The notes under the pieces: model-generated
The model's database searches: none
Told to the model about the DNA's origin: nothing
What the model saw: only the letters and a program-made list of their open reading frames with translations
Made by a program: the position numbers and the translations under genes
From: Saprospiraceae bacterium
Lineage (GTDB): Bacteria; Bacteroidota; Bacteroidia; Chitinophagales; Saprospiraceae
NCBI GenBank assembly: GCA_015490175.1
Contig: WFYJ01000214.1
Coordinates: 1 to 41,525, forward strand
DNA: 41,525 nucleotides
Reading direction: 5' to 3'
Shown: positions 1 to 41,525 of the stretch, one piece after another
How the letters are laid out: every line of letters begins with the position of its first letter
How positions within the stretch are numbered: the first letter of the stretch is position 1

Positions 1-423
1 ATTTGCTTGGTCGTCATTGCTATTCTTTTTGTCCGTTTGCATAGCAAAGGTGGCCCCATTGACCCCCGCGCAAACAGACGCGAATAGCGTATTTTTCTAA
101 TACGTTTTTACACCGACGACCTACGTGAAAACGCGTAGCGTTTTACACTTCCCGTTTTTTTAAAAAACTGATAACCAATATTTTAAAAAACACAACCACC
201 AGTAATGCATTATTCTTGCCTTTTCCGGGCACGAAAAATACTCGCGATTTACAACAAACAAAATTCAAAAAAACGACGCGTTTCGAAAAACACCTGTCCC
301 TCCGTTTTTCCTGGCAGGCAAAAACGGCAGATCAAAATTTTATCTCCATTTTCATTGAAAAAACAAAACGAAAAAAGGCGCACTTTCAAGCCAGACGGGG
401 CGACCACAGGAAGGGGCAGCTCT
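1..423. other. AT-rich intergenic stretch without a gene
   Basis: No convincing coding sequence; the short reading frames here are low complexity. It is clearly richer in A and T than the rest of the window. It holds two hairpins followed by T runs on the plus strand (88-109 and 121-161). A gene running off the left edge on the minus strand could begin near 59, 42 or 17, where open ATG codons exist, but too little is visible to call it. Confidence 0.6.
88..109 (+). terminator. AT-rich hairpin with T run, possible terminator
   Basis: A perfect 6-bp stem (CGTATT / AATACG) with a 5-nt loop is followed directly by five T. A second hairpin at about 121-148 has two competing pairings (CTACG/CGTAG and GTGAAAACGC/GCGTTTT-CAC) and is followed by seven T at 155-161. 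Together they could end a transcript entering from the left. The weak stem keeps confidence low. Confidence 0.35.
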
Positions 424-2274
424 TTACAGTTGCACGAGCGGGCGCACCTGGTCGGAATACAGCTTTTCGATCTGGCGGGCATAGCGATCGGCTATGAGAG
501 GCCGATTGAGCTTCATGCTGACACTGATCTCGCCCGACTCGACGGTCCACTCCTCGGCCAGCAGGTGAAAGCGGCGGACGCGCTCGTGTGACGCCAGTCG
601 CTCGTTGGCCTTTTGCACCTCCTGTCGGTAGCGTTTTTCCACTCGGGGGTTGAGCACCATGAATGCCGGCGCCGTCCAATGGATTCCCTCCATCCGGCAC
701 CACTCCTGCAGCAGCGTGAAATTGGGCACGATGAGCGCACTCACGTACGGCCGCCCCAGGCCAAAGGCCATGCACTGTGCGATGAAAGGCGAGTCGAGCA
801 GGGCCCGCTCGACCACCTCGGGCGCCACGAATTTGCCCGAAGAGGTCTTGAACAGCTCGCTCTTGCGGCCGGTGAGCTGTAAGAAGCGCCCCTCGACCCA
901 TCGGCCCAGATCGCCGGTGTGCAGCCAGCCGTGCGCATCGACGGTGCGGGCTGTCTCTTCGGGCAGGTTGAGGTAGCCGATCATGACGTTCGGCCCGCGC
1001 ACCAACACCTCGAAGGTGCCCGGCGCTTCCGTTTCTTCGAGGCGCACCTCCACGCCCGGTATGGGCATGCCTACCGTACCGAAGCGGTAGCCGCCTTCTT
1101 CGAAGCGGTTGCACGTCACGACGGGCGAGGCTTCGGTCAGGCCGTAGCCTTCGCGCACCTCGATGCGAGCCGCAGAAAAAAGGCGGGCCAGGTCGGGTTG
1201 CAAGGCGGCAGCCCCCACCACGACCCCTTCCACGCGGCCGCCGAGCAGCTTGCGCCAACGCCGATACACCAGCAAGTCGGCCAGGTTGCGCTGCCACCAG
1301 TAGCTCAAAGGCATGCGCCCGCCGCGATAGCGCTTGCCCAGCCGCATGGCCCAACGCATCAGCAGGCGCGCCACGGCGCCCCGACGCGTACTTTCTTCCC
1401 ACAGGTAGTCGTGTGCTTTCTCCAGCAGGCGCGGCACAGCCGTGAAGAAATGAGGTCTTGCCTTCCGGAAATCGTCGGCCAGCGTTTCGCTGCTGCCGTA
1501 ATAAATGGACGCCCCCACCGCCATGTACAGGTAGCAGACCATCCGCTCGAAGATGTGATTGAGCGGCAGAAAGGTCAGCACGCGCTTGTCGCAATTGATC
1601 GGGACGAGCTGCTGTACGGCTTTGAGATTGCTCACGATGTTGCGATGCGACAGCATCACGCCTTTGGGCCGACCCGTGCTGCCCGACGTATAGATGATGG
1701 TCGCCACATCGTCTTCGTGAATGGCGGCTTTGTAGGTCTCGAAGGCCGCCTCGTGATGCTCGACGGGCACGGTGAGCATGTCCTCGAACGAGCGCAAGCC
1801 ATCCACTGCCTCGAGGCTGTACACCTCTTGCAGATGAGGTACGCTGCCCTGCACCTGCTCGAGCCGTCGGTAGCAAGCCTCGTCGTCCACGATGCAGTGA
1901 CGCACGGCGGCATCGTTCAGGATGTGAATCAGGTGGTCGCTGCTGAGTGAAGGATGCACCGGCACGACCACCGCACCTGTTTTCTGGAGCGCGAAATCGA
2001 CGATGTGCCAGCGCGGTGATCCCTTTGCTGCGAGGAGTGCCACGCGTTGCCCCTTGCGGATGCCGCGATCGAGCAGACCGGCCGCATAGTGGTTGACCAG
2101 CTCGATGCACTCGTCCGTGCGCAGCGAAAGCCAACGACCGCCCGAATCGCGGTAGTTGAGGGCCTTGCGATTGGGCCAACGAGCCTGCTGATACGGCAAA
2201 ATCTCAAACAAGCGCCTGAGTTCCATGAAGCGTGCGAATCTGAAGCTTGCCAATCGGTCATGCTCATGGGGCAA
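424..2274 (-). CDS. Long-chain acyl-CoA synthetase (AMP-forming, FadD/FAA1 type)
   Basis: Activates fatty acids to acyl-CoA through an acyl-adenylate; probably cytoplasmic or membrane-associated. Seen: the ANL-superfamily phosphate loop TSGSTGRPKG (residues 196-205), the adenine/substrate motif GYGLTEASP (376-384), the hinge-side TGD (453-455), the eukaryote-like segment KTSSGKFVAPE (476-486) typical of the COG1022 group, and a C-terminal lysine in SMKLNR (about 588) fitting the catalytic Lys. Length of 616 aa is normal for the group. An internal ATG at 2226 (MELRRLF) would remove 16 poorly conserved-looking residues and is an equally good start. It is divergent from the YbaB gene. The chain-length preference cannot be read from sequence. 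Confidence 0.93.
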   Translation of the reverse strand: MPHEHDRLASFRFARFMELRRLFEILPYQQARWPNRKALNYRDSGGRWLSLRTDECIELVNHYAAGLLDRGIRKGQRVALLAAKGSPRWHIVDFALQKTGAVVVPVHPSLSSDHLIHILNDAAVRHCIVDDEACYRRLEQVQGSVPHLQEVYSLEAVDGLRSFEDMLTVPVEHHEAAFETYKAAIHEDDVATIIYTSGSTGRPKGVMLSHRNIVSNLKAVQQLVPINCDKRVLTFLPLNHIFERMVCYLYMAVGASIYYGSSETLADDFRKARPHFFTAVPRLLEKAHDYLWEESTRRGAVARLLMRWAMRLGKRYRGGRMPLSYWWQRNLADLLVYRRWRKLLGGRVEGVVVGAAALQPDLARLFSAARIEVREGYGLTEASPVVTCNRFEEGGYRFGTVGMPIPGVEVRLEETEAPGTFEVLVRGPNVMIGYLNLPEETARTVDAHGWLHTGDLGRWVEGRFLQLTGRKSELFKTSSGKFVAPEVVERALLDSPFIAQCMAFGLGRPYVSALIVPNFTLLQEWCRMEGIHWTAPAFMVLNPRVEKRYRQEVQKANERLASHERVRRFHLLAEEWTVESGEISVSMKLNRPLIADRYARQIEKLYSDQVRPLVQL

Positions 2275-2367
2275 CTCTTCAAATGGACAGGCCCCAAGCT
2301 ATGAAAAATGAAGGGCCTGGCCAATCACTGCAGCTCGCAGGCTGCCGATTTTCCAGGGCCATCGCAC

Positions 2368-2380
2368 TTTGCCGGAAGGC
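2368..2380 (-). repeat. Near copy of the iterated 13-mer (one mismatch)
   Basis: Read on the minus strand this is GCCTTCCGGCAAA, one base off the consensus. It lies five bases before the -7 box of the YbaB gene. Confidence 0.5.
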
Positions 2381-2385
2381 CTCGT

Positions 2386-2393
2386 TACCTTTG
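2386..2393 (+). promoter_or_regulatory. Bacteroidota -7 promoter box for ybaB
   Basis: TACCTTTG matches TAnnTTTG exactly. Transcription would begin near 2400, which excludes the upstream in-frame ATG at 2395 and supports the start at 2416. No TTG at the usual -33 spacing is evident. Confidence 0.6.
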
Positions 2394-2415
2394 CATGCAC
2401 AAAAAATCGAATGCC

Positions 2416-2724
2416 ATGTTTGGAAATCTGTTTGGCGACTTTGAAAAGAAGCAGGAAGAGTTGCGCGAGCGGCTCGATGCCATCCTCGTCGATGCCGAGG
2501 TAGAAGACGGCGCCGTGCGCGTCACGGCCACCGCTGCCGGCGAGCTGCGCGATCTGGTGATCAACCCCGAAAAGTTGGACGTGCAGGACGTGGAAGCACT
2601 GCAAGACCTCGTGCTCGAGGCCGTCAATCGCGCCCTCGACGAGGCGCGCAAGGTGCAGGCCGAAACCTCGCGCGCCCTCATCAAAGACATGTTGCCGCCC
2701 GGCTTCGACAAACTTTTTGGCTAA
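2416..2724 (+). CDS. ybaB: YbaB/EbfC family nucleoid-associated protein
   Basis: A 102-aa DNA-binding protein of the YbaB/EbfC family, which in other bacteria forms a small dimer that binds and organises DNA. Seen: MFGNLFGDFEKKQEEL at the N terminus, the central strand-rich stretch with VEDGAVRVTATAAGELRDL, and the helix LQDLVLEAVNRALDEARKV, all in family order. The reading frame is open back to 2308, but those residues look non-coding and the -7 box at 2386-2393 lies inside that extension, so 2416 is chosen. The usual partners (dnaX, recR) are not adjacent here. The next gene starts 84 bases downstream. Confidence 0.9.
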   Translation: MFGNLFGDFEKKQEELRERLDAILVDAEVEDGAVRVTATAAGELRDLVINPEKLDVQDVEALQDLVLEAVNRALDEARKVQAETSRALIKDMLPPGFDKLFG

Positions 2725-2808
2725 AATGCCCTTGCCGGAAAAATGCACGCCCTGCAAGGGGCGTTCTGGCCCCTGCATCCCCATCCCCCATCACAAACCG
2801 CTTTTGCG

Positions 2809-4062
2809 ATGCTCCGACACGATTCCGCATTCCTCATCCTCTTTTTTGCCTTCAGCCTTTCGGCAAATGCCCAGGTGACCAGCGGCCTCATCGCATGGTA
2901 CCCCTTCGAGGGCGATTCGTGCCAGGCCGTGGACGCGCTGGGCACCCCGACCAACAACGGCTTTCTCAACGGCGACATCAGTTGCGGCTGTGGCGTGGTG
3001 GGCAACGCGATGTACTTCGACGGCGTGGACGACTACGTGGTTTTTCCGGGCACGGCCGTCAACGAGAACTACTTCAACACCACCGACTTCACCATCAGCT
3101 TTTACTTCAAGCCCACCAGCCAGACCAGTCAGGACCAGGTCATCCTCTCCCGACGCGACGGCTGTGGCATAGACCATGCCTTCGCCATACGCTACAATCC
3201 CTTTTCGCGCAACCTGAGCGTGTTGCTCAGTGAAGCCGCCGGCCTCAACGGCACCATTGCCGCCCAGCTTCCCCCCAACCGCTGCTGGTACCACGTGGCG
3301 GTGGTGCGCGTAGGCGCCCGCACGCGCCTCTACATCGACGCGCGCCTCGTGGGCGAGGTCAACGCCCTGCAACGGGTCGACCTGTCGAACGACACCCTCT
3401 TGCTCACGCTGGGTGCCAGCAACTGCACCCTCGAGCGCCCCTTCGAGGGCTTCATTGACGAGTTGCGTCTCTATGGCAAGGCGCTCACCGCCGACCAGAT
3501 CGCCACGCTCTTTTTCCAGCCCGACCAGATCGGCGTGGACCGCTACAGCAGCACGCTGAAAGACACCATCATCTACCTGGGCAATTCGGTGGCCACCTGG
3601 ATCACTCCTACCTGCGCCACCGACTTCGCCTGGCAACCCACCACCGGCGTGGAAGACCCCACTTCGCCCTACACCCTGATCACTCCCGAAGAAACGACGC
3701 TCTACAGCCTCTCCTTCTCCGATGCGTACTGCACGGCTGTGGACAGCCTGCGCATCACCGTCATCGACCCCTCGACGCTCGACTGCACCGAAGTGCTTGT
3801 TCCGGGCGCCTTCACGCCCAATGGCGACGGCCTCAACGACACCTGGGGCCTGAGCAACCCCTTTGTCATAGAACCTCCCTTCTCGCTCGAGATTTACGAC
3901 CGCTGGGGCAGTCGCATCTTTTTCACCGATGACCCCTACCAGCGATGGGACGGCACGTGGCAGGGACAACCCGTCAACCCGGGCATATTGCTCTACCGCG
4001 TACAGTGGCATTGCAAAGGGGAAGAGCGGCTCGCCACCGGATCCCTCACCGTATTGCGCTAA
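2809..4062 (+). CDS. LamG-domain secreted protein with T9SS type B sorting domain
   Basis: A 417-aa exported protein. Seen: signal peptide at 1-21 ending SANAQ; a LamG/concanavalin-A-like beta sandwich (about 27-237) with the GNAMYFDGVDDYV and FEGFIDELRLY signatures; a short PKD/Ig-like stretch (about 240-318); and a C-terminal gliding-motility-associated (CHU_C, type B) domain from about 327 with FTPNGDGLNDTWG and IYDRWGSRIF. In this family the C-terminal domain directs export through T9SS to the cell surface or medium. LamG suggests binding of carbohydrate or another ligand. The ATG at 2809 is chosen because it starts exactly at the signal peptide; an in-frame ATG at 2743 would add 22 non-signal residues. 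One exact copy of the iterated 13-mer lies in the signal-peptide codons. Confidence 0.9.
   Translation: MLRHDSAFLILFFAFSLSANAQVTSGLIAWYPFEGDSCQAVDALGTPTNNGFLNGDISCGCGVVGNAMYFDGVDDYVVFPGTAVNENYFNTTDFTISFYFKPTSQTSQDQVILSRRDGCGIDHAFAIRYNPFSRNLSVLLSEAAGLNGTIAAQLPPNRCWYHVAVVRVGARTRLYIDARLVGEVNALQRVDLSNDTLLLTLGASNCTLERPFEGFIDELRLYGKALTADQIATLFFQPDQIGVDRYSSTLKDTIIYLGNSVATWITPTCATDFAWQPTTGVEDPTSPYTLITPEETTLYSLSFSDAYCTAVDSLRITVIDPSTLDCTEVLVPGAFTPNGDGLNDTWGLSNPFVIEPPFSLEIYDRWGSRIFFTDDPYQRWDGTWQGQPVNPGILLYRVQWHCKGEERLATGSLTVLR
2855..2867 (+). repeat. Iterated 13-mer GCCTTTCGGCAAA, coding copy
   Basis: Exact copy inside the signal peptide codons of the LamG protein, read as S-L-S-A-N. Confidence 0.7.
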
Positions 4063-4488
4063 GGCAGCCCACAGGATCCCCAACATCGTTTTCCTTTCCC
4101 GCCCCCGCTCACTGCTCACGGTGTCCGGCATGAAGAACGTCGCAGCCATTGTCGTTTTACGACAACAAAGTTGTGACAGCGTTTGCCACCCCTGATTTCT
4201 TCCAAAATCGGGCAGACAATTATTTTTCCTCTTTCAATCAGATCGAAACATATCAAACAAAAAAACTATCAAGAACCATATCTCTTCTCCCTTGTGACAT
4301 CTTTTCGCATGGTGGCAAATTTTTTGCCCCGGAAGGGCACTGTGCAATGCAACTGCCCCTCTCGAACCGACAAAAAACTTTCAAACGCTCACCACTGCCT
4401 CCCCCATTGCCCGTGTGTACGCGCGCGGGCAACGTTTTTCGCAGTGAGCCAGCAACATGGGAGCCTTCACCACACAACCATACCAGTC
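4063..4488. other. Intergenic stretch before the histidine kinase
   Basis: This 426-bp gap is AT-rich between about 4190 and 4350. A reading frame stays open from 4183 into the kinase, but its predicted residues are low complexity and Cys/His/Pro-rich with no domain, so I treat it as non-coding. A perfect 7-bp inverted repeat with a 3-nt spacer (TTGTCGT-TTT-ACGACAA, 4149-4165) is the only clear structure. No TAnnTTTG box found. Confidence 0.5.
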
Positions 4489-5301
4489 ATGAAAGGGGAT
4501 TACATCACCACCGCAGGCCTGTTTTCGTCCCCCCCGCAAAAAACGAACACGGACACCGCACTACCGCCTGAACGGGCCGATCAGCTTCGACAACTGGAAG
4601 CAGAAAACAAGGCATTGAAAGCACGTGTCGAACAGCTTTCGCAATTCGCCCGAGCTGCAGCGCACGACCTCAAAGAGCCGTTGCGCATGATTGCTTCCTA
4701 TGCCACCCTGCTCGAACGCACCCTGGGTTCCGGGCTCGATCCCCGCGCGGCCTCCTTTCTCGAACAGATTTCCGGAAGTGCCCAACGCGCATATGCCCTG
4801 CTCGACTCGATGTTGCAATACGCCGCCCTTTCCTACCGCGAGATCGCGCTGAGCGAGGTAGATCTCAATGACGTACTCCAACAGGTGACGGCCAACCTGC
4901 AGTTGCGCATCGGGGAGCGCGGAGCACATATCGAAGCCGACCCCTTGCCGGTCGTCCATGCCAATGCCGAGCTCATGGTGCAGGTGTTCCAGAACCTGTT
5001 GAGCAATGCCATCAAGTTCACACCGCCAGACCGCAAGCCCCATATCCGGATTCGCTGCAGCGAACAGGGCGAGGTTTTCCGGATCGAAGTAGCCGACAAC
5101 GGCATCGGCATTCCTCAAGACCAGCTTGAGCGCATCTTCGAAGCCTTCGAGCGCGGCCACGCAGGCAGGGACTACGAAGGCACGGGCCTGGGCCTGGCCA
5201 TTACCCGGCGCATCCTCGAACGGCTCGGCGGCACGATCGGCGTGCAGTCGGAAGCGGGCAAAGGATCCACTTTCGTCCTCACGCTGCCCAAACATTCGTA
5301 G
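4489..5301 (+). CDS. Soluble sensor histidine kinase (HisKA + HATPase_c only)
   Basis: A 270-aa two-component kinase with no membrane segment and no PAS, GAF or REC domain. Seen: a short coiled coil (about 28-52, ADQLRQLEAENKALKARV), a dimerisation/phosphoacceptor helix with His59 in AAAHDLKEPLR, the N box with Asn173 (NLLSNAIKF), the G1 box DNGIG (203-207) and the G2 box GTGLGLA (231-237). All catalytic motifs are intact. The H box resembles that of kinases with phytochrome-type or PAS inputs, so the sensory part may be a partner protein. The start at 4489 follows from the low-complexity upstream frame; other starts are possible. No response regulator is adjacent; the nearest is at 33301. 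Confidence 0.85.
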   Translation: MKGDYITTAGLFSSPPQKTNTDTALPPERADQLRQLEAENKALKARVEQLSQFARAAAHDLKEPLRMIASYATLLERTLGSGLDPRAASFLEQISGSAQRAYALLDSMLQYAALSYREIALSEVDLNDVLQQVTANLQLRIGERGAHIEADPLPVVHANAELMVQVFQNLLSNAIKFTPPDRKPHIRIRCSEQGEVFRIEVADNGIGIPQDQLERIFEAFERGHAGRDYEGTGLGLAITRRILERLGGTIGVQSEAGKGSTFVLTLPKHS

Positions 5302-5306
5302 GCGTG

Positions 5307-5314
5307 TAGCTTTG
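5307..5314 (+). promoter_or_regulatory. -7 promoter box for the lysoplasmalogenase-like gene
   Basis: TAGCTTTG, an exact TAnnTTTG match, ending 12 bases before the ATG at 5327 and just after the kinase stop. It implies a separate transcript with a very short leader. No matching -33 TTG is obvious. Confidence 0.5.
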
Positions 5315-5326
5315 CCACAAAAAGCA

Positions 5327-6034
5327 ATGCACCATTTTCCTCGCCCGCTGCTGGCCTATGCGGCCATTGCCCTGCTCCACCTCACCGCCATAGCGACCGG
5401 ACTGTCCGGCGCTGCCACCGCCACCAAGCCCCTGCTCATGCTTACCCTGCTGTGGTACTGGCTGCCCGCCGCGGCATCTGCCGGCAAGGCAGGCCGTTGG
5501 GTGACGGCCGCCCTCGTTTTTTCGCTCTGCGGCGATGTCCTGCTCGACATGGCAAAGTACCGACCAGAGCGTCAGAGCTGGTTCCTCGCCGGCCTGGGAG
5601 CCTTCCTGCTGGCGCAGCTTGCGTACGTGGCGGCGTTTCACCTTTTCCCGCCAAGGGGAAAGGGCCTCGTCCAATACCATCCGTGGTGGCTGTTGCCGCT
5701 GTTGGCCTACCTCATCAGCTTTTTCCGGACGCTCTGGCCGGGCATTCCCGAAGCACTGCGCCTGCCCATCGTGCTGTACGGCCTCGCCATCTCGACCATG
5801 GTCGCTTCGGCCATGAACCTGGGTGGGCGATTGCCGGCACCTTGTTATCGGCTGGTGGTGTGGGGCGCCATGAGCTTTCTCCTTTCCGACAGCCTCATCG
5901 GCCTGAGCCGCTTTCGGCCGGAAGCCTGGGGATGGCCCCTGCCTCAACTCTGGATCATGCTCACCTACATCGCCGGGCAGGGCCTCATCGTCGTGGGGCT
6001 GCGCAGCGCCCTGTCGCCCAAACCCACAGCATGA
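5327..6034 (+). CDS. Lysoplasmalogenase-like membrane protein (YhhN/TMEM86 family)
   Basis: A 235-aa polytopic inner-membrane protein with about seven to eight hydrophobic segments. Seen: family-typical pattern KPLLMLTLLWYWL near residues 27-39, GDVLLDMAK after the third segment, MSFLLSDSLIGLSRF, and a final helix with LWIMLTYIAGQGLIVVG. Characterised relatives hydrolyse the vinyl-ether bond of lysoplasmalogens; for bacterial homologues this activity is often only assumed. The ATG at 5327 follows a -7 box and begins the first membrane segment. The acyltransferase gene begins 49 bases after the stop on the same strand, suggesting linked phospholipid remodelling. Confidence 0.85.
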   Translation: MHHFPRPLLAYAAIALLHLTAIATGLSGAATATKPLLMLTLLWYWLPAAASAGKAGRWVTAALVFSLCGDVLLDMAKYRPERQSWFLAGLGAFLLAQLAYVAAFHLFPPRGKGLVQYHPWWLLPLLAYLISFFRTLWPGIPEALRLPIVLYGLAISTMVASAMNLGGRLPAPCYRLVVWGAMSFLLSDSLIGLSRFRPEAWGWPLPQLWIMLTYIAGQGLIVVGLRSALSPKPTA

Positions 6035-6083
6035 CGGCTGCCCGGGCGAGTGTTATCTTGCGGGCAGCTCAAAACCTCATTTT

Positions 6084-6644
6084 ATGCGCAAAAAGATCAG
6101 TGCCTGGCTCTTACGCCTGTTGGGCTGGCGCGTCGAAGGGTTCAATCCTCGCCGGCTCGACAAATACATCATCATCGTCATTCCCCACACTTCCAACTGG
6201 GACTTCCCGCTGGGCCTGCTGGTACGCAATGCCTGGGCGCTCAACGAAGTGAAGTTCCTGGCCAAAGACAGCCTCTTCAAGCCGCCCTTCGGCTGGCTGT
6301 TCCGGTGGCTGGGCGGCTACCCCGTCGATCGCTCGAAGCGACACAACTACGTGGATGCCGTGGCCGACATTTTCGACCGCCACGAGCGTTTCGCCATCAC
6401 CATCGCGCCCGAAGGCACCCGCAGCAAGGTGGACCGCCTGCGCACGGGCTTCTACTACATCGCCCTCAAAGCCGGGGTGCCCATCATCATGGCCCGATTC
6501 GACTACGGCAACCGAACGGTCGCCTTCAGCGAACCTTTCTGGCCCAGCGGTGACAAAGAGGCCGACTTCGCGCATATCCGGGAATTCTACAAAGACGCCA
6601 GAGGCAAAAACCCCGAGCTCGGCATCTGGTACGGCGAGCAATAA
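6084..6644 (+). CDS. PlsC-type lysophospholipid acyltransferase
   Basis: A 186-aa member of the glycerol-3-phosphate/1-acyl-glycerophosphate acyltransferase family. Seen: the catalytic HX4D motif as HTSNWD (His35, Asp40), the phosphate-binding EGTR motif (110-113, in APEGTRSK), a preceding Pro-Val-Asp segment (GGYPVDRSK) equivalent to block II, and a hydrophobic N terminus. It is shorter than PlsC but normal for the minimal bacterial 1-acyl-sn-glycerol-3-phosphate-like group. The acceptor is uncertain: lysophosphatidic acid, another lysolipid or an ornithine-type lipid are possible. A TATCTTG sequence at 6054-6060 is one base short of a -7 box. Confidence 0.88.
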   Translation: MRKKISAWLLRLLGWRVEGFNPRRLDKYIIIVIPHTSNWDFPLGLLVRNAWALNEVKFLAKDSLFKPPFGWLFRWLGGYPVDRSKRHNYVDAVADIFDRHERFAITIAPEGTRSKVDRLRTGFYYIALKAGVPIIMARFDYGNRTVAFSEPFWPSGDKEADFAHIREFYKDARGKNPELGIWYGEQ

Positions 6645-6691
6645 GGCCTCGGCCCCACCAGCCCGCCTGCCCCGCTCGATACCCATTTTTC

Positions 6692-6704
6692 GCCTTTCGG
6701 CAAA
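6692..6704 (+). repeat. Iterated 13-mer, intergenic copy
   Basis: Exact copy in the 150-bp gap before the CxxCH T9SS protein, 31 bases upstream of its -7 box. Confidence 0.75.
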
Positions 6705-6735
6705 ATGGCTGACCGCGCGATGTGCGAAAGGCCAT

Positions 6736-6743
6736 TATCTTTG
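6736..6743 (+). promoter_or_regulatory. -7 promoter box for the CxxCH T9SS protein
   Basis: TATCTTTG, an exact match to TAnnTTTG in its commonest form, 51 bases before the ATG at 6795. Confidence 0.65.
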
Positions 6744-6794
6744 ATGTGGCTACAACAGTTTACCCCATTCACCGCTCCAAAACACACACCGCCG

Positions 6795-7670
6795 ATGAAA
6801 TTCCGCATCCTCTACACGCTCTTTGGCCTTGCCTTTGGCCTGTTTCTGTTCACGGCCAGCTCGGGCGGGCGCGCTTCGGTCGCCGGCGAAGGCAACACCG
6901 GCGCTCCCGGCGACGCCACCAACTCCAATGGCACGCCCAAAACCTGCGTCACCTGCCACAACTCCAGCACCACCATGGCCGTCACACTCGACATCGTGGT
7001 GCTCGACGAATACGACGTCGTGGCCACCAAGTACCTGCCCGGACAGACCTACGAAGTGCGCGTGGTCGTGGAACCCACGATGGGCACTCCCGCCGCCTAC
7101 GGCTTCCAGATGGTCGCGCTGCAAGCGCCCCAGGGTGAGGACGGCCCGGCCCTCAACGACAGTTGGGCCAACCCCTCCGACAACGCCAAAATCGCCCAGG
7201 CAGGCAACGGCCGCAAATACGTGGAGCAGAAAGGCCCCAGCGCCACCAATGAATTCACGGTACAGTGGACGGCACCCCCTGCCGGCAGTGGTACGGTGAC
7301 GTTCTACGCCTGCGGCAACGGCGTCAATGGCAACGGGAGCAACAGTGGCGACGCGGCCGCCTGCGCCGTGCTCGAGCTGCCCGAAGGGGTCGTCAACAGC
7401 CTTGCGGAAGCACAGCGCACCACTCCTCTTCGCCTCTGGCCCAACCCCTTGCGTGGACATGTAATCCGCCTTTCGGCAAACGAAGTCTGGACGGGACCGG
7501 CTCGGGTTCGACTGCACGACATCGACGGGCGGCTCGTATGGGAAAACACACTCGTACTGAACAAGGGAGCCGCCGAAGTGCAAGTGCCCGATCTGACCGC
7601 CGGCGTCTATCTGCTGCACCTGCTACAGAACGATCGGCTGGCCACGGCAAGAATCATCGTGAGCCAATAG
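6795..7670 (+). CDS. T9SS cargo protein with CxxCH motif (choice-of-anchor V-like) and type A sorting domain
   Basis: A 291-aa exported protein. Seen: signal peptide (about 1-22), a Gly/Ala-rich linker, then CVTCH (Cys51, Cys54, His55), the canonical c-type heme attachment motif; a beta-rich Reeler/choice-of-anchor V-like region (about 60-195) with the GQTYEVRV and FTVQWTAPPAGSGTVTFYACGNGVN patterns; and a C-terminal type A sorting domain with LRLWPNPLRGHV, LHDIDGRLVWE and LTAGVYLLHL. Family members are surface or secreted proteins of unknown role; if heme is attached it could move electrons. The ATG at 6795 starts the signal peptide; an in-frame upstream ATG at 6705 lies before the promoter box. 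Confidence 0.85.
   Translation: MKFRILYTLFGLAFGLFLFTASSGGRASVAGEGNTGAPGDATNSNGTPKTCVTCHNSSTTMAVTLDIVVLDEYDVVATKYLPGQTYEVRVVVEPTMGTPAAYGFQMVALQAPQGEDGPALNDSWANPSDNAKIAQAGNGRKYVEQKGPSATNEFTVQWTAPPAGSGTVTFYACGNGVNGNGSNSGDAAACAVLELPEGVVNSLAEAQRTTPLRLWPNPLRGHVIRLSANEVWTGPARVRLHDIDGRLVWENTLVLNKGAAEVQVPDLTAGVYLLHLLQNDRLATARIIVSQ
7468..7480 (+). repeat. Iterated 13-mer, coding copy
   Basis: Exact copy in the linker before the sorting domain, read as R-L-S-A-N, the same codon phase as the copy at 2855. Confidence 0.7.
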
Positions 7671-7691
7671 CAAAAGGCCGGTGCCCGTGCG

Positions 7692-8081
7692 CTATTGCAC
7701 GGTATCAGACTGGAAAAACAAACTGTCGAGGCCCAGCAGGCTGTCGATCCAGGCCGTATCGCGCAGCAGGGGCGCCAGCGGCAGCGAATCTTCAGGAAAA
7801 TCGACGCGCGGGGGCGGCGGCGGCAGTTTGCGCTGGAAGCCGCGCAACAACAGTTGCTCCTGCCGCACCCGCTCGATGATGACCGAGTCGGCGCGGCGGC
7901 TGGCCTCGGCATACACTTCTTCCCAGCAGCGCTCCACCCAACCGGCTTCCCATTGCTGCTTGCGGCGCTCCAGCTCGCGGGCGATGAGTTCTTTTTTGGT
8001 GATCGACGGCTTGCGCGGCCCGCAGGCCGACAGCCACAGTACCGCCGTCATTCCCATCACTATGGCCGGCCATCCTCTCAT
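7692..8081 (-). CDS. Small lipoprotein of unknown function
   Basis: A 129-aa predicted lipoprotein I cannot assign to a family. Seen: a lipobox LSAC with Cys20, a charged helical stretch (about 27-80, KKELIARELERRKQQWEAGW onward), a run of five prolines at 87-91 and an acidic, leucine-rich tail. The start at 8081 overlaps the stop of the preceding lipoprotein gene by four bases (ATGA), so the two are translationally coupled; an open frame further upstream is the antisense shadow of that gene. It is the last gene of the operon that starts with the protease at 12117, which suggests a role with that exported protease. Its end faces the T9SS gene at 7670, 21 bases away. Confidence 0.7.
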   Translation of the reverse strand: MRGWPAIVMGMTAVLWLSACGPRKPSITKKELIARELERRKQQWEAGWVERCWEEVYAEASRRADSVIIERVRQEQLLLRGFQRKLPPPPPRVDFPEDSLPLAPLLRDTAWIDSLLGLDSLFFQSDTVQ

Positions 8082-8425
8082 CGCGGCACTTTTTTTTCGG
8101 TCTGAGCGCCCATGAGCCGCAAGCGCGCTTCCAACTGGCGCTTGCGCTCCCGGATCTCGGCAAGGCGTACCTCGACGATGGAGTCGCGAGCCCGGCTCAC
8201 CCGTTCCTCCCACAGCGCCTTGCAGATGCTGTCGAGCTGAGGCTTGCGCTGCTGTACGAAATCGCGAAACAGGCTGTCGATCAGCATGCGATCGCGATGG
8301 ACGAGCGTGGGTGGGGGTGGCTCGGTGCAGCCCATGCCCCATCCGCACAGCAGGCAGAAAAGCAAGGCAGGCGACAAGCGCTGCTTGCCGCCTGGCCATA
8401 TGAACCATTTACACCTTTTGCTCAT
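8078..8425 (-). CDS. Small lipoprotein of unknown function, paired with the next gene
   Basis: A 115-aa predicted lipoprotein, unassigned. Seen: a basic N terminus, a hydrophobic stretch and lipobox-like GMGC with Cys33, then a proline run and a long amphipathic helix (about 44-108, RMLIDSLFRDFVQQRKPQL onward) likely to form a coiled coil. It starts 11 bases after the stop of the metalloprotease and overlaps the following gene by four bases. The two lipoproteins share the same plan (lipobox, charged helix, proline run) and may be diverged copies or partners. The n-region is long for a lipoprotein signal, so the true start could be a little further in. Confidence 0.65.
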   Translation of the reverse strand: MSKRCKWFIWPGGKQRLSPALLFCLLCGWGMGCTEPPPPTLVHRDRMLIDSLFRDFVQQRKPQLDSICKALWEERVSRARDSIVEVRLAEIRERKRQLEARLRLMGAQTEKKVPR

Positions 8426-8436
8426 GCATCCTGCAT

Positions 8437-11400
8437 TTACCGCAGCACGACGACGCGGCCGCTGGCCGTGCGGGCCTGCGTGCGCACCACCACGAGGTAC
8501 AGCCCCGAGGGCAGAGCCGACACATCGGCCTCGTGCTGCCTGCCGGCAAAAGTAATGCGCTCTTCCCTTACGAGCCGGCCCGTGGCATCGAAGAACCGGA
8601 GCTGCGCGGCCCCCTCGCCGACGAGTCCTTCACCGAACCGGATCAGCAGGCGGTCGGAAGCCGGGTTGGGCCACAACTGCAGGCTGCCTGCCGGCAAAAC
8701 CTCGGTAGTACCCACCGGCGCATCCGGATCGATGGCGATGTGGTAGGGCGTAATGGGCAGCCAGCCGCCCGTGCCATCGCTGATGGTAAACGTAAAGCCG
8801 TCGGGCGCGTCATCCTGACCGTCGTGCACGTACCACACCAGGCCGCCATCCACGTCGCTCTGCGTGAAGGTGCCGCCCACGCTCAGGGGCTGTCCATCGC
8901 GGAACAGGGTGCCGTGGCGCACGTCGGTCACCACGGTGTACGTCAGCTCGCCGGGCGGCGTGTCTTCATCCTCGGCCACCAGCGTGAAGCTGTTCACCTC
9001 GCGCAGGCCGCCGGGCGGCACGCGCAAGGTGTCGTTTTTCACCAGATAGGGACTCTTGGGCTGGATGGCCCCACAGAACTCGACCGTCCAGCTTTCGAGC
9101 TGTCCGCCATTGCCGAAGTTGTCGAGCACCTCGATCTCAAGACGCCAGGTGCCCTGGATGTCCTGACCGTCCAGCTTGGCCAGCGGCTCCTTGGGCTGAT
9201 GGAGCTGTCCATCCGTGGGCGGACAGGCCAGCGGGTCGGGCGCCTCGTCATCGAAGCCGAGGTCGAACACCTGCGTGTTGCCACAGTCTTTCGACATGAG
9301 CACCACCACCGAGTCGAGCGGGCTGACGAGCCGCACCTCGATGTGGCGCACCGCATCGTGGGTGCCCTTTACGTTCAGGACGTTCACATCGTCAATGAGC
9401 CCCGTTTGCGACACGCCGATCTCGGAGGCAATGGTGGGCAAGCCCGAGGCCGAGATGTTGATGGGCGTATCTTCGGCCGTATAGCTGGCACACGACTGCG
9501 TGACGGTCGCAAAAGCAGCCACCTCCGTCCACGCGCCATAGCCGCACTCGTTGCCCGGACGCACGCGCCAGTAATAAACGGTACTGCCGTCGAGCGTCAC
9601 GGCAGGCATGTAGCTGGCTGCCGTGACGCCTGCTGCTGCATCCACGATTGAAGCCGAATCGAAAGCCGGACTGGTAGCGATCTGGATGTCGTAGTAATCG
9701 CCTTGCGGCAAATCCGTCCATGCGAAGGTGGGCAACACCTCCACACCACTGAGGCCGTTGGCCGGCTCGAGCAGCTCGAGTGCGCTGAAATCGCTGCTCA
9801 CCACGTTGAGCGCGAGGGGGCGCACCACCGTATCGACGCCCGGCGCGATGGCCTTCACTTCGAGGGTGTGCAGCCCGTCGGTGGTCACGGCGCTCAGGTC
9901 GAGCGTCACGTGTACGGTATCGCCCGTCCATGCCGGATTTTGCGAAAAGCTGATCTGGGTGCCGGCCGGCGCGCCTTCGAGTTGCACTTCGACCAAAGTG
10001 TCGAGACCCGCCAGGCCTGCCGTGACCAGGTCGAAAGCAAAGCTGTCGGGCAGGCACACCTGTCCGCTCACCGGCTCGACGGCGGCAAAGAGCGCCGGCT
10101 GGTCGGGCAACACGATATCGAAATTGTGATTCGAGATGTCGAAGAAGATGTTGTCGGCCGCTTCGACGCGCACGCGTGCCTTGTCGGTGACGATATTGGG
10201 CACCACCACGTATGCCGAGCCGTCGTTGGGCGTGTATTCGAGCAGCGTGACGGGATATGAGTAGCCGCCGTCGAGCGACAGCTCGATGTTTACGTGCTGG
10301 CAATTGACCTGGCTGTTAGTGGTGTTGGCTACGTCCCAGGTCACCTCCACGTAGTCGCCAATGGTCCATTCATCGTCGGGGGCGTTGGGGCTGGTGACGC
10401 GGAAGGGGCCGGCCGCCTCGGTGGCCTGAAAAGCGATCTCGTCGAAGTCGTAGCTGCCGCCACCTGCGTGGTTGTCGCGCACCGTAAAGCGAAACGTGAG
10501 GGCACGCGTGTAGGTGGGCAGCACTTCGGTGGGGTGGTTCACGTTGTGCACCAGATAGTCGTAGCGCGGAAAGGTGCGCGTCGGCGAGCTGGAGGGCGGC
10601 ACCGACCGAAAGATGGGCGGCGTGCCGTACTGAGCCTGCCCCAGATCGGTAGGCGGCCCCAGGTCGTACTCTTCCCATACGTAGGTCAGCGCGTCGCCGT
10701 CGGCATCGCTGCCCACGCCTGTCAGCTCGAAAGGCGTCTCGATGGGGATGTAGAAGCCCCCTTCGATGGGAATGTCGGCCTCGGGCGGCGTGTTGTTGGT
10801 CGCCATCACCTGGGCACAGGTGGCGCCGTCGTCTTCGCGGGTGTAGTAGCGGATGCGCTCCATCGAGTTGATGTGGTAGTAGTCGTCGTCGATGTTCTGC
10901 ACGTAGTTGGATCCGCAGTTGCTGGCGCCGGCATAGCACATGATGGTGCTACCGCTGCCCGGCTCATAGGCCGTCGAGGGGCTTTCGTTCTCGCCGTCGC
11001 ACTTGTTGAAGGTGTGCAGGCCGTTGAGCTGGTGCCCCATCTCGTGCGCCACGATGATGTAAAACTTGTCGCCCGAGTAGGCGCCGAAGGTGCACGACAC
11101 GCCGCGCGCCTTGCCGCTGCGGCAGACGACGGCCACGCCGGCCAGGCCGCCGGCATTGGTGCCAAACACATGGCCGATGTCGAACTTGTCGTTACCGATC
11201 GAGTCGGCCAATACCGGCGGGTTTTCCTGGATCATCTCGCCCGTATTGCCGTTGGTATAGGGATCGGTGGCGCCATCGAAAAAGAAGACTTTGGTCGTCT
11301 CGTCAATGAGCACGAGGCGGATGCCCAGGTCGCGCTCCATGACGCTGTTCACCTGATTGACGATGTAGGTGACGGCCGACAGCACATTGGCCACCGAGCC

Positions 11401-12117
11401 GCCCGCACCGCCATGCGCATCCGAAAACTCGCCCGTAGTGGCCACCGCCAGCCGGTAGATGTGAAGGTTGTCGGGGCCGCGCTGCTGCAGGCCCCGCGCG
11501 ATGGTGTGGCGCTGCAGCCAGTCGAGCGAGGGGTCCACGCCCGTCTCGTCGGCAGGTACATCGCATGAGGGCCGCTCGTCCAGGCCGGCCTCGGCCAGCG
11601 CGTAGCTGATGTAGCGCGCACCGCCCCCCTGATCGGCCCACGGCTCGATGAGCACCGTGCCGCCGGGGCGCTGCACGATGGCATGCAGGCCGCGCGTGCC
11701 CCAAGCCATGCGCATGGTCGTGGCGGGATCGAGCGTGCTGCGGCCGGCCCAGGTGCGGATCATGGGAAAGCGGGCCTGCAGGGCGGGCTCCAGCACCGGC
11801 GACTCGTACACTTCGAAAGGTTCGAGCTTGCCTTCCTCCACGGGCAGCCACACCACCACCGGCGCGGCATCCGTAAACTCCATGGGCGCCGCACGCAAGG
11901 CGCTGCGCAAGGCATCGAGCGCGCATACCCACTCGACGAAGTGGTCGGGCAGCGGCGCATGGCGCTGCGCATCGCCGGTGAGCTGCACGTCGCCATCATT
12001 GACCGGCCGCCAGAACTGATTGGCCAGTTGGGCGTCAGCATTTTGCGCAAGCAAAAAGACAAAGGCGAAACGTGCAGCTTTCGCCAGATGCCGCCAGAAG
12101 AGGTGTATCGTTTTCAT
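8437..12117 (-). CDS. Reprolysin-like zinc metalloprotease with P domain and T9SS type A sorting domain
   Basis: A 1226-aa secreted protease. Seen: signal peptide ending NADAQ (about 1-30); a propeptide-like region; an M12B/metzincin catalytic domain with HEMGHQLNGLH (358-368), the three zinc His and the general-base Glu intact; a beta-sandwich module after it (GDYVEVTWDV, VNIELSLDGGYSYP); a fibronectin III-type module with YYWRVRPGNECGYG; a proprotein-convertase P domain (about 875-1015); a cadherin-like segment; and a C-terminal sorting domain with LQLWPNPASDRLLI and LPSGLYLVVV. T9SS should deliver it to the surface or medium. It is paralogous along nearly its whole length to the protease at 12978-16613. 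Two small lipoprotein genes follow in the same operon. Confidence 0.93.
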   Translation of the reverse strand: MKTIHLFWRHLAKAARFAFVFLLAQNADAQLANQFWRPVNDGDVQLTGDAQRHAPLPDHFVEWVCALDALRSALRAAPMEFTDAAPVVVWLPVEEGKLEPFEVYESPVLEPALQARFPMIRTWAGRSTLDPATTMRMAWGTRGLHAIVQRPGGTVLIEPWADQGGGARYISYALAEAGLDERPSCDVPADETGVDPSLDWLQRHTIARGLQQRGPDNLHIYRLAVATTGEFSDAHGGAGGSVANVLSAVTYIVNQVNSVMERDLGIRLVLIDETTKVFFFDGATDPYTNGNTGEMIQENPPVLADSIGNDKFDIGHVFGTNAGGLAGVAVVCRSGKARGVSCTFGAYSGDKFYIIVAHEMGHQLNGLHTFNKCDGENESPSTAYEPGSGSTIMCYAGASNCGSNYVQNIDDDYYHINSMERIRYYTREDDGATCAQVMATNNTPPEADIPIEGGFYIPIETPFELTGVGSDADGDALTYVWEEYDLGPPTDLGQAQYGTPPIFRSVPPSSSPTRTFPRYDYLVHNVNHPTEVLPTYTRALTFRFTVRDNHAGGGSYDFDEIAFQATEAAGPFRVTSPNAPDDEWTIGDYVEVTWDVANTTNSQVNCQHVNIELSLDGGYSYPVTLLEYTPNDGSAYVVVPNIVTDKARVRVEAADNIFFDISNHNFDIVLPDQPALFAAVEPVSGQVCLPDSFAFDLVTAGLAGLDTLVEVQLEGAPAGTQISFSQNPAWTGDTVHVTLDLSAVTTDGLHTLEVKAIAPGVDTVVRPLALNVVSSDFSALELLEPANGLSGVEVLPTFAWTDLPQGDYYDIQIATSPAFDSASIVDAAAGVTAASYMPAVTLDGSTVYYWRVRPGNECGYGAWTEVAAFATVTQSCASYTAEDTPINISASGLPTIASEIGVSQTGLIDDVNVLNVKGTHDAVRHIEVRLVSPLDSVVVLMSKDCGNTQVFDLGFDDEAPDPLACPPTDGQLHQPKEPLAKLDGQDIQGTWRLEIEVLDNFGNGGQLESWTVEFCGAIQPKSPYLVKNDTLRVPPGGLREVNSFTLVAEDEDTPPGELTYTVVTDVRHGTLFRDGQPLSVGGTFTQSDVDGGLVWYVHDGQDDAPDGFTFTISDGTGGWLPITPYHIAIDPDAPVGTTEVLPAGSLQLWPNPASDRLLIRFGEGLVGEGAAQLRFFDATGRLVREERITFAGRQHEADVSALPSGLYLVVVRTQARTASGRVVVLR

Positions 12118-12168
12118 TGGTGCGTTTTTGCTGTTTTTTCCAAACCATTTCAGGACACTGAAACACGC

Positions 12169-12732
12169 TCAATCCACGATCTCGACCACCACGTCAATCT
12201 CGCAGGCGATGTTTCGCGGCAGCGAAGCCATGCCCACAGCCGCCCGCGCGTGCTTGCCCCGCTCGCCGAACACCTCGACCATGAGGTCGGAAAAACCGTT
12301 GATGACCTCGGGGTGGTCGGTGAAGTCTTCGGTGGCGTTTACCATGCCAAACACCTTGACGATGCGTTTGACGCGGTTGAGGTCGCCCAGCTCTGCCTTG
12401 AGCACGGCCAACTGGTTAATGGCCGTGAGGCGCGCCGCCGCATAGCCCTCCTCGACGCTCAGGTCGTGCCCCACCTTGCCCGTAACCCAGCTGCCGTCGG
12501 CCCGGCGCGGCCCCTTGCCGGCGAGGAAAAGCAGGTTGCCCACGCGGTTGGCATTCACGTAGTTGGCCACGGGCGCCCCTGCCTCGGGCAGCTCGATGCC
12601 CAGCTCAGCGAGGCGCTGCTCTACGTCGTAGTCGTACAGGGGAGGCTCGGGGGAGTACTCCGTCTTGTCGTCGGCGGCGGGCCGGCCGCAAGCCGTGGCC
12701 AGCGCCAGCAAAAGCAACCAACCGTAGCGCAT
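12169..12732 (-). CDS. RidA/YjgF-family protein with lipoprotein signal
   Basis: A 187-aa RidA-superfamily protein. Cytoplasmic RidA deaminates reactive enamine/imine intermediates. Seen: an N-terminal lipobox LATAC with Cys15; a chorismate-mutase-like RidA fold from about 50, with GNLLFLAGKGP, a helix with QLAVLKAELGDLNRVKRIVKV, and the C-terminal signature HARAAVGMASLPRNIACEID. The Arg163 in HARAAVG aligns with the substrate-binding Arg of RidA. The lipidation signal would place it in the periplasm or outer membrane, which is unusual for a family that acts on cytoplasmic metabolites. It lies 51 bases upstream of one metalloprotease and 245 bases downstream of the other. Three tandem hairpins precede it. 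Confidence 0.88.
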   Translation of the reverse strand: MRYGWLLLLALATACGRPAADDKTEYSPEPPLYDYDVEQRLAELGIELPEAGAPVANYVNANRVGNLLFLAGKGPRRADGSWVTGKVGHDLSVEEGYAAARLTAINQLAVLKAELGDLNRVKRIVKVFGMVNATEDFTDHPEVINGFSDLMVEVFGERGKHARAAVGMASLPRNIACEIDVVVEIVD

Positions 12733-12788
12733 GGATCGTGCGTTTTGTGATTTCGTTTTCTGAGCCTACTGAAAAAAGTCCGTAACAA

Positions 12789-12849
12789 GCCCGACTTTGG
12801 TCGGGGCAGGTTCCCGACTTGTCGGAACAGGTTTCCGAAGACTCGGAAC
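12789..12849 (-). repeat. Three tandem imperfect hairpin repeats upstream of the RidA gene
   Basis: Three units of about 21-23 bp, each ending in CAGGTT on the plus strand and each with its own small stem-loop: CCCGAC-TTTG-GTCGGG (12790-12805), CCGA-CTTG-TCGG (12814-12825) and TTCCGA-AGAC-TCGGAA (12833-12848). Stem bases change together between units while 4-nt loops are kept. They would lie in the 5' leader of the RidA transcript or the tail of the upstream protease transcript. Confidence 0.6.
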
Positions 12850-12899
12850 AGGTTTTGCGCGAGATTTTGGTTTTTTTCAGGGGCCTCTTTTCTTGAATC

Positions 12900-12912
12900 G
12901 CCTTTCGGCAAA
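12900..12912 (+). repeat. Iterated 13-mer, intergenic copy
   Basis: Exact copy between the protease stop (12978) and the hairpin repeats. Confidence 0.75.
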
Positions 12913-12977
12913 TGGCACCCTGGCGAACGGCCCATCCGCGCTGTCTCTCCTTCGCTCATTCACCCCCTCACTCCATC

Positions 12978-15900
12978 TCACCGCTTCACCACCTTCCACG
13001 TCTGCACACCTTCAGCGGCCTGCAGGCGCAGCAGGTAAAGGCCGGCGGGCAGGCCTTCGAGCGACAGGGACGCATTTTGCGAAAGCACCGGCATGAAGGT
13101 ACGATACAGGGCGCGCCCCTGCAGATCCGTCAGCCAGAGCTGCACGTCGTGGAGCGCGGTCTTGCTGAAGATGCGCACGTGGCCGTCGGTGGGGTTGGGC
13201 GCCAGCGTGCAGTCGAGTGTGGGGTCGGGTTCGCGCGTGGCGACCGGCGCGTCGGGATCCACTACGATGTGGTAGTGCGTGACGCCCACGAAGCCGCCCT
13301 GGCCGTCGGTGAGCGTGAAGGCGAAGCGGTCGTAAGTGTTGTCGGCGCCGCTGTGCTGGTAGCGCACGAAGCCGTCGTTGACGTCTTTCTGCGTGAAGGT
13401 CTGGCCCACGGCGAGTGGCTGCCCGTACCGGCTCAGCGTGCCGTTTTGCGGCAGCGTCACGAGCACGTAGGTCAGCTCGGAGGCGGTGTTGTCTTCGTCG
13501 TCGGCCAGCAGCGTGGTGCTGTTGACCTCGCGCATGCCGGCCGGCGGCACGTGCAGCGTGTCGTTGACGACGAGCCACGGATGCTTGGGCTCGAAGTCGG
13601 CGCACAGCTCGATGCCCCACTCTTCGAGGGTACCGCCGTTGCCGAAGTTGTCGAGTACCTTGATCTTGAGCTTCCACTCGCCGAAGGTGCTCTGGCCGAT
13701 GAACTTCGACAGCGGTTCCTGCGGCTTGTACTTGAGGCCCGAGTTGGGCGGGCACTCGATGTCGAAGGCGGCCTCGTCGTCGAAGCCAAGGTTGAAGCTG
13801 GACGTGTTGCCGCAGATTTTGCGGAACAGCACCACCGAGGAGTCCTGCGGGCTGGTGAGCGTCACCTCGATGTGGCGCACGGCATCGTGGTTGCCCTTGA
13901 CGCGATAGACGTTCATGTCGTTGATGACGGCATCTTCGAGGATGGTGAGCTTCGACACGACGGTGGGCGTGCCCGCCGAAGGGATGTTGAGGGGTACGTC
14001 GTTGCTGGGAAAGGCCGTGCAGCTCAGCGTCTTGGTGTGTATGGCGAAGGGCTCGAGCCAGTCGCTGGCGCCGCACTCGTTGGCCGGGCGGATGCGCCAG
14101 TAGTAGAGCGTGTTTTCGAGCAGGGCCGCCTGGGGCACGTAGCTCGTATCGGTCAGGCCAAATGCCTCGTCGAGCAGGGTGGCCGGCGCGAAGGTGGGCG
14201 CGCTGGCGATCTGGATGTCGTAGGTCTCGGCATTGGGCACGCCGTGCCAGGTGAAGGTGGGCAGCGCTCCCACGCCCGAGGCGCCGTTGGCGGGCTGGTC
14301 GAGGGCGAGGGCCGAAAAGTCGTTGTACACCACGTTGAACCACAGGGTCTGCTCGACGGTGTCGGCGCCGGGCGCCGTGGCGCGCAACACGATCTCGAAG
14401 AGCCCATCCTCGGTCACCTCGCTCATGTCGAGCGTGAGCTGGGTGGCCTCGCCGGCCGATACCGGGTTTTTGGCGAAAGCCGCCTGCACATTGGCCGGCA
14501 GGCCGCTCACCAGCTCGAGCGTGATGAGGGTGTCGAAGCCGGCCACGGGCGCCGTGAGGATGTCGATGACGGCCACGTCGGGCACGCAGACCTGCTGCAC
14601 CGCCGGCACGGGCAACATGGTGAAGGCCGGCTGCGTGGCTGCTTCGATGGCGAAGTTCTGGTTCGACAGGTCGAAGAAGATGTTGTCGGCCGCCTCGACG
14701 CGGATGCGGGCCGCACCCGTCGCCACGTCGGGCAACTGGACGGCATGGTGGCCGTCGTTGGGCACGTGGCTGGCCAGCAGCCACGGGTAGGTGTAGCCGC
14801 CATCAGTGCTGAGCCGGATGTTGACGAGCTGGCAGTTGACGGGCGCCTGATCGGTATGGGCCACGTCCCACGTCACGTCGAGCCACTGGCCGGCCTGGAA
14901 AGAGCCGCCCGTATTGGGAAACGCGACGCGGAACGGGCCGGCCGCCGCCGTGGCGTGGAAGGCTACTTCGTCCCAGACGGCCGCACCCGCGCCCGGGTGG
15001 TTGTCGCGCACCGTGCACTTGAAGGTCAGGTCGCGCGAGTAGGTGGGCAGCACTTCCGTGATGTCGTTGCCGTTGGTCAGGATGGTGGTCAGGCGCGGAA
15101 AGGTGCGCACGGGACTGTCGGTCGGCGGAAACGAGCGGAAAGCGGGCGCATTGCCCTGCGGGTTGCCCAGCTCGCTGATGGGGCCCAGGTCGTACTCTTC
15201 CCAGCAGTAAGTGAGGGCATCGCCTTCGGCATCGGTGGCGCTGGCGCGCAGCTCGAAGGGCGTGCCGATGGGGATGTAAAAGCCGTCTTCGTAGGGCAAG
15301 GTCAGCTCCGGAAAGGTGTTGCCCGGATATTCGCTGGTGCCGCACTGCGTGCCGTTGGCCTGCCGCGCAAACACATAAATCTGCTCGAGCGAAGCCACGT
15401 GGTAGTAGTCGTCAGAATTGAACTGCACGTTCTGGTCGCCGCACGAACCCGAATACGACATGATGGTGCTGCCACTGCCTGGCTCGAAGGCTGTGCCCGA
15501 GGCGAGCTGGCTGCCTGCACCCGGACAGTTGCTCCAGGTGTGCGAGGCCGAGAGCTGGTGTGCCAGCTCGTGGGCCATGATCTCTTCGGCGATGTACTGG
15601 ATGTTGCTGGAGAAGTGGCAGGTCACGCCGGCACCTTTATTGGTGCCGCACACGGCGCCGCCGGCCACGCCGCCCACGTCGGTGCAGGCCTGCGTGAAGA
15701 TGTGGCCGATGTCGTAGTTGTCGAAGCCGATGATGCCGTTGAGCACGTCCACGTTCTGGCTGAGCAGGCTGCCCCCGTTGTTGGCGTTCTGGAAGGGATC
15801 GTTGTTGGGGTCGAGGAAGATGAGCTGGTCGTTGTTTTCGACGAACACCAGGCGGATGGCCACCTCGCGCTCCCAGATCTCGTTGATGCGGTTGACGGCC

Positions 15901-16613
15901 GTGGCAAAGGCATCCATCACCGAGCTGACCGTGCCGCCGTGGGCCTGCGCAAACTCGCCCGTACAGGCCAAGGCCAACTTATAGATGCGCACCTCGATGG
16001 GTTCGCCGCTGCGGCTCTGGAAGCGGGCCGGCGACAGGGGCGCTTCCGGGGCTTCGCCTTTCGGCAAATCGGAAGCTTGGTGTCCGCAGGCCAGAGGCGG
16101 CAGCCCGAACTGGCTGATGTCCACATCGCGCGTGTAATAGGCCATGTAGTAACGCGTCTGGTGCTGCGCCCACGGATCGATGTACACCGTGCCCTGACGC
16201 GTGTGGACCACGGCATGAAAGCCGGCGCCCGTGATGCCAAGACGCGTGGTGCTGTACGGATCGTCGAGGCCGCGCCCCGTGAAGGTGCGTATCTGCGGGA
16301 AGCGGGCGGCCAGCCCTTGGGGCAGCACCGGCGACGCCCACAGCTCGAAGCGCTGTATGCGGCCGTCGGGCAGCGGCAGCGCCACATCGAGGCCCGGCCC
16401 CTCCCCTTCGGGCGGAGCCTTGTCGAGCAGGCGCGCCATGGCTGCCAGGTCGAGTTCGAGCAGGCGATACGCATCGGGATGGGCATCCCAGCTGGCCGAC
16501 TCGGGCAGCCACATCTGTTGCGGCTCGATGTCGGTCCAGAGCGTTTGGGCAGGGGCAAGACCCGTGCACAGACAGGCGAGCGTCAGCCAGCAGAGGCGAC
16601 CGTTGAGATTCAT
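12978..16613 (-). CDS. Reprolysin-like zinc metalloprotease, paralogue, T9SS type A
   Basis: A 1211-aa secreted protease built like the one at 8437-12117. Seen: signal peptide ending APAQ (about 1-23); a metzincin domain with HELAHQLSASH (348-358), all zinc ligands and the Glu present; the same post-catalytic beta module (GQWLDVTWDV, YTYPWLLASH); a fibronectin III-like module with YYWRIRPANECGAS; a P domain with NFGNGGTLEEWGIELC; a cadherin-like segment; and a type A sorting domain (CTLAPNPTDGHVRIF, LPAGLYLLRL). The ATG at 16613 is preferred over 16691 because it begins the signal peptide and lies downstream of the -7 box at 16693-16700. Tandem duplication of an ancestral protease is the likely origin. 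Confidence 0.93.
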   Translation of the reverse strand: MNLNGRLCWLTLACLCTGLAPAQTLWTDIEPQQMWLPESASWDAHPDAYRLLELDLAAMARLLDKAPPEGEGPGLDVALPLPDGRIQRFELWASPVLPQGLAARFPQIRTFTGRGLDDPYSTTRLGITGAGFHAVVHTRQGTVYIDPWAQHQTRYYMAYYTRDVDISQFGLPPLACGHQASDLPKGEAPEAPLSPARFQSRSGEPIEVRIYKLALACTGEFAQAHGGTVSSVMDAFATAVNRINEIWEREVAIRLVFVENNDQLIFLDPNNDPFQNANNGGSLLSQNVDVLNGIIGFDNYDIGHIFTQACTDVGGVAGGAVCGTNKGAGVTCHFSSNIQYIAEEIMAHELAHQLSASHTWSNCPGAGSQLASGTAFEPGSGSTIMSYSGSCGDQNVQFNSDDYYHVASLEQIYVFARQANGTQCGTSEYPGNTFPELTLPYEDGFYIPIGTPFELRASATDAEGDALTYCWEEYDLGPISELGNPQGNAPAFRSFPPTDSPVRTFPRLTTILTNGNDITEVLPTYSRDLTFKCTVRDNHPGAGAAVWDEVAFHATAAAGPFRVAFPNTGGSFQAGQWLDVTWDVAHTDQAPVNCQLVNIRLSTDGGYTYPWLLASHVPNDGHHAVQLPDVATGAARIRVEAADNIFFDLSNQNFAIEAATQPAFTMLPVPAVQQVCVPDVAVIDILTAPVAGFDTLITLELVSGLPANVQAAFAKNPVSAGEATQLTLDMSEVTEDGLFEIVLRATAPGADTVEQTLWFNVVYNDFSALALDQPANGASGVGALPTFTWHGVPNAETYDIQIASAPTFAPATLLDEAFGLTDTSYVPQAALLENTLYYWRIRPANECGASDWLEPFAIHTKTLSCTAFPSNDVPLNIPSAGTPTVVSKLTILEDAVINDMNVYRVKGNHDAVRHIEVTLTSPQDSSVVLFRKICGNTSSFNLGFDDEAAFDIECPPNSGLKYKPQEPLSKFIGQSTFGEWKLKIKVLDNFGNGGTLEEWGIELCADFEPKHPWLVVNDTLHVPPAGMREVNSTTLLADDEDNTASELTYVLVTLPQNGTLSRYGQPLAVGQTFTQKDVNDGFVRYQHSGADNTYDRFAFTLTDGQGGFVGVTHYHIVVDPDAPVATREPDPTLDCTLAPNPTDGHVRIFSKTALHDVQLWLTDLQGRALYRTFMPVLSQNASLSLEGLPAGLYLLRLQAAEGVQTWKVVKR
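16056..16068 (+). repeat. Iterated 13-mer, coding copy antisense to the gene
   Basis: Exact plus-strand copy; in the minus-strand protease it is read as D-L-P-K-G-E, a different phase from the copies at 2855 and 7468. Confidence 0.7.
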
Positions 16614-16692
16614 GGTGGAATGAGTTTGCGATGAATGGCTTGCGCCAAAAAACAAAAGGCAAGAATCAATGCGCCTTGCGCATAAAGACAAC

Positions 16693-16700
16693 CAAAGTTA
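16693..16700 (-). promoter_or_regulatory. -7 promoter box for the metalloprotease
   Basis: On the minus strand TAACTTTG, an exact TAnnTTTG match, 79 bases upstream of the ATG at 16613. Confidence 0.55.
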
Positions 16701-16776
16701 GCACAAGCCCCCCCTTCGGCGCTGCCCTTCCTCCGCTTTTGTCGGGGCTACAGCCCGAGGAACGTCGGACAGATGC

Positions 16777-16819
16777 CAAAAAAGCACGCCACTGCCGGCC
16801 CGTGGACCGACAGTGGCGT
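16777..16819 (-). terminator. Rho-independent terminator of tatA
   Basis: Read on the minus strand: ACGCCACTG pairs perfectly with CAGTGGCGT around a 16-nt centre that itself can pair further (CGG/CCG), followed by GC and six T. It lies 32 bases after the tatA stop. The 16 bases GTGGCGTGCTTTTTTG are identical to part of the terminator at 34707-34756. Confidence 0.85.
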
Positions 16820-16851
16820 TGGTTTTTCACTTGACAGCGAAAAAGAACGAC

Positions 16852-17133
16852 TCAGGCGTTGCCTTCCTTCTCTTTCAAAGCCTTGATCTCGGCTTCGAGG
16901 CGCAGGCGCTCTTCCTCGAGGCGTTTGCGTTCGGCTTCGAGGCGCTCCTGCTCGCGCATGCCTTCCTGCAGCTCGCGCTCGAGCGTACCGCGGGCCGCAT
17001 TGAACTCGCGGATGCCCTTGCCGATGCCGCGCATCAGCTCGGGAATTTTCTTGCCACCGAACAGCAGCAGGATGGCAAAGAACACGACGAGCATCTCCGG
17101 CCCGAGGAAGTTGAACAACAGTATGGTTTTCAT
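16852..17133 (-). CDS. tatA: Twin-arginine translocase subunit TatA/TatE family
   Basis: A 93-aa Tat component that in the family assembles with TatC to pass folded proteins across the inner membrane. Seen: one N-terminal transmembrane helix (about 6-25, [20 protein letters not shown]), the Gly-Gly hinge, an amphipathic helix with [15 protein letters not shown], then a long, strongly charged Glu/Arg coiled-coil tail (50-88, repeated RLEAE/RLEEE units). The FGGKKIPEL hinge favours TatA over TatB, though Bacteroidota often carry several similar subunits. tatC is not nearby. It is flanked by its own promoter with a 22-bp palindrome and its own terminator, so it is monocistronic. Confidence 0.9.
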
Positions 17134-17150
17134 GACTTTTTGATTTTCAG

Positions 17151-17172
17151 TTTGCAGGGTTCGCCCTGCAAA
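17151..17172. promoter_or_regulatory. 22-bp palindrome overlapping the tatA -7 box
   Basis: A perfect 9-bp inverted repeat (TTTGCAGGG / CCCTGCAAA) around TTCG. Its distal arm shares four bases with the -7 box at 17169-17176. The predicted transcript start lies inside it, so it is better explained as a DNA operator than as a full RNA hairpin. Confidence 0.55.
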
Positions 17173-17176
17173 AGTA
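17169..17176 (-). promoter_or_regulatory. -7 promoter box for tatA
   Basis: Minus-strand TACTTTTG, an exact TAnnTTTG match, 35 bases upstream of the tatA ATG. Confidence 0.6.
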
Positions 17177-17250
17177 AGCCTTTTCGATTGGCTGCGAGCT
17201 GACTTTCAGCAATGAACCCGCTGCATCTGAAGGGATCAGCCGCCAGAAAG

Positions 17251-17479
17251 TTTATACTCAAATCAAAGTGGTTTGGGAAATCCTGTCGCAATGGTTGAGG
17301 GTGTAGCGTTGAGGGTTTAGAGTTTATAGTTTAAAGTTTAAAGTTTTTCTTGTTGACTATCAGTCATTTGTCAAATCATCGATTCCTCGGTTCCTCGATT
17401 GCTCAATCAAAAATGTCTATCGTCTATCGTCCATTGACTATCGTCAATAATTCCCGAACTGAATTGCGTTGAGTATAAA
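17251..17479. repeat. Intergenic element A with terminal inverted repeats (MITE-like)
   Basis: A 229-bp element whose ends, 17251-17279 and 17451-17479, are imperfect 29-bp inverted repeats; the outer TTTATACTCAA is perfectly mirrored. Between them are GAGGGTTTAGAG-type tracts, a segment with CGATTCCTCGGTTCCTCGATTG, and a segment of CTATCGTC words. It has no reading frame of note, no transposase and no clear target-site duplication. Its left end, middle and right end recur at 38140-38555. Confidence 0.75.
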
Positions 17480-17528
17480 ACCGCAACGATTTTTTTGAGG
17501 CGGCGCCGGCACTCCGGCCACGCGTCCC

Positions 17529-18485
17529 TTACTGCTTCAGGCCGATCTCGCGCAGGCGCTCGTCGAGGTATTCGCCAGCCGTGATGGGCTCGTAAGCCAG
17601 GGGCCGCTCCTCGCTCACGCACTGCGGCAGGCACGTCAGATCCATCTCGCTGCGCGGGTGCAGGAAGAACGGGATCGACAGGCGCGGCAGGTGCCACTCC
17701 TCGCGCGGCGGGTTGACCACGCGATGCGTCGTCGACTTGAGGTAGTTGTTGGTCAGGCGCTGCAGCATGTCGCCTACGTTGATGACGATCTCGTCATTCT
17801 CGGGCATGATGTCCACCCATTCGTCGTCTTTGGTCAGGATCTGCAGACCGCCGGCCGAAGCACCCACCAGCAGCGTGATGAGGTTGATGTCTTCGTGCTG
17901 CTCGGCGCGGATGGCCGACTCGGGCTCTTGCGTGATCGGCGGATAGTGGATGGCGCGCAGGATCGAGTTGCCCCAGGTGATGGGCTCGTCGAACCAGTCT
18001 TCAGGCAGATCGAGGTGCAAGGCGATGGCGCGCAGCAGCGCCGCGCCGGCCCGCTCGAATTCGCGATACAGCTCGATGCCCGTGCTGACGAAGTCGGGCA
18101 CCTCGGCTACGTGTACGTTGTCGGGATACTCCTTGCGCAGCGGATGCCCCTCGGGCAGCTCCTGCCCGATCTGGTAGAACTCCTTGAGGTCGCCCACCTT
18201 GCTGTGCCTGGCGTGCTCCTTGCCGAACGAGGTATAGCCGCGCTGGCCGGCCAGCCCTTCAATCTCGTACTGCTTTTTCACCTCTTCGGGCAGGGCAAAA
18301 AAGGCCCTGGCCCGATCGTAAAAGCGAGCGACCAGCTCTTGCGGAATGCCGTGGCCCACGACCCCCACGAAGCCGATCTCGTGAAAGGCTTTGCCCAGCT
18401 TGTCCACGAATGCCTGGCGTTGCCCGGCCGTGCCGTGCACAAACTCGCGCAGGTCCACGACGGGAATGTGGCGTTTTCTGCTCAT
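17529..18485 (-). CDS. 2-oxoglutarate/Fe(II)-dependent oxygenase, isopenicillin N synthase-like family
   Basis: A 318-aa oxidoreductase of the IPNS/2OG-Fe(II) superfamily. Seen: the N-terminal DIOX_N region (IPVVDLREF, FHEIGFVGVVGHGIP), then the double-stranded beta-helix core with the iron ligands His197 and Asp199 (EQHEDINLITLL) and His254 (STTHRVVNP), and Arg268-x-Ser270 (PRLSIPFF), the usual 2-oxoglutarate carboxylate clamp. The core is complete, so an active enzyme is expected; the substrate cannot be told. Many bacterial members with this architecture are only annotated by family. The ATG at 18485 starts the conserved region; the open frame to 18575 is not supported. No biosynthetic cluster is adjacent. 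Confidence 0.9.
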   Translation of the reverse strand: MSRKRHIPVVDLREFVHGTAGQRQAFVDKLGKAFHEIGFVGVVGHGIPQELVARFYDRARAFFALPEEVKKQYEIEGLAGQRGYTSFGKEHARHSKVGDLKEFYQIGQELPEGHPLRKEYPDNVHVAEVPDFVSTGIELYREFERAGAALLRAIALHLDLPEDWFDEPITWGNSILRAIHYPPITQEPESAIRAEQHEDINLITLLVGASAGGLQILTKDDEWVDIMPENDEIVINVGDMLQRLTNNYLKSTTHRVVNPPREEWHLPRLSIPFFLHPRSEMDLTCLPQCVSEERPLAYEPITAGEYLDERLREIGLKQ

Positions 18486-18661
18486 TGCTTCTGTTTTGGT
18501 TGCTGATTGGTCTGGCGCTGTAAAGTTCCACTTTGCCAAGGGGTTTTGCAACCGGTAGCAGGGAGCCACACCCACCCTCTACGGCAAACCTTTTTCTGGC
18601 AAAAACTTGCGCATGTGAGCGATTATTTTTTTTGCATATCTGTTCACAAAAACATTTTATC

Positions 18662-18931
18662 ATGAAACAAAAACACCCAACTCTCGCTTTGTTACTCGCA
18701 TGCACTTTCGTCGGTGCCTTGATGGCCGCAACCAACTGTGAATGCGGCTCGCATGCTACGGGTATCACGGCGTACACCGTTTCCGGCGATGACTGCTGCA
18801 ATTCGGATGTAGCAGCAAACAGCGTCGGGTGGTACCACGAATATGTGGACCAAGGTGGGGTGTGGGCCTTGGTAAGTACTACGGAGATCAGTGCCACTGA
18901 GGCACAAAAGACTTGTTGTCATCCTTCCTGA
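18662..18931 (+). CDS. Small cysteine-rich secreted peptide, unknown
   Basis: An 89-aa predicted exported peptide I do not recognise. Seen: basic start and hydrophobic signal segment (about 1-23), then a mature part of roughly 66 residues with six cysteines in three close pairs: C26/C28 (NCECG), C45/C46 (DDCCN) and C85/C86 (KTCCHPS). An even count with paired spacing suggests disulfides or metal binding after export. Overall plan (signal, short body, C-terminal CC) recalls small secreted peptides of Bacteroidota such as the NVEALA group, but that motif itself is not present. The lipoprotein gene follows 18 bases later; both sit as a lone plus-strand unit between minus-strand genes. Confidence 0.65.
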   Translation: MKQKHPTLALLLACTFVGALMAATNCECGSHATGITAYTVSGDDCCNSDVAANSVGWYHEYVDQGGVWALVSTTEISATEAQKTCCHPS

Positions 18932-18949
18932 TCCAAAAATTTTTTACTC

Positions 18950-19531
18950 ATGAAAGCTCAATTTCTTATCCCCCTGGCCGTGTTTCTTCTTTGTGTTGGA
19001 TGTTTCCCTGGTGCTTCCGATGGCTGGAAAGCTGACCAGGTTGTCCAGCCGGCGGCGCCCCCTGCAGTGGCGGCCGGAATCGTGCCTGCGGACAACCCGC
19101 TTTTCCGGATTGCAAGTTTTCCTTCCGAGCACGACTGGCACGATGTAGATCGGTTCTACAAAGAAGAGCTTCCCCGCTATGCATCAACAGATTATTACTC
19201 CAGCCTCAGGCACATGGCATTGATCCATCTCGTCAATCCATTCCAGTTCCAGCAACATGCCGATCGCAAGACGCTGGAATATTATTTCGGCGAAATGCAG
19301 CAAGTGGATTTCATGGACTGGCAAGCATTCACTGCTGTGGCGGCCGCGCTCTTCCTGAAAGGATGGTCCCGCGAGCAGATCCAAAAAGCTGCCATGGACA
19401 GGTATGAGCGGAATATGGCTTTTATCCAATCTGCCACCGGATCGGAAAAAACGCTTGAATCTTTGAAAGAAAGCCAGGAAGAGCTTTTGCGCTTTGCCAA
19501 CAACTTCCCCAACCGATGGGGCAGTTACTGA
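18950..19531 (+). CDS. Lipoprotein of unknown function, cotranscribed with the Cys-rich peptide
   Basis: A 193-aa predicted lipoprotein with no family I can name. Seen: signal with lipobox CVGC (Cys18), an Ala/Pro-rich linker, then a mostly helical domain (about 55-190) with WHDVDRFYKEELPRYAST, YYSSLRHMALIHLVNPF and a C-terminal helix ESLKESQEELLRFANNFP. No catalytic motif is evident. It begins 18 bases after the Cys-rich peptide and is followed 24 bases later by a 13-bp terminator, so the two genes form one transcript. A more AT-rich, unsteady codon use than the neighbouring polysaccharide genes is suggested by eye, which would fit recent acquisition. Confidence 0.7.
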   Translation: MKAQFLIPLAVFLLCVGCFPGASDGWKADQVVQPAAPPAVAAGIVPADNPLFRIASFPSEHDWHDVDRFYKEELPRYASTDYYSSLRHMALIHLVNPFQFQQHADRKTLEYYFGEMQQVDFMDWQAFTAVAAALFLKGWSREQIQKAAMDRYERNMAFIQSATGSEKTLESLKESQEELLRFANNFPNRWGSY

Positions 19532-19555
19532 GCAACCGAATATCGACGCATTTCC

Positions 19556-19594
19556 ACAGCCCGAGACACCGTTCTGTCTCGGGCTGTATTTTTT
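19556..19594 (+). terminator. Strong rho-independent terminator of the peptide/lipoprotein unit
   Basis: A perfect 13-bp stem (ACAGCCCGAGACA / TGTCTCGGGCTGT) with a 6-nt loop, followed by A and six T. Confidence 0.93.
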
Positions 19595-19595
19595 C

Positions 19596-19625
19596 AAAAA
19601 AAAAGCGACCCCCGTTGGGGCCGCT
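19596..19625 (-). terminator. Terminator of the exopolysaccharide operon
   Basis: On the minus strand AGCG-x-CCCC / GGGG-x-CGCT with a 4-nt loop and one internal mismatch, followed by nine T. It faces the plus-strand terminator immediately to its left, so the two converging units are insulated. Confidence 0.85.
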
Positions 19626-19701
19626 CCAGCCTCGTGTATGCCCGCACTTGAACAATCAGGACACACAACAATCTTTCATCCTGTTTGCAGGGGACAGACC
19701 C

Positions 19702-20856
19702 CTACGAAACCAGGTCGGCATCGTGCCGGCAGGGTGCGTGTACATCGGTCGGAGGCAGCGGCTGTGCTGCCGCCACGGCCACCAGTTGTCGTTGCATCTG
19801 TGCCACCGAGAAGCGGGCCGCGAAGTCGCGGGCACGGGCAGCGAGGCTTGCGTACAACGCCTTGTCTTTGCGCAGCAGCTCGATGGCATGCGTCAGGGCG
19901 TCCAGATCGTGCGGATCGATCAGAAAGCCATTTTCTCCCTGATGTACCAGCTCGGCCGGGCCGCCGGCGGGTGGGGCAATGACGGGGATGCCATAGCTCA
20001 TGGCCTCGAGCAGCGTCATGCCAAAGGTCTCCACCCAGCGCTCGGGATGCGAGAGGTTGCACACCACGTCGGCGTGCTGGTAGAAGGGGTGCACGTCGCG
20101 CTGGGCAGGGAAGACCACCAGGTTGTCCGGCATCGGCAGGCCGCGCTGCCCGAACCAATGGCTGATGTCCTCCATTGTGGCATTGAGCACCAACACAAAC
20201 TGGCAGTGGGGCAGCCGGCCCGCCAGCGCCACGAACTCGCCGACCCCTTTGTAATCCTTTAGCGAGCACAGCATCAGCACAGTAAACGGGCGACGCATGT
20301 CGGGGTCGGTTTCTTTTTCATGGAGGGCGGCCTGCATCACGAACTCTTCGGGCAAGGCATTGTACACCACGCTGGAAGGCACTCCGGGCAGGCCTTCTTC
20401 TTTTTGCAAAAAGCGGGAAACGAACACGGCATGGTGTGCCGTATGGCGCGCCACGAAGCGCAACCACCGCTTCAGCACGGGCGGCCGCACCGAGGTCTCG
20501 TGGATGTGGTACACCACGCGATGGCCCATGAGGCGGGCGGCGAGGGCGGCGCCAAAAGGCATGAGCGTGTTGAGCCAGAACACGACCCCCTCGGTGCGGC
20601 GGTAGCGCCACATGGCTGCAAACAGCCACACCTGGGCCCACAGCAGCGCCCACAGGCGCAGCCATTTGTTGTCGTAAAAACGGTATGGTATTTTGCGGAA
20701 GCAGGCGTCACATTCACTCAGGAAGCCGGGACCTGCACTGGCGTACAGGTCGACTGCCCAGCCTTGCCGCCGGAAGCCGGCGATGGCCGTGGCCAGCACG
20801 CGCGGGCTGCCGCTGTAGTCGTTGAGCAAATGGACGGCGACGATTTTCTTTTTCAT
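19702..20856 (-). CDS. Glycosyltransferase family 4 (GT-B)
   Basis: A 384-aa retaining-type sugar transferase, last gene of the exopolysaccharide operon. Seen: an N-terminal Rossmann half starting KKKIVAVHLLNDYSGSPRVL with the Gly/Ser acceptor loop, HIHETS (118-122 region), and a C-terminal nucleotide-sugar half with SLKDYKG (198-204), the EX7E motif Glu276...Glu284 in ETFGMTLLE and the PAGGPAELV donor loop. It acts at the cytoplasmic face of the inner membrane. The start at 20856 is preferred; an ATG four codons upstream (20868) is also possible. The much longer open frame upstream is the antisense or alternate-frame shadow of the preceding glycosyltransferase. Confidence 0.9.
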   Translation of the reverse strand: MKKKIVAVHLLNDYSGSPRVLATAIAGFRRQGWAVDLYASAGPGFLSECDACFRKIPYRFYDNKWLRLWALLWAQVWLFAAMWRYRRTEGVVFWLNTLMPFGAALAARLMGHRVVYHIHETSVRPPVLKRWLRFVARHTAHHAVFVSRFLQKEEGLPGVPSSVVYNALPEEFVMQAALHEKETDPDMRRPFTVLMLCSLKDYKGVGEFVALAGRLPHCQFVLVLNATMEDISHWFGQRGLPMPDNLVVFPAQRDVHPFYQHADVVCNLSHPERWVETFGMTLLEAMSYGIPVIAPPAGGPAELVHQGENGFLIDPHDLDALTHAIELLRKDKALYASLAARARDFAARFSVAQMQRQLVAVAAAQPLPPTDVHAPCRHDADLVS

Positions 20857-20891
20857 GACAAGGTGCATTTTCCGGTTTTGGGCAAAGGGGT

Positions 20892-22229
20892 TCAGACGAA
20901 ATAGCTCTTGGCGGCCCACTTGCGCACGGCCACAGGCAAGCGGCGCGGCGGCTTCGAGACGATGACGCGCTCGTCCATCATGATATCGCGATAGCAGGCC
21001 ACAATGTCCCTGGCCTTGACGTCGTAGGTATAGCATCGCTGGTAGCGCAGGTGGGCGGCCTTGCCCATCTGGCAGCGCAGTTTCGGCTCGTGCAGCAGGC
21101 GTCCCAGCCCTTCGGCAAAAGCTGCGATGCTCTCCTCGTAGGTGGTGTAGGGCACACGGAAGGCACAGGTGTCGTCGGTGAACTCGCCCGGGCCGTAGTT
21201 GCGGAAGCACAACACGGGCAGGCCATACGACATGGCCTCGACCACCACCATGCCGGCACCTTCGTGCGAGGGGAAGAGGAAAGCCGAAGCCGAGTTGTAG
21301 TAATCCTCCAGCTCGCGGCGGTCGAGCCAGGGCACGAAGCGCACGGCCCCCTCGGGCAGGTCGCACTCCTGCACCATCTTTTTCAGGCGCGCCTCCTCGG
21401 GGCCCCGCCCGATGAGCACCAGCTCCAGACTGCTGCGGATGGCCCGGGGCTGCGCGTGGTAGAAGCGCGCAAAGGCCCGGATGGTCACGTCAAAGCCTTT
21501 GAGCGGCACGAAGCGCCCGATGCTCAGCACCCTGAACTTGTCGCGCTCGACCTGCCGGCGATGGGGCGGCTCGGTAGCCGTAGGCGGGATGCGCACTTCC
21601 TTCTCCGGTGGCAGGGGCAGCACCTGTGCCACGCTGCTGTTCATGGCCAGTATCTTGCGCGCCTTGCGGATGGTGATCTTGAGGAACGGATCGAGCTTCC
21701 AGAACATTTGCTTGAGCAGCCACAACCGCCGATCGGCCAGCCAGGCGCGCCACCCGTAGGGGCGCAGCCAGGGCGCAGGAATCTTGTGGTGATGCCCGAT
21801 AGGACCCCACACCAGCGGCTTGCCCAACCGCCACAGGAACGAGGGCGTCCAGTCGTTGTGGAAGTTGAGATGGTGGGCGATGTCGAACGAGAAGCCCTTT
21901 CGCCGGATGAACGACACCACGCCCATGTGCCACAGGTAATGATACAGCATGGCACCGCGGCTGCCCCGCTTCCAGAAGCGCATCCAGGCCGGCAGGTCGT
22001 AGTACGCAAAGTGGAGCGACACGTGGGGCGGCAGCGGGTTTTCCTTGAGAAACTGCCGGATGGCCGGCGCATTGTTCTTGCGCGTGATGGCAATGACGGG
22101 CGTATGCTCGGCCACGTGCCGGATGATGTTCCAACCCGAACCGTCTTCCGAGCCCTTGTAGGGATTCACCGCATAGGCCGTCATCAGCACGGTGGGCCGC
22201 AGGGGCGGTTGCTCGTGTACCTGCTTCAT
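20892..22229 (-). CDS. Glycosyltransferase family 4 (GT-B)
   Basis: A 445-aa GT4 enzyme of the polysaccharide cluster. Seen: MTAYAVNPYKGSEDGSGWN near the N terminus (16-34), a pattern common in GT4 enzymes of Bacteroidota surface-glycan loci; GRFVPLKGF (238-246) with the donor-phosphate Arg and Lys; and EX7E Glu323...Glu331 in HEGAGMVVVEAMS. A second ATG at 22262 would add 11 residues; 22229 is preferred because the added residues are not typical. The sugar transferred cannot be told. One near copy of the iterated 13-mer lies inside (21107-21119). Confidence 0.9.
   Translation of the reverse strand: MKQVHEQPPLRPTVLMTAYAVNPYKGSEDGSGWNIIRHVAEHTPVIAITRKNNAPAIRQFLKENPLPPHVSLHFAYYDLPAWMRFWKRGSRGAMLYHYLWHMGVVSFIRRKGFSFDIAHHLNFHNDWTPSFLWRLGKPLVWGPIGHHHKIPAPWLRPYGWRAWLADRRLWLLKQMFWKLDPFLKITIRKARKILAMNSSVAQVLPLPPEKEVRIPPTATEPPHRRQVERDKFRVLSIGRFVPLKGFDVTIRAFARFYHAQPRAIRSSLELVLIGRGPEEARLKKMVQECDLPEGAVRFVPWLDRRELEDYYNSASAFLFPSHEGAGMVVVEAMSYGLPVLCFRNYGPGEFTDDTCAFRVPYTTYEESIAAFAEGLGRLLHEPKLRCQMGKAAHLRYQRCYTYDVKARDIVACYRDIMMDERVIVSKPPRRLPVAVRKWAAKSYFV
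21107..21119 (+). repeat. Near copy of the iterated 13-mer (one mismatch)
   Basis: GCCCTTCGGCAAA, antisense inside the glycosyltransferase gene. Confidence 0.45.
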
Positions 22230-22273
22230 GGTCGTTCTGGTTAAAATGGCAGAATTGGTCAACTCAAGTACTT

Positions 22274-22286
22274 GCCTTTCGGCAAA
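22274..22286 (+). repeat. Iterated 13-mer, intergenic copy within the EPS operon
   Basis: Exact copy between the acyltransferase stop (22300) and the glycosyltransferase start. Confidence 0.75.
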
Positions 22287-22299
22287 AGGGGGATGCGGC

Positions 22300-23052
22300 T
22301 CAGCCCGAGGCGGCCGCCGGCACCTCCTCGACCGGAGGCGGCATGGTGTCCTGGTCGTCCGGAGCGATGTGCTTGAGCACGCGAGCCGGCACGCCGCCGA
22401 TGACGGAATCGGAGGGCATGGATTTGGTCACTACGGCGCCGGCCGCGATGACGCAGTTGTCGCCGATGGTGACGCCGTCGAGGATGGTCACCTTCGAGCC
22501 GATCCAGCAGTTGCGACCGATGCGGATGCCTTTGCGCGTGACGCCCTGCAACCGGATCGGGCGGTCGCCGCAGCCGAAGTTGTGGTTTTCCGGATGGCAG
22601 CTCAGGTACTGCCCGATGATGCAGTCGTCGCCGATTTCGAGGCCGCCGCCCCCGCCCAGGTAGGCAAACTCGCCGATGCCGACGTTGTTGCCGATGCGGA
22701 TGTAGCTGCCCACGTGGTCGAACGAGGTGGCCGCCACGATGCGGCTGAAGGCCCCGATGCGCACGTTGTCGCCAAACATCACCGGCCGGCGCGACAGGGC
22801 GCTGACGAAGACGTGGTCTTCGAGCTGCACCCACCGGCCGAAGTGGATGTTGGCCAGGTTGAAAAAACGCACACCACGGCCAAGGAAGAGCATGCGGGGC
22901 ACGCGCCCGTAGAGCAGCAGGCGCCAGGCGCGCAGCCAGGCCAGGCCCTTGGTCCAGGCCAGCGACAGTATCTGGCCGGTAGTGATGGAATCGTCCCAGC
23001 GGAAATGGGGATTCTTCCGCCGAACGAGGCGTTGCAATATCTCCTTTAGCAT
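22300..23052 (-). CDS. Left-handed beta-helix (hexapeptide-repeat) acyltransferase
   Basis: A 250-aa trimeric-type O- or N-acyltransferase, probably acetylating a sugar of the exopolysaccharide. Seen: an N-terminal helical region (1-55), then hexapeptide repeats from about 70 to 220 (FGDNVRIG, RIGNNVGIG, LEIGDDCIIGQ, IRIGRNCWIGSKVTI), the catalytic-type His in CHPENHNFG (His157) and the closing loop VTIGDNCVIAAGAVVTKSMP with GGVPARVLK. The tail after 228 is a Pro/Glu-rich extension. The start at 23052 fits the conserved N terminus; the longer open frame upstream is the shadow of the kinase fusion. Acetyl-CoA is the usual donor. Confidence 0.9.
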   Translation of the reverse strand: MLKEILQRLVRRKNPHFRWDDSITTGQILSLAWTKGLAWLRAWRLLLYGRVPRMLFLGRGVRFFNLANIHFGRWVQLEDHVFVSALSRRPVMFGDNVRIGAFSRIVAATSFDHVGSYIRIGNNVGIGEFAYLGGGGGLEIGDDCIIGQYLSCHPENHNFGCGDRPIRLQGVTRKGIRIGRNCWIGSKVTILDGVTIGDNCVIAAGAVVTKSMPSDSVIGGVPARVLKHIAPDDQDTMPPPVEEVPAAASG

Positions 23053-23087
23053 AGCTTTTCTTTTTCCGGGGGGTATTTGGCTTTCGC

Positions 23088-24386
23088 TCAGGCAATCCGG
23101 ATGTATGCACGTACCAGCGTGTCGAGGGTACGTTCCATTTCCACGTTCTCCAGGGGCAGATAGACGGCATGGTCCGTCCGTCCGCTCAGGTCTTCGAAAA
23201 GTCGCTTGTAGCGTCGCGTCAGTTCGCCGATGGTGGCGGCGTCGAGTTCTCGCTTGCGCGCCCGGATGAGGCGCGCATCGGCATAGAGAAACACGTTCAG
23301 GTCGGGCTCGAAGAGGAATCGGTACAGCCAGCGCGGCAGCCACTCGTCGAGTTCGAGGTTGGTGCGCCGCGCATCCACGATGAAGTCGAAATAGTAGCGG
23401 TCGTACAGGACGATATAGCCGCGCAGCTTGTAGCGCAGCAACACGTAGAACTGTCCGATCAGATAGTCGGCGAAGTAATAGGCAAAGCGCAGCAGCGACA
23501 GCAGTTTGCTTTTGTTTTGTCCCTGACGCGGCAGGCGCTGCACACTCAACTGCTCTGCTTTTTGCTTGCCGTAAATCCAGGCGCTGAGGATCGGCAAGAG
23601 GGAAGGGCGGTGCCGCAACACCACGACCTTCTGCCGGTAGCGCTTGCGCAAAATGTCGGCAAAGGCTTCGAGGATGGTGCTCTTGCCGGCGCCATCCACG
23701 CCGCTGAAAGTGATGATGCGTCCGCGAGGGTGCATCAGGTCGCGCAAAGTATCCCAAGCGTACCACAGCATATGCCGCGCACGCGCAAAAAGGCGGTTTT
23801 CAGGCAAGCGGCGCACATAGGCCAGCAAGCGCCGATGCACCGACGCATCGTATTCCGCCATCTCGACGAAATCAGTAAAGGTGGTGCCGTATTTGGCATT
23901 CAAATATTCGAGCAAAAACTGCTGGCGCTCCGCGGGCAGATCCTTGTACCAGAGCAGGTATTTGGCAGGAAGGCCGGAGCCGTTCAAAACATTGAACAGC
24001 AGCACGTGCTCCAGCATGGTCAGGTCGCTGTACGTGCTGATGCCGTTGACGATCTGCTTGTTGGCCATCACTTCCCGATTGGGCAGATAGATGAGGTTTT
24101 TCCGAATGAGCCGATAGAGCAGATCGACCTGCAGGAAGCTCCCGTCGGTGAAGAAGACAAACGCCTGCGTCATGTGGTGGCGGCGGCGCAAGCGGTAGGT
24201 AAACACCTCGCCCTGCTGCCGCAACCACTCCTCGAAGTCGTAGTCGTCGCCGTCGGGCAGCAGCACATCCAGATCGGACGACTCGGCCAGCTCGTGCAAA
24301 TCATGGCGCAGGTACTTGAGCAGGTAGTACTCGCGCCCCTCGAGCCATCCGAGCAGTTTTTCCGTAAAGCGGTTGCGTGCACTCAT
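23088..24386 (-). CDS. Nucleotidyltransferase-like/thymidylate kinase-like fusion protein
   Basis: A 432-aa two-domain protein. N-terminal part (about 1-200) has a nucleotidyltransferase-like pattern: ESSDLDVLLP with Asp38 and Asp40 and a third acidic residue at Asp88 (FLQVDLLYRL). C-terminal part (about 222-432) resembles dTMP kinase: P-loop GVDGAGKST (229-237), DRYYFDF (329-335) and a basic lid RARKRELDAATI. dTMP kinase itself is about 210 aa and single-domain, so this is not the housekeeping enzyme. Sitting between an APH-fold kinase and an acyltransferase in a glycan operon, it may phosphorylate or nucleotidylate a glycan, lipid carrier or precursor; that role is inference. All key P-loop residues are present. 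Confidence 0.75.
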   Translation of the reverse strand: MSARNRFTEKLLGWLEGREYYLLKYLRHDLHELAESSDLDVLLPDGDDYDFEEWLRQQGEVFTYRLRRRHHMTQAFVFFTDGSFLQVDLLYRLIRKNLIYLPNREVMANKQIVNGISTYSDLTMLEHVLLFNVLNGSGLPAKYLLWYKDLPAERQQFLLEYLNAKYGTTFTDFVEMAEYDASVHRRLLAYVRRLPENRLFARARHMLWYAWDTLRDLMHPRGRIITFSGVDGAGKSTILEAFADILRKRYRQKVVVLRHRPSLLPILSAWIYGKQKAEQLSVQRLPRQGQNKSKLLSLLRFAYYFADYLIGQFYVLLRYKLRGYIVLYDRYYFDFIVDARRTNLELDEWLPRWLYRFLFEPDLNVFLYADARLIRARKRELDAATIGELTRRYKRLFEDLSGRTDHAVYLPLENVEMERTLDTLVRAYIRIA

Positions 24387-24471
24387 CGTCTGTTCTTTTC
24401 GTTCAGCAAGTCGGTTGGCGGTTTCGGCAGAGGAATTGCGATTTGTGTTCCTTTTTCAAATCAATTGAAAA

Positions 24472-25926
24472 TCAAAACACTACAAGTCGCTTGTTTTTCC
24501 CTTTGATCCCATTTTGCACCTCAGTCCCATCCTGGGAAAGCACCTCGTCCAGTGCGGCACTCCAGGCGTTGATCAGCCAGTAGGCCTGCACGTGCAGATT
24601 GATCTGGGTGAGGTAGCGCGGCAGGTAGTAGCTCATCACCCAGGCGAGATAAAAGCAGCGATGCCACTCGAAGTCCACACCGAACTCGCGGCAGATCGCT
24701 TCGAGTACGGGCTGGTGCTTCAGGCGCTCGACGGCACGTGCGATCCCTTCGTAGTCGCTATGGCCGATCAGTACTTCCGACTGGAAGGTGTAGTGAAACA
24801 GGTCGAACAGCATCGGCATGGCGGGGGCCGACAGCTCCCAGTCGTAGGCATACAGGCGGCCGTCAGCGCCGACGAAAGTGTTCCAGGGCGTAAAGTCGCC
24901 ATGGGCGCGGGCCACGGGCACGGTGTAGCTCCGGCTTTTACGCAATCGTTCGGTGAGCACTTCGAGCCGATCGATGAGGCGTTCCATGGCGTAGGGCACG
25001 AAGCGCCGCGTAGTGGCTGCCGCCTCGCGCGCTTCGCTCTGCCACAGCCGCATCTTTTCCCATACGGGCAGCTCATTTGCCGCAAGGCGGTCGGCCGTGC
25101 GGTTGTACAGCTCGTACAGAGCATCGAGGTGTACCCGCTGAATGCGGGTGGCCGGCCGGAAGCGGCGCGGCTGCACATTGGTCACCGCAATGCCGGCAAA
25201 CAGCTCGCTCGCTTTCGGGAAGCGCAGGCGGTGCCACGCGAAGGTGTCGAGCTCGGCCAGCGTGTTGAGCTCGTTGCGCACCAGACGATGAGCACTTTCC
25301 GTAAACGGAAACTTGACGAAATGCGTCACCTGACCCCGCGCATCGGCCAGCGCGATGACGGCCTTGCGGTTGCGCCCCATGGTGCCGGTAAAGATGGCAT
25401 AGTGGTCGTGTGGTATGGGGGCCAGCAGCGGGGCGAGCGGATGTTCGTGCTTGTACCACAGCTCCAGCCGATGGCGGCGTGCCAGCAGGCGCGGCAAACG
25501 CAGCACAAAACCCAAGCGCAGACCGGCGCGCAGCAGCCGCCCTTTGATGTCGTTGGCATTGTAGAGGGCCAGGAATGTGGGTTCGGGCAGTGCAGCGTCG
25601 AACAGAAAGCGAATCGAACCGTCGGGATTGGGCAGCCAGGTGTACACCGCGTGGCGTGCATCGGCATTCATGACGCCCCGGTCCAGCATCCAGTCCACGG
25701 CCGGCAGGGCGAAGAGGTCGTCCAGGGGCTCGTCGGAAAGATTGACGATGCCGCAGTGGCTGCCTGCCTCTTCGATTTTTGCCTTGAGCGCGGCACGACT
25801 GCGCACCAGCTCGATGCGGGTATCAGGCCGAACGGCTGGCGAGGGTGCGTACACCAGTACGCGCGTGGACGCCCACCCGAAAAGCCTGGTGCAGACGGGG
25901 ATGTCGTCGAAATGCAGTGGTTTCAT
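24472..25926 (-). CDS. Aminoglycoside-phosphotransferase/choline-kinase-fold kinase
   Basis: A 484-aa protein of the APH/protein-kinase-like fold. Seen: a long N-terminal region (about 1-175) of unknown kind; a likely nucleotide-binding N lobe (about 170-230); and the catalytic loop HGDFTPWN (His342, Asp344, Asn349) with the metal-binding Asp362 in YAYDWE. The family phosphorylates small hydroxylated substrates such as choline, sugars or aminoglycosides; in a polysaccharide operon a sugar or lipid-linked glycan is the reasonable guess. Its first 104 bases overlap the end of the polymerase gene in another frame. An AT-rich 7-bp hairpin (24453-24471) abuts the stop. It precedes the kinase fusion by 85 bases. 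Confidence 0.82.
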   Translation of the reverse strand: MKPLHFDDIPVCTRLFGWASTRVLVYAPSPAVRPDTRIELVRSRAALKAKIEEAGSHCGIVNLSDEPLDDLFALPAVDWMLDRGVMNADARHAVYTWLPNPDGSIRFLFDAALPEPTFLALYNANDIKGRLLRAGLRLGFVLRLPRLLARRHRLELWYKHEHPLAPLLAPIPHDHYAIFTGTMGRNRKAVIALADARGQVTHFVKFPFTESAHRLVRNELNTLAELDTFAWHRLRFPKASELFAGIAVTNVQPRRFRPATRIQRVHLDALYELYNRTADRLAANELPVWEKMRLWQSEAREAAATTRRFVPYAMERLIDRLEVLTERLRKSRSYTVPVARAHGDFTPWNTFVGADGRLYAYDWELSAPAMPMLFDLFHYTFQSEVLIGHSDYEGIARAVERLKHQPVLEAICREFGVDFEWHRCFYLAWVMSYYLPRYLTQINLHVQAYWLINAWSAALDEVLSQDGTEVQNGIKGKNKRLVVF

Positions 25927-27181
25927 ATCGCTGTTTTTTGGTCGATGCGCGAATGACGAAGAGGAAAATGAGAAAGTGATAAAACATGATTCCGTAGTTG
26001 ATCTCGCCGAAGATGCCGAACTCGGTAAAGGAGTTGATCATGAGCGGGATCAACATCATCCAGGCCATGAGTTTGAGCTCCCGATCTCTGGCGCGCGCAA
26101 TGGCGCGGATAGTGGCAGCCATCTGGAGAAAGGCAATCCATGCACCCACCATACCCAGATTCATCAGGACCTGGATAAAGGTGTTGTGGGTCATCTTTCC
26201 CGGGTAGCTGTGGATAGAGTGAAAACGCTCGGTATTGGCAATACGCATGAAGCCGTAGCCCAAGAGCGGCTTGCGCGGAAAGCCGTCGGTCAGCAGGTCT
26301 TTCCAGAAGGGCAAACGGCCCGTCATGCTCATCACTTCCTCCACATCGCCTTGCTTGACGATGATGGTCTGCACCAGTATGGGCATGACCACAATGGCGC
26401 CCACCACGCTGAGTACTTGCAGCTTCAGGTTGCCCGACTTGAGGATGTAGATGCCCGTGACCAGCATGAACGACCCCAGCGACGAGCGCGACTGGGTGAG
26501 CAGCAGCACGACCACGCACACTACAATGTTGAAAATGTGGAATCTCTTGGGCTTGCCCCGAAGTATCTCGATGTAACTGGCCGAAGTGCCCAGCACCACC
26601 AGCATGCCCAGCTCGTTGGGATTGATGATATAGCCGCCCAGGCGCGAGACTTCACCGCCGTGGGTGTCGCGGAAGAAGTTGTCCGGATCGACAAACATGC
26701 CAATGATGAAAGCCATACTGACTATGCATATGGCACGCGAAAGAATCATGGCATAACGGGCATGATTGCCACTCAGCCCATTGTAGAGCACCAGCAGCTT
26801 GTAGTGAAAAAACACGAAAACGATACCCTCTATGGCCATGGCAATCTGCAGGGCCGTATGCGATACCGACGAAGTCCACAGCAGGGAAGCCAGCCCCAGC
26901 AACAGATAGGCGGCATAGAGGGCCGGAGCAAAAAAATTGTCGTATTCAAGGCGCACGTAGCGCCGGTCGTACCGCTTCCGGAGCCAATAAAAGAGCAAGA
27001 TGCTGGCGCCCGTAAGCATGGTGCGCAAAAACACCTTGGTCACCTGCGTCAGCGCAGCCGAGTTGGTGAATACCGTCAGATAGCTCGTGATGCGCAACGC
27101 CATCATGACGATCAACAAGGTGCGGAAGCCCTTGCTGCGCCAGTAGATTACCGGAGTGTTCGTTGTAGCATCAACTTGCAT
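25823..27181 (-). CDS. O-antigen ligase/Wzy-type polysaccharide polymerase
   Basis: A 452-aa polytopic membrane protein with about ten to twelve hydrophobic segments. Seen: the large periplasmic loop before the C-terminal helices, with the RfaL/Wzy_C-type signature MTHNTFIQVLMNLGMVGAW and the preceding LLGYGFMRI, plus SRSSLGSFMLVTGIYIL. Members polymerise lipid-linked repeat units (Wzy) or ligate them to an acceptor (WaaL); with a flippase and Wzc/Wza-like partners here, Wzy is more likely. It starts 11 bases inside the end of the upstream glycosyltransferase. Its last 34 or so residues, which are basic and unlike a membrane protein, are encoded in the 104-bp overlap with the next gene. Confidence 0.88.
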   Translation of the reverse strand: MQVDATTNTPVIYWRSKGFRTLLIVMMALRITSYLTVFTNSAALTQVTKVFLRTMLTGASILLFYWLRKRYDRRYVRLEYDNFFAPALYAAYLLLGLASLLWTSSVSHTALQIAMAIEGIVFVFFHYKLLVLYNGLSGNHARYAMILSRAICIVSMAFIIGMFVDPDNFFRDTHGGEVSRLGGYIINPNELGMLVVLGTSASYIEILRGKPKRFHIFNIVVCVVVLLLTQSRSSLGSFMLVTGIYILKSGNLKLQVLSVVGAIVVMPILVQTIIVKQGDVEEVMSMTGRLPFWKDLLTDGFPRKPLLGYGFMRIANTERFHSIHSYPGKMTHNTFIQVLMNLGMVGAWIAFLQMAATIRAIARARDRELKLMAWMMLIPLMINSFTEFGIFGEINYGIMFYHFLIFLFVIRASTKKQRYETTAFRRHPRLHQAFRVGVHARTGVRTLASRSA

Positions 27182-28343
27182 GGCTCATCAGGTTGGGCAC
27201 TTCTTCGGGCAGCCGCGGTTGTCGGCCGGCATATACTTCGCTCATCAGCCGGGCGATGCGTGGCCAGTTGAAGACCTCTTCGGCCATGCGGCGCGCCCGG
27301 GCGCCGTAATGGGGCAGTGTGCCCTCGGCAAAGGCGCGGTATGCCGCACACATGGCCTCCGCAATGGCCTCGCTGTGGCCCGGTGGCCTTACGGGAAAGC
27401 CCGCCTTGTACTGGCGGATATAGCTGTTGACATTGGCAGGCTCAGTGGTGAGGCAGGGCAGGCCCAGGCCGGCCGCCTCGAGCACCGCGATGGGGAAGCC
27501 CTCCGAGCGCGAGGGCAGCACGAAAACATGCGACCGGGCCAGAAGCCGGAATTTCTCCTCGCCATAGCGTGCTCCGTGGAACACCACCTTGTGGGCCATG
27601 CCCACCCGATGCGCATACGCTTCGAGCCACGCCCGATCAGGGCCGTCGCCGACAAGCTCGATGCGCCCGGGCAAACCACTGTCGAGGTATTTGCGAAAAG
27701 CGTCGAACAGCACGTCCAGTTGCTTGTAATAATTGTCTATCCGTCCGCAAAAGCTGAACACCAGCTCGCGGCTCCCGGAAAAGTCGGGCCGCACCCCCTC
27801 GGGCAGTGTGGAAAGGTCAATACCATTGGGCACGAGGCACTTGTTCGGCACCGAAACCCAGGTGTCGATGCAGCGATATTCGTTGGCACCCAGCAGTTGC
27901 ACCATGCGTGCCTTGCGTATGATGCGCACCTCAAAGAGCCGGAAGTACAACCTTTTGGCCAGCCCATTCTTGCGCATGGCTTCATGGGTCAGCGCCCCGT
28001 GCGGGGTATAGACATATGGAATGCCTCTGCGCTGCAGGCGGCGCGCGATCCGGTAAAATTCGGGGATAAAAGCGCCGTGAAGGTGCACCACCTCGGTGCC
28101 CTCCAGTGCGTCGATGGCCCGAATCAGTTCCGGGTCGAGTTTCCATTTTTGCGGAAGCTGGCGAAAAAGGCGGGTGTGGTAAGCACGCGGTGGAAAATCA
28201 CGACGCGTGTTGGAGGCAATGCCCCACAGAGTCACCTCGTGCCCCAGTTCGACCAGTGCCGCCGACAGGTAGTGCGCTACCTGATTGATGCCGTTCATAC
28301 GATCGGGATTGGCTTTTCCAAGTACGACTTGTACAATCTTCAT
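27171..28343 (-). CDS. Glycosyltransferase family 4 (GT-B)
   Basis: A 390-aa GT4 enzyme. Seen: MKIVQVVLGKANPDRMNGINQ with the N-terminal Gly loop, VVHLHGAFIPEF and YTPHGALTHEA (acceptor side), the nucleotide-binding FCGRIDNYYKQLD (198-210), and EX7E Glu281...Glu289 in SEGFPIAVLEAAGLG. This pattern is shared with enzymes adding mannose, rhamnose, fucose or galactose in exopolysaccharide assembly; the specificity is unknown. The ATG at 28343 begins the conserved Rossmann strand, 20 bases after the flippase stop. The gene end overlaps the polymerase start by 11 bases, supporting translational coupling. Confidence 0.92.
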   Translation of the reverse strand: MKIVQVVLGKANPDRMNGINQVAHYLSAALVELGHEVTLWGIASNTRRDFPPRAYHTRLFRQLPQKWKLDPELIRAIDALEGTEVVHLHGAFIPEFYRIARRLQRRGIPYVYTPHGALTHEAMRKNGLAKRLYFRLFEVRIIRKARMVQLLGANEYRCIDTWVSVPNKCLVPNGIDLSTLPEGVRPDFSGSRELVFSFCGRIDNYYKQLDVLFDAFRKYLDSGLPGRIELVGDGPDRAWLEAYAHRVGMAHKVVFHGARYGEEKFRLLARSHVFVLPSRSEGFPIAVLEAAGLGLPCLTTEPANVNSYIRQYKAGFPVRPPGHSEAIAEAMCAAYRAFAEGTLPHYGARARRMAEEVFNWPRIARLMSEVYAGRQPRLPEEVPNLMSHAS

Positions 28344-28363
28344 GCGTTCGAATTTTCTGAGGT

Positions 28364-29683
28364 TCAGGAATGATCTGCAGCCGAAGCCGCCGGCCGCCGG
28401 CCACGGCGGGCTCCGGCCCGGTACAGCGCCCACAACCCGACGGCCAGCAAAATGAGCTGGCTGATAATGAGGCCGGCCAGCAACCCCTCCATCTTCCAGC
28501 CCTGCACCATGGGCGTTACAGCCACTATGCTGAAAGCCGCACTTGCCGCATAGCCCCAGAAGACAGACTGTGTGCGCTCAAGGGTGCGAACGGCAAACTG
28601 CGTCATCGTGGAAGCATAGACGAATACGTAGAGCACGCAGTACACGCGCACCACCCAGGCCCATTGGACCGCCTCGGCGCCGTAGAGCAGGGCCGTAATC
28701 GGCTCGGCACCGATGGCCAGCACAGCCAGCAACGCGCCCGTAATCAAGCCATAGCGCAGACTCTGCACCTGCATGTATTTTGCGAAAGCGGGATAACCGA
28801 AATCAAAAAGTTGTCGGGCAGCCTGCACCGGCACGATGCTCTCCAGCGAGAGGAACAGCACGTGCGTCAATCCGAGGATGTTCTGGGCGATGCGCACGGC
28901 CCCGGCTGCTGCAGGGCCCAGCACGCTTGCCCCTGCGATGATGAAAGCGTTGCCCGAAAACCACTGCAGCAAGGCTTTGCCCACCAGCCATTTGGAAAAG
29001 TGATAGTGTCGCGCCCAGACGATGGATGCCAGGCGGCGGCGCCAGCGCGGCGGCCATGCCCGGGGCGCCTCCAGCAGGCTTTTGAGTTGCGGCCCCATGA
29101 CGCCCAGGCCGGCGGCGAGGGCCGCGCTCCACCACCAGAGCACGGCTGTGAGGTGTAGTGCATCGCGTGCGTACATCGCGCCCAGGCCGGCCAGCAACAG
29201 CAGCAGCGTCAGCGCATCGGCCAGCAGGGGGCGCAGGATCTGCCTTTCGGCAAATGAGGCCTTGCGCGCGAACTCCTGCACCAGATACAGCGGGCTGAAC
29301 ACCGCCATTATCTGTCCGATGTATTGCCAGCTTGCACCCAGCAGGCCGACCACCTGCCCGGCCCACATGAGTGCGCCACCGAACACCAGCACTGCCGCCA
29401 TCGGCAGGTGCCCCCACGCCAGTACGCCCAGCCAGGAACGGCGGCGCGCAGCGCGCAACTTGCCGTAGAAGGTAAACATGGGCTGCGTGATGAAGGCCTG
29501 GTGCAGGCTCAGCACGAAGAGCACGGCCATCCATGCCAGTGCAAAGTGGCCGAAATCCTCGATGCCAAGGCCGCGTGCCAACAGCACGACCAACACGAAG
29601 TTGCCGCCGCTGAGTACCATCTGGTCGGCGATGATGCCCACATGCCCGTTCAGGCGCTGCAATATGTCGGACAGGTACTTCAT
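28364..29683 (-). CDS. Polysaccharide flippase (Wzx/MATE-like, MVF superfamily)
   Basis: A 439-aa inner-membrane protein with about twelve predicted helices. Seen: the N-terminal pattern GIIADQMVLSGGNFVLVVLLARGLGIEDFGHFALAW, typical of the polysaccharide-biosynthesis flippase family; a central loop rich in Arg; and helices ending in LLAGLIISQLILLAVGLWAL. The family moves undecaprenyl-linked repeat units across the membrane before polymerisation. The ATG at 29683 is chosen over 29737 since the extra 18 residues are not conserved in type. Repeat copy B lies directly upstream, between this gene and the Wzc-like gene. An iterated 13-mer falls in the codons for S-F-A-E-R-Q. Confidence 0.88.
   Translation of the reverse strand: MKYLSDILQRLNGHVGIIADQMVLSGGNFVLVVLLARGLGIEDFGHFALAWMAVLFVLSLHQAFITQPMFTFYGKLRAARRRSWLGVLAWGHLPMAAVLVFGGALMWAGQVVGLLGASWQYIGQIMAVFSPLYLVQEFARKASFAERQILRPLLADALTLLLLLAGLGAMYARDALHLTAVLWWWSAALAAGLGVMGPQLKSLLEAPRAWPPRWRRRLASIVWARHYHFSKWLVGKALLQWFSGNAFIIAGASVLGPAAAGAVRIAQNILGLTHVLFLSLESIVPVQAARQLFDFGYPAFAKYMQVQSLRYGLITGALLAVLAIGAEPITALLYGAEAVQWAWVVRVYCVLYVFVYASTMTQFAVRTLERTQSVFWGYAASAAFSIVAVTPMVQGWKMEGLLAGLIISQLILLAVGLWALYRAGARRGRRPAASAADHS
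29242..29254 (+). repeat. Iterated 13-mer, coding copy antisense to the gene
   Basis: Exact plus-strand copy in the flippase gene; the minus-strand reading uses TTT GCC GAA AGG, a third codon phase and a rare AGG codon. Confidence 0.7.
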
Positions 29684-29740
29684 ACGGTGGTGTCCTTGAA
29701 TAGATGATCTCGCATCCCGAAAATGAGCCGGGGGCAAAAG

Positions 29741-29900
29741 GTGTAGGGTTGAGGGTTTAGAGTTCAGGGTTTAGAGTTTAAAGCTTTTCTTGTTGACTAT
29801 CAGTTTTTTGTCAAATAATCAATTCTTCGGTTCCTCGATTCCTCAGCCATTGGAACCGCAGCTTTCGGCCGCAAAACGCAATCTGAAATCAGTTAATCAG
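29741..29900. repeat. Repeat copy B, internal modules without terminal inverted repeats
   Basis: A 160-bp relative of elements A and C inside the exopolysaccharide operon. It shares the GAGGGTTTAGAG-type tract, the TTGTTGACTATCAG...TTTGTCAAAT segment and the TCTTCGGTTCCTCGATT segment, then a GCAACCGCAGC..TTCGGCCGC-like module found only in copy C. The mirrored TATACTC ends are absent. Confidence 0.65.
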
Positions 29901-29919
29901 CGACATTATCCTTCCTACC

Positions 29920-32211
29920 TCAGGCGCGATTGAGCAATTTGCGTTTCCAGCCGGTTGCCTCGTGGCGATATTTCTTCAGCTCGCGCGGCTTCATACGCAC
30001 GTCGTTGAGCAGCACCATGCTGTTGAACAGCTCCCATTCGTGGATGAGCTTCTCCAGCGCTTTCACTTTGCGCACCTTCGAATAGCGGGCACGCACCACG
30101 AACAGGTTGAGGTGGCTCTGCTGCATCACGGCCACCGCATCAATGGCCAGACTCAGAGGCGGCGTATCCACGATGATGACGTCGTATATGCTGCCCATGC
30201 TCTGGAGCATGAGCTGAAACTCTTCGGAGAAGATCATGCCCGGGTTGCAAGCTTCGACATCGCCTGCGGGGATGAGTTCGAGGTTTTCGGTTTGCGTCAG
30301 CAGGGGGGCGTCGTACACGTCGATGTCGCCGGCCAGAATGCCCGCCACGCCGCCGAAGTTGACGGTGCCCACCAGCTCGTGCAGGCTCGGCTTCCAGATG
30401 TCGAGGTCAATGAGCAGCACGCGCTTGCCGGTCTGTGCGAGGGCGCGACCGATCTGGGCGGCGGCAAACGACTTGCCTTCGAGCGGCGCATACGAAGCCA
30501 CCGTGATGAACATGCCGTTCTGGTAGTGGGCGAAGAGCTGCGTGAGCTTGGCCACGATTCTGGCGTGCAGCTCGAAGGTATCCCACTGGCCTTCCGGCAC
30601 ATGCGCCAACTCGCCCAGCACCGGAATGCTCATGATGTCTTCCAGTTTCGAGACGCTGGTCACCTTGGCGCGCCAGAAATCCCAGGCATAGGCCACGGCC
30701 ATGCCCAGCAGCAGGGCAAAAAAGAGCGTCACGCCGAGGATGAGCGGCCTGTTGGGAGAAGAGGGCGTGGTGGGCAGCAGGGCGCGATCGATGATCTGGT
30801 GCGGATAGAGATTGGCCGAGCGCGCAATGGCCAGCTCGGTGCGGCGCTTGCTCAGGTAGTTGTACATGGCCTCGCGCAACTGTACCTCGCGCTCCAGCTC
30901 CACCAGCCGACGCTGCTTCTCGGGATAGCTCTTCAGGGTGGCGTCCACCTCGGCCATTTCCTGGTCGATTTTGCGGAGGCGCAGATCCAGGTTGCGAATG
31001 GTGTTGCGCACCGACTCGTTGAGCATGGTGCGCAGCTCGTTGATCTTGTACTGCACGTTCATCACCTCCTCGCTGTGGGCCGGATACTTGATGAGCAGGT
31101 CGTGTTTCTGGAGTTCCAGATCCTGGATCTTGAGGTAGGTGGTGCGGAAAACGTCCTCCTTGAGTGCCTGGAAGTTGGGCGTGAAGTCGCGCAGGTCGTT
31201 GCCCGAGGCGAGGTAGTCGAACAGACGTTGCAGCTCGGCGCGTTGCAGCTCGAGGTCGACTTTCTGGTTGTTGAGTTGCATCGTCTCCTTCAGGAGGGCG
31301 TCGCTCTCCTGCGTGGGGTTGACCAGGCTGTTGGCCGTCTTGAAGGCGGCCAGCTCGGCCTCGGCCTTCCGCAGGGCCCGCTCGGCCGAATCGAGCTTGA
31401 CGTCGAGGTAGGCCAGCATCTCGTCGGCCTTCTTCTCGAGTTTTTCGCGGTAGTGCTCCATGTAGGCCTCCATGAGCGCGTTGACGAACTTCATGGCGCG
31501 CTCGGGCACTTCGTTCAGGTAGTAGATCTTGAGAATGGGCACGTCCTTGTCCACCGGCTTGATGAACAGGTTGGCATCGCTCACGCCATTGATGAGGCCG
31601 TCGATCGAATTGATGCGGAAGGCAAAACAGTCGCCCGGCTTGAGGCTGTGGGGTTTTTCCCTGAGGAAAGGCTCATTGAGCCGCAAGGTGAAGCGCAGGC
31701 CCTCGGCCACCACCTCCTCGCCGGCGCGGAACACGAGCTGGTGCGTCTCGGCCTCTTTGCTCTTGCCCATCGAAAAGCGGCCATTGCCCTGATAGACGAG
31801 ATAAAACAGCTTGTCGTAGCCGCGCGGCTCGAGCACCTCGTACTGCAACAGGAAAGGGCGCTCGTCAATGAGGGGCAGCGTCTTCATATCGCCCACGCGA
31901 TACAGGTCGAGCTCGAAGTCGAGGCGCTCGAACGTCTTGCGCAGGATCTCGCGCGACTTGAACACCTCAATCTCGGCAATGAATGCATCGACCTTGCCCG
32001 CACCGCCGCCACCCGGCGCAGGAAAGAGGTCCTCGGCCAGGTGGTTTTCCTTGAGATTGATGCGAATGGCACCTGCCGCACGGTACTTGGGCGTCATGTA
32101 ATCCACCATGCGGGAGACGCTCAGGTAGGTGCACGCCAGGATGATGGCAATAAACGGTGCGCCCCTGAGCAGGGGCATCACCACATTCAATATGTCTTTT
32201 TTGAATCCCAT
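29920..32211 (-). CDS. Wzc-like polysaccharide chain-length/co-polymerase protein with cytoplasmic BY-kinase-type ATPase
   Basis: A 763-aa inner-membrane protein. Seen: a first transmembrane helix (about 17-35), a large periplasmic region with GNVR-type features and long coiled coils (about 250-470), a second transmembrane helix (about 495-515), then a P-loop ATPase: Walker A EGKS with Lys580, Walker A-prime VLLIDLDIWKPSLHELVG (about 600-618) and Walker B-type VIIVDTPP with Asp682. Wzc partners control chain length and export through Wza. Compared with typical BY-kinases the residue before EGK is Leu rather than Gly, and the last 30 residues carry only one Tyr, so the phosphotyrosine tail is missing. 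The export lipoprotein gene lies 51 bases upstream. Confidence 0.9.
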   Translation of the reverse strand: MGFKKDILNVVMPLLRGAPFIAIILACTYLSVSRMVDYMTPKYRAAGAIRINLKENHLAEDLFPAPGGGGAGKVDAFIAEIEVFKSREILRKTFERLDFELDLYRVGDMKTLPLIDERPFLLQYEVLEPRGYDKLFYLVYQGNGRFSMGKSKEAETHQLVFRAGEEVVAEGLRFTLRLNEPFLREKPHSLKPGDCFAFRINSIDGLINGVSDANLFIKPVDKDVPILKIYYLNEVPERAMKFVNALMEAYMEHYREKLEKKADEMLAYLDVKLDSAERALRKAEAELAAFKTANSLVNPTQESDALLKETMQLNNQKVDLELQRAELQRLFDYLASGNDLRDFTPNFQALKEDVFRTTYLKIQDLELQKHDLLIKYPAHSEEVMNVQYKINELRTMLNESVRNTIRNLDLRLRKIDQEMAEVDATLKSYPEKQRRLVELEREVQLREAMYNYLSKRRTELAIARSANLYPHQIIDRALLPTTPSSPNRPLILGVTLFFALLLGMAVAYAWDFWRAKVTSVSKLEDIMSIPVLGELAHVPEGQWDTFELHARIVAKLTQLFAHYQNGMFITVASYAPLEGKSFAAAQIGRALAQTGKRVLLIDLDIWKPSLHELVGTVNFGGVAGILAGDIDVYDAPLLTQTENLELIPAGDVEACNPGMIFSEEFQLMLQSMGSIYDVIIVDTPPLSLAIDAVAVMQQSHLNLFVVRARYSKVRKVKALEKLIHEWELFNSMVLLNDVRMKPRELKKYRHEATGWKRKLLNRA

Positions 32212-32262
32212 TCCATTCAGGTGTTTCTCTCAAAGTATGCTTGATGTGTTGTCGTATTGCAT

Positions 32263-33000
32263 TCATCGGGCCAGCACCGAGATCACCACGGCCAGGCTGG
32301 TCAGGATGCTGATGATAGGAGTCGCCTTGTCGAGGCTCTCGCGGAATTGCTTGTTGGGATGGGGGGGCACGTACACCACGTCTCCCGGCAGCAGGGTGAT
32401 GTTGTGGGTGGCCAGGCCCTGCACGGCCGTCAAATCAACCCGCCAGGTCACCGTCTTGCCCCGGATGTTGCGCACGACCTCTACCTCCGTGGGGTCGCCG
32501 AAGTCGTTCAGCCCTCCGGCCTGGCCCAGCATCTCGATGAGGGTGGGCGTCTCGTTGTTGAGCTGGAAGCGCCCCGGATTTTTCACTTCGCCCAGTACGG
32601 TGACGTAGTGGTTGAGCACTTTGACGTTGATGACGGGATTGTTGATGTAGTCCGAATAGCGCTGTTCGAGGTAGAAGCCCGCCTCTTTGGCCGTCAGGCC
32701 GGCCAGCCGCACGCGCCCCACCTTGGGCAGGTTGACTTCGCCGTCGGCATTGACCGTCAGCCAGTTGCCCGTTGACTCATTGGCATTGAAGGTGTTGTTG
32801 ACCGAGCCGATACTCAGCTCGTCGTGCCCCCAGATGCTGATGGTGATCTTGTCGCCGGCCCGGATGACCGGCTCCTTCGGCTTGAAGTACTGGTAAAGCT
32901 GCGAGGGTGGATATTCCTGTTGCGACTCGAACAGCCGTGGCATGGTACTGCACGAACTCAGCAGAATGATCATGGTCAGCGCAGGGGCGATCGTTTTCAT
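32263..33000 (-). CDS. Wza-like polysaccharide export lipoprotein
   Basis: A 245-aa outer-membrane-directed lipoprotein and first gene of the exopolysaccharide operon. Seen: lipobox LSSC (Cys17); a Poly_export domain (about 45-120) with IRAGDKITISIWGHDELS and VNADGEVNLPKVGRVRLAGLTAKEA; a SLBB-type domain (about 128-215) with VTVLGEVKNPGRFQL, LGQAGGLNDFGDP and LLPGDVVYVPP; and a C-terminal hydrophobic helix (about 225-243). It is shorter than Wza of Escherichia coli (about 360 aa), as is usual for Bacteroidota versions. The C-terminal helix could be the membrane segment that forms the pore. The gene is divergent from the NtrC-type regulator, 300 bases away. Confidence 0.92.
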   Translation of the reverse strand: MKTIAPALTMIILLSSCSTMPRLFESQQEYPPSQLYQYFKPKEPVIRAGDKITISIWGHDELSIGSVNNTFNANESTGNWLTVNADGEVNLPKVGRVRLAGLTAKEAGFYLEQRYSDYINNPVINVKVLNHYVTVLGEVKNPGRFQLNNETPTLIEMLGQAGGLNDFGDPTEVEVVRNIRGKTVTWRVDLTAVQGLATHNITLLPGDVVYVPPHPNKQFRESLDKATPIISILTSLAVVISVLAR

Positions 33001-33050
33001 ATCTCTTCCGGTTTTGACTCACACACACGATTGCGGTCGCCCCTCTGTCT

Positions 33051-33065
33051 GCCAGAAATGCGCCA
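33051..33065 (-). promoter_or_regulatory. Candidate sigma-54 promoter for the exopolysaccharide operon
   Basis: Minus strand TGGCGCATTTCTGGC: GG and GC dinucleotides at the required 10-base spacing and a TGGC start, with mismatches elsewhere to TGGCACG-N4-TTGC. The -12 GC is 51 bases upstream of the Wza-like ATG. Confidence 0.4.
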
Positions 33066-33132
33066 CTCACGGCAACCAATCACAAACAACTGATTGTCAA
33101 CACATACGCATCATACTTTTTTCCACATCCCT

Positions 33133-33147
33133 TTCCCGAATCGGGAA
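33133..33147. promoter_or_regulatory. 15-bp palindrome, candidate activator site
   Basis: Perfect TTCCCGA-A-TCGGGAA. It lies about 70 bases upstream of the minus-strand -24 site and 14 bases upstream of the plus-strand -24 site, where an NtrC-type protein could bind for both directions. Confidence 0.5.
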
Positions 33148-33160
33148 TACTGTCAAAAAA

Positions 33161-33176
33161 TGGAACAGCTTTTGCC
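33161..33176 (+). promoter_or_regulatory. Candidate sigma-54 promoter of the response regulator
   Basis: TGGAACAGCTTTTGCC matches TGGCACG-N4-TTGCW at TGG, AC and TTGC with exact GG-N10-GC spacing. It is 125 bases upstream of the ATG at 33301 and suggests self-activation. Confidence 0.55.
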
Positions 33177-33300
33177 TTTAACCCGTGTACATACCACAAA
33201 ATGCCTTCACCCTTCCCGCCCCCCGTCCGCCTGCGACGCAAACCCCAACGCCAAAGGCTGTAAAACACACCGAAGCAAACCACTTGAAAGCCTGAAGTTG

Positions 33301-34686
33301 ATGAGCCAAAAGAAAACGACGATCACCCGCATCTTCGTGGTGGAAGACGACTTCATGTACCGGAAGATGGTGAAGTACATCATGGAGCTCAACCCCGACC
33401 ACGAAGTGCATGCCTTCGAGACGGGGAAAGAGTGCCTCGACAACCTGCACCTCAAGCCGGACATCATCTCGCTCGACTACGCCCTGCCCGACATGAGCGG
33501 CGAGGAGGTGTTCGAGAAGATCAAAGCTTTCGACGACCGCATCCGCGTCATCATCCTTTCGGGGCAAAAGGACGTGGCCACGGCCGTGCGCCTGGTGCAA
33601 AGAGGCGCCTTCGACTACATCACCAAGAACGAAGAGACGAAAGAGCGGCTGCTCAGCGCCCTGGCGCGCGCCAAACGCGACCTGAGCCGGCAGCAGGAAC
33701 TCGACGTGCTGCGCGAAGAGGTAAAGGCGAAATACGACTTCCGGCGCTCCATCGTCGGCGCCAGCCCCGCCATGGAAGAGGTCTTTCACCTCATCAGCAA
33801 AGCCTCGCGCACCAACATCACCGTCAGCATCACCGGCGAGACGGGCACCGGCAAAGAGCTGGTCGCCAAAGCCATCCACTACAACTCCCGCCGCAGCGAA
33901 GGCCCCTTCGTAGCCGTCAACATGAGTGCCATCCCGCGCGAGCTGCTCGAAAGCGAGCTGTTCGGCCACGAGAAAGGCGCCTTCACCGGTGCCAGTGCCC
34001 GCAAACCCGGCCAGTTCGAGCTGGCCAACAAAGGCACACTGTTCCTCGACGAGATCGCCGAGCTCGACCTCGGCATGCAGGCCAAGCTGCTGCGCGCCCT
34101 GCAGGAACGCGAAGTGAGGCGCGTGGGCGGCACCAGGCCCGTCAAATTCGACGCGCGCATCATTACGGCCACCCACAAAAACCTCGCAGAGCTGGTGCGC
34201 GAAGGCAAGTTCAGAGAAGACCTCTACTATCGCCTGCTGGGCCTGCCCATCAAGCTGCCGCCCCTGCGCGAGCGCGACAAAGACATCATCCTGCTGGCCA
34301 ACCACTTCCTCAAGGCCTTCGCCAAAGAGAACAACATGCCCGTGCCGCGCCTGTCGCGCGAAGCCAAGAACAAGCTCATGGCCTACCCCTGGCCCGGCAA
34401 CGTGCGCGAGCTGAAAGCCGTCGTCGAGCTGGCCGCCGTCATGGCTTCGGGCGAGACGATCGAAGCCGACGACATACAGTTCTCGGGCACGCAGGAAGCG
34501 CACAATTTCCTCACCCACGAAATGACGATGGAAGAGTACAAATACCAGATCGTCTTCCACTTCCTCGAAAAGTACAACAACGACGTGCAGCTCGTCGCCA
34601 AAAAGCTCGACATCGGCAAGTCCACCATCTACCGCATGCTGCAGGAGTACCGCCAGAAGCGCAAGCGCAAGCAGATGCAGTCGTAG
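33301..34686 (+). CDS. NtrC-family sigma-54-dependent response regulator
   Basis: A 461-aa three-domain activator. Seen: receiver domain (about 9-125) with Asp16/Asp17, phosphoacceptor Asp59 (ISLDYALPDMSG) and Lys109; AAA+ domain (about 150-385) with Walker A GETGTGKE (179-186), the sigma-54 contact loop GAFTGA (226-231), Walker B LFLDEIAELD and the arginine-finger region FREDLYYRL; and a C-terminal Fis-type helix-turn-helix (about 430-455, DVQLVAKKLDIGKSTIYRML). All parts are intact, so it needs RpoN. The ATG at 33301 starts the receiver. No kinase is adjacent. Divergent placement suggests control of the exopolysaccharide operon. A strong terminator follows. Confidence 0.94.
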   Translation: MSQKKTTITRIFVVEDDFMYRKMVKYIMELNPDHEVHAFETGKECLDNLHLKPDIISLDYALPDMSGEEVFEKIKAFDDRIRVIILSGQKDVATAVRLVQRGAFDYITKNEETKERLLSALARAKRDLSRQQELDVLREEVKAKYDFRRSIVGASPAMEEVFHLISKASRTNITVSITGETGTGKELVAKAIHYNSRRSEGPFVAVNMSAIPRELLESELFGHEKGAFTGASARKPGQFELANKGTLFLDEIAELDLGMQAKLLRALQEREVRRVGGTRPVKFDARIITATHKNLAELVREGKFREDLYYRLLGLPIKLPPLRERDKDIILLANHFLKAFAKENNMPVPRLSREAKNKLMAYPWPGNVRELKAVVELAAVMASGETIEADDIQFSGTQEAHNFLTHEMTMEEYKYQIVFHFLEKYNNDVQLVAKKLDIGKSTIYRMLQEYRQKRKRKQMQS

Positions 34687-34706
34687 CCGGCCGCGCCCGC
34701 ACGTCG

Positions 34707-34756
34707 GCACGCCACCATTCGAGGCAAAGACGACCCGGATGGTGGCGTGCTTTTTT
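34707..34756 (+). terminator. Rho-independent terminator of the response regulator
   Basis: A perfect 12-bp stem (GCACGCCACCAT / ATGGTGGCGTGC) with a 20-nt loop, then six T. Confidence 0.9.
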
Positions 34757-34792
34757 GCGACACCTCCGATTTTGTGCGCATCTTGCAGGTCT

Positions 34793-34805
34793 GCCTTTCG
34801 GCAAA
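34793..34805 (+). repeat. Iterated 13-mer, intergenic copy
   Basis: Exact copy 35 bases before the ATG of the hydrolase-OsmC gene. Confidence 0.75.
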
Positions 34806-34840
34806 TGCCACCTGACCGCTGCCCACCAAATCGCGACGCC

Positions 34841-36067
34841 ATGAAGCACATCCCCGTCTCCTTCGAAAACGCCCACGGCCGGCAACTGGCCGCCAGCCTC
34901 GAAATGCCCGTCAACCGCAAGCCGCACACCTTCGCCCTCTTCGCCCATTGCTTCACCTGCAGCAAGGACCTCAAGGCCGTGCGCTACATCAGCCGCGGCC
35001 TGACCAACGAGGGCATCGCCGTGCTGCGCTTCGACTTCACGGGGCTGGGCCAGAGCGAGGGCGACTTCGCCGACACCAACTTCACCTCCAACACCGACGA
35101 CCTCAAGGCGGCCGCCCGCTGGCTCGAGACCCACTACGAAGCGCCTGCCATCCTCGTGGGGCACAGCCTGGGCGGCGCGGCCGTCCTGTACGTGGCCGAC
35201 GAGCTGCCGTCGGTGCGGGCCGTAGCCACCATCGGTGCGCCCGCAGGCCCCGAACACGTGACGCACCTTTTTGGCGAAAGCCGGAAAGAAATAGCGGAAA
35301 AAGGCGCGGCCGAAGTGCGCATCGGCGGCCGCACCTTCCTGGTCAAAAAGCAGTTCCTCGACGACATCCGCGGCAAAAACCTGCTGGAGCGCGTACACCG
35401 CATGCACAAGGCGCTCCTCATCATGCACTCGCCCCAGGATACCATCGTGTCCATCGACAATGCCGCGCGCCTCTACCAAGCGGCCTTCCATCCCAAGAGC
35501 TTCATCTCACTCGACGGGGCCGACCACCTGCTCAGCCGCAAAGAGGACGCCCTCTACGCCGGCACCATGATCGGCTGCTGGGCGCACCGCTACGTGGGCG
35601 CTACGGCGCGCGCCCGCCTGGCCGCCGAAAAACGGGTATGCGTGGCCTTGGGCAACACCGGATACACCACCGACATCATGGTGCGTCATCATCACCTCAC
35701 CGCCGACGAGCCCGAGTCGGTAGGCGGCGACGACCTCGGACCCTCGCCCTACGAACTGCTCAGCGCCGCCCTCGGCGCCTGCACGGCCATGACCTTGCAG
35801 ATGTATGCCCGCCGCAAAAAGTGGGACCTGCAGGAAGTGGAGGTGCTGCTCGACCACTACAAGGACTACGCCACCGATGCCGCCCGGGCAGCCGACAAAA
35901 ACGGGCGCATCGACCACTTCGAGCGCCTCATCCGCCTCGAAGGACAACTCGACGAGGCCCAGCGCGCCCGCCTGCTCGAAATCGCCAACAAATGTCCGGT
36001 ACACCGCACGCTGCACAGCCCCGTGGCCGTCCATACGCGCCTGATGGATGAGGGGTTGGAAGGTTGA
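34841..36067 (+). CDS. Bifunctional alpha/beta hydrolase-OsmC family protein
   Basis: A 408-aa fusion. N-terminal alpha/beta hydrolase (about 1-255): nucleophile elbow GHSLGG with Ser109, acid Asp200 in SPQDT and His229 in GADHLL form a plausible catalytic triad. C-terminal OsmC/Ohr-like domain (about 265-405): the two peroxidatic-type cysteines are present, Cys314 in LGACTAMTLQMYARRK and Cys385 in ANKCPVHRTL. OsmC/Ohr proteins reduce organic hydroperoxides using dithiols; the hydrolase may release or process an acyl or ester substrate. This domain order is a known fusion. The upstream open frame to 34739 includes the terminator and the 13-mer, so 34841 is the start. Confidence 0.92.
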   Translation: MKHIPVSFENAHGRQLAASLEMPVNRKPHTFALFAHCFTCSKDLKAVRYISRGLTNEGIAVLRFDFTGLGQSEGDFADTNFTSNTDDLKAAARWLETHYEAPAILVGHSLGGAAVLYVADELPSVRAVATIGAPAGPEHVTHLFGESRKEIAEKGAAEVRIGGRTFLVKKQFLDDIRGKNLLERVHRMHKALLIMHSPQDTIVSIDNAARLYQAAFHPKSFISLDGADHLLSRKEDALYAGTMIGCWAHRYVGATARARLAAEKRVCVALGNTGYTTDIMVRHHHLTADEPESVGGDDLGPSPYELLSAALGACTAMTLQMYARRKKWDLQEVEVLLDHYKDYATDAARAADKNGRIDHFERLIRLEGQLDEAQRARLLEIANKCPVHRTLHSPVAVHTRLMDEGLEG

Positions 36068-36198
36068 GAATGCGCCCCGCGCAGATGTGGACAAGGCTGC
36101 TGCCACAGCCCTGTTGAGACTGACGTGGCAAATCGTTGCGTGCGTGGCGTCTTTGCGCGAGGATGCGAAAACACAAGTGCATAGAAACGCTACCACGC

Positions 36199-37905
36199 TC
36201 AACGCCCGACCTCCTCAAACCTGAAATCCCGCACCTGAATGCGCCAGCGATTGTCCTTTTCGAAGCGGTCGGGTTCGATTTTGTAGCAGATATCGAACGG
36301 GCGGCCCGCAGTGACGGCCTCGAACCGGTGCCCCTGGTTGAACGCGATAGCCGGTACGGGTGGCATGTCGTCCTGAACGAGTTGCAAGCGCAGGTGGTCG
36401 CCTTTGAGGCGACGCGCCAGGCCGGTCTGGCGCACCTGCCTTGCGGCAAACAGCGGATTGGGGTTGCCCGGCCCGAAAGGAGCAAACTGCTTGAGGATGC
36501 GCCAGAACTTCGGCGTGATGGCCGACAGGGGCAGCTCGGCATCGATACGGTGCACCGGTGTCTGCTCTTTGCCGTCGAGCTGGCGGCGCACCGCTTCCGC
36601 AAATGCTGCGCGAAAGCGTTCCAGGTGGGCTTGGGGTAGCAACAGTCCGGCGGCATGGGCGTGCCCGCCGAACTTTGCCAGCAGCGGAGCGCATTCTTTC
36701 AGGGCTTCGTACAGGTTGACGCCTGCCGCCGAGCGTCCTGAGCCAGCCAACAGACGGTCGTCTTTTTGCGCAAGCAGGATTACCGGCCGGTGCAGGTGCT
36801 CCACCAGTCGGGCCGCCCCGATGCCGAGCAGCCCCTTGTGCCAGTGGGGCTGACAGAGCACCCAGGCCGGAGCATCGGGCAGGCGCCGGGCCTCGGCCAT
36901 GGCCTGCACGAACAGCATCTGGTCGAGCTGCTTGCGCCGCTCGTTGAGTACGCCCAGCTTGCGCGCATATTCCTCGGCCACGCCCTTGTCGGTGGCCAGC
37001 ATGAGGCGAACGGCCAGCTCGGCGTGCTCGAGGCGGCCCGCAGCGTTGATGGCGGGTGCCAGCCCGAAGACAATGTCGCTGATGCGCAGCGGCCACCCCC
37101 TGCCGCTATGGCGGATGAGCATGCGCAGCCCCGGGCGCGGCGCTTCATTGAGCTGCTTGAGGCCCAGCGCCGCCAGCACGCGGTTCTCGCCCGTAATCGG
37201 CACGATGTCGGCCGCAATGCTGAGCGCCACCAGGTCGAGACAGGGCGCCAGCGCTTCAACGGGGCACCCTTCCTGCTGATGCCACGCCTGAATGAGCTTG
37301 AAGGCGATGCCGCAGCCGCTCAACTCGTCGTAGGGATAGGCGCAGTCGGCCCGTTTGGGGTCGAGTACCGCCACGGCCGGTGGCAGATCGGACGGCGGCA
37401 AATGGTGGTCGCATACGATGAAGTCGAGGCCACGCGCCACCCCTTCGCGCATCACCGCGCCGGCCTTGATGCCGCAATCGACGGTAATGACCAGCGACGC
37501 TTTTTGCGCAAGCGCATACTCGATGCCCGCCATCGAAAGGCCATAGCCTTCTTTCTGTCGGTGCGGGATGTAGTAGTGCACGCGGCCGGGCGCCAGCCGG
37601 TGCAGAAAGTCGAACAGCAGGGCCGTGGCCGTGGTGCCGTCCACGTCGTAGTCGCCGTAAATGAGGATGTGTTCCTCGCCTGCAACGGCCCGACGCAGGC
37701 GCGCCACCGCCCGTTCCATGTCGGCCATGCGGAAAGGGTCGTGCAGGTGGGCCCACTGCGGTCGGAAGAAGCGATAGGCTTCGTCGTAGGTGGTCACGCC
37801 GCGCAGCGCCAGCAGGCGCGCCAACACGGCCTCGATGCCGAGCACTTCCTGCAAGTGCGCTACGACTGCGTCATCGGCCGGCAATATTTCCCAGCGGGCT
37901 TGCAT
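36199..37905 (-). CDS. recJ: Single-stranded-DNA-specific exonuclease RecJ
   Basis: A 568-aa 5'-to-3' exonuclease acting in recombination, mismatch repair and base-excision repair. Seen: DHH-domain motifs in order: GDYDVDGTT (84-92), DCG (143-145), CDHHLPP with DHH at 166-168, and DPKR (182-185) followed by the SGCGIAFKL segment; a DHHA1 domain with GSGRSAAGVNLYEAL and FGGHAHAAG; and a C-terminal OB-like RecJ domain. The length matches the family. The start at 37905 (MQARWEILP) is chosen; the frame is open to 38058 but those residues are unlike RecJ. It converges on the hydrolase-OsmC gene with a 131-bp gap. Confidence 0.94.
   Translation of the reverse strand: MQARWEILPADDAVVAHLQEVLGIEAVLARLLALRGVTTYDEAYRFFRPQWAHLHDPFRMADMERAVARLRRAVAGEEHILIYGDYDVDGTTATALLFDFLHRLAPGRVHYYIPHRQKEGYGLSMAGIEYALAQKASLVITVDCGIKAGAVMREGVARGLDFIVCDHHLPPSDLPPAVAVLDPKRADCAYPYDELSGCGIAFKLIQAWHQQEGCPVEALAPCLDLVALSIAADIVPITGENRVLAALGLKQLNEAPRPGLRMLIRHSGRGWPLRISDIVFGLAPAINAAGRLEHAELAVRLMLATDKGVAEEYARKLGVLNERRKQLDQMLFVQAMAEARRLPDAPAWVLCQPHWHKGLLGIGAARLVEHLHRPVILLAQKDDRLLAGSGRSAAGVNLYEALKECAPLLAKFGGHAHAAGLLLPQAHLERFRAAFAEAVRRQLDGKEQTPVHRIDAELPLSAITPKFWRILKQFAPFGPGNPNPLFAARQVRQTGLARRLKGDHLRLQLVQDDMPPVPAIAFNQGHRFEAVTAGRPFDICYKIEPDRFEKDNRWRIQVRDFRFEEVGR
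36438..36450 (+). repeat. Near copy of the iterated 13-mer (one mismatch)
   Basis: GCCTTGCGGCAAA, antisense inside recJ, read there as F-A-A-R-Q. Confidence 0.45.
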
Positions 37906-38139
37906 CGGGTTCAAGGGTGTTTTCGGAAACGGATGAAAAATAACAAAAAGGGCGCAACTGCGCGATACCGCACGGGGGTACTGCACAGGGCAAGCAACTG
38001 GTTGGTTCCGGAGCCCTGTTCGTAGAATTTTGTCAGCGTTCTCATTGGCGGAAGGCATCTTTGCACCCGATACAACCTGTCCCTTTTCTTCTCCGCCTGT
38101 TATATACCCGCAACGAAGTGTGCCGGGAAAACCCGGAGC
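37906..38139. other. Intergenic stretch upstream of recJ
   Basis: A gene-free stretch leading into repeat element C. A perfect 5-bp hairpin with an AAAA loop (CCGGG/CCCGG) lies just before the element, near 38123-38136. A CATCTTTG sequence at about 38056 is one base off a plus-strand -7 box but has no gene near enough. Nothing else recognised. Confidence 0.45.
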
Positions 38140-38555
38140 GTTATACTCGCATCAAAGTGGTTCGGGAAATCCGGTGGCAATGGTTGAGGGTTGAGGGTTG
38201 TAGAGTTGAGGGTTGAGAGTTTAAAGTTTTTATTATTGATTATCAGTTTTTTGTCAAATCCTCGATTCTTCGGTTCTTCGATTGCTCATCCATTGCAACC
38301 GCAGCCTTCGGCCGCAGAAAACGCAGCTTGACGCAGTTTTTACCTTTCGTTGAGGGTTGAGGGTGTAGGGTTGAGGGTTTGCAACTCTGTTAAAATCAGT
38401 GTCTTCTCAGTGGCGCTCTGTGTAACTGAATGATCTTTCCTTTTTTTGAGTGCGCTCATTTCTCGGTTCCTCGATTGCCCAATCAAAAATGTCCATCGTC
38501 CATAGACCATAGACTATCGTCAATAATTACCGAACCGGATTGCGTTGAGTATAAC
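38140..38555. repeat. Intergenic element C with terminal inverted repeats (MITE-like)
   Basis: A 416-bp element. Outer 9 bp GTTATACTC / GAGTATAAC are perfect inverted repeats, and GGTTCGG is mirrored about 20 bases in. It carries the modules of element A plus an inserted segment of about 190 bp; part of that insert (GCAACCGCAGCC..TTCGGCCGC) also occurs in copy B. It ends 59 bases before the TonB-dependent receptor ATG and may affect its promoter. No transposase or clear target-site duplication. Confidence 0.75.
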
Positions 38556-38614
38556 CCATTGTAAATGTGAGCAGTTCGGGATACACTTTGTTTTTCGTAT
38601 TTACAAAAAACCGA

Positions 38615-40963
38615 ATGATGAATCGCTACTTCTTTGCCGTGCTGTGGAGCGTGTGTGCGCTGGCGGGCCAGAGCCAGAACGAAGCGCGCATCACGGTGAG
38701 CGGCACGATACGCGATGCCGAGACGGGCGAGACCCTCATCGGCGCCACCGTCTTCGCGCTGGAGCCGGCCATCGGCACCAGCTCGAACGAGTACGGCTTC
38801 TATGCGCTGAATTTGCCGAAAGGCGCCGACTCGGTCACTATCGAGTTCAGCTACGTGGGCTACCAGAGCGAGCGCCGCCGCGTCCTGCCGCAGTCCGACC
38901 TGACGCTCAACGTCGAGCTGGGCACGGGCGTAACGCTGCAAGAAGTGGTAGTGAAGTCGAACAGCTACGAAGAGCAATTGCGCTCCACGGAGATGAGTGT
39001 GGAAAACATCACCACGCGCGAAGTGAAGGTCATCCCTGCCCTGCTGGGCGAGAGCGACATCATCAAGACCATCCAGCTCAAGCCCGGCATCCCCTCGGGT
39101 TCGGAAGGCACCACCGGCATTTACGTGCGGGGGGGCGGCACCGACCAGAACCTCATCGTGCTGGACGAAGCCGTGGTGTACAACGCCAATCACCTCTTTG
39201 GCTTCTTCAGCACCTTCAATACCGATGCCGTCAAAGACCTGAAGCTCTACAAGGGCGGCTTCCCGGCCCGGTATGGGGGACGCCTCTCGTCGGTCATCGA
39301 CATCCGGATGAAGGAAGGCAACAACAAGAAGTTTTCGGGCACGGGAGGCATCGGGCTCATCTCGTCGCGACTGACGCTGGAAGGCCCCATCGGGGGCGAA
39401 CGCACCAGCTTCATCGTGTCGGGGCGCCGCACCTATGCCGACCTCATCACGCGCCGCATCAACAAGGCCAATGAAGGCAAGGAAAACTTCACGCCCATCC
39501 CCGACTACTACTTCTACGACCTCAACACCAAAGTGAACCACACGTTCAGCGACCGCGACCGCCTCTATCTGAGTGGCTACTTCGGCCGCGACGTGTTCGG
39601 TTTCGACGGGGAGTTTTTCGATTTCAACTTCGACTGGGGCAACGCCACGGGCACGGCCCGCTGGAACCACGTCTATTCGCCCCGACTGTTTTCCAACCTC
39701 ACCTTCACCATCAGCGACTACCAGTACAACATCAGCAACAAGGTGACGGGCTTTTCCTTCGACATCGGCTCGGAGATCCGCGACATCAACCTCAAGCTCG
39801 ACTTCTACCATACGCCCGACAGCAAGCACACCCTGCGCTACGGCGCGGCCGCTACCTTCCACCGCTTCGACGTGGGGCGCCTCAAGGCCGGCAGCGACGA
39901 TGGCGAGGTGTCGTTCTCGGCAGGGCAGCGCTACTACGGCACCGAGCTGGGGGCCTATCTGGCCGACGAGTGGGTCCTCAGCCCGGCACTGACGGTGCAA
40001 GGTGGGCTGCGCCTCAGCGCCTTCGTCAACGACAGCACCACCTACGCCGGCCTCGAGCCGCGCCTGGCGGCAAAATACAGCCTGTCGAAGCGCATGTCGC
40101 TCAAAGCCAGCTACGCGCGCATGCGGCAGTACCTGCACCTGGTGTCGAGCTCGGGCATTGCGCTGCCCACCGACGTGTGGTACCCATCCACCCGCAACGT
40201 CAAGCCCCAGGTCTCGGACCAGGTGGCCGCCGGCTTTTCCATGCTGGTTGCCGACGGCTGGCTGCTCACCAACGAATACTACTACAAGTGGCTGTACAAC
40301 CAGGTGGACTTCATCGACGGCGCCCAGCTCTTTGCCAACGAGCGTCTCGAAGAGGAGTTTGCCTTTGGCGATGGCTATGCCTGGGGCGTGGAGCTGAGCA
40401 TCGAAAAAAAGGAAGGCAAGCTCACGGGCTGGATCGGCTACACGCTGGCCTTCGTGCGCAAAGGCAACTTCCGCGGCATCAAGCGCGACATCATGGACGG
40501 CCGCTACTTCGCTCCTCGCTACGACCGCCGCCACGACCTGTCGGTGGTAGCCATATACGAGCTGAGCCGCCGCCTGACGCTCACCGCCACGGCCGTCTAC
40601 GGCTCGGGCGACCTGGCGTGGCTGCCCACCGGCCGCTTCGTGTTTCAGGACGTGTACGGCGAGCAGTTCGAGCCGGTAGTGCCCTACTTCGGCGACCGCA
40701 ACAACTTCCGACTGCCCTACTTCTTCCGCCTCGACGCCGGCCTGGTCATCAAGTTTTTCCCGAAATGGGGCGAGAGCGACCTGACCATCAACGTCTTCAA
40801 CGCTACCGACCGCCGCAACGCCTTTTTCATCTACCTCGAACCGGTGTTCAACGAGGCCACCACGCCCGACGGCGACCTCATCCGCGTGCCCGAGCGCATC
40901 GCCGCCAGGCAGGTCTCCCTGTTCCCCATCCTGCCGGCCATCACCTGGAACTTCAAATTCTGA
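38615..40963 (+). CDS. TonB-dependent outer-membrane receptor with carboxypeptidase-regulatory-like domain
   Basis: A 782-aa outer-membrane transporter. Seen: signal peptide (about 1-21, ending GQSQ); a CarboxypepD_reg-like domain (about 25-105) with VSGTIRDAETGETLIGATV and FSYVGYQS; a plug domain (about 115-235) with SDIIKTIQLKPGIPSGSEGTTGIYVRGGG as the region and LIVLDEAVVYNANHLFGFF; then a 22-strand barrel with aromatic-rich strands ending ITWNFKF. Transport is powered by TonB-ExbB-ExbD. The substrate is unknown; the following DUF4249 gene is the common partner of this FecA-like subgroup rather than SusD. ATG at 38615 or 38618. A TAcacTTTG sequence at 38582-38590 is a -7 box with one extra base. 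Confidence 0.92.
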   Translation: MMNRYFFAVLWSVCALAGQSQNEARITVSGTIRDAETGETLIGATVFALEPAIGTSSNEYGFYALNLPKGADSVTIEFSYVGYQSERRRVLPQSDLTLNVELGTGVTLQEVVVKSNSYEEQLRSTEMSVENITTREVKVIPALLGESDIIKTIQLKPGIPSGSEGTTGIYVRGGGTDQNLIVLDEAVVYNANHLFGFFSTFNTDAVKDLKLYKGGFPARYGGRLSSVIDIRMKEGNNKKFSGTGGIGLISSRLTLEGPIGGERTSFIVSGRRTYADLITRRINKANEGKENFTPIPDYYFYDLNTKVNHTFSDRDRLYLSGYFGRDVFGFDGEFFDFNFDWGNATGTARWNHVYSPRLFSNLTFTISDYQYNISNKVTGFSFDIGSEIRDINLKLDFYHTPDSKHTLRYGAAATFHRFDVGRLKAGSDDGEVSFSAGQRYYGTELGAYLADEWVLSPALTVQGGLRLSAFVNDSTTYAGLEPRLAAKYSLSKRMSLKASYARMRQYLHLVSSSGIALPTDVWYPSTRNVKPQVSDQVAAGFSMLVADGWLLTNEYYYKWLYNQVDFIDGAQLFANERLEEEFAFGDGYAWGVELSIEKKEGKLTGWIGYTLAFVRKGNFRGIKRDIMDGRYFAPRYDRRHDLSVVAIYELSRRLTLTATAVYGSGDLAWLPTGRFVFQDVYGEQFEPVVPYFGDRNNFRLPYFFRLDAGLVIKFFPKWGESDLTINVFNATDRRNAFFIYLEPVFNEATTPDGDLIRVPERIAARQVSLFPILPAITWNFKF
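38812..38824 (-). repeat. Iterated 13-mer, the only exact minus-strand copy
   Basis: Lies in the regulatory domain of the TonB-dependent receptor, read on the plus strand as N-L-P-K-G-A. Confidence 0.7.
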
Positions 40964-40970
40964 ATACCCC

Positions 40971-41525
40971 ATGAAAAACCGCGAAGAAATGACGCGCATA
41001 CACCCGCTTTCGCAAAACCTGTGGCTCTGCCTGCTGGTGCTGCTCAGCGCAGCCGCCTGCAACCTCGAACGGGAAATCGAAATCGAACTGCCGGCCCACG
41101 AGTCGGTACCGGTGGTAGAGTGCTACCTCGAGCCGGGCAAGCCCTTCACCCTGCTGCTCACCCGCTCGACCAGCTACTTCGCTCCCTTCCCGCAAGACGA
41201 TCTGGAATTCCTCACCGGCATCCTCGAAGACAGCGCCGAGGTCGTCATCCGCCACAACGGCACCACCTACGAGCTGCAAAACACCCTCGGCGCCAATCCG
41301 GCCACCTTCAAGGTGTTCAACTACTACCATCCCGCACCGGTGCCGGCCGACTACGAAGGCGACTTCGAGCTCGACATCCGCCTCAAAGACGGCCGCACCA
41401 TCCGCGCGCGCACGCGCCTGCTGCCCGTGGTGCCCATCGACAGCGTGGTGGTGGAATTTGACGGCAACGACATGGCACGCGTACTCACTTACTTCACCGA
41501 CCCACCCGACACGGAAGACTACTAC
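40971..41525 (+). CDS. DUF4249 family lipoprotein, 3' end cut by the window
   Basis: The first 185 codons of a gene that runs past the right edge with no stop. Seen: hydrophobic signal with lipobox AAAC (Cys30), then the DUF4249 start pattern NLEREIEIELPAHE, VVECYLEPGKPFTLLLTRSTSYF and the beta-rich repeats VVIRHNGTTYELQN and YEGDFELDIRLKDGRTI. In many Bacteroidota this lipoprotein is encoded directly behind a TonB-dependent receptor and probably acts with it at the outer membrane. It begins seven bases after the receptor stop, so the two form an operon. An internal ATG at 40989 is a possible start that gives a shorter n-region. Confidence 0.85.
   Translation, partial: MKNREEMTRIHPLSQNLWLCLLVLLSAAACNLEREIEIELPAHESVPVVECYLEPGKPFTLLLTRSTSYFAPFPQDDLEFLTGILEDSAEVVIRHNGTTYELQNTLGANPATFKVFNYYHPAPVPADYEGDFELDIRLKDGRTIRARTRLLPVVPIDSVVVEFDGNDMARVLTYFTDPPDTEDYY

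Follow-up and report, generated by a model that had tools for sequence, protein, structure and literature searches.

A putative APH kinase, nucleotidyltransferase and thymidylate-kinase-like module in an exopolysaccharide locus of a Saprospiraceae bacterium

Exopolysaccharide loci are conventionally read as a flippase, a polymerase, glycosyltransferases and sugar-nucleotide genes. A contig from a Saprospiraceae bacterium (WFYJ01000214.1 of assembly GCA_015490175.1; the stretch of 41,525 nucleotides analysed is termed the window) raises the question of what two further genes contribute to such a locus. One encodes an APH-fold kinase and the other a protein, termed NT-TMPK, in which a nucleotidyltransferase (NT) domain is joined to a thymidylate-kinase-like (TMPK-like) domain.

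The two genes and the surrounding locus

The features of the locus are given in Table 1. Wzy, Wzc and Wza proteins and glycosyltransferases are all present, consistent with a Wzx/Wzy-dependent exopolysaccharide locus, and the pair lies between a Wzy-like polymerase, recognised by Wzy_C upstream, and an acyltransferase, the hexapeptide-repeat enzyme downstream, as a first-pass annotation had stated. The flippase-like protein of the window matched no Pfam flippase family, nor did two of its relatives, and the relative in locus L101 matched Polysacc_synt_3 at 1.1e-6. The best NCBIfam name for the neighbouring GT4 was EpsH.

Table 1. Features of the locus (window positions)
Feature	Position	Strand	Basis
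Second GT4 glycosyltransferase	19702..20856	(-)	Pfam scan
GT4 glycosyltransferase, usual neighbour of the module	20892..22262	(-)	Pfam Glycos_transf_1 9.1e-29
Hexapeptide-repeat O-acetyltransferase, WbbJ-like, downstream of the pair	22300..23052	(-)	Family profile scans
NT-TMPK fusion protein, 432 aa	23088..24386	(-)	Motifs, Pfam, alignment
Thymidylate-kinase-like P-loop kinase domain, residues 219-432	23091..23732	(-)	Pfam, profile A1, aromatic segment
Predicted nucleotidyltransferase-fold domain, residues 1-213, triad D38/D40/D88	23748..24386	(-)	AlphaFold, structural comparison, alignment
APH-fold kinase, 484 aa	24472..25926	(-)	Motifs HGDFTPWN, DWE, FVKF; Pfam APH; AlphaFold
Kinase N-terminal part, residues 1-160	25447..25926	(-)	Alignments, helix charge, 6hwl_B comparison
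Wzy-type polymerase / O-antigen ligase family, upstream of the pair	25823..27181	(-)	Pfam Wzy_C 6.7e-13
GT4 glycosyltransferase upstream of Wzy	27171..28433	(-)	Pfam; syntenic
Flippase-like membrane protein (Wzx position)	28364..29737	(-)	L101 relative matches Polysacc_synt_3
Wzc-type chain-length regulator / tyrosine autokinase	29920..32211	(-)	Family profile scans
Wza-type outer-membrane polysaccharide export protein	32263..33000	(-)	Pfam Poly_export 1.1e-19, SLBB

The kinase and NT-TMPK genes are spaced by 85 bp. All three sets of catalytic motifs read as unbroken in the window proteins, in agreement with the intact phosphotransfer motifs first noted in both: FVKF at 203, HGDFTPWN at 342 and DWE at 362 in the kinase, and SDLDV at 37, QVDLL at 86, GVDGAGKST at 229 and DRY at 329 in NT-TMPK. 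Alignment of 25 NT-TMPK sequences, including that of the window, revealed invariant D38, D40, D88 and D329-R330 together with the P-loop residues G229, D231, G232, G234, K235 and T237. Compared with a same-genus relative, the differences at codon positions 1, 2 and 3 numbered 113, 54 and 241 for NT-TMPK and 144, 113 and 273 for the kinase, indicating that both genes are under purifying selection. NT-TMPK had also been described as twice the housekeeping length; the dTMP kinases of relatives scoring over the family cut-off have open frames of 205-214 residues in 7 of 11 cases and of 258-391 in the other four, and the dTMP-kinase match spans about 187-195 of 196 profile positions.

Linkage, fusion and co-occurrence of the three domains

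Neighbourhoods were surveyed in 90 loci, 64 from Bacteroidota/Balneolota and 26 from elsewhere, with one underlying scan covering the best 80 of 114. The near-identical Leisingera plasmids L032 and L054 are both counted, the duplicates L056 and L061 are left out, and in L102 and L108 the TMPK part alone matched. Among the loci listed, the kinase shared an open reading frame with NT-TMPK in 41, lay less than 200 bp away in 21 and was found at a greater distance within the stretch in 11. No kinase was seen in the stretch at the remaining 17, of which eight have one elsewhere in the genome and three (L064, L088 and L115) start at a contig end. Leaving the window aside, 63 Bacteroidota/Balneolota loci are listed, and in 40 of these kinase and NT-TMPK form a single fused protein, which the first-pass annotation had not noted. 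In Bacteroidota the domains run APH-NT-TMPK, and one Binataceae genome has them as NT-TMPK-APH. Several kinase matches were weak (L102, 19 bits; L108, 42 bits; L121, 28 bits), and in the fused Hymenobacter protein L076, which lacks a Pfam APH match at E 0.01, the kinase was recognised by profile A2 (315 bits). Profile A4 favours module kinases because it was built from them, and a second-round kinase profile contaminated by the NT-TMPK parts of fused proteins was excluded from the counts. The tree required six changes of the fused or separate label, with some placements unsure because of long branches; the number is probably lower since the 'separate' loci L064 and L088 are cut by a contig end.

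The association extended to whole genomes. In 150 family genomes both proteins were present in 22, including cases with the two genes on different contigs, the kinase only in one, NT-TMPK only in none and neither in 127; 8 of the 30 matching genomes, with weak dTMP-kinase-like or NT-only matches, were scored as lacking NT-TMPK, and in two of the 22 (G099 and G108) NT-TMPK is in pieces. For 296 phylum genomes, with at most five candidates scored per genome, the corresponding numbers were 7, 0, 2 and 287; thus two of the nine with an NT-TMPK match had no kinase at the threshold used, and two of the nine matches (G161 and G328) span one domain only. The Fisher P values of the locus survey, 1.7e-25 and 9.8e-13, count related genomes as independent.

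It could be argued that the two genes adjoin each other by chance, one being a variant of the housekeeping dTMP kinase and the other a resistance-type phosphotransferase, as the weak scores of both proteins against common families would allow. This is scarcely credible in view of the 41 loci with a single frame, the finding that, of 23 family genomes with either protein, 22 have both, and six loci of housekeeping-type dTMP kinases recovered by the same scan (L127 and L130-L134) with no such kinase in the stretch. The explanation is refuted as far as sequence can refute it. A housekeeping dTMP kinase was rejected on the scores, the segment before the DR motif, the fusion and the loci, and nothing except the fold favours a resistance-type aminoglycoside kinase.

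A GT4 related to that of the window adjoins the module in 75 of the 90 loci listed and is absent from three of five plasmid loci and 9 of the 22 other-phylum loci listed; such a neighbour is partly expected, given how many GT4 genes exopolysaccharide loci contain. In 56 of the 64 Bacteroidota/Balneolota loci listed, a relative of the acetyltransferase was encoded no more than about 400 bp from the module. Further fusions were found in one genome each, mostly from metagenome assemblies: NT-TMPK with an initiating sugar-phosphate transferase (L115, Bac_transf 8.4e-58), with a GT4 (L109) and with a flippase-like domain (L116), APH with a GT4 (L103), and a flippase-like domain with TMPK (L108). 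The lack of a conserved neighbourhood, which the first-pass annotation had named as fatal to its reading, was not what the survey found: across genomes the module keeps its place near polymerase, flippase-like and glycosyltransferase genes.

Judged from the sequences, the pair is a conserved module rather than stray neighbours. The kinase pair in a glycan operon originally proposed agrees with the motifs, the predicted NT fold and the neighbourhood, although the unit is better described as a single APH, NT and TMPK module usually located beside a GT4. A phospho- or nucleotidyl-modified exopolysaccharide or lipid carrier, the product suggested there, would be one possible outcome. Its fused or neighbouring occurrence in many bacteria suggests a shared phosphate step in making slime polymers. 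The plasmid records consulted annotate its members as 'hypothetical protein' or 'phosphotransferase', and a literature search, with most subscription papers outside its scope, found no description of the module or of such a locus.

Predicted folds and family relationships

AlphaFold models were made for the NT domain and the kinase, with mean pLDDT of 95.7 and 90.8. The NT model matched solved structures with Z of 9.3 (4ok0), 9.0 (MenT1) and 8.2 (LnuA); the best row aligned 153 residues with an rmsd of 4.3, seven rows had Z of at least 8, and the match covers mostly residues 1-127. All 50 structural rows listed are, from their titles and what we take to be their superfamily membership, NTase-superfamily proteins. 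A Foldseek search with the model returned no match at E <= 0.001. By alignment, the DxD plus distal D metal triad of the pol beta type superfamily, D38/D40/D88 in the window, is kept in 48 of 48 NT-TMPK members. The N-terminal half of NT-TMPK is therefore predicted with confidence to have the pol beta type nucleotidyltransferase fold, and with the Thymidylate_kin match described below this bears out the first description of the protein as a DxD...D nucleotidyltransferase-like domain joined to a dTMP-kinase-like one. A missing NT fold and a dead P-loop, the other outcome held to be fatal, were not encountered: the fold is predicted and the P-loop appears intact. NTP_transf_5 (PF14907) was matched weakly, at E <= 1, by 7 of the 48 members (best 0.0017) and not by the window protein. 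A defence system was considered and set aside: PADLOC matches were weak for NT-TMPK (PDC-M51B, 1.6e-6, the best; VakA, 5.6e-6) and absent for the kinase.

Proteins of the NTase and APH folds can modify other proteins, and NT-only paralogues occur, two with an altered DxD. Both observations would suit a module with a regulatory or scaffolding role, which would sense nucleotides or modify proteins of the locus and build no chemical part of the polymer; such a role is highly improbable, as the three catalytic sites are kept between phyla and the fusions are to biosynthetic enzymes.

The TMPK-like domain resembles thymidylate kinase in its P-loop (GxDGxGKST), DR[YF] motif, domain length and the match of profile A1 to PDB entry 3hjn (1.4e-8), and differs in being joined to an NT domain. 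NT-TMPK matched Pfam Thymidylate_kin (PF02223) over residues 228-381 (E 4.4e-6), the 26.9 bits just missing the gathering score of 27. With TIGR00041 it scored 25 bits against a curated cut-off of 83.25; 17 of 25 relatives matched at 1e-5 or better (best 1.4e-9), with 40.4 bits for L113 and 28.5 bits for L033. No dTMP kinase above this cut-off was found in the organism's own genome, the best match being 28 bits on contig C72.

The acceptor-side helix preceding the DR motif binds dTMP in dTMP kinases, which carry there an A-A/D-R pattern; the module has an aromatic RFxYYxxDYLxGQ stretch instead. In an ungapped comparison by distance from the DR motif, the 20 preceding residues of 91 family sequences had a mean Wimley-White interface value of -5.95 kcal/mol and a mean of 7.6 aromatics; for 16 dTMP kinases the means were +3.6 kcal/mol and 1.5. 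Four TMPK-only sequences (62-70 bits), which entered neither mean, were intermediate (2-4 aromatics, -0.9 to +1.0 kcal/mol). The family set includes the duplicates L056 and L061; L120 (over 95 bits) and L119 and L126 (below 95 bits) had no DR match and were dropped. The 16 dTMP kinases, including the six controls of the family-sequence comparison, were kept from 31 loci tried, the 15 others giving no segment (12 under the family cut-off, one over it, and two weak own-genome matches). The aromatic segment counts in favour of the membrane-proximal module preferred below, though it might instead serve for dimerisation or for contact with another protein.

The kinase matched Pfam APH (PF01636) at 6.6e-6, exceeding with 26.5 bits the gathering score of 23.2. 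Of 17 relatives, 13 matched this family with E <= 0.01. In structural comparison of the model, choline kinases, aminoglycoside kinases, LicA and glucosamine kinase were tied at Z 14.1-15.5, and maltokinase was also among the relatives; 302 residues aligned with glucosamine kinase 6hwl_B (first and last aligned residues 1-468 and 7-441). Profile A4 matched no PDB chain at E <= 1, and the window kinase sequence alone matched LicA at 0.25. The module kinase has the fold and the HGDxxxxN and DxE motifs of LicA, glucosamine kinase, maltokinase and aminoglycoside phosphotransferases, and the Lys and Glu of the APH fold are invariant or nearly so. It differs from these enzymes in its own N-terminal part and in its setting, an exopolysaccharide locus where it is often part of one protein with NT-TMPK. 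Within residues 1-160, the stretch NPDGxxRW...FLxLYN...K is conserved, and one helix is basic with few acidic residues (alignments A2 and A4). This helix, residues 127-144, has a mean net charge of +3.8 in 31 sequences and an unremarkable hydrophobic moment of 0.25, only a hint that the kinase might bind the membrane there.

The relationship to LicA raises an improbable alternative, a LicD-like decoration in which the APH kinase would make a phospho-alcohol as LicA does, the NT domain would transfer it from a CDP-alcohol onto a sugar (the alcohol being choline, ethanolamine, glycerol or the like) and the TMPK-like domain would recycle the released CMP. LicD is a member of the nucleotidyltransferase superfamily, the top Foldseek row for the kinase was the choline kinase LicA (2.9e-6, with glucosamine kinase tied at 3.0e-6), and the relatives in L103 and L118 matched Choline_kinase, both under its cut-off. 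Against this, the LicD family was unmatched in the 48 NT domains, no cytidylyltransferase was recognised among the window genes scanned, and choline, aminoglycoside and sugar kinases tie structurally.

Proposed function and comparison with known systems

The explanation preferred, at somewhat less than even confidence, is a split trifunctional APH-NT-TMPK module that would be cytoplasmic at the inner membrane and work with the GT4 before Wzx flips and Wzy polymerises the repeat unit. The substrate would be the polyprenyl-linked repeat unit of the exopolysaccharide or a donor used by the GT4. The APH domain would phosphorylate a sugar or small alcohol on a hydroxyl, a second phosphoryl group would be placed by the TMPK-like domain on a membrane-held acceptor, and the two-metal triad of the NT domain would serve to attach a nucleotidyl or another group by a phosphodiester, leaving the polymer with a phosphate- or phosphodiester-linked substituent. 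The analysis shows intact motifs, a predicted NT fold, conserved linkage, fusions, co-occurrence and the exopolysaccharide context, whereas activity, membrane proximity, substrate, order of steps and product are inferred.

Possible, though doubtful, is a cassette making a soluble donor, with APH as a sugar or alcohol kinase, NT activating with NTP, the GT4 using the donor and the TMPK-like domain phosphorylating the nucleotide or recycling NMP, a self-contained supply of one unusual residue. In its favour, the three domains tend to be found together, in many loci with a GT4, and show several kinds of fusion, and the kinase has glucosamine kinase, maltokinase and LicA among its structural relatives. 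However, sugar-1-phosphate nucleotidyltransferases have a fold distinct from the pol-beta-type NT domain, the segment before DR is unlike that of dTMP kinases, and the flippase-like and initiating-transferase fusions point to a substrate that is lipid-linked and not soluble. The capsule phosphoramidate pathway, which in the accessible part of its description starts with a glutamine kinase (PMC6429109), also speaks for a donor cassette.

Rather unlikely is a new trifunctional enzyme class that would equip polyprenyl-linked glycans with an undescribed group, attached by a phosphodiester or pyrophosphate, the TMPK fold having become a membrane-interface kinase of a lipid-linked substrate. Such a class would have spread through many phyla and fused repeatedly with the enzymes preceding and following it in the pathway.

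A conserved module with three sites for phosphoryl or nucleotidyl transfer, in Bacteroidota and other phyla, points to a chemical step missed by locus annotation. If a phosphate or phosphodiester is added, polymer charge, metal binding and phage recognition could change. The question is directly testable because the fused forms hold all three domains in one polypeptide.

Among known systems, WaaP/WbdD-type kinases phosphorylate glycans during surface polysaccharide assembly and, to our knowledge, are without an NT or TMPK domain, unlike the module. In the methyl-phosphoramidate pathway of Campylobacter capsules the later steps are a nucleotidyltransferase and a P-loop kinase, with different folds, separate genes and another export pathway. 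The pathway is formally like the donor cassette. Its O-methyl phosphoramidate is a kinase-first phosphorus substituent of a capsule, in the text accessible (PMC6429109). In the accessible part of a further report, an aminoglycoside phosphotransferase gene lies beside cps1 of Akkermansia (PMC13343947). The text of a report on the Myxococcus EPS locus mentions no phosphotransferase or nucleotidyltransferase, and four mentions of a kinase in it concern other proteins (PMC7484181). The NTP_transf_5 nucleotidyltransferases have the NT fold and DxD...D triad in common with the module. One of this family is PsmN, whose partner kinase is HPr-kinase-like. The PsmK/PsmN pair of pseudomycoidin, as far as the accessible text describes it, is a precedent for a kinase paired with a nucleotidyltransferase-type protein that uses a phosphorylated product, PsmN acting after the kinase and on a phosphorylated peptide (PMC9266682).

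Gene order of the Wzx/Wzy-type locus

The window, one entire contig (G000:C214) of the 4.14 Mb host genome, carries a Wzx/Wzy-type locus on its minus strand. The first-pass annotation had placed a kinase pair between a Wzy-like polymerase and an acyltransferase, a position confirmed by the gene order, and the genes and motifs it described were recovered on re-examination. A 2OG-Fe(II) oxygenase family gene (17529-18575) lies left of the locus, and 8437-12117 encodes a reprolysin-like metallopeptidase that also bears cadherin-like and type IX secretion sorting domains.

Genes of the Wzx/Wzy-type locus in listed order
Feature	Coordinates	Strand	Place in order
Wza-like export protein		minus	heads the locus
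Wzc-like regulator		minus	after Wza-like protein
Flippase-like protein		minus	after Wzc-like regulator, ahead of GT4
GT4		minus	between flippase-like protein and Wzy-type polymerase
Wzy-type polymerase		minus	directly ahead of APH kinase
APH kinase	24472-25926	minus	
NT-TMPK	23088-24386	minus	
Acetyltransferase	22300-23052	minus	
Two GT4 genes		minus	last, after acetyltransferase

Folds and active sites

The kinase matched Pfam APH over the gathering score, and the structures nearest to its model (mean pLDDT 90.8) were LicA, glucosamine kinase, choline kinases and aminoglycoside kinases, which tied. Residues H342, D344, N349, D362, E364 and K205 were invariant across 31 aligned sequences, nearly all from Bacteroidota. 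The same residues were invariant in an alignment of 17 that included five plasmid sequences, four of them proteobacterial, except K205, which was nearly so.

The nucleotidyltransferase-fold (NT) domain of NT-TMPK was modelled by itself with an input of 48 sequences (mean pLDDT 95.7). Its best structural relatives were the H. pylori nucleotidyltransferase 4ok0 (Z 9.3), MenT1 (9.0), JHP933 (9.0), LnuA (8.2) and TM1012 (8.1), the remaining rows among those listed being polymerases and further NTase-superfamily proteins with coverage mostly of residues 1-127. Foldseek matches to the model were weak, with none at E <= 0.001. D38, D40 and D88 were the sole residues invariant in all 48 sequences, of which seven weakly matched NTP_transf_5; no other Pfam family was matched by more than one. 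NT-only paralogues occur in Saprospiraceae at L053:8321-9025, L023:1492-2145 and L024:1450-2124. By eye, the first 45 residues of the L053 and L023 paralogues lack the second Asp of DxD, and a short ORF near those of L023 and L024 resembles ribosomal protein L21.

The thymidylate-kinase-like (TMPK) domain carries a P-loop, the DR motif and an invariant R377-K378-x-E380, and scored 25 bits, where the dTMP kinase cut-off is 83.25. In the host genome no match exceeded the NCBIfam cut-off for dTMP kinase; the best candidates outside the window were G000:C72:27318-27851 (28 bits) and G000:C113:6339-6701 (26.5 bits).

Linkage and fusion of the three domains

Loci scoring 95 bits or more against the NT-TMPK profile were collected from family genomes, plasmids and a species-genome scan (best 80 of 114 matches). 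The matches listed comprised 90 loci: 20 from the window and family, five from plasmids, 43 from further Bacteroidota/Balneolota and 22 from other phyla. Among them, APH and NT-TMPK shared one ORF in 41, lay at most 200 bp apart on the same strand in 21 and were farther apart within the stretch in 11; in 17 no APH was found in the stretch. Eight of these 17 were from family genomes, all of which have the kinase outside the stretch, on the same contig in three and on a different one in five. NT-TMPK was present in 22 of 150 family genomes, in two of them in pieces, and the kinase in 23, including all 22. The 296 genomes examined at phylum level had both in seven, NT-TMPK only in two, the kinase only in none and neither in 287. 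Six housekeeping-type dTMP kinase loci from the same scan (L127, L130-L134) showed no such kinase in their stretches. The distribution is patchy, yet the parts travel together. In one family genome (G115:C54:11142-13026) an NT-like fragment lies behind the unlinked kinase, an arrangement that looks like a copied three-domain gene minus the TMPK part.

APH-NT-TMPK was a single ORF, mostly of 750-924 aa, in 40 of the 64 Bacteroidota/Balneolota loci among the matches listed, and in the tree the split form of the window is one of 21 split Saprospiraceae rows that make up a clade within the fused forms. The first-pass interpretation is upheld in part, for the predicted NT fold, kept motifs and conserved linkage; the unit is better viewed as a three-domain module than as a kinase pair.

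Other fusions were each found in one genome: NT-TMPK-APH (L118, Binataceae), APH-GT4 (L103, a gammaproteobacterium), NT-TMPK-GT4 (L109, Luteolibacter), NT-TMPK-initiating sugar transferase (L115, Microthrix), flippase-like-TMPK (L108, Pseudomonadales) and NT-TMPK-flippase-like (L116, an acidobacterium). The GT4 and sugar transferase parts were upheld by Pfam. The flippase-like part of L108 matched MatE at 0.0019, under the cut-off, and that of L116, with no Pfam match, was assigned by similarity to the flippase-like protein of the window. A GT4 neighbour, defined as at least 90 bits to the window 20892-22262 protein or to an Agrobacterium relative and located no more than 1.5 kb away on the same strand, or else part of the same ORF, accompanied 75 of the 90 loci among the matches listed (20/20 family, 2/5 plasmid, 40/43 further Bacteroidota/Balneolota, 13/22 other). 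A second GT4 subgroup, starting HNxYQxxGGED, was seen by eye in module-bearing loci outside Bacteroidota (L103:17120, L106:6758, L113:14410, L120:8038).

Putative acceptor and known systems

The 20 residues ahead of the DR motif averaged 7.6 aromatics and an interface free energy of -5.95 kcal/mol in 91 family sequences, compared with 1.5 and +3.6 kcal/mol in 16 dTMP kinases; TMPK-only relatives gave intermediate values. Both this aromatic segment and the fusions are compatible with an acceptor that is lipid-linked or at the membrane interface, although the segment might instead form a protein interface. Four TMPK-like proteins without an NT domain (L122, L123, L125, L128; 230-265 aa, 62-70 bits to the family profile) lie in stretches with no first-round kinase match, that of L122 close to an initiating sugar transferase.

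The best reading is that the module would perform a phosphorylation-primed modification of a lipid-linked repeat unit. A literature search for the module found no description. Its domains belong to known superfamilies, and it lies in a locus of an established type. The nearest functional precedent is pseudomycoidin (PMC9266682): gene knock-outs showed that the C-terminal serine is phosphorylated by PsmK and that hexoses on this residue require PsmN, which carries a nucleotidyltransferase annotation and would act either as a glycosyltransferase or following nucleotidylation. A precedent in which a kinase takes the first step towards a capsule substituent is the Campylobacter phosphoramidate (PMC6429109).
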